From contig OX344755.2 of assembly GCA_947034885.2 (NCBI GenBank), positions 24,063,052-24,127,051 on the forward strand: a stretch of 64,000 bases of DNA, written 5' to 3'. Source of the DNA: Thuidium tamariscinum (lineage: Eukaryota > Streptophyta > Bryopsida > Hypnales > Thuidiaceae). Positions 1 through 64,000 of the stretch are shown here, one piece after another (position 1 is the stretch's first letter; the number at the start of each line of letters is the position of its first letter). The notes below the pieces were generated by a model. That model searched no databases and was not told the DNA's origin. It saw only the letters and a list, made by a program, of their open reading frames with translations. The translations under genes were made by a program, and so were the position numbers.

Positions 1-437
1 GTTTGTATATGGGAGCTAGGAGAATACCTGAAGGCATTCACTGTCTACGTCATTTCGTGGCTGCTCCTTGTCTTGGTATAATCATCCACTTCAAGTCCTT
101 CTGTGTTACCGGAAATTCAGCACTGCAAGATGCTTCATCGAAGTCCAACTCAGCAGCCAGTCACTTTTGTTCATTTTTGTTTGTGCAAGCCATATTAAAC
201 GATTGAGGGGGTAATTCTATGACCTTAAACTTCTCCAACACTCAATGCAAGCCATTTTCAATTAGTCAGCACAAGTATATTACGTCATGATTTGTATCAT
301 AGGGACACAAAGTTAATCCCACATAGGTGAAATTCAACAAAAAAGCATTCCATAAATGAAGGCAGCATTCATAGTACAAGTACACGCCGGAGAGGTAACA
401 CATCACGACATCGTTCAAATTTATGGCTGAAGGGTAG
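1..437. other. unassigned left edge
   Basis: I see no gene here. A few ACGTCAT and AGTCA-type words resemble the subterminal motifs of CACTA-1 further right, so this may be an interior part of that element, but no boundary is visible. Confidence 0.3.
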
Positions 438-616
438 CAGCCCAAAAAAAATGGGAATGAAATGAAAATCAAGAAGGGGTACCAGCCCAAAAAAATGGGA
501 ATGAAATGATTGTGCAAGAAGGGGTAGCAGCCCAAAAAAAATGGGAATGAAATGAAAATCAAGAATGAATACCAGCCCAAAAAAAATGGGAATGAAATGA
601 AAATCAAGAATGAATA
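438..616. repeat. 45-bp minisatellite, left part
   Basis: About four tandem units of roughly 45 bp begin with CAGCCCAAAAAAAATGGG and end in AAGGGGTAC or AATGAATAC. The same array resumes at 3943 after the LTR-type insertion, so both parts were one array. Confidence 0.9.
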
Positions 617-2014
617 CCAACTGTGAGTCCCCGATTCGTCACCGGGAACTCACGGGTTCTTTTTTCGAATTTATACATAAACTAAGGCGTAGTTAGGCTC
701 ATAACACCCACAAAAGGGCATTAAACCTATATTGGCATTACACATACCAATGTGCCATTTGGTCATTAGGTGGGATTTAGGATAGTTTACATCCGAAACG
801 GGCCTAGTCTTAGCTAAATAGACGCCAAATTGATAGAGACATGCAGGATTAGGGTAAGCAGCCTAAAAAGGCCCTGCCTAGGCTAGGAAGTCCTCATAGG
901 GGGATCTAGGAGGAATCCCCCACTCCCCATAGCATCGAAGAGAGTACGGATAAAATACTAACCTTGAAATGCAGGTACCGGCGATTTCCTAATTCTAGGA
1001 GTACACAGTGGGGATGCAGATTTGCATCCAAGTGGGGGGATCCCATGGGTGGTCCCCTCTAAAGTTTGGGAATTTTCCGACATTGTTTGGATATTTTCCC
1101 AGACGGTCAACCGCGGTGGATTTTGGGTGGGAATTCGAAAGAATATCCCAAAGTGCGGTAAAATCCCACTAAAAATCCGGCGAGGCGGTCTCACACCAAC
1201 GGAGCGCTTCCCCAAGTTTCAAGACAAAACGATAGTCAGAAGATCCCGAATCGGCGACATCCCTCCCCAACTGACAAATTAAATGACGAAAGCGGCGGTT
1301 GATCGGCGTACCGGGGCCATACGACATCGGAACGGAACCTATCTTGGGTCTATTCCTACCCCCTTGCATATTCTTGGAAGATTGGTGGAGGTTTGGGGTC
1401 CAAAATTGCTAAACTCCAAAAGTTGGGAATTTATCCCAACTTTGATCCTAGCTTACACTGAGATTCCTCGAGAATTGGGACATAGTTTAGGGGGTTAGGG
1501 ATTTCACTGAGGCTAATTATGGCCTTCCGGAGCCAATGGCGCAATCTGTTTGCCATTTGGAGCTAAACTCCAAAAGTTAGCCTTTTGGGGACAGCACATG
1601 GAGAAGAAATGGGGGTTTTAGGCCCCCCAATGCATTTTTGGGGAGTTTGGGCCCCATTAGCCGTGGGGAACGCGTAGGGAACGTGTGGGGAACTCCGGGC
1701 ACATGTGGGAGCAAGTACCACCTCAAAAAGTTAGTGGAGGTGGCTCATGTGCTTTGGTGTAAGTAATTTCAAATTAAGTAGGTGGGAACACATGGGAACC
1801 TCTCCCATGTGAGAACTTGTAGATTTGGGGGAAGGTAAATTAGACGGTTTTGCAAGTTCTTGTAAGGTTAGGTAAGATTTGAATTTCCCAATTCAAATTG
1901 TGTAGATTTTAGGCGGATAATTAGATTTGGGAGGGGTAAACATGTACGGACCTCCTAATTTCCCTCATCTAGTTATTCTTAGTAGATTAAGGGGGGGTGT
2001 TGCTCCCTTTTGGG

Positions 2015-2021
2015 TATAAAA
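2015..2021 (+). promoter_or_regulatory. TATA box inside the LTR-type element
   Basis: TATAAAA lies in GC-rich surroundings and is followed within 30 bp by a CT-rich run, which is the usual layout of an LTR transcription start. Confidence 0.5.
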
Positions 2022-2352
2022 GGGGCGGCATTCTCCTCTCATTCTCTCTTTTCTCACTCCTACCCATTGAAGGGAGGAAGAGACTATTGGGCCCGGGTTA
2101 TGCTGGATTTCCTTTGGCTTTTGATGCCAAGGGAGCCTTTGATGGTCTTTTGGGGTTTTTACACCCTTTGGTAAGTGTGGTTTTTTTACTTGGGGACTTG
2201 AGACCCCCCCAAGTGGTGTAACTTGTTGCAATCTAAGCTTGATTACTCATTGCATTGTGTACCATTGAGAGTTGTTGTGGGAGAGTATTGTGAGGAACCG
2301 AGGGGTAACTTGGGAGGTGACTTCGAACGTTTGTTTGCACTTTGTACCACTC

Positions 2353-2515
2353 TCTTCTCCCTCTTCTCTTAGTCACGGGGTTAAGTTAGTCCCATAGGGG
2401 ACGGCGAAGCTTTGAACTATAGACTAGATAAGTTGTGTAAACATTCTCTTCTCCCTCTTCTCTTAGTCACGGGGATAAGTTAGTCCCATAGGGGACGGCG
2501 AAGCTATGAACCCCC
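2353..2515. repeat. tandem duplication, ~95-bp period
   Basis: Two nearly identical copies carry TTCTCCCTCTTCTCTTAG followed by a shared GGGGACGGCGAAGCT block. They lie in the downstream half of the LTR-type element. Confidence 0.8.
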
Positions 2516-2954
2516 ACCCTTCTTAAGAAACTAAAGTCTTAGTCACGTGTCAAAACGCCTTACTCTCACGGTGGAGCTTTGAACCCCCTAAGTCTTAGTG
2601 GGGTGTCAAATAACCTCCCTCTTGAGTTAGACTCAACGTTTAGTGTCCAACACGGTTGGCACTAAGTCAACGTTTAGCATCCAACATCCATTAGGGTAAA
2701 ACCCTTGGGTCACATCAATTGTTCTTTTGTTAGGAGGCTCCTAATTCTACTCAAAAAGCCAGAAATTACAAGTTTCCAAGTGCTGGACCAGCCCCAGCCA
2801 ACCAACCAGAGCCCCCAGCCAGCAACCAGAGCCCGCAGCCCAGCCAGCCGGGTCCCGCGCCGGGTCCCGCAGCCAACCAGCCGGGCCGCAACCGGGTACC
2901 GCAGCCGGGGGGGAGCCAGGGGTTCGGGGAGCCAGGGGCCTTCGGGGTCCAAGG

Positions 2955-3100
2955 TCCTTACCGAAAAAAAGATAGAAATTAGGTAGTTAGGGGGGAAAGA
3001 TAGAAATTAGGTAGTAAAGGAAATATAGAAATTAGGTAGCTAGGGGGAAAGATAGAAATTAGGTGGTAAGGGAAATATAGGAATTAGGTAGTTGAGGGGA
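2955..3100. repeat. GATAGAAATTAGGTAG tandem repeats
   Basis: About four purine-rich units built on AGAAATTAGGTAG alternate with AGGGGGAAAGAT and AAGGAAATAT linkers, inside the LTR-type element. Confidence 0.8.
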
Positions 3101-3404
3101 TAAAATAGAAACTAGTTGAGATAGGAAGCCATTGCAAGAAAGACCTAATTGTAAGAGCACCCGGAAAGGGATAATAAAAAAGGGCCGGGACCAAGACATG
3201 GCAATGATGGACGTGGCGTGGAGTGAAGAGGACCGGATCCACGGAACGGAGGTGGGCATCTAACCCTACCCCTTGATTTGAGTTGATTGATGCAATAGGA
3301 AATTAGTTAGTGGAAAAGTCTACACCCCAAGTAGGATTAAGGTCCAGTGTTTAGCAATCACAAATAGAGAGGCCGACCATAAAGAGAAGGAAAATAAGAA
3401 ATAT

Positions 3405-3640
3405 CCAAACATAGAAGAAGACGTAGATTAGACTAAGCCAAATACACGCACGTATAGTAGAAGAAGACGTAGAGAAGACGTAGATTAGACTAAGCCAAAT
3501 ACACGCACGTATAGTAGAAGAAGACATAGAGAAGACGTAGATTAGACTAAGCCACATACACGTACGTATAGTAAACGAATACGTAGAAGAAGACGTGGAT
3601 TAGACTAAGCCAAATACAAGTATGTATAGAAGATCAATAC
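3405..3640. repeat. minisatellite of about 60 bp in the LTR-type element
   Basis: Three to four units share GTAGATTAGACTAAGCCA and CACGCACGTATAGTA blocks. A related GTAGAGTAGAGGTA repeat follows to about 3740. Confidence 0.8.
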
Positions 3641-3942
3641 GTAGAGTAGAGGTACTCAATTAAAATACGTAAAGTAGAAGTAGAACAATACCAACACGTA
3701 GAGTAGAGGTACCCAATTAAAATACGCAAAGTAGATTAAAACAAACCGGAACACATAGAGGGAGCAGTAAGTAGAAGTAGGATAAGAGAACGAAACAACC
3801 CTTAGTAGGATAGTCAGGATAGTAAAAAAGATCCATTGCTTGGAAGGCACAATGGATTGACGCTTAGACACCCGTAGGTAGTAGAATTGTTAGAGTCTGG
3901 TTGTGATCGCTTAATTCCAAGGGTGGGAATGAAGCGCCCACA

Positions 3943-4117
3943 CCAGCCCAAAAAAAATGGGAATGAAATGAAAATCAAGAATGAATACCAGCCCAAAAAA
4001 ATGGGAATGGGAATGAAATGAAAATCAAGAAGGGGTACAAGCCCAAAAAAATGGGAATGGAAATGAAATGAAAATCAGGAAGGGGTACCAGCCCAAAAAA
4101 AATTTGGAATGAAATTA
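3943..4117. repeat. 45-bp minisatellite, right part
   Basis: Four more units of the array seen at 438-616, the last ones diverged (GGGAATGGGAATG, AATTTGGAATG). The unit phase resumes where the left part stops, once one copy of the 5-bp duplication is discounted. Confidence 0.9.
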
Positions 4118-5264
4118 ATGATTGCGAAAAAACCTTGTCCTACAGGAGGGCAAAAGACCTACTATTACACTTCAGTCATATGTAAGGAAGGAAGGAAGAT
4201 TTACAGGCCAGATGCGCTAGAAAATGACTTACCTGTGACTTACAGCTTACCCTACAGTCATGTACAAATGGAATTCAAGTCATTTTTCTAGACTACGTGG
4301 ACTCTGATTCCACCCCTCAAACACCTACTTGCATGAATGATGAGGACCTCCCGCACACATTTAGATATAAAATTAAGGAAAATTTATGATTAAATAATAT
4401 GTTAAGACTAAACCTACCTACATCTGTGAGAAATTCCATTTATGGAAGAACCTTCTGAAAATGTACTAAGCACAGCACACCTGTTAGGGAAAAAAGGGTA
4501 TTCATTTTGGAGTTGTTGTCACTTCAAAATGACTTAGAGACAACTTCACCAGTCATTAAACTCGACTGCCAAACTGACTGTGTTTCCAAGCACTAGTCAA
4601 TCTTCAGTACAAGTTCAGAAACGTCTTGGAACTAGACTTTGAGCCGTAAGACTGGGAGAATGAGTTAGGTTCAACCTTAAATACCTATTCAACACAGATT
4701 TGAAAGTGGAAAAAGGAGGTAGCTCTATCATTAAGACTCCATTATATAGTAATGTGGGTTCAATTGAATGAAATAACCCCTCAATCACCTACAGATTTCA
4801 TTAAACCCCAAATCAGTGGAAGATTGCACTGAAGAGGAGATCACTTTATCATCATGCATTTTGCACTCAAAGGAAATCAACTTCTAATCATGCATTGTGC
4901 ACGTTCTCTAATTCTGAGCACTCTCATGAGTTATTGATGACAGAAGAATTAATGCTTAGCCGCCAAAGCCGCCTACCTGAAGACCGAAGGTGGAGGTTGC
5001 ATACAAGTGCATGTATTTCACGAACGTCGTTTCCCTCTCTCACTGCAGTCGCGCTAGGAGTTGAGAGCTCCCTTCAGCGGAAGACGCCAGAGCTCAAACG
5101 CGCCCAAACCGCGTTGTTGAAGTGTTTCAGGGAGCACCTGCGACTCTCCCAATTCTCTTAGTCCTCAGTTTTGAGTTTCGATCAGGGCATGAGTTGGAGA
5201 GGGTGAGGCGGTGTGCAAGAGAAATCGTGAAGAGAGGGGGGGTCACAGTGTCGTACCTCGCACG
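4118..5264. other. upstream region of the CACTA-1 TNPA-like gene
   Basis: No gene seen. AATGACTT and GTCATT words are frequent from 4220 to 4600. A TATATAG at about 4743 is a weak promoter candidate, rather far from the start codon. Confidence 0.35.
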
Positions 5265-8200
5265 ATGGATGAGCGCGAGGAGAGTCCGCCGCCTGAGAAA
5301 TCTGAGTACGAGCTCCAGCGGGACCGGAACGTGGCCTTCGTACACAAGGCGGCTGCACCTGCTGAGAACGCTGCCCGAGAGTGGTAAGACACTCACACAC
5401 TTCCTTACGTTTTCATGAAGAAGTCTCCCTTTGCATTAGAATGATCAAGTCGCTATGAAGTTGTCCAGTGTAGAACGAAGCACCTCAGGAAGAGACGGAG
5501 GTTTTTGAACCTCGGGTATTTCTTGTTTACCTATGTAGCTTGGTTCATCCAGCCTTCTTGACGATATTGGTTCATACTCATGTAATTCTACTTGGGCACA
5601 TTTTCCAACACGAGCAGGCGGCGTAGTTCTAGGGTTTTCTTGTACCACTGCCATGGCCGAGGCATCCTTTTTGTTCTTGGTTATTTCTAAGTTGTCAGTG
5701 AGTGACAATGAAGTTATATTGTATGACTGGTGACTTGCTTGCAACTTCTTCTGAGTCATTTAGGAGTTGCTCATGAGTGTAGTATAAGTCGCCAAACAGT
5801 AATTGTGCACTCCAAGCTCATGATGGCCTCCAAGCCACGTGGCGAAGGCTTTAACGGCCCCTTCTGTTGCCACCACGAAGTCATTCTGAAGTCCCAAACC
5901 CTAGCCATTCTCTCGATTCCTCCCAAGTGTTTTGCACGCCTTTGCAAGTAAATTTGTCGCCATTTGCGCTTGCATTGTTCTGGGAAGTTCAAAGTACGAG
6001 TGATAAGAGGGCCGACGACATTGTATGTTGGCGGCGCAGGGAGAGAGAAGTCGCTGCGTCCAAACCAGAACGAGGTGGTGGCTTGGAGAAGAAGTCCACT
6101 TCCCCTCGGCGCGGGACTGAAATCCGGCGGGGCCTTCAAGGACGGGTGGAGCGCGAGAAGGAAACCCCAAATCAGGCGAGCGATTCTGACCCCGATTTCA
6201 TTCCGATGAGTAATGAACGTGATTCTTCGTCAGAGGCCACTAAGTCCAATGACGAGGCCATCGCCACAGGTATGATGCATTTAGCTATTGCTTGTACCCA
6301 TTTCACGCGGCAATCCGAGAAGGAGTCTTGCGCCGCAGGTAAAATCACTTCTCGCGTTTTGGCTGACGGCTTTGCTCTAGGGTTCTAGGGTTTAAGGCTT
6401 CTAAAATGCAGACATAGGTTTTCCTTCAATTGCTTTTGTAAACCGTGGCAGTATTGCTACAAAATAGAACCCACCTTCCTCATCATGCGGGCAAGGATGA
6501 GAGTCTTTGAATTCATGGCAAATTTCCTCGCCACTTCAATTGGTGCCCTTGCCGTTCTTGTGCAGCACCGGATACCTTCAAGGTAGATTCTTCGGAAGAA
6601 GAATTCGAGCTCTCGGAGGAAGAACCCCTGCTTGATCGAAGACCGAAGAAGAAGAGGACCGTCACTCCCAGCGTCGTGGCGCCGCCCCCATCCAAAAAGG
6701 TTTTGAAGGCAGCACCGCCAGCGCCGCCTCCTACAGCGCCCACAAGCGAGCAGGCACCACCAAATTGGGCATGGGTTCCAGGGCATTACATGCCTAGCCA
6801 AGCCCCTTCCTCAAATCCATGGGCTGTGACACCATAAGCACTCCCGTCTGCATGGCCTGGTCAATCTACAGCAATGGTGGTGACAGACGGAGCTCTTGTG
6901 GCGGATGACAGTGAGGAGCGTGGCTGTCGTCGAAAGCGCAAGATGGAGTACGACCTGGGGAGCAGGCAGCGAGCCGTGGCGGGAGGTAAGCCGAATCGTG
7001 TTTTTGTCCTCCCAGGTGGTGAAGTGGACGCTTCTTGTGAGGGCAAAAATGCTTGGGATGAGGCCCTACGTGATCTCATCCCCAAGTGCCTGGATATGAG
7101 TGTGGTCGCGTGGTCTAAGCATGAACCACACACGCTAAAGAAATTGCGGGCCGCCTTAGACAACGAATTTGAGTACCTTGGTACTCCGCTTAGCATGGTC
7201 GGCTTTCGACTGGCTGTTACCAAGTGCATGAAGTCCGAGCGCTCCAGGTTGAAGAATCGATGGTTGAAGGGCATTGAGACTTGTCCCCTTTACATTGATG
7301 ATGAAGAGTGGGAGCGGCTGAAGGATTACTGGAACACAGATGCTCAGAAAGTCAAGTCGCACAAGATGGCCATTGCTTGCCGGAGTGTCAAGAATAACAT
7401 GATGGTAGGAAGGAGAGGCAAGGCTGGGAAAGAATTCAGTATGGTAAGCCTGAACTGAACTCACTTTTAGGTTCTTCCATGGTAGTGTCATATTCTATGT
7501 GTGAAGATGTGTAGCTCCCTTGTTTTGGCACACATTGGTAATTGATTCATTCATGTGGCTTGCTGCATAGAGAGAAGACGGGTACAGGAATGCTCCCACG
7601 ACAGATGTAGCCGATGGTACAGTGTTGCATGCACGGGCAGGAGCTTCCATGCAGGTAAGTTCTAATCTCGCAATTGCAAAGTCCTTTTCTACATTAGCAA
7701 TAGCGTTTGGGTCCTGAAAATGCGTTAGTGGTCCTGTACAATAGCGCCTCTGTTCATGAGTGGTTCGTGCTTGTGGTGTGGTACAAACATCTAGGGTGGA
7801 TAGCAGTTGCGAATTCGGATCAGTAGTGGTTGTTGAGCCTTACGGTGGTGAAATGTAAGTTGCAACCGCATTCTGTGACATATTCAGAATACCTAAATGA
7901 CTTCTTTGTAACTAAGTAATGACTAATAAGAGATTGTGGAATGACTTAATCCTAACTACTGAACGACTCATCAGTCACTATGGAATGACTTTTCTCCAAC
8001 TTCTTAATGACTCAGTCGTGAGTACTGAATAACGTTTTCGTAACTCCTCCTCGACTAATTTATAACACGTGAATGACTTCTTCGAATGTCATGTTCTCGA
8101 GTGTGACTAGGTGGTAGGGGAAGGGGATTCGGGTCGTTGGGAATCCCTTGAAACGTGGAAGAAGGGTGTGGACGAGTCGCTCGGTCAATTCCTTGCTAAT

Positions 8201-11030
8201 TCAACCGTGCAGACGGTAGCCATTGATGAGATACGCACCATGTTCCAAAGTTTCATGCGCGGGGCTAAGGAGGTGGACGTGCCAACTGCCTCAAATACAG
8301 AGTCTGCCTTGGACAACCTCGGATCTGGCGGCTTACACATTCCGGTAGCGAATGCCATGAAGTCGGACTCAAGGGTGAAGGTTGTGACCCTTGACACAGG
8401 GAAACGGAAAGGGGGGGCCCGCTCTACAAAAGAAAAAAATCAGCCATGTGTTGCAGTAGGGAAGAAGCACAAGGGGCGGATCACAGCGAAGGCCGCCGAC
8501 ATTACCCTCTCCGATTCGGACACCGATGTCCCACCTCACACTAAAGACGTCCAGCCGAAGCCTCCGGTGATGCAATCCAAGATAGTGGAGGAAGGCACCC
8601 CGGAGCCCAGCCTGGAATTACCAAAGTCCAAGACTACTCCCCAGGTTGGAGCGAATATTTCTCCTGAGGGGGGTTTGCCACCCGAAAGTGATCGTTCCGC
8701 TCTGCAGGGAAGCGAGGCTGTAGCACAGGTGGAATCACCCGCCGAGAAGGCTCCTTCACTACCTCCGAAGGTAATGATAGAGGAAGACGCAACAGGGGTT
8801 CTCGATTTGGATCCCTACATCGACCCCCAACCGCTGAATGATACTTCTTCAGAGGATGATGGAATGCGCACACCAGACAGTGGCGGCCCGTCTCCTGCTA
8901 ATAGCGACACTGAAGGACGTCGCGTGCTCCCGCAAGCTGGAGAGCGGGAACTTGTTGTGGTGAGAGAAGAACAGCCAGATGCCGCAGAGGCTGAGCGTGA
9001 AGAGGTGGAGGCAGATCCTGAGGAGTTGAAGTTGGATGAAGTACCTGAGAAGGTGGCCTCGCCCTCACAGAAGAAGTCCCGCAAAGCCACAAAGTCACCG
9101 CAAAAGGTACCTAAACCGCCCGACGTTCTCCAATGCACGTCGAGAGAGGTGAGACCTTCCGGTGACTCTTGGTTTACGGGTGGATTACAAGACTTTGGTC
9201 CTAAGAAATTAGTTGTCTTTAATCTGCATGGTACACTATTAGACTGTAATATGCTATCCTCACCAAACCCAAACCCTCGAATCCGCACTAGCAGTAAAAC
9301 TGCATGTAGGCGAATTGTATTTCGGCCGTGGCTCAAGAAGTTTCTTTGCCATTGTTTTCAGTCATTTCATGTGGGTTTTTGGAGTAGCGGCAGTGCCTCC
9401 CACCTGAATGACATCTTGCCGGTGGTCTTAGGAGGGCTGAAGGGAATACAGGCACTCCCATTGTTCTCATGGTGTGGTCAACAGAGAGAGGTCACAGATT
9501 TGGGGGAAGGGTGCCCTAGTTCATATGATAAGCAATTAGAGTTTGTGTATGCTTCATGGCCTCGTTTCTGTGCAGCCAATACCGTGATTGTAGACAGTAA
9601 GCCAAGTAGGGTTCAATGCAATCCTGAAGCTAATGTCATTATTAGTACTCCTTTCTACGTGAAGTGGATGTGCACATTGGCAGATGACAAGGAGTATTTG
9701 AAAAGATTCCTATGGCCGATATTGGAGGCTTTACAGTCATGCCCAGACGTGGCTACTTTCCGATCCAAATTCCCTGAAGTTGTCAACGAATCAATGTCTG
9801 AAATGAGACAAAGACGCCGCAGCGGACACACATATGAGTTCTTGGACATTGTGGAAGGTGAGGGGGCTGACATACCATGTTATTGCACAAGTAACGGTGT
9901 CCCCTCACCTTCCCTTGCTCTTCATTTCTGATAATCACTGTATTTGTGTGTAGGGCAAGGTGCAAAGGCGGGAGCTAAGGACGAAGACAGCACCCACAAC
10001 AGAGAAAAAGGCTTCCGTACCATCCACGAAGAAGGTACAGAGAGTAGTACATCGTGACTACCCTTGCATCTCTTGATGTTGCTATATAGAATTGTTAAAT
10101 ATGCAGGGAAGTAAATAGGCAGTGGGAGCGGCACAATGACTGTGTTAGTCATTCATTAGTGATGTACCTGTCTTAGATGAGTCATTCCCCAGTTTCCATG
10201 AGTCGACTGAACCCATTTTGCAGGACCGTTGACCGTCTATGACAGTGGTCTGCCGTGAGTGGAAGCAGAAGTAGAAATGTTGCATCATATTCCAGAATTA
10301 GAAGAAGACTTCTCGCATGAGTGTTTGCCATGGACATATGGGCTACAACCCGAATCCACATGATAGCTTCTCTGAAGGGCGGAATGCCGTAGAGACCTTC
10401 TTGAATTTGAGTATCGGACAAAATCCGGCCGAAGTGGGATAGGAAATTCACAGGGTTGTTCATATTTGTTTTAGTGCACCCTACTTCACTGTAATTCGTG
10501 CTAGCATAGCACTTTCTAAGCCTGCAGAAACCACCGCATAGTCATGACTTAGAAATAATAGGTTCCCAAGTGACAAGAGAGTGACTCTGTAGTAACATAG
10601 AAGTCATTGTTGAGTCAAAAGTCATAAAGAAGTGAAAGGTAAGTGACATTCCAATAATGTTAAAGTAGAGGTGAAGCGCACAATGTTAAGTTCTCTGCAT
10701 GCATGAGCTCCAACAGAGATGTTCCAATGTAATTTGTTGTAATAATGTCTTTATTGTGCGCAGTATCGCATAGGAGAGGAGGTGTACCTCATAAACCCAC
10801 GAGCAACAAGGCAAAGAGTGGCGGTGGGCAAAATTAGTAGTATACCTGGCAAACACAAGTTTCATTTTGAAGACATTCCGGAGGCGTGGTTCAAGGTGGA
10901 TGTCATTTCAGTTATGCAACCCGCGGTGGCGCTCATATTTCCAAATGATGACGACCAGCAAACCATCATGGAACATGTGAAGGGCACTTCAACGATATGG
11001 GACCAGAAGTACCTGAAGACCACCGTTTGA
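5265..11030 (+). CDS. TNPA/TNP1-like CACTA protein with an embedded HAD (FCP1-like) domain
   Basis: Seven exons can be placed: 5265-5383, 6040-6269, 6566-7443, 7571-7654, 8111-9857, 9954-10034 and 10764-11030. Phases agree at every junction except exon 5 to 6, where the reading is one base out unless a weak GTGGAA donor is used. The product would be about 1130 residues. Exon 1 encodes the SEYELQRDR-type opening of CACTA accessory proteins. Exon 3 ends in a Transposase_24-like (PF03004) block around EWERLKDYWN. Exon 7 resembles Transposase_23/TNP1 (PF03017), from EEVYLINP to GTSTIW. Such proteins bind subterminal repeats and assist TNP2. Exon 5 adds an acidic disordered stretch and an FCP1/SCP-like HAD fold, FNLHGTLL near 9218 and VDSKPSRV near 9590. 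The DxDGT nucleophile is Asn and the acid/base Asp is His, so phosphatase activity is unlikely. An in-frame TAA at 6835-6837 (CAA expected) breaks exon 3, so this copy is probably inactive. Confidence 0.8.
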
Positions 11031-11579
11031 GGTGTCCATCTATTACTTGAACTTCCTACGTGAGCCCTAGCTAGGGACTTCTTGCATTGTGGGAACTCTC
11101 CCATGAGTACATTTATTGTAAATATTGATGTTAAATTGGGCTTTTGGCTTTCCCTATCTCAGGGGCCAATTTCCATATTTTGAAGTCATGTGTGTAGCAT
11201 TTTCTGAGTCCAGTTTTACTTAGACAAGTAAACCTAACATTGCATGAATGTCCGTAAGCCATTAGTGTATGCTTGAAGTGAATTCACACTTAGCAGGGGT
11301 GTGCTTTGATACTAGTTTTAGTCAATTCTAGTTTACAGAAGAAGCACTTGTTAGAAATTGTTCTAAATTCTTCTAGCTGACTATAACGCCACCTTGGATG
11401 TGGGAGTCAAAAGCCAGTTAGACCTGTGTTACACATGAGGACTCTTCAGTTGAAATGACACACGTGTGACATTCCAAGAGTTCACCGTCACTTTGGAACG
11501 AGTTCAATTCATCTTTACAGTGACTGCGCCATTACTCATGGGTGCCATACTACATCCTAATTGAGCCTTTGTAAATACG

Positions 11580-12130
11580 TTTCCTGACTTACTGATGACT
11601 CATTCTAGTCGTAAAATCCAACATGGGAATAACTTACGTGAAACTAAAGAATGACTTCAAATACAAAGCGCACCACAGTCTCCACCTGCGGACGTCACGA
11701 CTTAAGAATGACAGTACCACTTGCTGAGATGGCAGTCCACGTCAGCCTCTTTATGACTGAATCGCAACTTCAGAATGACTTAAAACCGCTGACGTAGTCG
11801 TCCACGTCATCAGGTCTATGACTGGGACCCAACTCTTCCGCGACTGCGGATGACTGACGTGGATGCCTAAGTCCCAAAATTTTCAAAGAAATGGGCAGAT
11901 GCCCGACTTTTCCATGGAAACTGCCCCAAACCGTCCCTTGCCACGTGGACCCTGTCAAGATTTCTTCATCCAAGTCTGAAGTAGATGGTGCTAATACAAA
12001 CGCAGTCATATAAAGAATGACTTGTCCACAATGACTCAGAGCCTGGAGTCACTGTCAAGTCATTTTTCGGATAAATGACTCCCTAGCAATCATATACTGA
12101 AGTCATATATACCCCCCATTTCTTGTAGTG
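11580..12130. repeat. CACTA-1 right terminal and subterminal repeats
   Basis: Repeated GAATGACTT, TATGACTG and AAGTCATT words in both orientations are densely spaced up to the terminal TTCTTGTAGTG at 12120-12130. Short repeats like these are where TNPA-class proteins bind in En/Spm. Confidence 0.75.
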
Positions 12131-14169
12131 ATTTGTATGAATTTTTTTTCAGAATGTTTGTTATTCTTTGGATCCATTCTTTAATTCAAGTTGGCAACAT
12201 TTTTGAAAATTTTCAAGTCATTTGGAATCGTATAATATGTACAAAAAAAATAGTAAGTAGAAAGAAATAGAGAATGATTCAAAATACTAAAATGTTAACA
12301 ATTTATTTGTTGAATTGAAAAATGCCAATTCTAATAGTTCAAATGTTGTAATAAACAATCTACATCCAATTTTTTAATTTTTTTTCAATTATATTGAAAA
12401 TTGAGTAAAATAAAGGACTTCAAAATTATTTTTAGAGTAGAGAATCGATAACTACCTGGAAAATCAAATTCTTCATAATTTTTGACTCATGAATCCAAAT
12501 GGAATGATTAAAAGCTTTCCACGTATATATAAATCTATAAAATCAATTTCAAATTTTGGTTTTCAAAAAAAGTGATTTTTTTTAATCTGCTCAAACTACT
12601 TGAGTTGAGAAACAAACAATATATCATGCAATAACTTTTCAACCATATAGTCAAAAGTCATGAAAATTGTTGGGCTTTAGAGATACTCCTTGTCCACACC
12701 TTTTATTAAAGTTTGGTTCCAAAACATCAAAACCTTTAGTCACACGCACCTACCCAAAATCACTATGTTGCCAAAAAAAGGCACTTTGGTCCTTTAGGGA
12801 TTAATAGTCTTGTAAACCAAATGATATCTTATAGTATTAACTAGCTCAATGAATCTACTACAATCTGCTTATAACATGACTTGGTTATCAATTGCTTAAC
12901 AATACACTTGCCAAATACACACAATATTAGTTTACATTTTCAACCTATTTTACTAAGTTCTAGTCATTACGACTACTAGCACAGATTCCTTTCGTAACAC
13001 CGGGTACATCACTTGGTAACATCGAGCAAATGGTTTCATGGTGCAAAGCCCATTGTGGCACTATCACCATGATCCTAAATACCTTCAAGTATCATCCCAC
13101 TTTATGCTAGTCCATTTTTCATTTGCTTCTCTTAAACAATGGTTAACCAACACTCATACTTTGAGACACATCCAAAGAAGGTCAACAAAGAGCAAAACTC
13201 AATCTAACCAATACCTCAAGACACCTACACTAGTGTCCTATGATGTCTTGGTGTAGTGGGGTGAAAGCACACTAATAGGAGCCAATTTGGATGTAATGAC
13301 TACTTTTTTTGAAAAATCTTCATTCTAACTCTTAGATATGAATTAAAACATGAAAAAAATTGTAGTGCATTGTTTTTTTGTTATGACTATTTGACATAAG
13401 ACAAAATCAAATCAAATGTGTTTACTTTCTAAGTGTGAAAACGACAAAAATGTAGTTGTACCCACTCCTCATTTAGTTGAATGAACAATCGATCATAAAT
13501 GCATTGAAGACTCTTTTGGATGAATAATCAACAACTTATCGTAGAATAATCTAATATGAATCCATCATGAATGATTTATGAATCCAATTCGGACTATTTG
13601 AATAAATAGTCAAAAATTTGTGAATGAAATATTCTATTAAGGACCTCCATAAGCACCTCCATAATGTTTACAAGTGGCTCCTCTAAGCGTGCCTTCACCT
13701 AGTGGTGAAATTGCATCACCAACTTTGAATCACCAAAACTCACCAAGGCTATGAAAGGAGGGAGACCAACCTTTCTTATAGTACTCTCTTTGGTTTTGGG
13801 CAAACTCCCTTACATAATGAAGGACTTCCCCAAATACACTTGGGTTTTAGAAGACCATTCATTTCCAAGTCAAATCACCATATTACTTCACCATTGGGGA
13901 GTTCTAAACTTTCAAATGGCACAACTTTGCGTTGGTTTTATTTTGGAGGATTTGGCCAAATAATTATTACTTAAAATTTTTCCACATAGGCAAAATTGAT
14001 GCCATGTAGGTAAGACTGCCACATCAATAGATCTACCATGTAAGTAGGACTTTTAAATCAATACATACCATATGTGTTGAACATAGTCAAATCAATGATG
14101 TCAAATACTTAAATACAATTTTCAAAGTACATTTTTCATTTCATAATTAAATTAAAAAAATTCAACAAA
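12131..14169. other. AT-rich spacer between CACTA-1 and CACTA-2
   Basis: No gene seen. Long A/T runs, a decayed TTAA-flanked element at the left, and no ORF with recognisable content. Confidence 0.5.
12440..12800 (-). mobile_element. decayed copy of the TTAA-flanked element family
   Basis: The stretch from GAATCCAAATGGAATGATT (about 12491) onward aligns with the reverse complement of the copy at 19836-20754, including the AAAGCTTT and ATCTATAA words. It ends TTGGTCCTTTAGGGA next to TTAA at 12801-12804, matching the family terminus with one change. The other end is not recognisable and may have been lost near the CACTA-1 junction. Confidence 0.55.
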
Positions 14170-14980
14170 CACTGGAAGAAAAACCCGTTAATACCAACAT
14201 TGTTTTAACAGGAAAACCGCGTTCCCAGAAATGCCAAATGAAAACACACTACGTCAGGTAGATTTTGTTGAGAGTCACGTTCTGAACATGTAGAATGCGA
14301 CGTCTTTTCTATGACCTTGTGCATGTTAATTATACTGTTCACCATGTTAGTGGGAACATGTAGTGAGCGTGAAATTTTGTGGCATGTGTAACTTTCAGTG
14401 ATAGTTTAAACAATGTGAAGTTTGTTTTCAAAACGCAACACGTGTCCTACCATGTCAGACTCGTGCCAGTATGCATGAAAATGCGTTTCTATTGATAGGT
14501 GTCCTGCTGTTGTGCTGTGTTTATGCTTCTGGGAACGTGTATTTTCTATTGTTGAATGTGTAAGAACATGTTAGACGTTAGAACTCGGCGTTTGAAGGAA
14601 CGTTTGTAAAAATGGAAGTGTTTCATATGGTGTTGTAGTAAATGTGCATTTGCAACATGCATGTTGCGCTGAACGTCTTTTTTCAATAATAAACATAGGA
14701 TGCAAAGAAGTCATGCTTGTTTATGTAAATAGAAGTATGTTTCATTGAACAAGATTCTTTGCAATATGCCCATATAGACATCGGTGGTTTTCCATGCAGA
14801 ACATGCATTCAACTGGAGTTCATAGTCAACAATACATCAATGGAAAATGAAGTCCTATGTCATTGGTATTCATACTGTATAAATAATGGATTGAACTCAA
14901 AAATTCAGTGCACTTAGTAGCAAATTCTGTTGGCCGTGCTCTAGAAAGAAGGGAAGAAGCATTCTCATAATAATAGTGAA
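14170..14980. repeat. CACTA-2 left subterminal region
   Basis: GAACATGTAG, GGAACATGTAG, GGAACGTGTA, GAACATGTTAG and GGAACGTTTG occur within about 450 bp of the terminus, a plausible set of TNPA-binding repeats. No gene seen. Confidence 0.5.
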
Positions 14981-15319
14981 GAATAGAACTCCCCAATAAT
15001 TGAATCAGCTGAATTAGTTCTTCAATAGTATATTGTCATTAGTCAAAAGAATGACATTTATGCAAAGTCATTACTAATGATGTCACGAAACTTATAGACT
15101 TTCTAGGCCTGTACAAGAAAATTGAGTTCTATTTCCATGCACACCTAATACTCCAGACCTTCTGTTAAAGAGATTTCTTAAACTCTCAAGGCAATTCTCC
15201 TTTACGTTTGCCTGGTTTTGGAAGTTCACGGTCCATGAAGCTCCCAATTCTCGATAGCTAGGACTGAGGGTTCTGAAGACCATGTAAAGGAGAGAAAATC
15301 TTTGAGCGTACCTGCTGAC

Positions 15320-15598
15320 CCTTGTTACAATACACTCTAACATTGGAGGATTCTTGTTTTGCATTGTGCAGAGCAGCTCCATGTTGCCGTACAATTTTTG
15401 GGCACGTTATAGTTTTCCTTGCTCCGGCCACGTGATGGGCACTTGCTTGCTGGCATCTGTCAATGACGTTGAAGTACAGCTTGCCATAGCGTCCTTGCCT
15501 CATTCGCTTTTCATCACTGAAGCTCTTGTTGCATGAGCGACCTCCTCATACGTGAAGGCGTTCACTTTGGGCACTTCCAAAGCTCGGTTCTTGTCAGC
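15320..15598 (-). pseudogene. minus-strand exon of a CACTA-2-borne gene, cut by the hAT insertion
   Basis: On the minus strand the DNA next to the hAT element reads ADKNRALEVPKVNAFTYEEV, and after one frame change near 15500 continues GRYGKLYFNVIDRC to NKGQQ, where a GTACGC donor follows at 15319. If the hAT element and one target duplication are removed, the sequence just 5' of this exon is TTACTCCTGCTAAATGCAG, a good splice acceptor, which now lies beyond the far end of the hAT element at about 32609-32627. I do not recognise the protein family. The frame change suggests decay, so this could be a captured host gene remnant. Confidence 0.45.
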
Positions 15599-15639
15599 CA
15601 GGGTTGTCTATCCTGACGTGACGTGGGCTTTTCCCGTCG

Positions 15640-16090
15640 GGATGTCATGACGCGGCAGTCGTGACGCGGCAGGACGCGTCAAAGGCCGTCCCGAATGCTG
15701 ACGGCGTCGTCGACAGCGCGGATGAAGTCCGTCGACAGCGCGCAGACGGCCTGTCGGCCGCCTCGACGACTGGCCGTCGCGTGGACGGACAGAGCGTCCG
15801 CGGCTTTAGGGTTTAGGCACGACGGCTAGGCCATCGCCTCGACAATTTTCTGTTCAGCGGACAGTCACGGCGTCCAAAGTCCGTCCACGCAGCGGGGACG
15901 GCCAGAGCGTCCGCGGCTTGTGCACTTCGACGGGACGGCCAGGCCGTCGCCTCGACAGTTTTCCGTTCAGCGGACGGTCACGGCGTCCAGAGTCCGTCCA
16001 CGCTGCGGGGACGGCCACGACGTCCCGTCCGCGGCTGTCCACAGTGCGCCAACGGACAGGCCGTCGACTGGACGACTGCTGCCAGGCCTT
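15640..16090. repeat. CCGTC motif cluster, left end of hAT and hAT gene promoter
   Basis: GC-rich DNA packed with CCGTC/GACGG words in both orientations, including a tandem pair of about 120 bp sharing CGGACGGTCACGGCGTCC and related blocks. It contains a TTTAGGGTTTAGG telobox at about 15806. It is both subterminal DNA of the hAT element and the region upstream of the transposase TATA box. Confidence 0.85.
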
Positions 16091-16095
16091 CACAG

Positions 16096-16102
16096 TATAT
16101 AG
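16096..16102 (+). promoter_or_regulatory. TATA box of the hAT transposase gene
   Basis: TATATAG ends the CCGTC cluster, about 130 bp before a GTAAGT donor (16232). The intron it opens (16232-16289, 58 bp) has a perfect TACTAAC branch site at 16266-16272 and a TTTGTGCAG acceptor. Confidence 0.6.
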
Positions 16103-16306
16103 CACAAGCCGTGTATTTGAAGGTCACTTTTCCTTGCTGATCTCTGCTCTTATGACCTGGTTGGCACACAGCCATTGCACTAGAGTGAAGTCCAAGAAGA
16201 GTGTGTGGGAGGAATACTTGCTGTGAAAGCAGTAAGTGTTATTTCCACATCACATCCAAACTGAATACTAACCTGTTTTGTTTGTGCAGTTTCAAGTGAA
16301 GAACCA

Positions 16307-19300
16307 GTGGGAGCAATGGGAGGGGGGAGGACACAATGGGAACCCTGGTACAAGCTACAAGAGGATGGAAAAGTGGAATGCAAGTTCTGCAAAACGAAGA
16401 TTAGTTACCGCAAGGATCGCTTGCTTTTCCACTTGGGTTATAGACGAAATGACACCCTCCCCGGAGTGAGAATGTGCAACAAGGCCAGTGCAGCAGTGAA
16501 GGCTATGTTTTTCAATTGTAGGGGGAATGTTCCTACGGTCTCCGAAGACGAAGAGGAACATGATGTGGAAGTGACATCACCGTCATCGAATCCAACGAGG
16601 GTGGTACGTGATCAAGAATTACCCAATGCTTCAATCTCAATTAGTGGAGGGGGAGGAAATACTTTGGACCAAAATTCTCAAGTTCGATCATCAGAGGCAC
16701 CTGTCCCTTCTTTGACCCATAGTCGACCGCTGAGGCAATTATCCGTACAAGAAGGGATGGACACATCCAAAAAGCAAGTACTAGACAAGAAGTGGGCAAA
16801 GTTTTTCTACGAAGCAAATATCCCATTCAATGTGGTGAGACACCCCGCTTTTGTGGATGCCGTGAAATCAACCTCCGAGTCCAGAGTTCTTTACAAACCT
16901 CCACCTTACAATGCCATACGTACGAAGCTCATGACATCAACAAAGGAGGAAGTGGCTGCACTGGTAGCGGAGAAGACAAGGGGGCCTATCCACAAGTACG
17001 GTGTCACTATATGTTCTGACGGATGGGACAATGTCAGCCATCGGCCATTGATCAATGTAATGTTGTCGTGCACGAGTGGAGAAGTATTTTTGGGATCGGT
17101 GGACACTACAGGCGAAAGCAAAGACGTTGTTTATGTGGCTAATCGCATGATCGATTACATTGACGCGGTGGGGGGACAGAATGTGGTGCAAGTTTGTACG
17201 GACAATGCGCCAAACATGCGTTTGGCTGGTACTCAAATTACTCGCGAATTCCCTCACCTATATTTCCAAGGTTGTTCCGCGCATGCACTTGACCTTCTAC
17301 TTGAAGATTGGGGCAAGCAACTTTGGGTGGTCAAAATGGTGAAGAAAACAAAATCAATCGTGAAATTCATTCACACGCATCACATGCCACTCGCCATTTT
17401 CCGACGACATTCTCCTAACCTCATGTTGAAGAATCCCATTGAGACACGTTTTGCGACCATGTTCCTCATGATCGAGCGTTTGGCCGAGGTCAAGGAAGTC
17501 GTGGAATCTACAGTCCATGATCCGCAGTGGAACGAATATGTGAGGTCCTCGAACGCTGCAATACACAATAAGGCAGAAAAGGTTCGACGTAGGGTTCGAA
17601 AGGACGAGTTCTGGAGGAGGTGTCTCAACTTTGTGCATATGGTAGAGCCTGTGTTGGTGGCTCTTCGAGAGTTTGATGGAAAACATCCGGTCATGGGCAA
17701 AGCATGGATCGTGATGAAAAAGCTAGAAAATCATGTTTTGGCTTTGAGGAATCGACCATTTTCATTGGAGGCAAATTATGCGGACCGTGCTGAATACGCG
17801 TTTTACGAACGATGGGATTTGATGAAGACTGATTTGCACTACGCAGCTGCCCTGCTCAATCCATTCCTCCTTGATGAAATTATACTAATAGACGATAACG
17901 AGGCAAAGGAGGCCATTCTTAGAGTACTACGCAAATTGGCAGTTGGAGGGTTGGGATATGCAGCCGCTTTGTTTGAGTACCAATCCTTTCGAGACCGCCG
18001 AGGCATGTTCGCTGGACTTCCCGATGTGAATACTTTGAATTTGGAGCCGCATGAATGGTGGGATCTTCTCGGAGCCGCTGCTCATACGCTTGCACCTATT
18101 GCAAGAAGGATCCTCGCACAAGTATGTTCCGCATCATCATGCGAACGCAATTGGAGCATGTATTCATTTGTCCACAGCAAGTCTCGCAACAGATTGACAT
18201 CTGAGCGCGCGGAGGAATTGGTTTACATTTATACCAATTCGAGGACTCTCAGGGAAAGGGGTGCGGCGGATGCAGCACGATGGTACACTGAGAACATGTT
18301 GTCCGAAGATTCCATGACAACCGAATCAGATGGCTTGGATCGTGGTTCGGTTATGTCAGACGCTAACAACGATGACTCAGACAACAGTTCCAATGGCGAT
18401 GATGATCCACCATTTCGGCCTTTGGGTGAAAGGCAAGAAAGGGGTCCCCTAATTGACGAGTCCGTATTTGACTTTGATGGCGCGGATAATGATGGAAATG
18501 ACCACGGGGGAGATGAGGATGGAAATGACAACGGGGGAAATGATGGCAGTCCGTCATGGATGCCACGTACATCGATTGCGGGGTCAAGTGGTGGAAATCA
18601 AAACGAAGGGGTTGAAGCCCCACCTTCGCCGGTTATAGGGCCGATTGAAGAAGAAATGCGTACCCGGAGACATGAACATGTCGTTGTGGTAGAAAGACAA
18701 GGCGAAGATGAGGTCGTTGCCACAGATCCCCCAGTGGCGCGGAACACTCGTAGCCACAGATCCCCCATTGGTGTCGAGATAGACTTTCGCACATTGCTTC
18801 GAGACACGATCGGCGTGCGACCACAAGCGCCTAGCTTGGATGATCCACCCGTCCAAATTTCAGCACGGCCTTCATCTTCTAGAGTCCGCCCCAACCAAGA
18901 AACTCCATCAGTCGGTACACGATTGGCCGGTCTCTTCCCAACTCTAAATATGACCGAGCGAAGGAATGCACCTCCATCCTCAGAACAACTCGTTGCACCG
19001 CCTACACGCACTACTAATCGACGCCCGCGGCCACGTGAAGAAAGCCCTACCAATGAACGAGTGAGTAGAAGAACACGTAGAAGGCTAAGAAGGGAAGAAG
19101 CGGCGAGTATACCATTTCTCCGCGAAGGTCTTCTCCCTGGACCGACGGGGCCCAGTGTGGATATCGCTGGAGATGGAGTAGGAGGGCGAACAATCCGCAG
19201 ATTGGCTTCTATAGTAGGTGAAGGCTCAGACAGCCTTGACAACTCACCAAGCGAAGTCGGTAGGGCAACGTCCAATCATGATGATGAATCCATGGGTCCT

Positions 19301-19450
19301 AGTATAGGTGAAGATGGTGAAGTTCCGGGAGATAGTGATTATAGAGGGACTCGTAGAGGTCCTCCACCTGCACCTCAAGACAATCAAGCAACCACGCGAG
19401 AGGCTGCTGCAAGGAGCATGGCTCCTAATTGTACACGTGCAAGACATTGA
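16307..19450 (+). CDS. hAT transposase (BED finger, DUF659, hATC)
   Basis: A 1047-residue uninterrupted ORF. A BED-like zinc finger lies at residues 10-60 with C25, C28, H42 and C57. A DUF659 RNase-H-like core follows, with SDGWDN (D238) and VCTDNAPN (D299). The hATC dimerisation block around SCERNWS supplies E613, so the D-D-E triad is present. Residues about 660-1047 form a long disordered tail, first acidic, then rich in R and E, which most hAT transposases lack. The enzyme should bind the ends of the element and catalyse cut-and-paste movement. Translation could start a little upstream in the exon beginning at 16290, just after a 58-bp intron, but 16307 is the first ATG there. It lies next to the left terminus. 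Without visible damage, it may still be functional. Confidence 0.93.
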   Translation: MGAMGGGRTQWEPWYKLQEDGKVECKFCKTKISYRKDRLLFHLGYRRNDTLPGVRMCNKASAAVKAMFFNCRGNVPTVSEDEEEHDVEVTSPSSNPTRVVRDQELPNASISISGGGGNTLDQNSQVRSSEAPVPSLTHSRPLRQLSVQEGMDTSKKQVLDKKWAKFFYEANIPFNVVRHPAFVDAVKSTSESRVLYKPPPYNAIRTKLMTSTKEEVAALVAEKTRGPIHKYGVTICSDGWDNVSHRPLINVMLSCTSGEVFLGSVDTTGESKDVVYVANRMIDYIDAVGGQNVVQVCTDNAPNMRLAGTQITREFPHLYFQGCSAHALDLLLEDWGKQLWVVKMVKKTKSIVKFIHTHHMPLAIFRRHSPNLMLKNPIETRFATMFLMIERLAEVKEVVESTVHDPQWNEYVRSSNAAIHNKAEKVRRRVRKDEFWRRCLNFVHMVEPVLVALREFDGKHPVMGKAWIVMKKLENHVLALRNRPFSLEANYADRAEYAFYERWDLMKTDLHYAAALLNPFLLDEIILIDDNEAKEAILRVLRKLAVGGLGYAAALFEYQSFRDRRGMFAGLPDVNTLNLEPHEWWDLLGAAAHTLAPIARRILAQVCSASSCERNWSMYSFVHSKSRNRLTSERAEELVYIYTNSRTLRERGAADAARWYTENMLSEDSMTTESDGLDRGSVMSDANNDDSDNSSNGDDDPPFRPLGERQERGPLIDESVFDFDGADNDGNDHGGDEDGNDNGGNDGSPSWMPRTSIAGSSGGNQNEGVEAPPSPVIGPIEEEMRTRRHEHVVVVERQGEDEVVATDPPVARNTRSHRSPIGVEIDFRTLLRDTIGVRPQAPSLDDPPVQISARPSSSRVRPNQETPSVGTRLAGLFPTLNMTERRNAPPSSEQLVAPPTRTTNRRPRPREESPTNERVSRRTRRRLRREEAASIPFLREGLLPGPTGPSVDIAGDGVGGRTIRRLASIVGEGSDSLDNSPSEVGRATSNHDDESMGPSIGEDGEVPGDSDYRGTRRGPPPAPQDNQATTREAAARSMAPNCTRARH

Positions 19451-19831
19451 GAGCATCTAGGGAAAAAAATGTCTCCATGTCATCTTATGTAATATTGTGT
19501 AAGGCTGAATACCTTGCATGTGAAATTCGGCATTAATTATAAATACTACACATGCTTCCTGTGCTCATGTAGGGCGCATGGGTAGAAATTTTTTATCTTC
19601 ACATGTCACAAATTCTACAACGCAACAACGGATCCATTTATGCATATTTGTCCCAAGAAATGGAAATATTTGCTTTGTCGTTTGCCATGTGTTCTATACT
19701 CTTAAATTTGGATTCATTCTTCGAAGCTGGTTACCTACATGCTTGGATATTTTGAGATCATTATGGATTTTGCCATGTACAAGAAAAAAAATGTAATCTG
19801 GAATATGGAGAAAATGATTGAAAGTACTGAA
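19451..19831. other. 3' flank of the hAT transposase gene
   Basis: AT-rich DNA containing the probable transcript end; no coding signal seen. Confidence 0.4.
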
Positions 19832-19835
19832 TTAA

Positions 19836-20754
19836 CCCCTAAAGGACCAAGAGTCCCCTCGGGGAACTTTAAGAATTAGGGCAAGTACTTGTGACTTCAA
19901 TTTTTAATGAATTTTATTGAAATTTTCACATAAGATAAAAAAACTGATTAGCTCCGTGGAAATATTCATTTTTTTTCAATTGGTGACCGGGAGCAAAAGT
20001 TATGCCATCATAAACATTATTTTTATGTTGCCGGGCAGAAAAAAAATCTACAGAAACTTCAAAATTAAAAAAATAATTTTTTTTTCTTATAGATTATATT
20101 TTTGTCTACAAGTAAAGCTTTGATTCATTCCATTTGGATTAGTAATGTGAAAGTTATGAACAATCTTGTTTTTCGGGCAATCTAAGCATCTTCTTGAAAA
20201 AATAACTTCTAGGATTCATTTGTGAATGCAATTTCCACAATTTTAAAAAAAAAATTGTTGGACAAGGTTGATTTTGTTTTCTAGAACAATCTCACCATTG
20301 GGATTATTGTGTTTCAATTCCATCTATGAGATATTTGCAATTTAGTTTTTCTTTCAATCTTGGACCTACATCTACTTGACAATTTTTTAAAGAATGACAA
20401 AAAGTCTTTATTTTGTGAATTTTTTTTCCTAAGCTCTTAGCTCAATTTCTCAATAAAAAAAATTTAATTCAAGGTCTGTAGTGCAAAAATATTACATAAA
20501 TGGAGGACAAAGTCATTTGAAGTTGCAAACTAGAGTTTAAGAAAACTTTGTTTTCCAACTTTGAATGCTCATATCTTCCTATCTATACGGTCAAACTTCA
20601 TGAAATTTTCACCACATCATCTTAGTTAAGTAAAGTTCAAGATCCTATGGTTAGATTCTAAAAATTTAGTTTTTTTGTTTTTCATGGATGAATGGAACAA
20701 AAATGGCAGTTTTGAGTGGTTTTGGGTTGAAAAACGGCCGTGGTCCTTTAGGGG
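19836..20754 (+). mobile_element. TTAA-flanked non-autonomous element, copy 1
   Basis: The 919-bp element starts CCCCTAAAGGACCAAGAG and ends with the inverted TGGTCCTTTAGGGG, bounded by TTAA on both sides (19832-19835, 20755-20758). The TTAA duplication and C-rich start match the piggyBac superfamily. Near the left end, TCCCCTCGGGGA forms a small palindrome. No transposase is encoded. It is nested inside the hAT element between the transposase and kinase-like genes, and a second copy lies at 62540-63443. Confidence 0.8.
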
Positions 20755-20970
20755 TTAACATGGCATTCAGTCCAAAATTTACGAAGGGACAGAACTACTC
20801 ACAAATCCACTCACCGGAATCATACTCGAATGGAACAAAAATATTTACATATATTTATTTCAAAAAGGAGTTAGTACAAAATTCAGTGACGCAAAGTTCG
20901 TGGACTATACTGTGGTAAAAGCAAGTACTAAGGTACGTCTACGATTACATTGCCACTAAAATACTATTCT

Positions 20971-22632
20971 CTAATCTTCATTCCTTGCTTGTTCTTGTAG
21001 AAGTGCTTGCTCCTTGCGGGCCTTGCGGTAGCAATCAACGGGTGGAGTCCAAAATAAGGGGGCGCCACTAATTCGTCCCACGGCGTACGTTACCGTGCGT
21101 CGTTGTAGTGGGTCCTCTTTGCACAATTCGCCCAATGTGGCTTGAAATGTACCAAACGCTTTATGGTCGGGAAGCATTTCCGTATTTTCGCGGTCTTTCT
21201 TCCATATCTTCTCCGCAAGCTTCCCAACAGCATATCCGTCTGTATGTATACTAACACACGGTGCCCCATCTGCACGAGTGGGGGATACCGAAGTGCCCGC
21301 CTCTCCAGGAACATACATCAATTCAGGGGCCACCCACCAACGTTTCTGACGTGTAGCCCGCATTTGGCTTGCACATTGAAACTGGTACAAAGAATGGGTT
21401 TCTTCATTGATACGACTAGCCATTCCCCAATCACATAGCCCAATCCACACTGTTCGCCCATCATCATTCGGAAAATGCAACATGATGTTTTCTGGCGTGA
21501 TGTCGTTGTGGAGCACCGAAGATTGTTGCACCGCATCCACGATGCAAATTAACGCCCATGCAAGCTCGGTGCGGTTTCTACGATAAGCCAAGAGTCTTTT
21601 GGCTTCTTGCATCGTCTGTGGAGTTGCATGGTAGGCAAGCTCCCCGATCTCAGCATAATCTCGGTTTTTGTGGTCCAATGCGAACATGGCTCCCAATGTT
21701 CCTCCATTCCACCATTGAGAATAACACTCCATGGTCATGTCATTTATAGCAAAAAATTTTATGACCCCTGGATGATTACATGGACAAACCAAAGCCTCGA
21801 TGGACAACTTCTCCCGCGACTTCTTCAATTGATCCACATATAGGGCTGTCTTGCCCGCCAATTCCATCATGGGGGGAATGTGCCTTGAATTTTGGAGGCT
21901 CACTTTACGCACCCTCCCGTGCCCCCCTTGTTTGTTGTGGCCTGACAATGGAACCACCACCACTCCTCGTTCAAGAAATACCACTCCTCCCGCACCCGCT
22001 TGGCCTAGGGACAAGCTTTGGCTCTGCTGAAACCATGGGGCAGAGCGGATATTGCTGGAAGACAGCGCTCGCATTGCGTCATGCCACCAATACACCTTTT
22101 TGTGCAACAAATGCAATGCTTGTTGCTTCGGCGCTGCATCTCGTTTGAAGCCCTTTACCGATGCGGCGACTTGGGCGATGTTGAAAACACAAGTTTGCAC
22201 TTGTTCGTCAAGCCAACGACGGAAGTGTTCCTTTGTGCGATCTTCAAGCCACTCATCCTCGCCCATTGTTGTCCAAAACATGTGGGTGAATTTTTTTTTA
22301 ATTGTCTCCACCCCTTGCAATCCACGTGAGACGTAGGTCGTATTCAATTGAGCAATCGTATATTGCTCCAAAAAATCCAATGCCACTTCCTGCACTTTCC
22401 TGGTCGCAGCCTTCCTTGGCCAGTCGTCTGTATTCGTAGCCTTGTGCCTCCGCCTGCTCTTTTTTTTCTTGGCCCCCGAAGATTCTCCTCCAACCGCACC
22501 ACCGACCCCTTCTCCAGCCAATACTGCCTCTGATACGCAGTCAATGGATTCTGGAGACTGCTCACCAACAGGATCTCCGATGCCTGAAAACCACTCATCA
22601 ACCTTGCGCTTCGACGCACCTCGCCCGTCCAT
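20971..22632 (-). CDS. protein-kinase-like protein carried by the hAT element
   Basis: An uninterrupted 553-residue ORF. Residues 1-75 are disordered with a basic KKKKSRRRHK run, a likely nuclear signal. Residues 80-215 are helical and unrecognised. A kinase-like domain follows: a glycine loop GGHGRVRKV (236-244), HPGVIKF, then HNDITPEN with D377 as catalytic base and its Asn, DWG at D401 in place of DFG, APE at 435-437 and HTDGYAVGK matching DxWxxG. The beta-3 lysine is hard to assign, so activity is likely but not certain. The start codon lies next to a TTTTTTTTCAG acceptor; a GTGAGT donor at 22685 marks a 5'-leader intron of about 50 bp. A TATATAA lies upstream. Transposon-borne kinases are uncommon; whether it targets the transposase, the RING protein or host factors is unknown. 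Confidence 0.8.
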   Translation of the reverse strand: MDGRGASKRKVDEWFSGIGDPVGEQSPESIDCVSEAVLAGEGVGGAVGGESSGAKKKKSRRRHKATNTDDWPRKAATRKVQEVALDFLEQYTIAQLNTTYVSRGLQGVETIKKKFTHMFWTTMGEDEWLEDRTKEHFRRWLDEQVQTCVFNIAQVAASVKGFKRDAAPKQQALHLLHKKVYWWHDAMRALSSSNIRSAPWFQQSQSLSLGQAGAGGVVFLERGVVVVPLSGHNKQGGHGRVRKVSLQNSRHIPPMMELAGKTALYVDQLKKSREKLSIEALVCPCNHPGVIKFFAINDMTMECYSQWWNGGTLGAMFALDHKNRDYAEIGELAYHATPQTMQEAKRLLAYRRNRTELAWALICIVDAVQQSSVLHNDITPENIMLHFPNDDGRTVWIGLCDWGMASRINEETHSLYQFQCASQMRATRQKRWWVAPELMYVPGEAGTSVSPTRADGAPCVSIHTDGYAVGKLAEKIWKKDRENTEMLPDHKAFGTFQATLGELCKEDPLQRRTVTYAVGRISGAPLFWTPPVDCYRKARKEQALLQEQARNED

Positions 22633-22827
22633 TCTGAAAAAAAATATGCGATGGTAAAACCAAGGAATTAGGGTTCAGTACTCACAAATGTGAAAACTAT
22701 CACCCCTTCCTCAGCCGAGCCTCCTCGCAAGCACCCGCGCTCCCAAGCAAGGACTGCAACCAATCCAGGGCAAGAGAGCACCGTCAGAGCAGGAGAGACT
22801 CGTGCAGAGTGGGGGACCTGGCCCACC

Positions 22828-22834
22828 TTATATA
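22828..22834 (-). promoter_or_regulatory. TATA box of the kinase-like gene
   Basis: On the minus strand CTATATAAGG lies about 145 bp upstream of the GTGAGT donor and directly downstream of the internal CCGTC cluster, the same layout as in the transposase gene. Confidence 0.6.
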
Positions 22835-22839
22835 GTCGT

Positions 22840-23480
22840 TGGCGAGCCGTCGCATGGACGGCCGATCCGTCCAAGGAACTCGAAAGCCGTCGAGGGGTGT
22901 CGGGAACTCCGAGACCGTCGAGGGGACGCGCTGAAGCCGTCGAGGGGAATGTCGAGGACGATGAGGCCGTCGACGGGACGCACCCATCCGTCCCGGGAAT
23001 TTCGAAGCCGTCGTGGGGACCGTCGAGGAACTGCGAGACCGTCGAGGGGACGCGCTTGCCGTCCTCAGAATCGGGAAGCCGTCGAGGGGAATGTCGAGGA
23101 CGATGAGGCCGTCGACGGGACGCACCCATCCATCCCGGGAATTTCGAAGCCGTCCAAGAAACCATTGAGGAACTGCGAGACCGTCGAGGAACTACGAGAC
23201 CGTCGAGGGGACGCGCTCGCCGTCCTCAGAATTGGGAAGCCGTCGAGGGGAATGTCGAGGACGATGAGGCCGTCGACGGGACGCACCCATCCGTCCCGGG
23301 AATTTCGAAGCCGTCCAGGAAACCGTCGAGGAACTGCGAGACCGTCGACAGGACGCACAAGCTGTCTTGGAAATTCGGGGGTCCGTTGTGGAACGAGGCC
23401 GTCCACGCGACCCCACAGGGCGTCCCGGGAATTCTGAACCATTAAGGGGATCGTCGGGGAAGCACAGGGCGGTGAAGATG
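22840..23480. repeat. CCGTC motif cluster upstream of the kinase-like gene
   Basis: A GC-rich cluster with three near-identical tandem blocks starting at about 22951, 23093 and 23254 (periods 142 and 161 bp). They share GTCGAGGACGATGAGGCCGT and CCCGGGAATTTCGAAGCCGT. It lies immediately upstream of the kinase TATA box. Confidence 0.88.
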
Positions 23481-23626
23481 CCAGCGAAGACTTAATGGCA
23501 AGCCTCGTGCAACTGAAATTCCTCTACAAGGTAATAAGGTAACAGGCCAGAAACCGCCCATCTAAGGGCTGACACTGAATTTTGAGAAGGTCAAAAACCC
23601 AGCCTAAAGCCCTTGCCCAACCGAAG

Positions 23627-23668
23627 GTTTTAGGATTTAGGGTTTAGGGTTTAGGGTTTAGGATTTAA
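23627..23668. repeat. interstitial plant telomere-type repeat (telobox array)
   Basis: About five units of TTTAGGG or TTTAGGA in a row. On the minus strand this is a CCCTAAA telobox array about 800 bp upstream of the kinase promoter. Teloboxes are known plant promoter elements bound by TRB-type proteins. Confidence 0.85.
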
Positions 23669-24879
23669 GTTCCTTTTTACTTTTGCGTAAATGAGGGTAA
23701 AATGTCTAGTTTAGTAATTTAATAACTTAAGAAGTGCATTATAATTTGTATTCGGTAATTGATCTTTATTTTCCTAGCGTCAATCTAATTTTGCAAATTT
23801 TGAAGTAATTAAAAGAAATAACATGAAATGATTAAACTTATTGGTTCTAGTCTAAACACATACCTCTTCGGTTGATGCGTATCCGTTCTCAGTTGTGTCG
23901 TCAAAAAGCTCTACTTCCTCCCTTTCCATCTAATTTCATTCTCCCCCGTAAATTTAGGAAATAGGAGCTAATTTTAATAATTTAATCCGGCTTAATTAGC
24001 ATTTGCTATTTGATGGTCACACTATAACTCCTTGAGGAACTTAAATCATTTCCGTACAATGACTTTGCCTAAATCTAATTCAAGCGTACATACATCTATT
24101 TTACAAAATGGGGTCACATAAAATGCCTAATTGAATTCTTCAACCCAATTATATTGTTGTAACTTACTAGGAATCTAGGATGTTTTTTGGTATGAAAGAT
24201 GTGCATATGGATGTTTCCTACATATCTCCTCTTTGCAAATTAATGCTAATTCATCACCAATGTTTTACAATCAATTATCATGCTAAACCATGAGTTTTGA
24301 ATGAAACAATTCACCAAATACTGAATTTGACTTATGTGAAATCCACATTTGGTATGCTTGATTATATTATGCAAAATTCGTTTCAATGGCAGAATTGGAT
24401 GATCCTAAACTTGTTGGTGGGTAGTGTGTAATGTACACGGCTAAAATTTTACATTGCCTTCCAGTGCTTCATCTCATATCGAGAATGGCTGAAGTGATGG
24501 ACCCTAAATTTTAGAAGTTGCCCTACGGATATGTAGGGATTTAAACTTCTCAATTTTAAATTCGGGAGCCATCCGACTAGGCATGTATTTTTTAGGAAAT
24601 TAGATTAGTACTACATGTACATATTAGTATGTTACTATATTGCATAATATTCTGGTCATGTAGTCATGTACTCTACTTATGAGTTATGAAACTATGAGTT
24701 ATGAAAGTATAAGTGAATGGCGAGCACTAATTAGGAGTTTAGGACGGGGGCACTAGCAAGCAAGACTCCGTTAGTGGGCACCAACCAATTTTCAGAATTC
24801 AGACTCTTCTGCGGAACCCTAAACCACTCTAATGCTCTCTTTGCCGAAGTGTATGATAAACCCTAGAAGAAAGAGTTAG
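23669..24879. other. AT-rich spacer inside the hAT element
   Basis: No gene seen; no repeat structure beyond A/T runs. Confidence 0.4.
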
Positions 24880-25300
24880 AATTCCGCAAGTGTGTTAATG
24901 GTTTGAACCAAAAATACACGTCAAAGGGTTAAAAAAGTTACCCCAAAAAAATATAGAAAGGGTTTGGAAAGAAATTGTCGAGCCCTGTTCGAATAAAAAA
25001 AATGTGGAAATGGGTTGGAAAAAAATGTGTTAATGGTTCAATTAAAAAAAATAGGGAAAAGGTTTGAATCCCCAAAATGGAAGTGGTGTGAATAAAGCAA
25101 AACGTTAATGGTTTCGGGTGTTGGGCAAAAATATATAGAAGGGATTTGGACCAAAAAATGGGTTAATGGATCGACTAAAAAAATATGGAAATGATTCGGT
25201 TTGGAAAAAAATGTGGAAATGGTTTGAATAAAAAAAATGGGAATGGTTTGAATAAAAAAAATGGGAAAGGTTTGAATAAAAAAAATGGGAATGGTTTGAA
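24880..25300. repeat. minisatellite array A, about 24-30 bp units
   Basis: Units of the type GGTTTGAATAAAAAAAATGG, regular at 25200-25300 and diverged to the left. The same unit recurs in inverted orientation at 30690-31930, so the RING gene lies between two inverted arrays. Confidence 0.85.
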
Positions 25301-26929
25301 TAACAGACTCGGGGGTTCACCCCCTTTATCTTTTGGTAACCACGTGCGATAATGGGGTATTTAATGGGGGGGTATTTATGTCCTTCTCATGTTTTTTTCC
25401 CTCCCTATTAGTAGAAATAAAGCTACCGGAGTGTATTTTAGAGTACCCTATTTTCTTTTGTAAATTCTTTGAAGGACTATTTTTGAACACCCTATTTTTT
25501 TTCTACATTTCATAATTACAAAATATTGAGAAGATCAAAAACATTGTATACAAGGAAACATGTGAGCTTCAAGGATTTTGATGAACTAAGAACATGGTGA
25601 AACGCACAGCATATGCTATCTATATGCCACTAAAGAGTTTGAAAATCAAAAATCAAAGCTACAACTATTTATATTTCACCATTTATAAGAAAACAAAGCA
25701 CACAATAGAGAAATTAAACTATAGTATACAATCCTAATTAATGCAATATTTAAAACCAATTTAAAGGCACAAGAGCATATTCACATTCATTTATATAATA
25801 AGGAAAACTTAGGGAATTTAATAAGCCGATTGTGTTTAAAAACACAAGTATCAGTAAGTCTGCAAATCCATTCTAACATCTAAAATGAAGAAGTTCAAGG
25901 ACCTCTTGCTCTCAAATCAACTATTATGGTAGGAAGCTCACACGGAGGTTAATAAACTATGCAAGCTTTTTTATCTGCTTAATAGGACTATAGGAGGGTC
26001 TGAAATCTGAATTGGAAAGCTCATTGTGAGGAAACTAATTGTGGATTATATTGAAGCATGCTAAGATTTGATTTTTACTATATGAATGGATGGTTTTAGA
26101 GTTACAATGGATTCAATCGTAACTAAGTGTACTTATAGGTGTCTACTAATTTTATTCAAAATAAAAAATGGTTGTTAAACTACCTTCTTTCAAATGTGAA
26201 ATTGTTTTGAAATAATGATTAATTGAAGAATTCATTTCAGTTTTTGAAAGGGACACATTTAGAAACCATTTCAAACCATTTTTTACATGTTGCATTACTA
26301 GTTTATTCACCAAACCAGATTCTTTTAGAAACTGTGCATGTATAGATTTTCAAGGCTTACTGATCACAAATAGGGTCCTATGACAAATTGTGTTTGAAAA
26401 TTAATAATTAATTCAATTTTTCTTCCAAAAAATATGAAACAACTTGTATTAGATTCCTCATCTATTTCTCCTTGACTGAAAAATAAACTAAAAATATTTT
26501 CATCTAAAGACATACACGAAAAAGGCAAATCAACTCTTAATTTAAATAAGTGCAATCTTTGCCTCCTACCATGCATACATGGCTAACACACTTGTCACAA
26601 TCATGAATCCCAAAAAAATTTAAAAAGAAATACAAGATCTGAATGAGTCACACACTTGTCACAACCATGAATGAATCCCAAAATTTTTTAAAAAGAAATG
26701 CAAGCTGTGAATGTTAACTCACTGAGCTCCAATAAAAATTACAGTATACAGGTACTGCATTGGCAATCTTCACCAGTTCACCCACATTAAAATTCTGCTG
26801 TCTTACAGCTTATTGCATCTCAACTGCCTAAATGAATACCAATTGCGTAATTGGATCCTGGCTGTCTAATTGGATTCCACCTGCCTAATTGAAATTCAGT
26901 ATATATTGGGCCCACCTATTGGGCCCGTC
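25301..26929. other. AT-rich spacer inside the hAT element
   Basis: No gene seen. A short local duplication (CACACTTGTCACAA) lies near 26590-26660. Confidence 0.4.
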
Positions 26930-27700
26930 CAGGACCTGGGCAGGCCGTCACGGGGACGGAGAGCGTCCAGAAAACCGTCCAGGAAGACGGGCCCGTCCAG
27001 GACCTGCGCAGGCCGTCACGGGGACGGAGGGCGTCCCTAAAACCGTCCAGGAAGACGGGCCTGTCGAGGACGGCCAGGGAGGACTGACCCCTCTATTGCC
27101 CCTTTTTTACCCTTGCAGAAAACCCTGGAATTTCTTTTATTTTTCACACAAATTCTTTTTTGCAAATTCTGAATTCTTATTTGGAATCAGAGACCTCGAT
27201 TTAGCTAGGGGACGTGTTGAAATCTAAAATTTAATCGACACAAATTAGGGGGGAATTTTTTACATTTACCCTCCGGAGGGGCAATAGAGGGGTCAGTCCT
27301 CCCTGGCCGTCGAGGCCCTGGGCAGGCTGTCACGGGGACGGAGGGCGTCCAGAAAACCGTCCAGCAACACGGGCCCGTCCAGGACCTGGGCAGGCCGTCC
27401 GCAACGAATTTGGCTGCGGGCCGGAGCGTCGACCTGTCCGGGCAGGCTGTCCACAGCAGAACAGTGGCCGTCCAAGACCACGGGCAGGCCGTCACGAAGA
27501 GCCATTTTTGGCCATCGAATTTGCAATTCGGCGGAGTAATTATGCATTTTCGAACTCATGAGTGTTTTCGAACTCGTTGACGGCGCCGGACCTGTGGACG
27601 GCCTCTGCGACGTCATCCCGAAGTTGTCGACGGCCTCCCGAACCTCCGTCGACGCTCCCTGGACACCCCAGCCGTCGATGGCCGTCCGCATCAACGGCTC
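26930..27700. repeat. CCGTC motif cluster upstream of the RING gene
   Basis: GC-rich blocks repeat GGGCCCGTCCAGGACCTG and GCAGGCCGTCACGGGGACGG, twice in tandem at 26923-27070 and again at 27300-27400. The cluster ends shortly before the TATA box of the RING gene. Confidence 0.85.
27071..27309. repeat. perfect 32-bp inverted repeat around a 175-bp AT-rich centre
   Basis: 27071-27102 and 27278-27309 are exact reverse complements (arm begins CGGCCAGGGAGGACTGACCC). The centre is AT-rich, unlike the GC-rich surroundings. It may be a small insertion or a fold-back structure in the promoter-side cluster. Confidence 0.9.
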
Positions 27701-27766
27701 CAGGTGGTGCATGGCGATGTGATTAGACACAAATTAACACTCCTAACGAGGCTTGGTAATGGGGAG

Positions 27767-27773
27767 TATAAAT
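27767..27773 (+). promoter_or_regulatory. TATA box of the RING gene
   Basis: TATAAAT follows the CCGTC cluster and precedes a leader that ends in the GTGTGCAG splice acceptor at 27968, six bases before the preferred start codon. Confidence 0.55.
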
Positions 27774-27973
27774 CCCAAATTCAGCCACAATTAACCTTGC
27801 TTTCTCTCTTGAGTTGCTCTGTCCTAGCTTGAAAAAAGCTTTGCATTGCAATTCGGGAGGAAGTCAAGCATTTGGCTATTGCTTTGCCACATTCCAGTTG
27901 CCCTCACGCAACAGGAGGCAGAGCATAGTCATCTGTACATACATATCGTGTTGTGGCATTGTGTGCAGGTACT

Positions 27974-30337
27974 ATGGCCTTAAACCCTGGAGAGATGGTA
28001 CTACATGTAGAGAACCCCCCCATGGCAGAGAACCAGGAGGTGGTAATTGCTGGAAATCACCCCCCAGTGGTAGAAAACCAGGAGATGGTAACCCATGAAG
28101 GTGAACCCCCACACAGGAGGCGTCGTGGGAACAGGAGCACTGTAGACTGGGCGACTTTCAACACTGGAGAAGTTTTGGCCGAGCACGGGTGGGAACAGGC
28201 GCTTGAGCCATGGACCCGCACCACATGTCAGAGATACGTGGACTGGGCCCACATCAACCGCCATTTTCCACGGGAGAGAAATGAGACGCAAGTGCGATCT
28301 GGCGTTGCATTGATCAAGTATTGCGTACACCCAACGTTCAAGAAGCGGTTGACCGAGGTGGCATTGGCACTTTGGGGGACCCTCTCGAAGAAGGATGGAA
28401 CCCTCGCATTGTGTCAAATGGCGTATGCGGAGGTTTTTTTGGGCAAGGACGTGGATTGGAACACGTATCCGGCTAAACAACGGGGCGGCCGTTTCCCTAC
28501 TAAAAGCCGTAGAATTCCACCAAATCCTGAAGTGCAATTGGAGGGCGAAGGAGTGGCTGGGGCACAAGGGGACGAAGCGGCGGCCGCGGACCCCATGGAG
28601 GTCGACAATGCACCTCAAGGCGCCAACGAACAAAATCCGGTGGCTCCCGAATTGGAGGCGCCCATTGCCGGTCCAAGCGAGCCCATGCCACTCGCCATTC
28701 ACCCAATTCCCCCGTCCATGACAATTAATGAAGTATTTGGAGCAAATGGGGAATTAGAGGCATTACGTGCATTGGTGATTAAGCTACGTGAGGATGGTGC
28801 AGAAGCTGAGCGAAGGCACGAGATGGAGGTACAAGCCCACAACGCACGAGTGAAGGCTTTGGAGGAAACGAATGCTAAGTTACTAGCAAGTAACATTGAC
28901 TTGCTTGAACGTGAACGTCGCCAAAGCACGGATGGCACTCCACCATTGGATGAGGTCGTGGAGCGGGCCACATATGGTCTAATTGAGCCAGCTAACCCAT
29001 TGACGGTGCGCCGGGTGCGGCCTCATGGTATATTCCCAACACCACATTTTCGTGGTGAGAGTTCAAATGCGGCAACCCAATCAACAGATGCATTGGGCCA
29101 AGAGTTCATAAGCGTTGAGCGCGTGGCATACAATGCCCTTGTGGCACGAGCGGAGCGTGCAGAGGGTGAGTGCAATGAGGCCAAGGCCAACATGGAGACT
29201 GTATCAGCGGCTTTGGAGGGACTACAGGACGAGTTGGCATTTGTAAATGCCATGAAGGATAGATTGTTGCAACAAACGTCAACTACGAGGGAGCAAAAGT
29301 TGCTTGCCATGAGCAACATGAGATTGGCATGCACTTTGGCTATGAACGAGGTCGCACAACTGCAGCGTGAAGTCAGGAGAATAGCTGCAGAATTTAGAGA
29401 TGGTAGCCAACGTTATTTTGGCTTGACATCGTGGGCCCGACTGGAGGATATATTTCCAGTTACATTGCCCCAAAATCGCGATAATGCAAGCATTGATTGG
29501 GACGGGCATCCGCATCTAGACTTCCAATTCAACACCGCGAGATATCGATACGGGCCCGTGGATAGAGAAGGCAATGCCCCCTTACTGTGGCCCATAGTTC
29601 CCGAGTTTGTGAAGGATGGAACGACGTGCACGATTTGCATGGAACCGTTTGGACCCGAGGGTGGATTTTGCCTTGGAACGTGTGGACATATGTACCACCC
29701 CGGATGTCTCATTCCGCACATGGTCACAAGAAAGCGGTGCGCACAATGCAAGGCTCCTTTGCACCGGCGGTTGTACGTCCAATTTGGGTTGGAGGATTAC
29801 ATGCCCCCACACTTCGAGTTGAACGAAGAGAACTTGCCTGGCGATGAGAATAGAGGGAGTTGGGGTAATGACATGATATGGATGTGGAAGTGGGGCCATG
29901 ACAGTAGACACCTCGTCGTGCGCAGCGTGCAAGACATTCCGTGGAACGATGATGCGGAGATTACGGAGGTGTGCAAGAAGCTGATTAGTGCGGGCGATCC
30001 AGGGCGGCGAGTATTTTTTGGCCAACTTGCTGGTGGCCATTGGGACTTGGACCGACAGGAGTTCGTGCGCCAACCACATCCAGAGAATGTGGTTTTTGAC
30101 TCCAGTGGAAATCCTATCGGAATACTCCAAGACATGGATCATGAGGCACAAATGAGGTTCATCGAAGACACTACGTTCAATGAGGTGCAAATGTTGTCAA
30201 CCATTTCTTCCTACTTGCACGATCAATATGATCGGACCGTAGTGGCTACGTTGAACAGTTTGCAATCTAGAGAAGGATTGCAAGATTTTTTGAGAAATAG
30301 TATAGGCAGAGGCATTGTAGAACCAGAACAAGGTTGA
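27974..30337 (+). CDS. RING-H2 coiled-coil protein carried by the hAT element
   Basis: A 787-residue uninterrupted ORF, probably an E3 ubiquitin ligase. The ATG at 27974 is preferred over the in-frame ATG at 27953 because GTGTGCAG at 27961-27968 looks like a splice acceptor. The N-terminus has a basic RRRRGNR patch and a globular W-rich block (about 50-165) of no family I recognise. Acidic and proline-rich linkers follow, then coiled coils at about 258-318 and 386-475. The RING-H2 finger is C552, C555, C570, H572, H575, C578, C589, C592, a complete zinc-ligand set. About 195 further residues have no family I can name. It lies on the right half of the hAT element. A RING ligase could regulate transposase turnover or host silencing factors, but that is speculation. 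Confidence 0.82.
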   Translation: MALNPGEMVLHVENPPMAENQEVVIAGNHPPVVENQEMVTHEGEPPHRRRRGNRSTVDWATFNTGEVLAEHGWEQALEPWTRTTCQRYVDWAHINRHFPRERNETQVRSGVALIKYCVHPTFKKRLTEVALALWGTLSKKDGTLALCQMAYAEVFLGKDVDWNTYPAKQRGGRFPTKSRRIPPNPEVQLEGEGVAGAQGDEAAAADPMEVDNAPQGANEQNPVAPELEAPIAGPSEPMPLAIHPIPPSMTINEVFGANGELEALRALVIKLREDGAEAERRHEMEVQAHNARVKALEETNAKLLASNIDLLERERRQSTDGTPPLDEVVERATYGLIEPANPLTVRRVRPHGIFPTPHFRGESSNAATQSTDALGQEFISVERVAYNALVARAERAEGECNEAKANMETVSAALEGLQDELAFVNAMKDRLLQQTSTTREQKLLAMSNMRLACTLAMNEVAQLQREVRRIAAEFRDGSQRYFGLTSWARLEDIFPVTLPQNRDNASIDWDGHPHLDFQFNTARYRYGPVDREGNAPLLWPIVPEFVKDGTTCTICMEPFGPEGGFCLGTCGHMYHPGCLIPHMVTRKRCAQCKAPLHRRLYVQFGLEDYMPPHFELNEENLPGDENRGSWGNDMIWMWKWGHDSRHLVVRSVQDIPWNDDAEITEVCKKLISAGDPGRRVFFGQLAGGHWDLDRQEFVRQPHPENVVFDSSGNPIGILQDMDHEAQMRFIEDTTFNEVQMLSTISSYLHDQYDRTVVATLNSLQSREGLQDFLRNSIGRGIVEPEQG

Positions 30338-30689
30338 ATACCTTCTGGTGATGAGTTAGGCCATTAGACGAATGTATAGTATATTAGTATTGTAAATAGT
30401 ATTTGGCTATGACGACCATTTACGAGCGTTTGTTGCTCATGTTGCAAAAGTACATTTTTTGGGCAATGAAGCATTTTCATTTTTCTCGTACAACTGTATT
30501 GTTTGTTAAACACTTAAACTGAAAACTTAACCATGAACAAATGAAAAGAATACTCAATACGTTTGCTTGAAATGTATGTGCAACAAGTTCATTTAAATCC
30601 AATGCCATACTTTCACTTAAAGTAGATTTTGTAAGTTCACTTTTAAAAATTGCCAAAATTCTATTTTTTACATATGCCACAAGTATATA
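30338..30689. other. 3' flank of the RING gene
   Basis: AT-rich; no further coding signal seen. Confidence 0.4.
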
Positions 30690-31930
30690 TGCTTTTGTTT
30701 TTGATTCCCACCATTTCGAATTTTTTTAATCAAACCATTAACCCAAGTTTTTCCCACCGCATTTTTCCACATTTTTTTTTTCCACATGTCAAACCATAAC
30801 CATTTTTTTACCCTAACCCATTTCCATTTGTTAGATTCAAACCCTTTCCATATTTTAGATTGAACCCATTTCCATATTTTTATTAGTCGAACCATGAACA
30901 CATTTTCTTAAACCATTTCTATATTTTTTTGTCGTCCACATTTCAAACCATCAACGTTCTTTTTTATTCAAACCATTCCCATTTTATTGATTCAAACTAT
31001 TTCCAATTTGAGCCTTAACCATTAAGGCATTAACATTTTTTTTCCAAACCATTTCTAAATGTTTTTTATTCAACATTTCAAACCATGAAAGTTTTTTTTT
31101 TCAAACCATTTCCATATTATTTTTAATCAAACCCTGAACACATTTTCTTTCCAACTTATTTCCATATTTTTTTTAGTCAAACCATTAACACATTTTTTTT
31201 CACGACCCTTTCTATAAGTTTTTTTCCAACCTTTCAAACCATTGCCTTTTTTTTTATTCAACCCATTTCCATTTTTTTTTTTATTCGAAGCATTTTCATA
31301 TATTTTTTAGTCGAAACATGAACACATTTTTTTTCCAAACCATTTCTATATTTTTTTGTATTCAACATTTCAAATTATTAACTTTTTTTTAATTCAAAGC
31401 ATTTCCTTTTTCTTTTTCTTTGATTCAAACCATTTCCATATTTTTTTTAGTCGAACCATTAACCCATCTTTTTTCCAAACCATTTCTATATTTTTCTTTC
31501 TAACACCCTATACCATTACCGTTTTTCTTTACTCAAAACTTGGCCATTTTTTTACCCTAAACCATTTCCATATTTATTCTAGTCAAACAATTAACACATT
31601 TTTTCTCCAAACCATTTCTAAATTTGTTTTTCCAACATTTCAACCCATTTCCATATTTCTTTTAGTCAAACCCTAATCACATTTTTTTCCCAACCCATTT
31701 CCAAATTTTTTTGGTCGAGCCATTAACACATTTTTTTCCAAACCCTTTCTATATTTTTTTTTCATTCAACATTTCAAACCATTAACGTTTTTTTTATTCA
31801 AACCATTTCCATAATTTTTTTATTCGAACAATTAACACATTTTTTTTCAAAACCAGTTTTACATTTTTTTTTATTCACAATTCCAAACCATTAACGTTAT
31901 TTTCATTCAAACCATTTCCTTTTTTTTGAT
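30690..31930. repeat. minisatellite array B, inverted relative to array A
   Basis: About 1.2 kb of diverged units such as TTCAAACCATTTCCATATTT and AACCATTAACACATTTTTTT. Reverse-complemented they match the units at 24880-25300. Confidence 0.85.
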
Positions 31931-32099
31931 TCAAACCACCAAAACCTTTTTTTTAAATATAGAATATATATTATATTTAGACTATGGAAGGCCTAAAATA
32001 CAAAACCATGGGAAATTATTTTTTGAGAGATGGTTAAACCTCATAGACTAATGAGAAAATTTTGATTGCGAATATGAACTCAGACTTTTAAGTCTTACA

Positions 32100-32593
32100 A
32101 ATAAAGAATTCCAGTCCACGGAGCCCAGGCCGTCCATCCTGACCGTTGACGGCACGGCCAGGCCGTCCATCGAACCCAGGCCGTCCAACCTTCCTCTCAA
32201 TCCAAGCCGTCCTTCCCAAGCGTAGACCGTACCCAGACCGTCGATCTGGAGGCGTCCGTCCAGGCCGTCCACTGGACGTCCTGTCCATCGGGGCCGTCCA
32301 TACCCCGCGAGCGGGGCCGTCCCCTAAAACCGTCCACCGGATCCGGACCGTCCGCAGAACCTAGAGTGTCCATCCAAGCCGTCCAGTCAGCCAGGACCAT
32401 CCATCGGAACTGTCCACCGAGCACGTCCTTCCAGGCCGTCCACGGAGGTCGTCCGTGAGGGCGTCCACGACCGCTGTCACGATTTTTCATCCTCTGTCGC
32501 GGATTCTGTCGTGAATTTCATCCTGACGGACGCTCGGCTCCCCGTCACGTCAGCGGACGGACATCCTGACGGACGGATGTGACGCGACGGAAG
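32100..32593. repeat. CCGTC motif cluster, right subterminal region of hAT
   Basis: Dense CCGTCC/GGACGG words (CCAGGCCGTCCA and variants) lead up to the right terminus, mirroring the left end. The cluster is a candidate transposase-binding region. Confidence 0.85.
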
Positions 32594-33423
32594 CAACCCT
32601 GCTGTCAGCTGCATTTAGCAGGAGTAAGAAAACCAATAGAAGCACAAGTATGAGATGAAGTCACATGCAGAGGCCTGAAAAATGGTGACAAGAAATTGCT
32701 TCACAGCAGTGACTGTACGTTCTATGGCACTGCAGTGGGAATTCATACCTCGGATTCTTCGTTTTAATTCGTGCTACGAATTCAGTAACTTACAGATGAC
32801 TACAGATTCTGAGAATAGAGCGGACTTGCTTTTACTTATAATATCTGCAATGATTTCTGAACATCCATTCCTCCAGAGCAAATGTGAGTTACACGATTAT
32901 TCCTCCTCTGCCAACTGCTCTCATGGCCAAGACTAAACAAACTTTAAAAGTGTCATGACATCCTCCTCTCTGATGCATTTACTTTGAAACGTTATATTCC
33001 CAGAGACATTTAATATGCATGCATAAATCCTAGTAATGAAATGGAAGAAAGAACACAAAAATGGCTGCACGAAGAAAGCACTCACAGCATTCACTGTCAA
33101 CGATGACGCTCGGTTAAAGTTTACAGTGTCTACAGGAGAAAAGCAATAGGTAGGCCGTCACCACCATCATAACGGCAGCACTTCCAACTGGCATCCATGG
33201 TATGCCTTGCCCTCAGAAAACTTTCTTTCAGGTAGTAGGTACAGATGCTGCACAACCCAAACAAACAAAGAAATTATCGTTGTGAATACATAGTTTCTCT
33301 GATATTTTGACTCTTTTTATTGTCCTCTGCATCATTCAAATTGAGCTGCATGATATAGTTTCGTACACCCTACATTCTCAATAGTAACAACTGTATACTT
33401 GCCATGGATGTTCAATTACTTAC

Positions 33424-33645
33424 AAAGGAACGGGGAGTTCTCCACACAAAGTTGTACGGTGCACAACTGAAGGTGTCCTCACTTTCCCAAGTTGAAAACG
33501 TCCTGTACCGGCTGCCATATTCCCATTGCTTGTAGGTGAAGGTCGCCAATGCATATAGGCAACTATTCATCACCCAACGAGTCCCTTCTTGGCACTTGAA
33601 ATCTTTCAGGATCACATGATTGAAGCCCCAGAAAATTTTGTACAA
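33424..33645 (-). pseudogene. orphan exon-like segment, unknown protein
   Basis: The minus-strand reading contains FWGFNHVILKDF and ALATFTYKQWEYGSRY and ends at a perfect GTAAGT donor at 33423. A diverged second copy near 35000-35110 still reads GLNEVVLEDF but has stops. A further open stretch (CTYYLKESFLRAR) follows a TTGTGCAG acceptor near 33250. These could be exons of the minus-strand gene whose later exon is at 15320-15598. The family is not recognised. Confidence 0.35.
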
Positions 33646-33687
33646 CGTTCAGGGACGAGCCACTAGAGACAGTGACTCTTGTGTGAG

Positions 33688-34050
33688 CACTCGAAGAAAA
33701 GTGCAGTGGAACCCACAAAAACATGTTAGAAATTTTGTTGGAACCACAGAAACATATTTGGAAACTCCCAAATCACATGAGATTGGTTTTGTTCAGTTCC
33801 GCGTAATGTACACAAAATTTTGCCTCACATTCAGTGTTTATTTTATAATTCTACAAAACTCTATGGAAGAGTGCATTTTTGCGTTACAATTTTGCAAAAC
33901 TGTAACGCGGAAATGCAGTTCTATGCAGAACTTTGCGAAATTGTGCGTTGCAAATAAGGACCTCAACAAAACAAAAGTGATGTGATTTTGAAGGTTCCAA
34001 TACAGTTTTCGACGCTTTTCTGTGGGTTCTAACACATTTTTCTTCTACTG
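33688..34050. mobile_element. long-TIR MITE-like element, copy 1
   Basis: The left arm starts CACTCGAAGAAAAGTG; the right arm, inverted, starts CAGTAGAAGAAAAATG. The arms stay alignable for about 100 bp (GTTAGAA, GGAACC, AAATCACAT words). The centre contains TTGCGTTACAATTTTGC-type inverted words. The termini resemble those of CACTA-2, so it may be a CACTA-derived miniature element. No clear target duplication. Confidence 0.65.
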
Positions 34051-37000
34051 CTTGCAGACATGAAATGACATCATTCAAAACGGTAGGACTCCGTTAAAAA
34101 ACAAAGTGAATGAGCCATCAAGGACAAATTGATGGACTGACAATTACCAGCTTCAATATCATCAAAGAACCCCACATCCTGCACCCACAGAATTGTATGT
34201 ATCCACCTCAGTGACCAGTTGTAGTGAAGAGATAAGAGTATCATCTGATTCACACCCTTGTGACTGTACCATGTGGTAAAAGTGGTTCTACAGAGATGTC
34301 ATTCTTACAAACTCTGCTTCTTATCAGTTCGCTCTTCTGATGAGAAACAACAAAGCAGTGAAGTATTGACCTCATTTGCGGTGACCTTCTACCCGGTTGA
34401 GACATTAGCTTCACACTAAGGCGAATGCTGATGGAACAGTGAAAGACTTGCACATTCTAGTGGGCAGCTAACGAGAATGTCTTCGCACGTTTCGCAAGTG
34501 CTACCTGCAATCTCCATGGGCAACATCTTCTCCTCTTCCAAAGATACAGGGTTCATGTTGGAGATGTGTAGTGGCTTGGCAAGGGAGGTTTTCGCAGGAG
34601 ACATCAATCAATTGCTTGCAAATCTGCAATTCTATTTGAAAGCATTAAAAGGATGCCTCATTTTCAAATTCACGTTTAGGACTACCTGTCCCCAGAAAAC
34701 ACGAACTGCCAAGACTTGGTGAAAACAACATGAATTCCAGTTAACAACGTACTACTATTTGTAGGGCAGCCTCAAGTTGTCTCCACTGTACTGAATGATA
34801 GATTTCTGCACAACAAAATTAACTTTCTTTCATTAAGCCTTTCATAATACATATGTATATGACAGCCACGAACACATTCCAGGACACAACAGAGGAATTA
34901 CTACCTCAAGAAGACAATGACAGCGTTGTATTTCAACGATGAGGGCAGGCGGAAATTGGCAATGTCAAAAGAAAATAGATGAAATTTACAAAGGCAGTCT
35001 ACAACGTCATGACGGCAATACGTTCAACCGCGATGCTTGCTGTGGTTCCTCCTCAGAAATCTTCCAGAACCACCTCATTGAGACCCCAACGACATCTGCA
35101 GAACGTTCTGGCAGTACGTACCTAGAAGATAGTGTCATTCTTCTCTTCAGAACGCATCAAACCAGATAAATAGAAATGCCAAGATTTACTTCTCTAAACA
35201 GCAATTCCAGCATTCTAGAGATATGAATGAAATGACATTGAACTGCTTCACAATTACCATACAATCGAAGATGGCTTACCTCCTAATTCAAATATACCGA
35301 ACACACTGACCACTCGCAGTGAAGAAAAAAGAGTAGCGTCACTTTTATACACATGTGAATGTACAATCTGTAAAGATCATTTCCAATTGGACGTCATTTT
35401 CAGTTTCTCAACTTACAATCACTTTGTTCATATGAGCAGAAAGACCAAAATACTGATGCACTAACCTCATTTGCGCTAACGGCAAACCTCGCTGACAGAG
35501 AGGGTACAAATGGCGCACACTAGTGATCCAACACAAAGAAGGCAACAGTCTTCATTCCAGGGCCGACAACAATGCTTTAGCACGTTCCGCACGTGTTGTG
35601 TGGCACCTACATGGGCAACTTTTAGTCATTCCGGAATGACAGAGGATTACACTTCCGGAGTACCACTGCATTTGAAAGGGATGTAATTGTGGAACACATG
35701 GGCGCATTCCCAACAACTGTGCAAGTCTTTCCTCAACCCATACAATGATGACTGAGTTCCAGTGACCTTCCGAAATGGCCGTTCAAGAAAAAACGCATGT
35801 GCCAACAGCAGGTACTAACAACATTCACAATTGGGACCAAGTGTTGATGTTTTGAAGGTCGTCGCCATCCTGAACGACTAATTGGCACACAAGAAAATTC
35901 AGAAAGGTGAGACATGACGCTGACCTTCATGTTCTTCTCAACATGCAGGATCAATACTTTAGAGAGATGGAGAGCTAATTGAACGTTGAAGACTTCCAAT
36001 TTTGCTCCCACAGTGCTACATTATTGATAGAAGACCTTACTGAACATGAGTGACGGAGTTCCTCATTTCCAATTGTGCCAATGTACGGCACATTCCAGAA
36101 AGGTGACTGTTCGGTTTATCTGTGAAAATGAAGCACACACATACACCGCATACTTTTATATCATTTTGCGTGATTGTCAATGAAATTCACTTACAGCACG
36201 GCAGTGCTAAAACAAAGAGGAGGTCGTCTCTCCAGGACCCCGTACATGAATCGGACCACAGTATTTGAAATTCTCTAACCAATTACACATCAGTTCGTGG
36301 GAAAAAACATTTCGAAAACACAGAATATCAACTGACACCCATTTCTTACCTGAACTTCATTCCTGTAGCATTGTAGAACAACATTCCAGTTTCCAAATTA
36401 GCTTCAACAGGTCCAATAAGAGTTGTCTTCTTCAAAGTCCTGTTCTGCTTGCAAAAGATCGGTGAAGTATATATTGAGATGAACACTTTGTGAAAGTAAA
36501 GCGCGGTCTGCAAGAAGCACTGAACCGGAATTTAGCATTATGTAGAACGTAACCACTACACACTCTGTTGAGGTGATTCTAGTAATGAAAGCACGTTCAC
36601 GTTGTTTGCAAGGCCATTATCACATTGCCTGAAGAGAAGCAAAACCCCACATCCCTTTCCTCGTACACTTATAACACATGTGTCACCAATGCGAAGCTCA
36701 TGTGCACATATTCAAATTACAGCACGTTTGCAACAAGCAGAAAACACAGATCTTCTATACTGAAACGTGCATGACTTTGGAGCTCTCTTGAAGTGTACAA
36801 AAACACTTCGTCGCCTGAAAATATTATCCCACCATCGTAGCTTCTTCATGCTCCAACTATGGCTCTGCAGTACACATGTGAAGTCATGTTCTAGTGCCTT
36901 CTCTTCAACAGTATTATCCGTTGAAAAAAACTTGAAGACTCTCTAAGAACTACACGTTCCCTACCAAATTTTGCATCTGGGCACATCACTTCTAGGCAGA

Positions 37001-40000
37001 CAAATGCGTCCATCACTTCTCGAGTTCCTGTTCACCACAAAGGCATTCAGACATTCAAAAACTGAGAATTTAGCGTTCGAGAACTGACATTACCTATACA
37101 CTCTTCCATTCTTTGATGTGCAGTTCCATGGAAACCAAGCTTATGAATTCGAAGACCCCCACTGCGCATTGAAATAGGAATAGGGCTAATGCCCTATACG
37201 GATGTGACATTATCAGGGTATTCTGAGATGGGAATCGCACCTGTGCAATTCTTATCGTGGTTATCCAGTACTTCCTACAGTGGAAGACCACCAACGTCTG
37301 CAATGGCTCCTGCGAAGCTGCACTTCAGGTAACTCGTGCACAACAAAACAAAATTCCATTCACGTGACATTGATGTCGACATATGCAGGCCCACACATGC
37401 ACTCCCTTTGGAAAGGAATTCGACTTCTTCATGTCCATGTTCACAATATAAGTAGCCCCTGCAAAGGTGGGTGTCTTCTTTATCATGCTGGTGTTGTCAT
37501 GCAAGCCACGAGCAGAAGCATTTCTCCTATACATAGTACTTAAAAACCATGAGATATGTGTACAGGTAATATACAAATAACTACTCGAAGATGCATAGGA
37601 GCCCCCTACTTTTTTGGCTCCCACACTGATGAAGAAAGAGGAATGCTATGTCAAGCACCGCATCAGTCACGAAGAAAACAAGCAAATGACGCTCTGCATA
37701 CTTTCATATGCCATTGTAGTTGACAAGGTATGTACCAATGCTTCTTTTTTCAAAAGCAACTCCGTCCTGAGGTACCTGGCACTTCACATATTCCAAAGTT
37801 TCACTCTGCAGTAGACCACGGATGTCACTGCGTCGACGTCCATCTCAGAAGTGCCGACCTTCTGCAGAAGAGACGTAAAACATTATGCACGTTATTTTCT
37901 TCAGTACCATGCTTGTCAATGAAGTCTAACAGCACAGGTCAACGATCTCTCTCTTAGCCATTCCGAAATAATACAGACAATTGCATACTTCCATGTCCCA
38001 AACTGTCCTTCTCGGGTAAATTGATGTACACCTCCGCTACGTACACCGAATTTGCCACCTGCGATGAAAGCGACATGTACAATGTGAAAACAGTTCCCAC
38101 ACCCGATATGTTTCCACTTTGCATTGGCCGCTTTCAGAAACACACTTCAGCCGTCCAAATATCCTGCAAGCGCAACGCAGAAACTCAGTTCTTCGGTTCA
38201 TTGGAACATGCTTTCAGTCGCGCTGAACACTGCGTGCAGATGTACACAGCATGATCACAGGAAGCATGCACAATCTGAATAAGTGGCGCTCAGAAGTGTT
38301 CCCACGTTCATTACATGCATGAATCCCATCCACTGTAGAAATTACGTTCACTGCAGGAAATAAAATGACCACCTCTGCATCTGCATTCAGTACACACTAC
38401 ATCAAAGTGTACTAAACTTCACTTGTCGCTTCACTTCCTCATACAAAATGGCTTCATAACAAAGAGAAACCTTGGCACTGCTGTTCACCACTATTTCTTC
38501 CACTAGAAGTGTCTATACTTAAAGAATTCAATTAATTTTCAATAGCATCCACACATACAGTCACTTGTAAACTTCTTCTGACCCCTTCTAAACACACATG
38601 TAGCCCCACGAATAATTAAAATTCTTGACTTTCATGACGAACACAATGACAACAGTAGACATAGACACTACTTTCACCACTTCCATACATGCTTTGCTTT
38701 TGTAAAGTACCATTCCTTGCTCCAGCTGTTAAGTGCGCTTGTACTTCAGAAAGAGAAAATGCAAACTTCTGAAGACACTCCCTTATTCAAACACCACAAA
38801 TTCATTCTACAGTTCTGCTAATCCTCAGTCTTGCGGCATTGCAACTGCTGGAACACACTTGGCGCTACATTCTAATAAGGTCAAGACAGTGTTCCATGAT
38901 GCGGTTCTGCACTACACCATAGATCCCTGCATGCATCCTCAGGATACAGTTAGCACCGAATACATTACAAGAGCACAGCATTTCCCTTCATAACTCACTA
39001 CGAAGAACACAACGCTGATGGAATGCCCTACATGAAACCTTCCTCATGAGGTCCTTCTACTGAACTGAGTCATGGAACCATTACCCAACCCTTCACCTGC
39101 GCCTTCATTGTTTTCCTGTCGTTGCAATGCTCACATCATTGGGAACAAGGACTTCAAGCTTACTCTACATATCTTTTAAATATAAGACGACAACAGACGA
39201 ATGACTTTCTTCCAACAACGTCGTAGGCATCTCAGAAACTAGAAGACTGCTTTACATGACAATAGCATGCGTACGTTCAATGCCCTCAAACAGTACAGTC
39301 ACTTCACGAACGTGACCTTGAAGAATCCTCCCCTTCATACTTCACAGTCACACAACGAACAAATGTCAGTCCTCAATGCAGAGCACTATGACACAATGAT
39401 AATGAGATATAGCTGACAGTTCAACCAAGCATAGAAGCATTGGTTTCCAACAAATCAGGCAGCACATCAGTAACATGAATGCCAAATGAAATGCTAAGAG
39501 TTATTTTTTCCCATGATCCCAAAGACGAAAGCAAACGCATTGTATGCTTCCTGCTTCTACTTCCAGTTCCGTCGGAACCTTAACACTGGAAATTCTGCGG
39601 ACAACACTTTAAAAGCCCATTTCAATGAAGAATATACACTGTAATCAGTTAGTACTACAACAAGTTTGTCAGACCGTCTAATACAAACCTGAGTTACCAA
39701 TGGATGATTTCTTCTTCAAAGACTTCTCTTGAGCTCAGACTAGGATTCCTTCCTCACACAATGCACTGCTTGCAGTCGTATTCAGTTCTACAGAAGCAAA
39801 TTCTGGTTCATACCCTAAGTGGCTTCTGGAAATATTCTTTTGCGACACCAGTACACAATGCACCGTGGAGTCAGTGAAGGCAAATGCTGTGCGCTTGAAC
39901 TTCAAAAATTAAGTACAAAAACTGGTATGCTGTACATTGGAATTCCTCAGGACTGTGCTACGAAGGCTGTGCTGAAGACATTTGTTGTCTTCATGACCGA

Positions 40001-41265
40001 CAATGAGAAGTACTTCCACCATTCACATGATCTAATATGGGCAACGACATTGCCTACTTGCAACAAAGAAAACCAAGACTGCTTCAGTACTAATAATGTG
40101 AACATCTAAAAAGAACTGGACACTGCTTCCCAAGTTCACTTATTCTTCACAAGAAAAGACAGAGTGTAGAATTGCACCTCGTCAATGTAGTACATGAGCA
40201 CCGACAAGTATGACAATTATACAATGGGACGTCGTTTCCAAAACCATGAAAGGCAGTGTTCATACACATGACATGATAGTCACGAACTGTGATCTGAATT
40301 CATCTTCAATGAACTGACTAGACGTACTTTCTTTCCTACAAACACTGGAACTTTCACAGCGTACACGTGTTTTCAGGAATAGCACTGCCTTGAAACACAA
40401 CTTCTCTGCAGAAGAGAACGTAAGCCTCCCTATAGAGATGTTCTACCTCTTGTCAAGACTTTGGAGGCTAGTACTGCCCAACTACCCTCTCCTGTCCCTC
40501 ACAAATACATTTGCGGGCCTCCTTTCCCAAATTCTTCTATTCAATGAATCTATTGAGGTTGCTAATTCATATGAAAACGTAAGTGCACACTCTGATCATG
40601 AGAAGCTGCTACGCATTCACTGGTATGTTCTATAGTCCTTCACATACGAACACACTAACACTATCTGTTGTACGCTTATGAACAGCCCAATACCTCAGAG
40701 GTTGTGCACACACCGTTCTGAAAACCTCTGCACATACAGTAACTCCACTGAATTCTTCTATGACTTCGGCTTCCAATGTACTAAGAAACTAGCTCACTAA
40801 CCAATAACTCCATATCTTCTTCGTCTACAAAGCAGTTGTGCATTCAGGGAATAGAAAACCTTTGAATTGACGACTTCTACAAAGATTGTGTGCACTTTCT
40901 CTAATGCCACGCATCCTCCACAATCACTATATTAGCACGCTGCTTCATACAAATCTTAGCATACTGCTTCCACTTCCTATAGTAGAATTGAACTCACCAT
41001 GATAGTCCCATTCGGAATTTAACCTGCTCTTGAGACACTACTGACCTTGTGACATGCTTGACAATGGAATTATCCCTCTGTCATTTCAATGTAGCTCTGA
41101 TGAACATAGAAAGTGCTCAAACAATGAAGCATGCTTCACCTTTCTATGGAATCTGACTTCACGTACCTTCTCTGCTACCTAGGTTCCTATGCATTCACAC
41201 AACTACTGTTGAGCAGCTATATATAGAACAATGAATGATTCCAGCGAAATAAGCGTGATTTCATG

Positions 41266-41494
41266 TAATTCAACAGAAATACCAACGGGAACTTGTACCT
41301 CCTAGTCCTTCGACATTCTTTCTCAACTTCAGAAGACCGTTTTCCTTTAAAAGCAACTTCCCCTCAAACCATTGCATGCTGATCCACTCGTCTGAACTTC
41401 TGGTAACCTCGGCTACAACTGATTGCTTGTCAATGAGTATTTGAAAGTCAGCCTTCAACTTTCCCGTTCACGAACACCGACGTCTGCACAAAGC
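41266..41494 (-). pseudogene. possible last exon of the CACTA-2 TNPA-like gene
   Basis: After a CTTTGTGCAG acceptor the minus strand reads TSVFVNGK, then, after one frame change, ADFQILIDKQSVVAEVTRSS and onward to a GTACAA donor. The VVAEV core is weakly like the TNP1 C-terminal domain. Very tentative. Confidence 0.3.
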
Positions 41495-42641
41495 CTAGAT
41501 ACACACAAAAAACATTACTATGACTTCAATGAACATTACAGAAAGACAGTCCTACCGTACCTTCAGAAGCACTGAGCAGTGGTAACCCTTGCCCAGACTT
41601 GCAGATTACCATGCATAGGTAACTTGCAGTCTGCACACTACTGAAAGTGAACTACGGGAGGCCAGCATCATTTCAAGTATTCCTTTGTTTTTTCCTTCCA
41701 GTACTTGTATGCCACAACTATGTCATGTTTTGACATTCCACTTAAATAACTTAGCATTCAATATGGCTGTGACAATGAGCCTATTACAAAAAAGTCCCAA
41801 AGGAACCTGCCACCTTACAAGACAGCACTTCCGAAACTACAGTGCTACCGTAGTGCAGTTCACATGTCACTGACTGTGCGAACATAGAATTCTGCACTTC
41901 CATGAAGCAAACTAACGACTTCAATATGTCTCTTGCTAAGAATACTGAGACTGTCGTCCTGATATTAATTGAAAACTTCTGGAGCTCACAAAAAACATAT
42001 TGCACGCTCCGTCTCTTTCGACAATGGAATGTCTTCCTCAAAACTGTTTTCAACCTGCTACAAAGATGCTGCATCAGCGCTTCACTGAATTCTGCTTCTC
42101 ACATGTACAGTACGCTTGTACCTATAAGAACTTCACGAAAAGATTGAATTGACAATGCCCATACGCAAAGTTTGAGATGGCACTTACACTTGTGATTTCC
42201 AGTGACTGCTGCAAGCGCGTAGTTCACTTCGCTCTCTAAAACATAGCCACGACTTAGTCAGTGCAGGCACGACGCTTTTCCTTTGTCAATTTTGTTTCAT
42301 TCACTGACGGTTTCGCAAGTTCCTGGAAGTGAAGCTGGGTTCACGTTCACCTCAACTTGTGCATACAAGTACATGAACGCAATCATGATCACTAGTTCTA
42401 TACGACGACAATGGCCACAGTCTTACCATTCAAAACTGCAGCCACCCACAGTATTCAACTGAATATACATTCCTCCTTCAACAATGATAACTTCCTTTGA
42501 AACAAACTTTCATAATTAATCATTTCGATTCGTGTGTGCTACCTACATGACAAATGGTGGTCATCCATGTGCACAATACAAAGCAACGTTTTGTAGATCA
42601 TTTTTTCATAGAAGTAATCTGGGGGAAGGTGTCACTCATAC

Positions 42642-45600
42642 CTTCACTGCCTTGCCATCCACTTTTCGTTTCGTAGCTTTCCCATTCTTACGAAGAACTT
42701 TATTAAGCTTTCCTGAAATGGCATTTCCCGAAGCTTCCTGCTGTACAGTTCCTGCGTCCAGCACCACTGGACTATCCACCAAGTTCAAGCCCACCTTCTG
42801 TCGCTTCGGTGCTCTGCTCTCTGGCTCGTTTGGTATTTCTTCGCCAGTGTCGAGGACCTACAATTCACAATTCTGAATTTCTCAGTACAACTTCACAATT
42901 CGCTTGTTGCCCACTAACAACCGTAATATTCCTCACTGTCACTTCAGAACTCTCCCGACAGTATGAGAACTGCCCTGCAGAACTCCTTTCCGATATTATC
43001 AAGTGCTCTGTAGTCTGTGCTCTATGAACATTTCTTGAAGTCCTCCCCCGCCTTTGATGTCTGCTACGCCGAACGACTGTTCACGTATACTATAATGACA
43101 AGAGACTTGAAGAAGAACTTGAAAATGTAGTGACCGACAGCATTGCCCTCTGAATCCTCAGATAGAACATACACAAAATTGACATGCATGGGAATTGCTA
43201 TGTCGTCATGAAAGCTTTACCTCCGCTTTACCCACATAGTCTTTTCTTGGGCGGGAACTGCCTCTGCTCTGCTCTGTTTGCGGCACTGCACTACTAGTTA
43301 GTGCACCCTGTGTAGATTTCATGTTCGTGCTCTTTGGCACTACCGCCTTACTAGCAGGATTTCTTGCATTCAGAGCATTGAACTTCGTCGTCCCTTGTTG
43401 TCTCACACTTTCATTCTCCGGCTCCACAACATTCATAGGATGTGATTGTGGAGAAGTCTGCTCGTCCACATCAGCATCATCGTCCGATGCACTATCATCG
43501 TCTTCATCAGATTCAGAATTCTCAGTATCAGAATCAGTTTCACTAATTTCCAATTGTTGGTTGCTTTGCACTTCCTTCGGTGGCTGGTCGTCAATGTCAA
43601 GCGACAGCAACACTAATTCTTTCTGTGCATCGCCTTCAATACTTTCACTTTTTGAATATTGCATACCTTCGTTCTCGTTCCACGTCTGACTCCACGCTTT
43701 CAGCTCCGGCTCCCACTTCTTCATAAATGTTTCCAACGTCTTCAATCGCAACTCAATGTCCTTCGTACTTTCGGTGGCTGCATTGCTAGCATTCGCCAAT
43801 TTGCGCTGCCTTTTCCTGTCTGCCTCGGCTTCCTGGACCACAGCCTACTCTTTCTGGAATTCCTTCTCAAAATCTGCAGGGTACGGCTCACGGCCCAGAT
43901 CTAATGTCTGCATTCAAGAAGAGGTGAAGAACACATGCATTTCAGAATGACATTGGTAGAGGTTGTCCACTCTTCACTTCGGAACACATAAGGATAAAGT
44001 CTATTTCAATTCATTGCTGCAATATAAGGCTTGGACACTGACATACTAAACTACTGAAAGACATACATGGTAGTTTCTTCGATAAGTTCTTGTAACATAA
44101 ACCTTGCATCCAGAATTAGTAATTGCAACTGATTTTTTCAATGAAATGATGGTGCACAGCAAACACCCTTGGAATAGACAGTTTGAGAACCGCGTTGAAC
44201 AATTGAGAAGGAGTTTCTCACCATCCTACTTAATACAGCACGCTCCACTGCTTTTTTCGAGGTATTCTTCGATCCGTGACCTCTAGCTATTGCTGCCATC
44301 TTCTGTGACTTCTCTTGGGACTCAGCTGTTTTCCTTATCTCCTGCAAAGCCTTCCAATAAATTTCATCAACATCGGAAGGTCTTGCCGCATCCCCATCAA
44401 TGAGTTGGTTAAGAGAGTAACGAAATTGAATAAGGGATGCTCCAGCCGCTTTCCTCAAATACTTGTCACTGAGATTAGTGCTGTCCCCATGGAAGTGGTA
44501 GTCGTGATAGATGCGATCACGTAGTCGCTCTCTACCTTGCTTGCTCTGCCCATCCCAGCCCTTACTTAGGTCCAGGTCCTTCACGAAGGAGCCAATGTCA
44601 CCGTGTAGAAGGGTGGCCATTTGCCCTTGCGGCCATCCCAAGGAGTCTAGTTTTAGCGGACGCTTGCTTGGCACTTCGGATCTCACCTCGTTTTCTAGAG
44701 CTGCAGATGAAGATGGAGGGGGACTCACGGCCCTGCTGGCAACACGTCCGTATAAGTGTCCCCCACTTCCTCCTAAGTCCTGCGTAAACACGTTGGGAGG
44801 ATGGTGCGGCACTTGGGGGAATCGGCCCACTTCATACAACCTGCGACTCTCATATTCCTTGCCCCCTCGCTGGAAATCCCTGTCGAAGGCATCGTAATAT
44901 AGGTCTGCAATTACAAGACAACAAATGAAAGAGCAGTGTGTACAGAATACCATTGACAGCGACGGCCCACTACGTCTCAAAGTATGAAATCAGTAGCCAC
45001 TTCACGACATTCTTGAAACACTCCTGTAGCATGTTTGACTTCGGAGAAATGCTGCTAGCATCATGTACAATTGCAAACTGCAATTCTAGCTACCAAGCAC
45101 CGTCATCTGGACTTTGAAGTGTATAGGTACCCAAATCTTTTTCAGAGTGCCATTCTCAAGTGTGGTGACACCGACAGGAGGACTTCAAATTAGTAATTGT
45201 GAAGGGCTCATTCTCCAAACAAACACTAGTGCAGAAGTGCACAGTACTGCACTTCAAATCAATGATTTGGCTTTCTCTATAGACGGGGACTAAGAAAAGG
45301 ACTTCAAGAACCAGTGACGAAAAAAAGAGAATGAGAACATGAAAATACCTCGTTCATGCTGAAAGTCGATGCGTCCCTCATACTGTCCCCCTCGTCCTCC
45401 ATAATCTCCACCACGGCTTGCATATTCCCTGGCATGTCCATATGGCACTGCTGACCAAGGTGTCCTCGAAGGTCCTCTGAAGGGAGCACTACTGCTGTGG
45501 CCTTGTCCTGCTGCAAGATCAGATGCCCATTCCGAGCCATGTCGACGTTCTGGATGCTGCATAGGATATCCACATTCACCTGGGCGCTGCGGAAAGTCTA

Positions 45601-48600
45601 TTTCTCTTCTTCGCAGAGGCTGGGGCATGTCACGCAAGTCTTCTTGAATACTTAGAGGTCGTTGTTGTTCAGAAGTTCCATGGGGTTGCATTTGGGTATC
45701 ACAGTTCATCGGTGTGCTCTCTATTGAATTTGGACGACCTGGCTGCACAGTGGCTGCTGAGGACGCAGCTTTGTCTGTGGTAGGAGCCTTCTGCTTCATT
45801 GCCTTATGCATGGCTAATTTTTTGGCTCTCCCTGGCCACGAATGGAATTGCTCGTCACTCTGATCCATCAAACAGACAGACGACGTTAGAACAGATGAGC
45901 TTCTGAAGACAATACAAGAGAAGAGAGTACCTCAGCGCTCCGATGGTTTTTACAGCAGATGCACAATGAAATTCAGCATGTGAATCCCATGAAGTATGTT
46001 GTGGGCAAATCTTAGCAAGCTGCAAACATCCTGTCCATCCAAGAAATTAAAAAAGGATCACGAACGGTCAGCACTTGAAGACATTCAGAATCACAGCTTC
46101 CTTATAGACGTTGTGCACAACGTTTTTTGTTTACAGAAGTCATCAACACTCCCACGCGCATGCACAGTGCAGTGATAAGCATCTCCTACGTACCTTCGAA
46201 GCACACGGAAAGTATAAGTGCATGTGAGGACGCACTGACCTACGAGAGTGACACTAGCAACAGTACTGTGATTAATCATACTCTAACAACGAATTCCTGT
46301 AACTCTGTTTCAGTTGACGCATTCATCACCTCGCTGCGCACTGCGAGAGAAAACAGAATTGACATGGAAGAGTAAATTTTTCACGGCACTGACAGACCCT
46401 GAGGTGTTCTTTGTCAATACACTGTAGCACTTACACGTCCTCACATGATACCTCTGTTCGGTCACAGAAACGGAAGAAGGTGTCCTTGGTCATGGGAGCT
46501 CAGGAACGTCACTGCAAAGACAAACTTGAATGTGAACATGCACTAGTAGGATCAGGAGCATTTGAACTTCATCCTTTTTGTCACGTTCTTCGCAACTGCC
46601 GTCATTCGGTTCACATGAATGCACAGAAAGCATCTCTCACTATACTTCGCCATTTCCCACATGTTGCAGTACGTTGAAAATGAAGTAACGAATGCCACCC
46701 CTTTTACTCTTGTTATTGTGTTGCTGTCGTTTCACAAAGCCTTTGCCACTGCATACGTTTGGCAGCACAAACTCAATCATAACAGAGTTGAAGTCTTCCT
46801 TTGAAGCCTTGAAGCACTGCTTTGTCAATCAGAAAGTTGTTCATCCGAATTGCACTATGGTAAGCACAGAACACTATCTCACAAAAGAAGGTACATGAAA
46901 GGCGGCCTGAGGAAGGGGAACATCATAACAAAAAAAGTGCTTTCATGAAAGGCTCAAGACGACGGCTTCTATGGAAGTCAGAAGGTCTGATTTTGAATTC
47001 AGCATTTTCAATAGCACTCCGCACAGGAAAGCGCTTCCAACGCACGGCAACTGAAAACCCTACGGGCAGCCCTTCCAAGCAAGCTGCATTTATGCATCCA
47101 AGACTGAAAGTGCAGAACCCTAGTCTGCTTCTACCATCACTACAAAAAAGAGGCTTCACAGAGGTTTCATTACCAGGAATAAGGCGGCTCGAATTTGCAC
47201 AGCGTTCAAGCAAATTAGGACAGACTGACTCGCCAAAGTGTATAAGAAAGGACAGACCAGGAACTCCTTTATCAGAAGCAACCCTACCTAAGAGAGCACA
47301 ATTTCTGTGACCCAGGAGAAATTCTTGCTAAATAGGGTGTATGTTCAAAAGGTCATGGACTCCACCATGTGAAGCATATTCTTACCCTAATCGAGACGGA
47401 AGATTAAAGAAGTATGGAACTTGTAATCACAGAGTGGTAGACTGTAGAGGTGCAAATTGTCGGTTGCCATTGAAGCATGATGACGCAGTTGCAATGTACA
47501 TTTTATCCATTACTCAAAAAGTTCGAAGGACGTGGAGACTTATACGACGTTTCACAGCAATAGTTGTGGATGGAAATTCCAGAGCAGACAAGCACAGAAC
47601 GGTGGACAGATGAGAGTGAGGAACAGCATACCAAGCAATCGGGGAAAGCAGACAGCAGGTAGAAGGCAAGAGCTCACAGTATCACTCCTTCGTTGTTGTC
47701 GAACGCAAGCAGTGCCGTCCGATGCAGAGGTGCAGCGTGAAGGCGGGCGGGTGGGTCCCCGATTTAGGGCTTTCTCGTTTTCTACGAAGTGCCTTGTTTC
47801 ATCGAAATCAAAGAAATCGCTTTGTCCATATCAGCAGAAGTGAGTCAGTCTTGTTCCTAAGATTGAAGCGCAGCTACCACTGACCGACAAAGAAGCATGA
47901 AGGAAATGTTGAAACCGAAATAATTGAAGGCATCGCATAGCACACGAAAATGCGAACACAATTACTGGAGCTCACTATTTCGACAACAGAACTATCAAAA
48001 TCCTTGTAGACATCGCAGTCGAAGAGCGTTAGTGCCGTGTTCATTGACGGCATTCAGTACTATCCCGAGTGGTGCATGTCTGAACTGTGAACTACAGACG
48101 TCAGTAGGTGCCCAAACAACTGTGCAGTAGACATGTAAAAACGAAAACGCAACCCCTCATTTCAAGTGCCAAGTTCGAACACGTGGACCACGCCAACAAG
48201 GTCCATTATCGAGTCACTGCGTAGGTGCACCACCGTAGGAAGGGACGCATTACCGCCGCCGCCAACATTTATTTAGGAACAATAATCTTCTAAGAAGAGC
48301 GGACTTGAAGAAGAGAGCACTAAAATTCTTGCAATGCATATGTTGAAGCGGTAGAGTCTTACCTTCTTCTGTTGACGATGATCTGCTGTAGGAAGGGGGA
48401 AGTTTAGTTCCGCTTGCTTTCGGTGCCTGCTACTCCTCCTTAAAGTGACTGCAGCTTCAACGGGAACAACCTTCTTCCGGCGGAGAGTCTTCAAAACGGC
48501 AACACCTACTCCCAAAGTTCCGTCCCCCGCGAACGCAGACCTCAGAGCAGCCACTTCACGGAAGCCTGCAGCAATTAAGTTGCGCTCCACAGCATCGTGT

Positions 48601-48698
48601 AAGGACTTCTTCCTTCTATCTCGTTCCACTTCGTATTCCATAATGTCTGCGCTCCCGTCTGCGCTGAAGTGGACGTTGTGAGCTAATGAACTGTCCAT
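42642..48698 (-). CDS. TNPA-like protein of CACTA-2
   Basis: Five minus-strand exons join in phase: 48698-48363, 45859-45349, 44904-44222, 43907-43221 and 42857-42642, giving about 810 residues before a missing or unclear C-terminal exon. Exon 1 opens like other CACTA accessory proteins (MEYEVERDRRKK). Exon 2 is rich in P, Q and G. Exon 3 has a Transposase_24-like block around YWKALQEIRK and RGHGS. Exon 4 is a coiled coil followed by an acidic S/D/E run. Exon 5 is basic. The role would be binding subterminal repeats with the TNP2 transposase. Unlike its CACTA-1 relative it has no HAD domain. A TAG at 43845-43847 interrupts exon 4 where CAG is the simplest ancestor, so this copy is probably inactive. 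It is divergent from TNP2, whereas both proteins come from one transcript in maize En/Spm. The first intron is 2.5 kb. Confidence 0.7.
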
Positions 48699-51600
48699 CC
48701 TTGACGGTGGTGACGAGTGATTGCAACGGAGCTGTCGAAACAGTTTGGACGTGCAGATCTATTCAATTAATATGAGCGATGACAAGTACTGATCAGCGCA
48801 ACGTCTCTAAGTGTTTGCCACGTGTCAGAATGCGTTGTGGCGTTCTTTTTTTAGAGATTGTTGTAGACCTGGTACATCTGTTTATGATCGACAAGTAAGG
48901 TTTTCAAAATTGTCAGGGTATTGTTTTGGCTTCATTTTGCTCTGCAACTTTCAGTGTGCGAGTACATGTTGCATGCTACTAGTCGGCAGTGCTGGTCGAA
49001 TTGGAGAAATTGCTGTCACGGTCTACGAAATGTCGGGATGTCCTAAGTGGGAATTAAAAAAAAACGTTTGAAAAAGGAAATTTCTCCACAAATTCTTAAG
49101 GAATGTTAGGAGGACTGCTGCTCATGTTTTAGCAAGAGGAGAGACATGCCTTATTATTCACTTGAATTGTAGAAATTCCGAATTAATTGAGGTAATTCGA
49201 AAACACAGAGGATCTGTTAATGAGTTCTCACTTTCTCCACAAATGAGCTGCAACCTCCATGTGTTGGAAATGTAACTTGGAAGTGGAACATGTATTGTTT
49301 TGTTGCTTGCAATGAATCCTCGAGAATTCTTTGTCATTAGTGAACACTGATAATGAGGAGGGACTTCTAGAATTCAGGAGGTGTCCTTCAAAAAATTGAC
49401 CATCCTCAGTGGTAGTAACACAGGAATTACGCTTGAACCACAGAAAGTAAGTCGCAGACTTCATTAAGCAATATGAAAAACCGTCATCATGTGGGACATG
49501 CAGTGACGTGTCTTACTAAGAATATACGTAGGTTCGCTTCTATATATGTGACAGGGAAGTAGTTACTTATATAATTGTTAGTGACATTGTGAAGCAAGAA
49601 GAAAGTGAACCCAAGAATGAAGCGGTGAGCATGACAATCCTAAGTAAGAACTGCGAAGAGGGTACCATTTTCAGGAAAGGGACACAACTTCAATTCAAAT
49701 TCCTTATTGCGTCATTTTGCAAACAGATATAGAGCCATCTATGTTAGTGGTGTGTAGTCATGTCTTCAAATTTGGGGCAGATCACCTCATGGTCTCATGG
49801 ACGGAAACATTTAAAGTTTACAAGAAACTACTCTCCTAGAATGAGAAGTAAGGAAAACATCCCCAGGTTTGATGTGAACGGGCGAACGTGCAGTTCCAAA
49901 TTACTGTGGAAGTGAACCTGGATTATGGAAAATTCCTTTGTCATGACTGATGACTGATGAAGTGATGAGGATTTTTTAGAGAAGCTATTGCTACGGTGGT
50001 CTGCATAAGACTGTCATGATGTACTCTTAACAAAGTGTAGAAGTGAACCTCAAGTGTACTTAAAGTTGGTCATGAGAAGAGATGAGTGAATAATTTCTGG
50101 AACTCTGCTTCAAATGAAGTACACCTGCTTGTATGAAGGGCTCTTAAAGAATGACAATTTTTAGAAATGAAGAGAATAATGTGTCATTCAGTATGTATTG
50201 ATTTAGTAGAGAAAGAAGATATGAAGTACAAATAGAGAATGAATTTAGAAGACTTCAGAACGCAATGAAGTTCACTGAGAACGAAATAGTGAAGTTGAAG
50301 TGAATAATTACTTTCAGTTCCTCCTCGAATGTTTAAGAGTGAGCCATGAACAACATGGCGGCACCCCAAAACCAATTTGTTCATGGATGTTTTCCCAGCG
50401 AAGGCGACCTACTGTTTTCCTCTCCTTCTGCAATTTCGGACTGAAATTGCATGCCATATGTCCCAAAAGTAGTATGAAAGGAAGTAGGAGTAAATGAATG
50501 AAGAAGCATTTGTCTGTGTCAACCGAGTTAGAGGACTTCAGATATTGGCATACCATGTAGCGTACTAAGTGCCTTGCAGAAGTCATAGAAACCACAATTC
50601 ATGTCATGGACGAATAGAAGTCTGGGAAGTCCCCATCTTTTGGGGCTTTGCAGCTTCGAAAACCGTTTTTGGTGTCTTGCATTATAGTAGATGATGTCTA
50701 CAGAACCTTCTTTTATCAGTTGTAGGTGGTAGTAATTTACCAACTATAATATGTGGATAAACTTGAAGTACAATTCTTTAGGAATTCAATTTTGTGGCGA
50801 CAGTAGTTATGTGCATTTGAAGTGCTGGAATGCCGGTGGTTCAAAACTGAATATGAATTATAACAATTGATGTGTTTAGAATCCAGAGGATTTATTTTCA
50901 CAGAGACCTGCAGTTCATGTGAACAAAAGGTTAAGCTCTGAAGTCAATAGAATAGCCGTGGTCTACTATCATAGTGAATACAGACTAGAAGTAGTGAATG
51001 AGAAACAAAAATGTCAAAGTCTGCGTTCCAGGTATTTAATTTCTATTGTACATGTCTGTATACTTGAGTATAGATAGACGAGGATGCACATTGTGTATCC
51101 CATGGCATTGTATGAGTTTATTTGCATTCCCCAAAGAAGTCTGTGTACTGCCAATGTCATCCTGTGAATATTGTTGTACACAATATGATGAACTAACTCA
51201 TGAATACTGTTAGCAGAAGGAAGTTGTCTTGAAAATGAGTAATGTAGAAGAGTATGCTTCCATCCGCAGCATATATATGTTGCGGTTTTTGACATTGCAG
51301 TACATGGTATGATATTCAGAAGGGGGAGTTAGTCGAAATGATGCGTGATTGCTAGCTAGTGCTTGTTGAGGGAGACAGTGTCATTAGAGTAAATCAGTAT
51401 TAGAACCGACTGAATCATGTTACAAACTGTGTTGTAACCGACAGAACCAAATCAAGTGAACTTGGTTGAAAACCGCGTTTACAATATTGAATTCTGCAGT
51501 GCACTACGTTTCTGCGTTCGATTTCTGTAGAATTCTGCGTTGCAGTGTTTCTTCAGTTTGGACTCTTCAAAATTCAAAGGCAAAAATGCAGTCCCCTGCA

Positions 51601-52092
51601 GAATTTTGCATTGTGAACGTGTTTTACCAAAAAGTTCTCCTGATATGGTTCTGTCAATTTCAATATAGTTTCTAACATGGTTTACAGGGTTCCTACATAG
51701 TTTTCTTCTACTGTGTGGCATTCACGTGCACGTGCAATGATTGCTTCGTTTCTGGGAAGTGGAAGTGCCATGCATCTTCTCGTGTGATCAACATGAGACA
51801 GCATGTTCACAACGTTGTTCCTAATGCTCATTGGAACGTACTTATAATGTTGATTGTAAAGCTTCTTCTTACTAAAGGAAATATATAGTACAGCGCATGT
51901 GCGTTCGTTTGAACAACATGAATTACAATTCTTTGTTGAGTCGAACGTTGAATGGATGTCGAAGACACACATTTGAGAAAGTGATAACGTTCTCTCTGGA
52001 AGCGCGGTACTGACTCAGTTGAACAAGGTCATAGCTGCGCTTACGTTTTCAATGCTCGTGGTATTCCTGTGGATTAGAAAGCGCTCATTTTT
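48699..52092. other. divergent intergenic region between the TNPA-like and TNP2 genes
   Basis: No gene seen. AAGTGAACTT/GTAGAAGTG words are common. A long-TIR repeat lies at 51395-51713. The region should contain two divergent promoters, but I cannot place a convincing TATA box. Confidence 0.4.
51395..51713. mobile_element. long-TIR MITE-like element, copy 2
   Basis: The left arm (CAGTATTAGAACCGACTG) and the inverted right arm (CAGTAGAAGAAAACTATG) are alignable for more than 100 bp, sharing CATGTTA, GACAGAACC and AATTCTGCAG. Same family as 33688-34050. No clear target duplication. Confidence 0.6.
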
Positions 52093-52563
52093 ATGGATGA
52101 AGAGAAAACCAACAAACCGAGCAGAACTTGTGAAGTGGTGGGGAAATGGACAAGGATTTCACGGGCAGTTTCAGATGATGAGGAGTGCCTGCTCGTGAAA
52201 AACGTCCAACGCGCAGGCAATATCCGCCAATCCGAAGAGTTGAAAATGTTGCCACTACAGTTGCAAAGTCAGTCACCTCCACGGGAAAGAGGAATTCGTA
52301 AGCGGAAAGTGAGTGACCCATTGACAGTGGAACAGCATTTGCCTAAAATGAGGGCTCACTATGAGCAGGCTACGCTTCCCACGCAAGCAGAGGACAATTC
52401 TGACAAGGATTCTTGTAATGAACTGAAGAACGATCGTAGTATACTTACATCTAAAAAGAGTACAATATCTTATGAAGACTTTCTGAATGTAGTGTACGCT
52501 CGGAAGACTACGAAGATGGAAGAGAGAGAGGGAGATAGAACTGGTGATGGTCATGACGGTTGA
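52093..52563 (+). CDS. hypothetical charged protein, 156 residues
   Basis: The ORF starts ATGGATGAAGAG and is rich in K, E, R and S, with a basic RGIRKRKVSD patch and no domain I recognise. It lies about 800 bp upstream of the TNP2 start on the same strand, so it may be a separate small gene of CACTA-2 or a 5' exon region of TNP2. A donor-like GTAAGC at 52297 would allow splicing. Confidence 0.4.
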   Translation: MDEEKTNKPSRTCEVVGKWTRISRAVSDDEECLLVKNVQRAGNIRQSEELKMLPLQLQSQSPPRERGIRKRKVSDPLTVEQHLPKMRAHYEQATLPTQAEDNSDKDSCNELKNDRSILTSKKSTISYEDFLNVVYARKTTKMEEREGDRTGDGHDG

Positions 52564-53356
52564 CTTGCACTTCCGCACTGTTTCAGTGAATGTGCTTTAG
52601 TGATTGCAGGGCACATGCAGGGAATGTGGATGTCGGTGACGATGTGCAAGCATGTTGTTTCATAGTGTATATAGAAGTAGTAGTTTGCACCATGTGAATG
52701 CAAAGCGTGTTCAAAGCACATTTGTAGTCGTGTGACTGTAAAAAAATGTAGGAAGTCTTAGAGGTGCGAAGTTGTAGTCGTATGTACATACTGCAGAACT
52801 GTTTGGAATAGAACAAGTGCCTCTCTTTCTGTTAAAATGTACCGAACTCTGTTCACGGGAGTCAAGGTAGGTGTACAATGTTTTCTTATTGAATGGTATG
52901 TTTGTTACATAGCAAATGCATCCTCTACATGTTACATGCGTGAAGTGTACGATTACATATTTGTATTCAGGAGTTTGTACTTACCATTTGGGATGGAGTG
53001 CATGTTGGAATGTGGAGTTGCAGGTGCTTCAAGTTCATTCTTTGGTACACGCATGTGAACATTGAACTTATTGGTTGACATATGTGTCTGTATTGTACAG
53101 GGGCATATGTATGAATCATTTGTAGTTGGGGAACACATAGAAGGTATCTGAGGAGATAATGAGATTCTGAATACGTGGAAGTGTAATTGTCCGAGGCATG
53201 ACTGGAAATTGAATGTGAAGAAGGTCTTCAAGTTATTGTCAACTGCAAGTGTACAAGAAAAGTATACATCATTATCTAATACTTCGGAGTAGGTACGGTG
53301 TAAGTCTACTGAATCCCTTAGAAGAAACGGTATAGGGTTGTGAAACTGCAAGTACA

Positions 53357-56300
53357 ATGTCATCAAGAGAGGGCTTACATATTCCAGTGGAAGAATTAAT
53401 ATTGGAGACAGAGATGAGGATTGCAAAAGAGCAACGTACGACTTCATATCGGTGCCCTTGTACGAAATGCCATGGTGGCCACCGGTACAACTTGAAAGTG
53501 ATACGACAGCACTTGTTACAGAACAAACATGATCCTTATCTGATGCGGTCGATGTTAGGCGGTGACTCTGAAGGGGGTTATCCAAAAGAAGGCATGTGGG
53601 TGAACTCAATGGGGGAGAAGTTGCCAACACCGAATGTTTTTGATGATGAGCCCATGCGGACGAATTATGCAGAGAATATGGACCCATACCATGATATCCA
53701 ACGTCAATTGTTCGATGCATTTGATGCAGGGGATAATTTACGAGAAAACACTCCACATGTTGAAGAACAGGATTGTGATTTGGAAAGCCCTGCAGATCCG
53801 GTGGACTGTTTAGAGGATTTGTATGAAGAAGCAACGCACCCTGTTTACGGGGGGGTGAATGTGAGTGTTATATCTGCCACTATTGTTCTCATAAACATGG
53901 CCGTAATACATGGTGTCAGCAATGCTTATGTTGATGAATTGATGAAGTATTTGTCGACGGTATTATTGCCAACTCAGAACGTGCTCCCTGGAAGTCACTA
54001 TGAAGCAAAGAAATTGATAAGGAAATTGGGCATGAATTACAACATAATTCATGCCTGCCCTGACGGATGCATCTTGTATCGTGGTGATAATGAGAATTTG
54101 AAAGAGTGTCCAGAGTGTGGGAAGTCCAGATTTATAAGGGGTTCTGAAGTCATTCCAGCAAGAGTAATTCGCCACTTCCCTCTTATTCCCAGGTTACAAC
54201 GCATGTTTCGGTCTCCAGCTATTGCAGAGATGTTACGTTACCATTATGATCACCCAAATACAGATGAAGGTGTCATGAAGTCGGTAGCTGACAGTCTAGC
54301 GTGGAAGCACGTGGACACGGAGGTTGATCCATCATTTAAGGATGAGATCAGGAATTTGCGGTTTGGCCTATCTCTGGATGGTGTCAATCCATTTGCACAC
54401 AATAGTACTAGTCACTCTACGTGGCCTGTGTTGTTGCTTATATACAATTTACCTCCTTACTTGGTGACTAAGAACTTCTTCATGCAGTTGAGCATCCTTA
54501 TATCAGGGAAAATGTCACCAACCAACGAAAACATTGATGTTTTCATTCGACCACTAATTGAAGAGTTACAAGAAATATGGACAGGAGTGAGTGCGCAGGA
54601 TTTTTCCAAGCCAGCAACATCACGACGTTTTACATTAAGAGGGATACTGATGTGGACTATATTAGACTATCCTGGTTATGGTCTCATTTCGGGTTTGTGC
54701 ATACATGGGTATAAAGGTTGTACAGTGTGTGGGCCAGCAACCGATGCAAGGTCAGCTAAATCAGGGAACAAAATGGATGCTCAGAATAAAGCAAAAGGAA
54801 GGAAAATTGTATATGGTGGAAGTCGAAGGTGGACTGAAGTGAACCATCCCTATTGAAGAAGTGCTGATTTTGATGGGAAGATAGAGAGCAGAGCAACTCC
54901 AACGAGGATGTCTGCAGAGCAAACACGACTATTTGGTAAGGAGCGTGAAGCGTATGTATTCACTGGAGGTAGGAAAGGAGCCGAAAATGACCCAGTGCAC
55001 AACCATGGAGTGAAGCGTAGAAGTGCATTATATGACCTGCCATATTGGACGGTGAGCATGTATTTCTCAATAATGAAGTGCAAGCAACAAACGTGTTGTA
55101 GTTTATGAATTTCACGTCTTTAAATACGCTAAGAAGAGAATAATTATGTTGTTCTAGAAGTATGCTTCAGGAACTCTAGAGCATGAGCATGCACATGCAG
55201 TTCTAAGAAAATCTTGAATGCTAGCGTCACGGTCATTCAAGAGAGTCCTGAGCGAAGAACTAATGTACTGTAAGACTTCTGCAATAGTACCCAGAGAATA
55301 CAACAGCTACTTCAATGGACCATGTAAGAGAAGATGGCAGTACACTTTCTGCTGAAGAAGGGAACATGTATCAAACGAATGTCAATTATAAAATGCACGT
55401 AGAACAGAGCATGGCAGATTCTGTTGTCGTCATCTCTGTTTGAAACGTATATGGCTACTTCAACGTCATTGACAGCAGAAGAAGTGAGTTTCCTATTACC
55501 GAAGAGGATGGAATTCTTTACAGAACATGCACAGTGTAGGTAGCTTGACTTAAAAAATACGCCTGAATATTTGGTTAATTAGAGATGATGAACAAGCGTC
55601 AATCAATGCATGGGGCACTCGAATTACGTACACCTAGAACTTTTCAATGAAGGGAATTCCTGAACAGAAGAAGAGAAACTCCAATGTGGAAATGGTTGTC
55701 AGTAGACGGGATAGCTGTATGGATTGTGAGCAACGAAACACATAATGAAGAAGCGCTCCGGTGGATAGGTCATGGACGGAGAGAGAGAGGACCCTATGCA
55801 TCCATTAGCAAGAAGACAAAGAAGGAAGACGAAAGAGAACCAGAAATAAGAAGAAGAGAACAGCATTGTACTGCATTGGAAATGTGTTCGACTGAACAGA
55901 AACAATCAGAAGTCTTTTTGTTGATGTCTTCCTTTGTAATGTAGAAATGATCATTCTGAAGCATAATACTGCGTTGTACTTATTGAAGATTGAGCTCAAA
56001 CTTAGAAACGGACAGTTTCGCAAGGTAGAGGGACAGCACAACAGAGTCCACTGCAAACTCCTTTGTTGAGTACAGCGCAGTCTTCCTAAAGGTGAACGCT
56101 GTTTTGAATACTTCAGCACAGACTTTGGCAAAAGTACACCATTTTCCCTGTACTGAATTGTGTTTGTATGTGCACAGAAACTCCTAATTCGACATTTGCT
56201 GGATCCTATGCATTGTGAAAAGAATGTTTGTGAGAATATCACGAAGACAGTATTGGGAGGAAAGGATTCCATTGGTAGTCGCCAAGATATGGAGGCTATG

Positions 56301-58537
56301 AGAGTTCGACAGCATTTGTGGGTCCAACCAAGTGAGACCAGCAATATAGACTTCCACCTACCCGAAGCTCCATATATATTGAACTCCACTGAGAAGACTA
56401 CAATCATGGAAATTCTGAAGGGTTTGAGAACTCCATCGAATTATGTTGGCGCTATCCATAAGTGTTTGGAGGAGGGAAAACTACGGTATTTGAAGTCACA
56501 TGATTTTCATGTGCTAATGCAGCAGGTGTGTGTTCTGACATGAAGGTCTGCCTTTGTGATATGGAAGGAGTTGGATTAAGTTTTTCTAAGCATGTCTTAA
56601 TAGAAAATGCATGTATAGTAGCAGAGGATGCAAGAGATTTTATGAGAATCTGAGAGACGGAAAAATGGAGTGATGTTCTCTAGCATCAAGTAGAAAACGT
56701 GAAGCATTTATAATGTCTGTTTACATGAAGAGAAATGGAAGTTTACGTTGATGCAAATGAAGCTGATTATATTTCATAATGCAGGTTCTTCCGTTGGCAT
56801 TGCGAAATGTCCTCAGCGAAGATGCTCGAAAAGCCGTCATGAAGGTTAGTCGTGTTTTCCAAAGACTATGCGCTCGAGAAATAAAAATAGCTGACAGAGA
56901 TGCTGATTTGATAGACGCTGCCGATGCCCTGTGCATGTTGGAAAAAGAATTTCCACCCACTTTCATGGACATCATGTCGCACTTGATGATCCATTTAGTG
57001 GAAGAACTGTACATTTGTGGACCTGTTCATTGCCGTTGGATGTACCCAATCGAAAGGTATATGAAGACTTTGAAAGAGTATGTACGAACATATGCCCGCC
57101 CGGAAGCAAGCATGGCTGAGGGGTATGCTATGTCAGAAACACTTGGGTATTGCACAGAGTATTTGCAACGTTTTCAGGGAACGAGTAGACGAGTTTGGGA
57201 TGACAAGGAAGAACAACGAATGAACGACGAAGTTGTTCAAGGAAGTAGTTGGGACCGACAAATGTCTGATGAATTCATTGAGTGGGCACATGAGTTTGTG
57301 CTGTCAAACTCTGTGGACTTTGAAGATTGGAGACAGTAAGTTACTTACTGTTTCTCATTGTGTTCAATGGAGACACAAATGCAGTTTGAACAGAATTATA
57401 GTACTTTACAGAATGCAGTCATGCATTACAGTATGTGCTTCCTCTGTCTTGCAGTACATGCAATAAGTTCAGTAATTATTGTAGAAGAGCAGCTGCGTTC
57501 CGTTGAGTGACATTGAATATTTGCAATCCAGAAGAGTTTTAGGAAAAAAATTCACTTGCATAAGGAGGCCGGTCACGTCCATTCTGTATGAACAATGCCA
57601 ACTTCACAGCAGAAGTCATAGAAAGAACAGAATGTGCTCATTCGGAAGAGGAATGGAATGACATGTTTTACGTTGTCATTGACGCGCACTTTCCAATGTT
57701 CACTGAACCTATGTTTTGTTGGCTAGGCAATACAATGATGCAGTGCATGACAGGGTTGCAGCTCGACATGATTATAAGAAGGAATGTATGATTCGAGGTG
57801 GTCGGCACTCAGTAGTGCAATACCCACAGGAATTAGTGTCTTTACCAAAATTTGCAGTTTGGCTACGTTTGGAAGTGCAGAAGGCAGCCATTGGACCAAA
57901 CAAGCCTTCTAATGATGTTATGGAGGCGTCTAAGCTTCCGGAAAAAGTGGCGACATCCTATAGAGCTATGTATGCTCATGGAATGCATCTACGGGTAGTC
58001 AGTGCAGAGCAAGATAAACTGACTTGTGATAGTGGCATAGCAGTCTCCATGATGCGTTTGAAGAGAAAGAGGTCTGTGAGTGATGGAGGCTTGTGGGAAA
58101 GCGCAGAGTATGTAGGGTGTATTCATGAAATTCTGGAACTGAACTACCGTAGCCATTGTTGTGTGGTTCTCGTTTGCTCATGGGTGGAAGCAAAAATAGG
58201 TGTAGTAAATGCGAAGGTACTTCGCGACAAGTATGGTTTTGTTGTGGCCAACTTCTCTAGTCCATTGCCTTTGGGTTCAGAGTCCTTTGCATTTCCAAGA
58301 CAATGCCAACAAGTGTTCTTTTCGAATGATGTTGAAAGGAAAAAAAGTAATGGAGGAGACTGGAAAGTTGTTTGTGGAACAGAAGTAAGGGGGCGACGAG
58401 GAGATATCCAAATGGAGAGGCCCGTCATAAGCTTTCTAGCAAGAGGAAGAGATGATCGAAGACTTCCAAGGGCTTCGAATGTACTCTTCACAACACCAAC
58501 GACGAGGTACTGCAAATTCAAGCATAAGTTGTTGTAA
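53357..58537 (+). CDS. TNP2-like CACTA transposase
   Basis: Four exons join in phase: 53357-55051, 56178-56525, 56785-57335 and 57727-58537, about 1130 residues. Order of domains: a transposase-associated zinc block (CPCTKC, residues about 32-60); a CPDGCILYRG...CPECGKSRF zinc ribbon; the Transposase_21 core (PF02992) with SLDGVNPF, PPYLVTKNFFM and LRGILMWTILDYPGYG; LYDLPYW at the end of exon 1; DPMHCEKNVCENI in exon 2; DUF4218 in exon 3 (HLMIHLVEELYICGP, RWMYPIERYMKTLKEYVR); and DUF4216 in exon 4 (FPRQCQQVFF). This is the cut-and-paste transposase of the element. An in-frame TGA at 54854-54856 sits in HPY-RSADFDGK where CGA (Arg) is expected, so this copy is probably inactive unless read through. 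The first intron is 1.1 kb. Confidence 0.88.
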
Positions 58538-60162
58538 ATTAGTTTAGACAAATTAAATTCATGATGTAGTTCGTGGAAATCACATTGGTGAACAATTAGA
58601 ATGTTGGAGTCCCATGTTTCAAGGAACAAGCTATGACCTCAATATTTGTGAAGGTGCAATGCGCCTAAGAAAAGGACAACCCTGCAGGTATTTGAAGTGC
58701 ATTGGCAGTGGACATCGTTGTTGGAGCGCAAGTGAAAGCATTTGCAAGAAGAGAGCTCTAGTTGCATGACATGGCAGAAGTGAGTATATGTTTATGACGT
58801 CGCACGTGGTACGCGTTACAGGCTTACAGCGTGCAGCAAAGGAAGAATTCACTTCCATATATTATCTTCGTGCATTGCATGAGTACAAGTGTTGAGTCCA
58901 GCACAGATGGAGTTGCGAATTCGGTAAATGTTGCCACAATTTTGTTTGTTCATATATGGAGAATGTTAATTAATTCCTAAAGTATATGTTTTTCAATGTC
59001 GTTCTTGACATTCATGGAACATAGGATTCATGACAAGTGAGTTGTAAATATGAAGCCTTTCTGACTGAGGTGAAGTCAACAATATGCATAGAATGAGCGC
59101 AAGCATGTTGGGATCATTGTAAGCGACACTCCAACAAATGTTCTATATAGATAACGTGTTTCAGTACTGTTTGCAAGGATGAAGTGGGTTCTGTCAAGCA
59201 TTCATGAGCATAGGATTTTCCTCATTTTCCCGATTTCGTTCTAGAATGAAATTTCTGGAACGACAATATATGAATGCAGTCACGAAGGCCATGCAAGGAG
59301 GTTCATTTTGATTGCACTGTGGGGTCAAGGTAACCAATCTTCTAATTCCCAACGTACATGCCATGAAGAAGTGAGATTATAGTTGTTGTACTTGAAGATG
59401 AAGAATTTATTTGAAATACAAGCTTAGTTAATGCATTGAATGTACTAGCTTCTTCTGCATTTCTTAGAATTCATTGCTCTTGAATTAGCTTCTACAAAGA
59501 ATCTAGAGTGCTTCAAATTTCCTAAACTGAAACTTCAGACATTACATTTCTTTTAACGTGTGTCAATTGGAGAATGTACATTACACGAAAATGTTATTGT
59601 TCTGGGCTTCATTACATTCTCAAATGCAATCTCAAATGAAATTTACCACCCAAGAATCTATCGTTGCAAACGAGTACTTTAAAATATTCTTGGATCAAGG
59701 CAAACAGAATTGTCTATAAACAATTACTAATTTGTGAATCAAGTCTACAAACAGAAACAAAGGTGTCGTGCAGTAGTCATGCCTAGCCTAATGCCACCCA
59801 CTAGCACCAAGTCCTGATTGAAGAATGAATGTGACAGAATTTCAGACATCTTCATCCCTTGCAAACGTGCATGAACAGTCATTACATCCTAAACCACGTT
59901 AGCTGTCACAATGCATTCTCATTACATGTAGCACAGTTCTCCATTTATGTTTCCATGAACATAGACCATGTTTCACTCAACACAAGTGGGAAGTGCAGAG
60001 AACGCAATGTCATATGCTTGTTGCCAACTAACACACAATGTTCATTCCAACGTCCAAGTCAACAACAAAGCACTGCTCATCCCTTACAACCTTGTACAAG
60101 TGGTCATTTAACACAAATAAACGTAACTTGAACATGGATTGGAACACGCTTTTCTTCTAGTG
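58538..60162. repeat. CACTA-2 right subterminal region
   Basis: Scattered GAACAT, AACGTG and CATGTTC words lead up to the terminus CTTTTCTTCTAGTG at 60149-60162. No gene seen. Confidence 0.45.
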
Positions 60163-62535
60163 AAAACATTCAAAATAATTCATTATATTAAGCATGTGAA
60201 CTTTGAATGCAACTTACCTTGGTAGTTAGAGAGGTGAAAAAACAAGCTCTCTATACAAAGTGGGGTGGTAGAAGGTAAGAAATCCATATATAATCTATAT
60301 GAACATTAGAATTAGTAGGAGCTCAGTCACTCATACTTATGTCAAAAGTAGGAATTGTCGTTGAAGTAGAATTTCAAACCTTGTTTAGGTAGTTTAGAAT
60401 AATTTTTTTCAAAAACATTTGAACCAAATCAATGTAAAAAATCAAAATAAATTTCACCTCCAAAACATTTTTTTGAGATTTTGAGACTATGTGAACAAAA
60501 GATTTAGACAATAGAAACCAAATTGGTAAAATTTTGCTAAAAACATTTTGAATTACCAATTAGATTGGATTTAGTTAGCCAAATAGGTTGTAGTTATAAG
60601 ATAGAAGCCAATAAGATAGAAATAGTGTGAAAATAGCCCAATTGGGAGTTAAGCCAAGCGGTTTGGATGGTTAATCAAACTTCCAATGGAGGAACCACTA
60701 GTTAGTTTTTGTGAGCAATTGCAAGAGGATAAGTTTGGGAAAAGACCAAATTGGATTTGAGTGTTCATGCGGGAGAGAAGCTGAAGCTCCTTCCTTGAGA
60801 AGAAGGAAGTAAAACTTGAAAGTTAGAATTAGAGATTAGATAGTTGATGTGATGTGATGTGAGACAATTGGAGTTTAATTTAAGAAGTGATTTTTTTTTA
60901 AATATTGAAGTTGGTGTATGCGTGTGTTGAGTATTGTGTGAGAATACCGAGTAGAAGCTTTATTGAGTGGAATTTGGTACCAATTGGATGAAGCAAGAGG
61001 AACCTATTGTGAAGGAGATACGATTGAAAGAGAAAATTTGAAATTATCATACTTGAGTTTGTATAAAATAAAATATAAAAATAAATTCATAATAAAATAT
61101 CAAAAGAGAGAAATTAGAAAATATAAAATGAAAGATAATTAAAAGTTTAGAGAGGAGTGTCATTGTAGTAAACAATTGGAAATTGTGGAGTCAAATGGAT
61201 ATGGAGCTAATGATGTATTTGAGAGTTAATTAAAGACAAGTCAAGGTCCAAATCGGAGATCAATTGATGTACATGAGTGAAGGAATCCAATAGATTATTA
61301 TAAGTTAATAAGTGACGACTTAGTATAAGAAACCTAGCAAATTACCTCCCTAGTGTTCGAACCCTACCTCTTTGGTTGTTTTTCCAATTAGGTGAAAATA
61401 CTATCTCTACAGACTATAATCAAGAGTTATGAACAAATTTTAGAGAGAGGTTGGAAGAAACATTTTCTTTGACGATTTCAAGCATCATCTCTCAAAAGAA
61501 AGTAAGGTTCTAATTAATAAAAGAGGAATGCATTTATATTGGTTATGACAATTTTGTCTTGAACTATACTTATTTGAAAAATTTTAAACTACAATCATTA
61601 TGATTGTATTGGTTTGATCCCTAAAAAATTTGTTTGATAGAATTGATAGTTATATATATATATATATAAATTAATAAATTAGGGCTTTACTTGCCATTCA
61701 TTCTTGAACTACACAAATTGTATGTTACCAAATCTTACATTATTGTAATCTTTACCATCAAAGTTGCATATTTAGTACTTTATCAAATTTTACCAACCCT
61801 AGAATAGTACATGGTAGAAGTAAGATTTTTAATAATGACCAATGCTTGAATTCTTTCATATACTTGTAAAAGTAAGAATTTCTTTGCCAATGAAGACCAA
61901 AAAGATTTTGTATGAGAATTTTGTACATATTGTAAGGCAATGAGTAGATTAAAAACTCTTTTTAGGATAAAGTGAGTTAAGACAACTATAGAATTTTGAC
62001 TATCAGACTATAGTGAGTATTTTATCAAATCTTTTGAAATGAAGGGGGGCATTGTGAAGCATGATGTTTTAAAATTCAATATGGTTTATAAATAAGCGTA
62101 TGCATGTAGAGAGTTCAAGACTAATATATAAAAATTCTACAAAATACTTTAAGATTATATAAAATAAAAAATACCAAACAATGTCCTTTGCTTATTTGCA
62201 TTATTAATTGTTTTTGAAAGAGTGCCCTCTTTAGAAGGAGATGCTTGGGGAGAGGAACTAAGATAAATGAACTTCAAGAATGACACTCTAACTATTGCAC
62301 CCCCCCCCCCTTGTGGGTGATTCTAACTCCACCCTTGAACTAGAACCTAATATACAAATTCCAATGGCAGTTTTAAGTGGTAAATTCTAGGGTGATCATA
62401 GTAAGCACCTTTCAAGCAAAAGATACTCAAATGATGTAATTTTTTCCTACAAAAGTCTAAAAAATAACTAAAGATTGTAAGATTTAGTATATTATATGTT
62501 ATAAGTTAGCTATTTGAATGTTAAGGGATTGAATT
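60163..62535. other. AT-rich flank of CACTA-2
   Basis: No gene seen. A (TA)n run lies at about 61652-61668 and an 11-C run at 62300-62310. Confidence 0.45.
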
Positions 62536-62539
62536 TTAA

Positions 62540-63443
62540 CCCCTAAAAGCCCATTGTCCCCTCAGGGGACAATTTGGAGTTCAAGCAGGTTTTGTAGACC
62601 TCAATTTTTAATGAATCTTTTTGGAACTTTCTCATAAGATAAGAAAACTGATTAGCTTTGTGGGAATATAGTTTTTATTTCAATTGGTGCCCGAAAGCAA
62701 AAGTTATACCACAAAAAGCGTGGATTTTAACTCAGCGGGCAGAAAAATAAATCCACAAAAACTTGAAATTTAATTTTTTTAACTTTTTAATCTTATAGAT
62801 TATATTTTTGTCTACGTGTGAAGCTTTGATTCATTCAATTTGGATTAGTAATATGAAAGTTATGAACAATCTTGTTTTCGGGCAGTTTTTGAAAAAATAA
62901 CTTATAGGATTCATTTCTAAATTCAATTTTCACAATTTTTCAAAAAAAATTCTTGACAAGGTTAAATTTTTTTTCTAGAATAATCTCATCATTGGAATTA
63001 TTGTGTTTCAATTTCATCTTAAAGTTATTAACAATTAAATTTTTCTTTCAATCTTGGACCTACCTCTACTTAATAATTTTTTAAGGAATGAAAATCAAGC
63101 AATTTTTTTGAAATTTATTTCCTGGACTTTCAACTCAATTTTTTAAATTTTTTTTAAGAATTCAAAGTCCATAGTGTAAGAAATTTCAACAAATGGCAAT
63201 CAAAGTCATCTAAATTGCAGGGCAATGTTTAAAAAACTATGTTTTCCAACTTTGAATGCTCATATCTTCCAATCTATGCGTTCAAACTTCATGAAATTCT
63301 TACCACATGATTATAGACAAACAAAGTAGATGATCCTATGGCTAGATTCTATAAAAACACTTTTTTGTTCTTTTGGATGAATGCAGCAAAAATGGTAGTT
63401 TAGAGTGGTTTTTGACAGAAAAATGGCCTTGGGCCTTTAGGGG
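62540..63443 (+). mobile_element. TTAA-flanked non-autonomous element, copy 2
   Basis: 904 bp, starting CCCCTAAAAGCCC and ending GGGCCTTTAGGGG, with TTAA on both sides (62536-62539, 63444-63447). It aligns along its length with copy 1, including GATTATATTTTTGTCTAC and AAAGTTATGAACAATCTTG. A TGTCCCCTCAGGGGACA palindrome lies near the left end, as in copy 1. No coding capacity. Confidence 0.85.
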
Positions 63444-63447
63444 TTAA

Positions 63448-64000
63448 TCAAATTTTCTTTTAATCCTATCTCAAGATCTTATTTTTAGATTTCTAATATG
63501 ATAAAGCAAGTTGAATTTGAAATTTCCCTTCAAAAGTTATGAAAGGATGAAAAATAACCTCTAATAAGCTCTTAAAACTTCATTTGTGTTTTAAAAATGA
63601 AAAATTAGATCAATTTTGTCCCTAATCATTCTCTAATCTTCCAATGATTTCTATTTTTATTTTTAATTTTATTGGCTATTTTAGATTAATTTTAGAAAAG
63701 TTCATCCAAATGGGTTCCAAACTTCATTCATTGATCTCTCAAAGATGAATGATTTTCAAAGTAAAAAATGGTTTTAAAATACTACTTAGATTCACTAAAA
63801 GATTTCCAAACAGAAAATCCCTTAGATATTTTTCCAAAGTTCTTAGTTAAAAGGTTGTTTAATCTAATCTAATTATGAATTTTAATCTAAACTACTATTT
63901 TTAGGAGATTTTTGATTTTCTTAAGCAAAAAAAATAGATTATTTTTTCAATATGGTTAAAAGTAAAAATTCTAATTTCTTAACAAAAAGTTATTGATGGA
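63448..64000. other. AT-rich right edge
   Basis: No gene or repeat seen. Confidence 0.4.

Follow-up and report, generated by a model that had tools for sequence, protein, structure and literature searches.

Our analysis confirms one hAT-type unit at positions 15599-32601 of the 64-kb stretch of DNA that was analysed as a whole (the window), with a transposase gene and two further long, intact ORFs, one kinase-like and one with a RING-H2 domain. Moreover, the unit is probably a single autonomous-looking hAT transposon, in which three genes stand under one regulatory motif and the promoters and ends are jointly controlled. The element is known from one copy in this one 64-kb window. Its boundaries are set by short inverted ends and a flanking target-site duplication:

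15599..15606, plus strand: left terminal inverted repeat CAGGGTTG, exact 8-mer
32594..32601, minus strand: right terminal inverted repeat CAGGGTTG, exact 8-mer
15591..15598, unstranded: left target-site duplication TTGTCAGC, identical in 7/8 bases to 32602-32609
32602..32609, unstranded: right target-site duplication CTGTCAGC, identical in 7/8 bases to 15591-15598

From one inverted CAGGGTTG end to the other, the unit measures 17,003 bp. These short ends start with CA, as is the case in the hAT superfamily, and their exact identity extends over 8 bp only, the two ends being just loosely similar further inward. Taken alone, the 8-mer is a weak signal, present 5 times in the window against an expectation of 2.16. 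Substantiating the boundaries is the target duplication, in which TTGTCAGC and CTGTCAGC differ by one mismatch: among the 5 forward/reverse CAGGGTTG pairs in the window it occurs at the 15599/32601 pair only, the flanks of the rest agreeing in 0, 2, 2 and 1 of 8 bases, and among ends with one mismatch between 12 and 36 kb (7 forward and 8 reverse candidates) 15599-32601 is the sole pair with a duplication of at least 7/8. For random position pairs, a flank match of at least 7/8 arose in 102 of 200,000 draws. Thus, the unit that the first-pass annotation had delimited by its CAGGGTTG ends and the 7/8 duplication holds up as the only such pair with a duplication among those tested. The CAGGGTTG copies at 10451, 57751 and 58677 were considered as further element ends and rejected, as their flanks lack a duplication. 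A placement of the target site inside a host receptor-like kinase gene, on a minus-strand stretch of the left flank, was dropped for want of Pfam or PDB support.

Three long ORFs lie within these boundaries:

16316..19450, plus strand: hAT transposase ORF, 1044 aa, with DUF659 and Dimer_Tnp_hAT; D235 and E610 by alignment, D296 by motif
20971..22632, minus strand: kinase-like ORF, 553 aa, with a Pkinase match; HND 375, DWG 401, APE 435
27974..30337, plus strand: RING-H2 ORF, 787 aa, RING at 551-593; long helices ahead of the RING in a low-confidence model

In first-order Markov resamplings, 200 per ORF, lengths did not exceed 259, 219 and 315 aa, whereas the three ORFs measure 1044, 553 and 787 aa, respectively. 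This bears out the earlier description of two more long, undamaged ORFs inside the unit, all three being far above the resampled maxima. No similarity among the transposase, kinase-like and RING proteins was found in a mutual comparison.

The transposase ORF matches DUF659 (E 4.2e-35, 121.1 bits, cut-off 34.7) and Dimer_Tnp_hAT PF05699 (E 1.2e-9, 38.3 bits, cut-off 21.4) in Pfam. A PDB search at E up to 1 gave four matches (E 0.002-0.004), a pair of Hermes transposase entries and a pair labelled 'TRANSPOSASE'. According to a weak phmmer alignment (whole-sequence E about 0.002), the D and E of Hermes have their counterparts in D235 and E610, while the second Hermes Asp falls on no Asp of this transposase; D296, in a CTDNAPN motif within the DUF659 match, is a candidate for the second catalytic Asp. 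The earlier description of a complete D-D-E transposase is thus borne out in part: the hAT domains are present and two putative catalytic residues are aligned, the second Asp being unaligned and proposed by motif. By eye, the N terminus appears zinc-finger-like, and it has no Pfam match.

The kinase-like ORF matches Pkinase in Pfam (E 8.6e-9, 35.6 bits, cut-off 31.7) over profile positions 79-169 of 263 and contains the HxD, DxG and APE motifs of protein kinases, as HND 375, DWG 401 and APE 435. By eye, no clear beta-3 lysine or VAIK motif was seen in this ORF, the profile match beginning at position 79. While the motifs and the Pkinase match agree with the kinase gene proposed in the first-pass annotation, we therefore prefer the term 'kinase-like'. 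Searched against the PDB at E up to 0.1, the protein gave one match, to IRE1 (E 0.036), and PHROGs, searched with all three proteins, returned one weak match to a serine-threonine kinase (E 3.8e-4).

Against zf-RING_2, the RING ORF reaches E 5.8e-6 and 26.9 bits, just below the cut-off of 27.3, and 0 of its 10 listed Pfam matches lie at or above their own cut-offs. Eight zinc ligands in a C3H2C3 arrangement can be recognized by eye at residues 552-592, and the best PDB match is RNF24 (E 1e-4). Judged from the RING alone, the protein would be an E3 ligase. Single-sequence AlphaFold models of the kinase-like and RING proteins, with mean pLDDT values of 35.7 and 40.5, respectively, were too poor for use. 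In a scan that detects close relatives only, no relatives of the three proteins were found in viral contigs, and none of the transposase or the RING protein in prokaryotic genome contigs; this absence from viral and prokaryotic collections says little about recurrence.

What could connect these three genes to one another and to the ends of the element? Common to both ends and to the three promoter regions is the motif GCCGTC/GACGGC, which forms four arrays, listed here with the mean and maximum of 500 dinucleotide-preserving shuffles each:

15599..16070 (exact motifs 15685-16065), plus strand: array A, left subterminal and transposase promoter region; 10 motifs, 7 distinct contexts; shuffle mean 1.1, maximum 4
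22750..23500 as counted (exact motifs 22846-23403), minus strand: array B, upstream of the kinase-like gene, with 71/142/161-bp tandem units; 15 motifs, 7 distinct contexts; shuffle mean 1.1, maximum 4
26850..27720 as counted (exact motifs 26944-27686), plus strand: array C, upstream of the RING gene; 12 motifs, 9 distinct contexts; shuffle mean 0.6, maximum 4
32100..32601 (exact motifs 32129-32440), plus strand: array D, right subterminal region; 10 motifs, 7 distinct contexts; shuffle mean 0.7, maximum 4

The window contains 59 copies of the motif, 47 of which are located in arrays A-D (about 2.6 kb in total); the element outside these arrays has 0, and the 47 kb outside the element have 12, nowhere dense. 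Moving through the window in 50-bp steps, we found a maximum of 2 copies per 700-bp stretch away from A-D, and there is no GCCGTC array near the NIF-phosphatase ORF (8240-9931) or the CACTA ORF (53357). The limits of the arrays were drawn by eye on the basis of GC content and repeats, the motif was picked from those same arrays, and its specificity was measured against the 64-kb window, which makes this one window the control for host DNA.

The motif having been derived from these same clusters, and tandem copies making up part of the arrays, we added a held-out check of hexamers and counts of distinct contexts. Considering the ends alone (A and D), the top two hexamers are CCGTCC (23) and GCCGTC (20). 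CCGTCC is found 9 times in B, 14 times in C and 11 times in the 47 kb outside the element, and GCCGTC 15, 12 and 12 times, respectively; other end hexamers are scarce in B and C (ACGGAC 1 and 0, CGGACG 0 and 2). With tandem copies collapsed, 7, 7, 9 and 7 distinct contexts are retained in A, B, C and D. A, C and D have CAGGCCGTC as their wider consensus, whereas B has GAAGCCGTCGA. The orientation of the motif varies (plus/minus 4/6 in A, 14/1 in B, 8/4 in C and 9/1 in D), and the kinase-like gene runs opposite to the motifs of array B. Just inside both ends, at the positions of the arrays, GC content goes up, the nearest exact GCCGTC lying 86 bp inward on the left and about 160 bp inward on the right. 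Array C also harbors a small inverted-repeat insertion at about 27069-27310.

The arrays have an observed/expected CpG ratio of 0.96-1.37, compared with 0.63 in the window outside the element and 0.55-0.58 in the flanks. Since CpG is part of the motif itself, and the values for two noncoding parts of the element (0.46 and 0.55) are as low as those of the flanks, these ratios say little on age or methylation, and CpG retention was dropped as a sign of youth.

Arrays A, B and C are each followed by a TATA box:

16096..16101, plus strand: TATA box of the transposase gene, 220 bp ahead of the ATG
22827..22835, minus strand: TATA box of the kinase-like gene, CTATATAAG, 203 bp ahead of the ATG
27767..27772, plus strand: TATA box of the RING gene (TATAAA), about 208 bp ahead of the ATG

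All three genes thereby have one layout in common, in which an array is followed by a TATA box, about 200-220 bp and the ATG. Within a distance range of 180-240 bp upstream, which was fixed after the three distances had been seen, TATAWA is present for 3/3 element genes, for 3.1% of random positions and for 0/2 other window ORFs (NIF phosphatase and CACTA transposase). As a splice-acceptor-like sequence can be discerned by eye within about 35 bases ahead of each ATG, a 5' leader intron is possible. The kinase-like and RING genes appear to be integral and co-regulated, since the arrays are common to both ends and the three promoter regions and the TATA boxes stand at similar distances from the ATG; this argues against accidental cargo.

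The element has a second type of repeat, which is A+T-rich and was located in two places:

24938..25303, minus strand: A+T-rich 24-bp repeat array, inverted relative to the array at 30.7-31.95 kb
30690..31954, plus strand: A+T-rich 24-26-bp repeat array inside the right end

Allowing one mismatch, 31 of the 41 window matches to the core of this repeat, TCAAACCATT, fall at 24.5-25.5 and 30.5-32.0 kb, with at most 1 in every other 500-bp bin. TTTAGGG-type repeats occur at 23625-23667; together with the plant-type hAT and CACTA transposases, they would suit a host among the plants or streptophyte algae. At gathering scores, Rfam gave no match in the window.

Could a unit of this kind have arisen without joint control? 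If at least two nearby, related hAT elements with motif-rich ends had been mobilized together by their outermost ends, in a macrotransposition, arrays B and C would be inner ends that have decayed, with the kinase-like and RING genes as host genes, or genes of other elements, that lay between or inside them. Such a fusion would account for the motif that B and C have in common with the subterminal arrays A and D, and for the A+T-rich stretch without long ORFs between B and C (23.5-26.9 kb). However, no inner CAGGGTTG-like end is paired with a duplication, even with one mismatch allowed, and B and C each precede a gene whose TATA box and ATG follow at matching distances, which is not predicted for decayed ends; we thus regard this origin as unlikely. 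As no inner ends with a duplication were found in 12-36 kb, the earlier designation as a 'composite element' also fits less well.

Alternatively, an ordinary hAT element could recently have taken up two host genes by chance, with arrays that are ordinary GC-rich host promoters and share the motif incidentally. Kinase and RING genes are among the largest gene families of plants, which counts in favor of such a capture. It appears quite improbable nonetheless, as the motif is sparse outside the element, with no array at either the NIF-phosphatase or the CACTA ORF (one window serving as host control), and as the commonest hexamers of the element ends recur in both cargo promoters. Capture of gene fragments is known from plant hAT elements, as in Pack-hAT, but the captured pieces are described in the available excerpts as fragments in non-autonomous elements (PMC8903248), whereas here long intact ORFs accompany a full-length transposase. 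Finally, the ends and the duplication might coincide by chance, or result from misassembly, and the three genes might be mere neighbors. The abundance of the 8-mer, the single copy and the mismatch in the duplication are in line with this, but a chance duplication is expected at about 5e-4 per pair with 5 pairs available, GC-rich arrays are situated just inside both ends, and the window contains 0 N bases, all of which makes a false unit highly improbable.

Taking the unit as a single transposon with three jointly controlled genes, how might it operate? One element-encoded DNA-binding protein may recognize arrays A-D. As hAT transposases bind subterminal repeats, with Ac/Ds as an example, the transposase is the first candidate, and it would most likely bind via its zinc-finger-like N terminus. 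The same binding could both assemble the ends for cutting and tune or shield the three promoters. Made along with the transposase, the kinase-like and RING proteins would serve as accessory regulators, whose likeliest targets would be the transposase itself, by way of phosphorylation, turnover or dose control, or host silencing factors; an action on silencing or on transposase stability, as was proposed in the first-pass annotation, is plausible. More speculatively, and only as a tentative possibility, the element might represent a hAT lineage with a built-in signaling and ubiquitin module, where transposase, kinase and E3 ligase constitute one regulon with the transposon end sequence as its operator. 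Such an element would sense its own copy number or transposase level, and would phosphorylate or degrade the transposase or host silencing proteins.

Few DNA transposons are as widespread as the hAT elements. If the ends and the three promoters of this element share one motif, it would show how a simple transposon can turn into a regulated multi-gene system, in parallel to, yet independently of, VANDAL/VANC. Furthermore, it would make it possible to test directly what transposon-encoded kinases and ubiquitin ligases do in the conflict with host silencing.

How does the element relate to known systems? With the hAT superfamily, including Ac, Hermes and the DUF659-type plant hATs, it shares the 8-bp duplication, the short inverted ends starting with CA, the DUF659 and hAT dimerisation domains and the subterminal repeat arrays. 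From other hAT elements, which according to the excerpted text usually encode a single transposase (PMC4423477), it differs in its length of 17 kb and its three genes. As in Pack-TYPE elements, including Pack-hAT, hAT ends enclose coding DNA other than that of a transposase; unlike them, as far as the excerpts describe these as non-autonomous and built of gene fragments (PMC8903248), it combines its two intact ORFs with a full-length transposase. Ghost, a Mutator-like element of an aphid, likewise has a RING-domain ORF next to its transposase, but the excerpted description of Ghost gives a 420-bp RING ORF, the Mutator superfamily and a truncated transposase, and mentions no kinase (PMC6446971). 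Phrase searches of the open-licence literature, which can miss reports, returned no hAT element with kinase and RING genes among the matches listed, and the available portions of PMC12062965 and PMC13317346 contain nothing on such elements.

The nearest working parallel, albeit in another superfamily, is VANDAL/VANC. VANC is not known to be a kinase or a RING protein. In excerpted accounts, the VANDAL/Hiun Mutator-like elements of Arabidopsis encode a transposase and two further genes, vanB and vanC (PMC6446971), and the short motif bound by VANC21 forms tandem arrays in VANDAL noncoding DNA, at terminal, intergenic and upstream positions (PMC5735166, PMC10398659). By these accounts, the two systems differ in that the transposase described here is of the hAT and not the Mutator type (MULE), and in that motif binding has been demonstrated for VANC, whereas the arrays reported here are known from sequence. 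They agree, to the extent that the excerpts cover VANDAL, in combining a transposase with two further genes and in placing arrays of an element-specific motif in terminal and upstream noncoding DNA, as do the 47 of 59 copies that the window holds in four arrays here.

What can be discerned about the host DNA that received the element, the hAT transposon unit at 15599-32601? When its flanks (15000-15598 and 32602-32700, both on the minus strand) are joined, a pyrimidine-rich stretch and a CAG, identified by eye on that strand, fall exactly at the target, the duplicated 8-bp insertion site. Because of this configuration, the element may have inserted at the splice acceptor of a putative host gene; Pfam and PDB searches gave no support for a host gene at the insertion site.

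Two other ORFs lie in the window:
8240-9931, + strand, NLI-interacting-factor phosphatase ORF, 563 aa, uninterrupted (domain E 1.7e-11)
53357-54856, + strand, CACTA-type transposase ORF, 499 aa (Transposase_21, E 7.5e-52)

The phosphatase domain lies within the C-terminal half of its ORF, upstream of which no GCCGTC array, a dense cluster of the motif GCCGTC/GACGGC, was found. The left part of the window also contains two minisatellite arrays (432-610 and 3956-4101), whose units of 45 and 50 bp are related to each other, AATGGGAATGAAATGAAAATCAAGAAGGGGTACCAGCCC.

Within the element, approximately six tandem copies of the plant-type telomere unit TTTAGGG (23625-23667, 91% matches) lie immediately beyond array B, the GCCGTC array upstream of the kinase-like gene. 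Array C, its counterpart upstream of the RING gene, is interrupted by an inverted-repeat insertion of about 240 bp (27069-27310), which, with arms of more than 30 bp, GGCCAGGGAGGACTGACCCCTCTATTGCCCC, looks like a MITE nested within the element.
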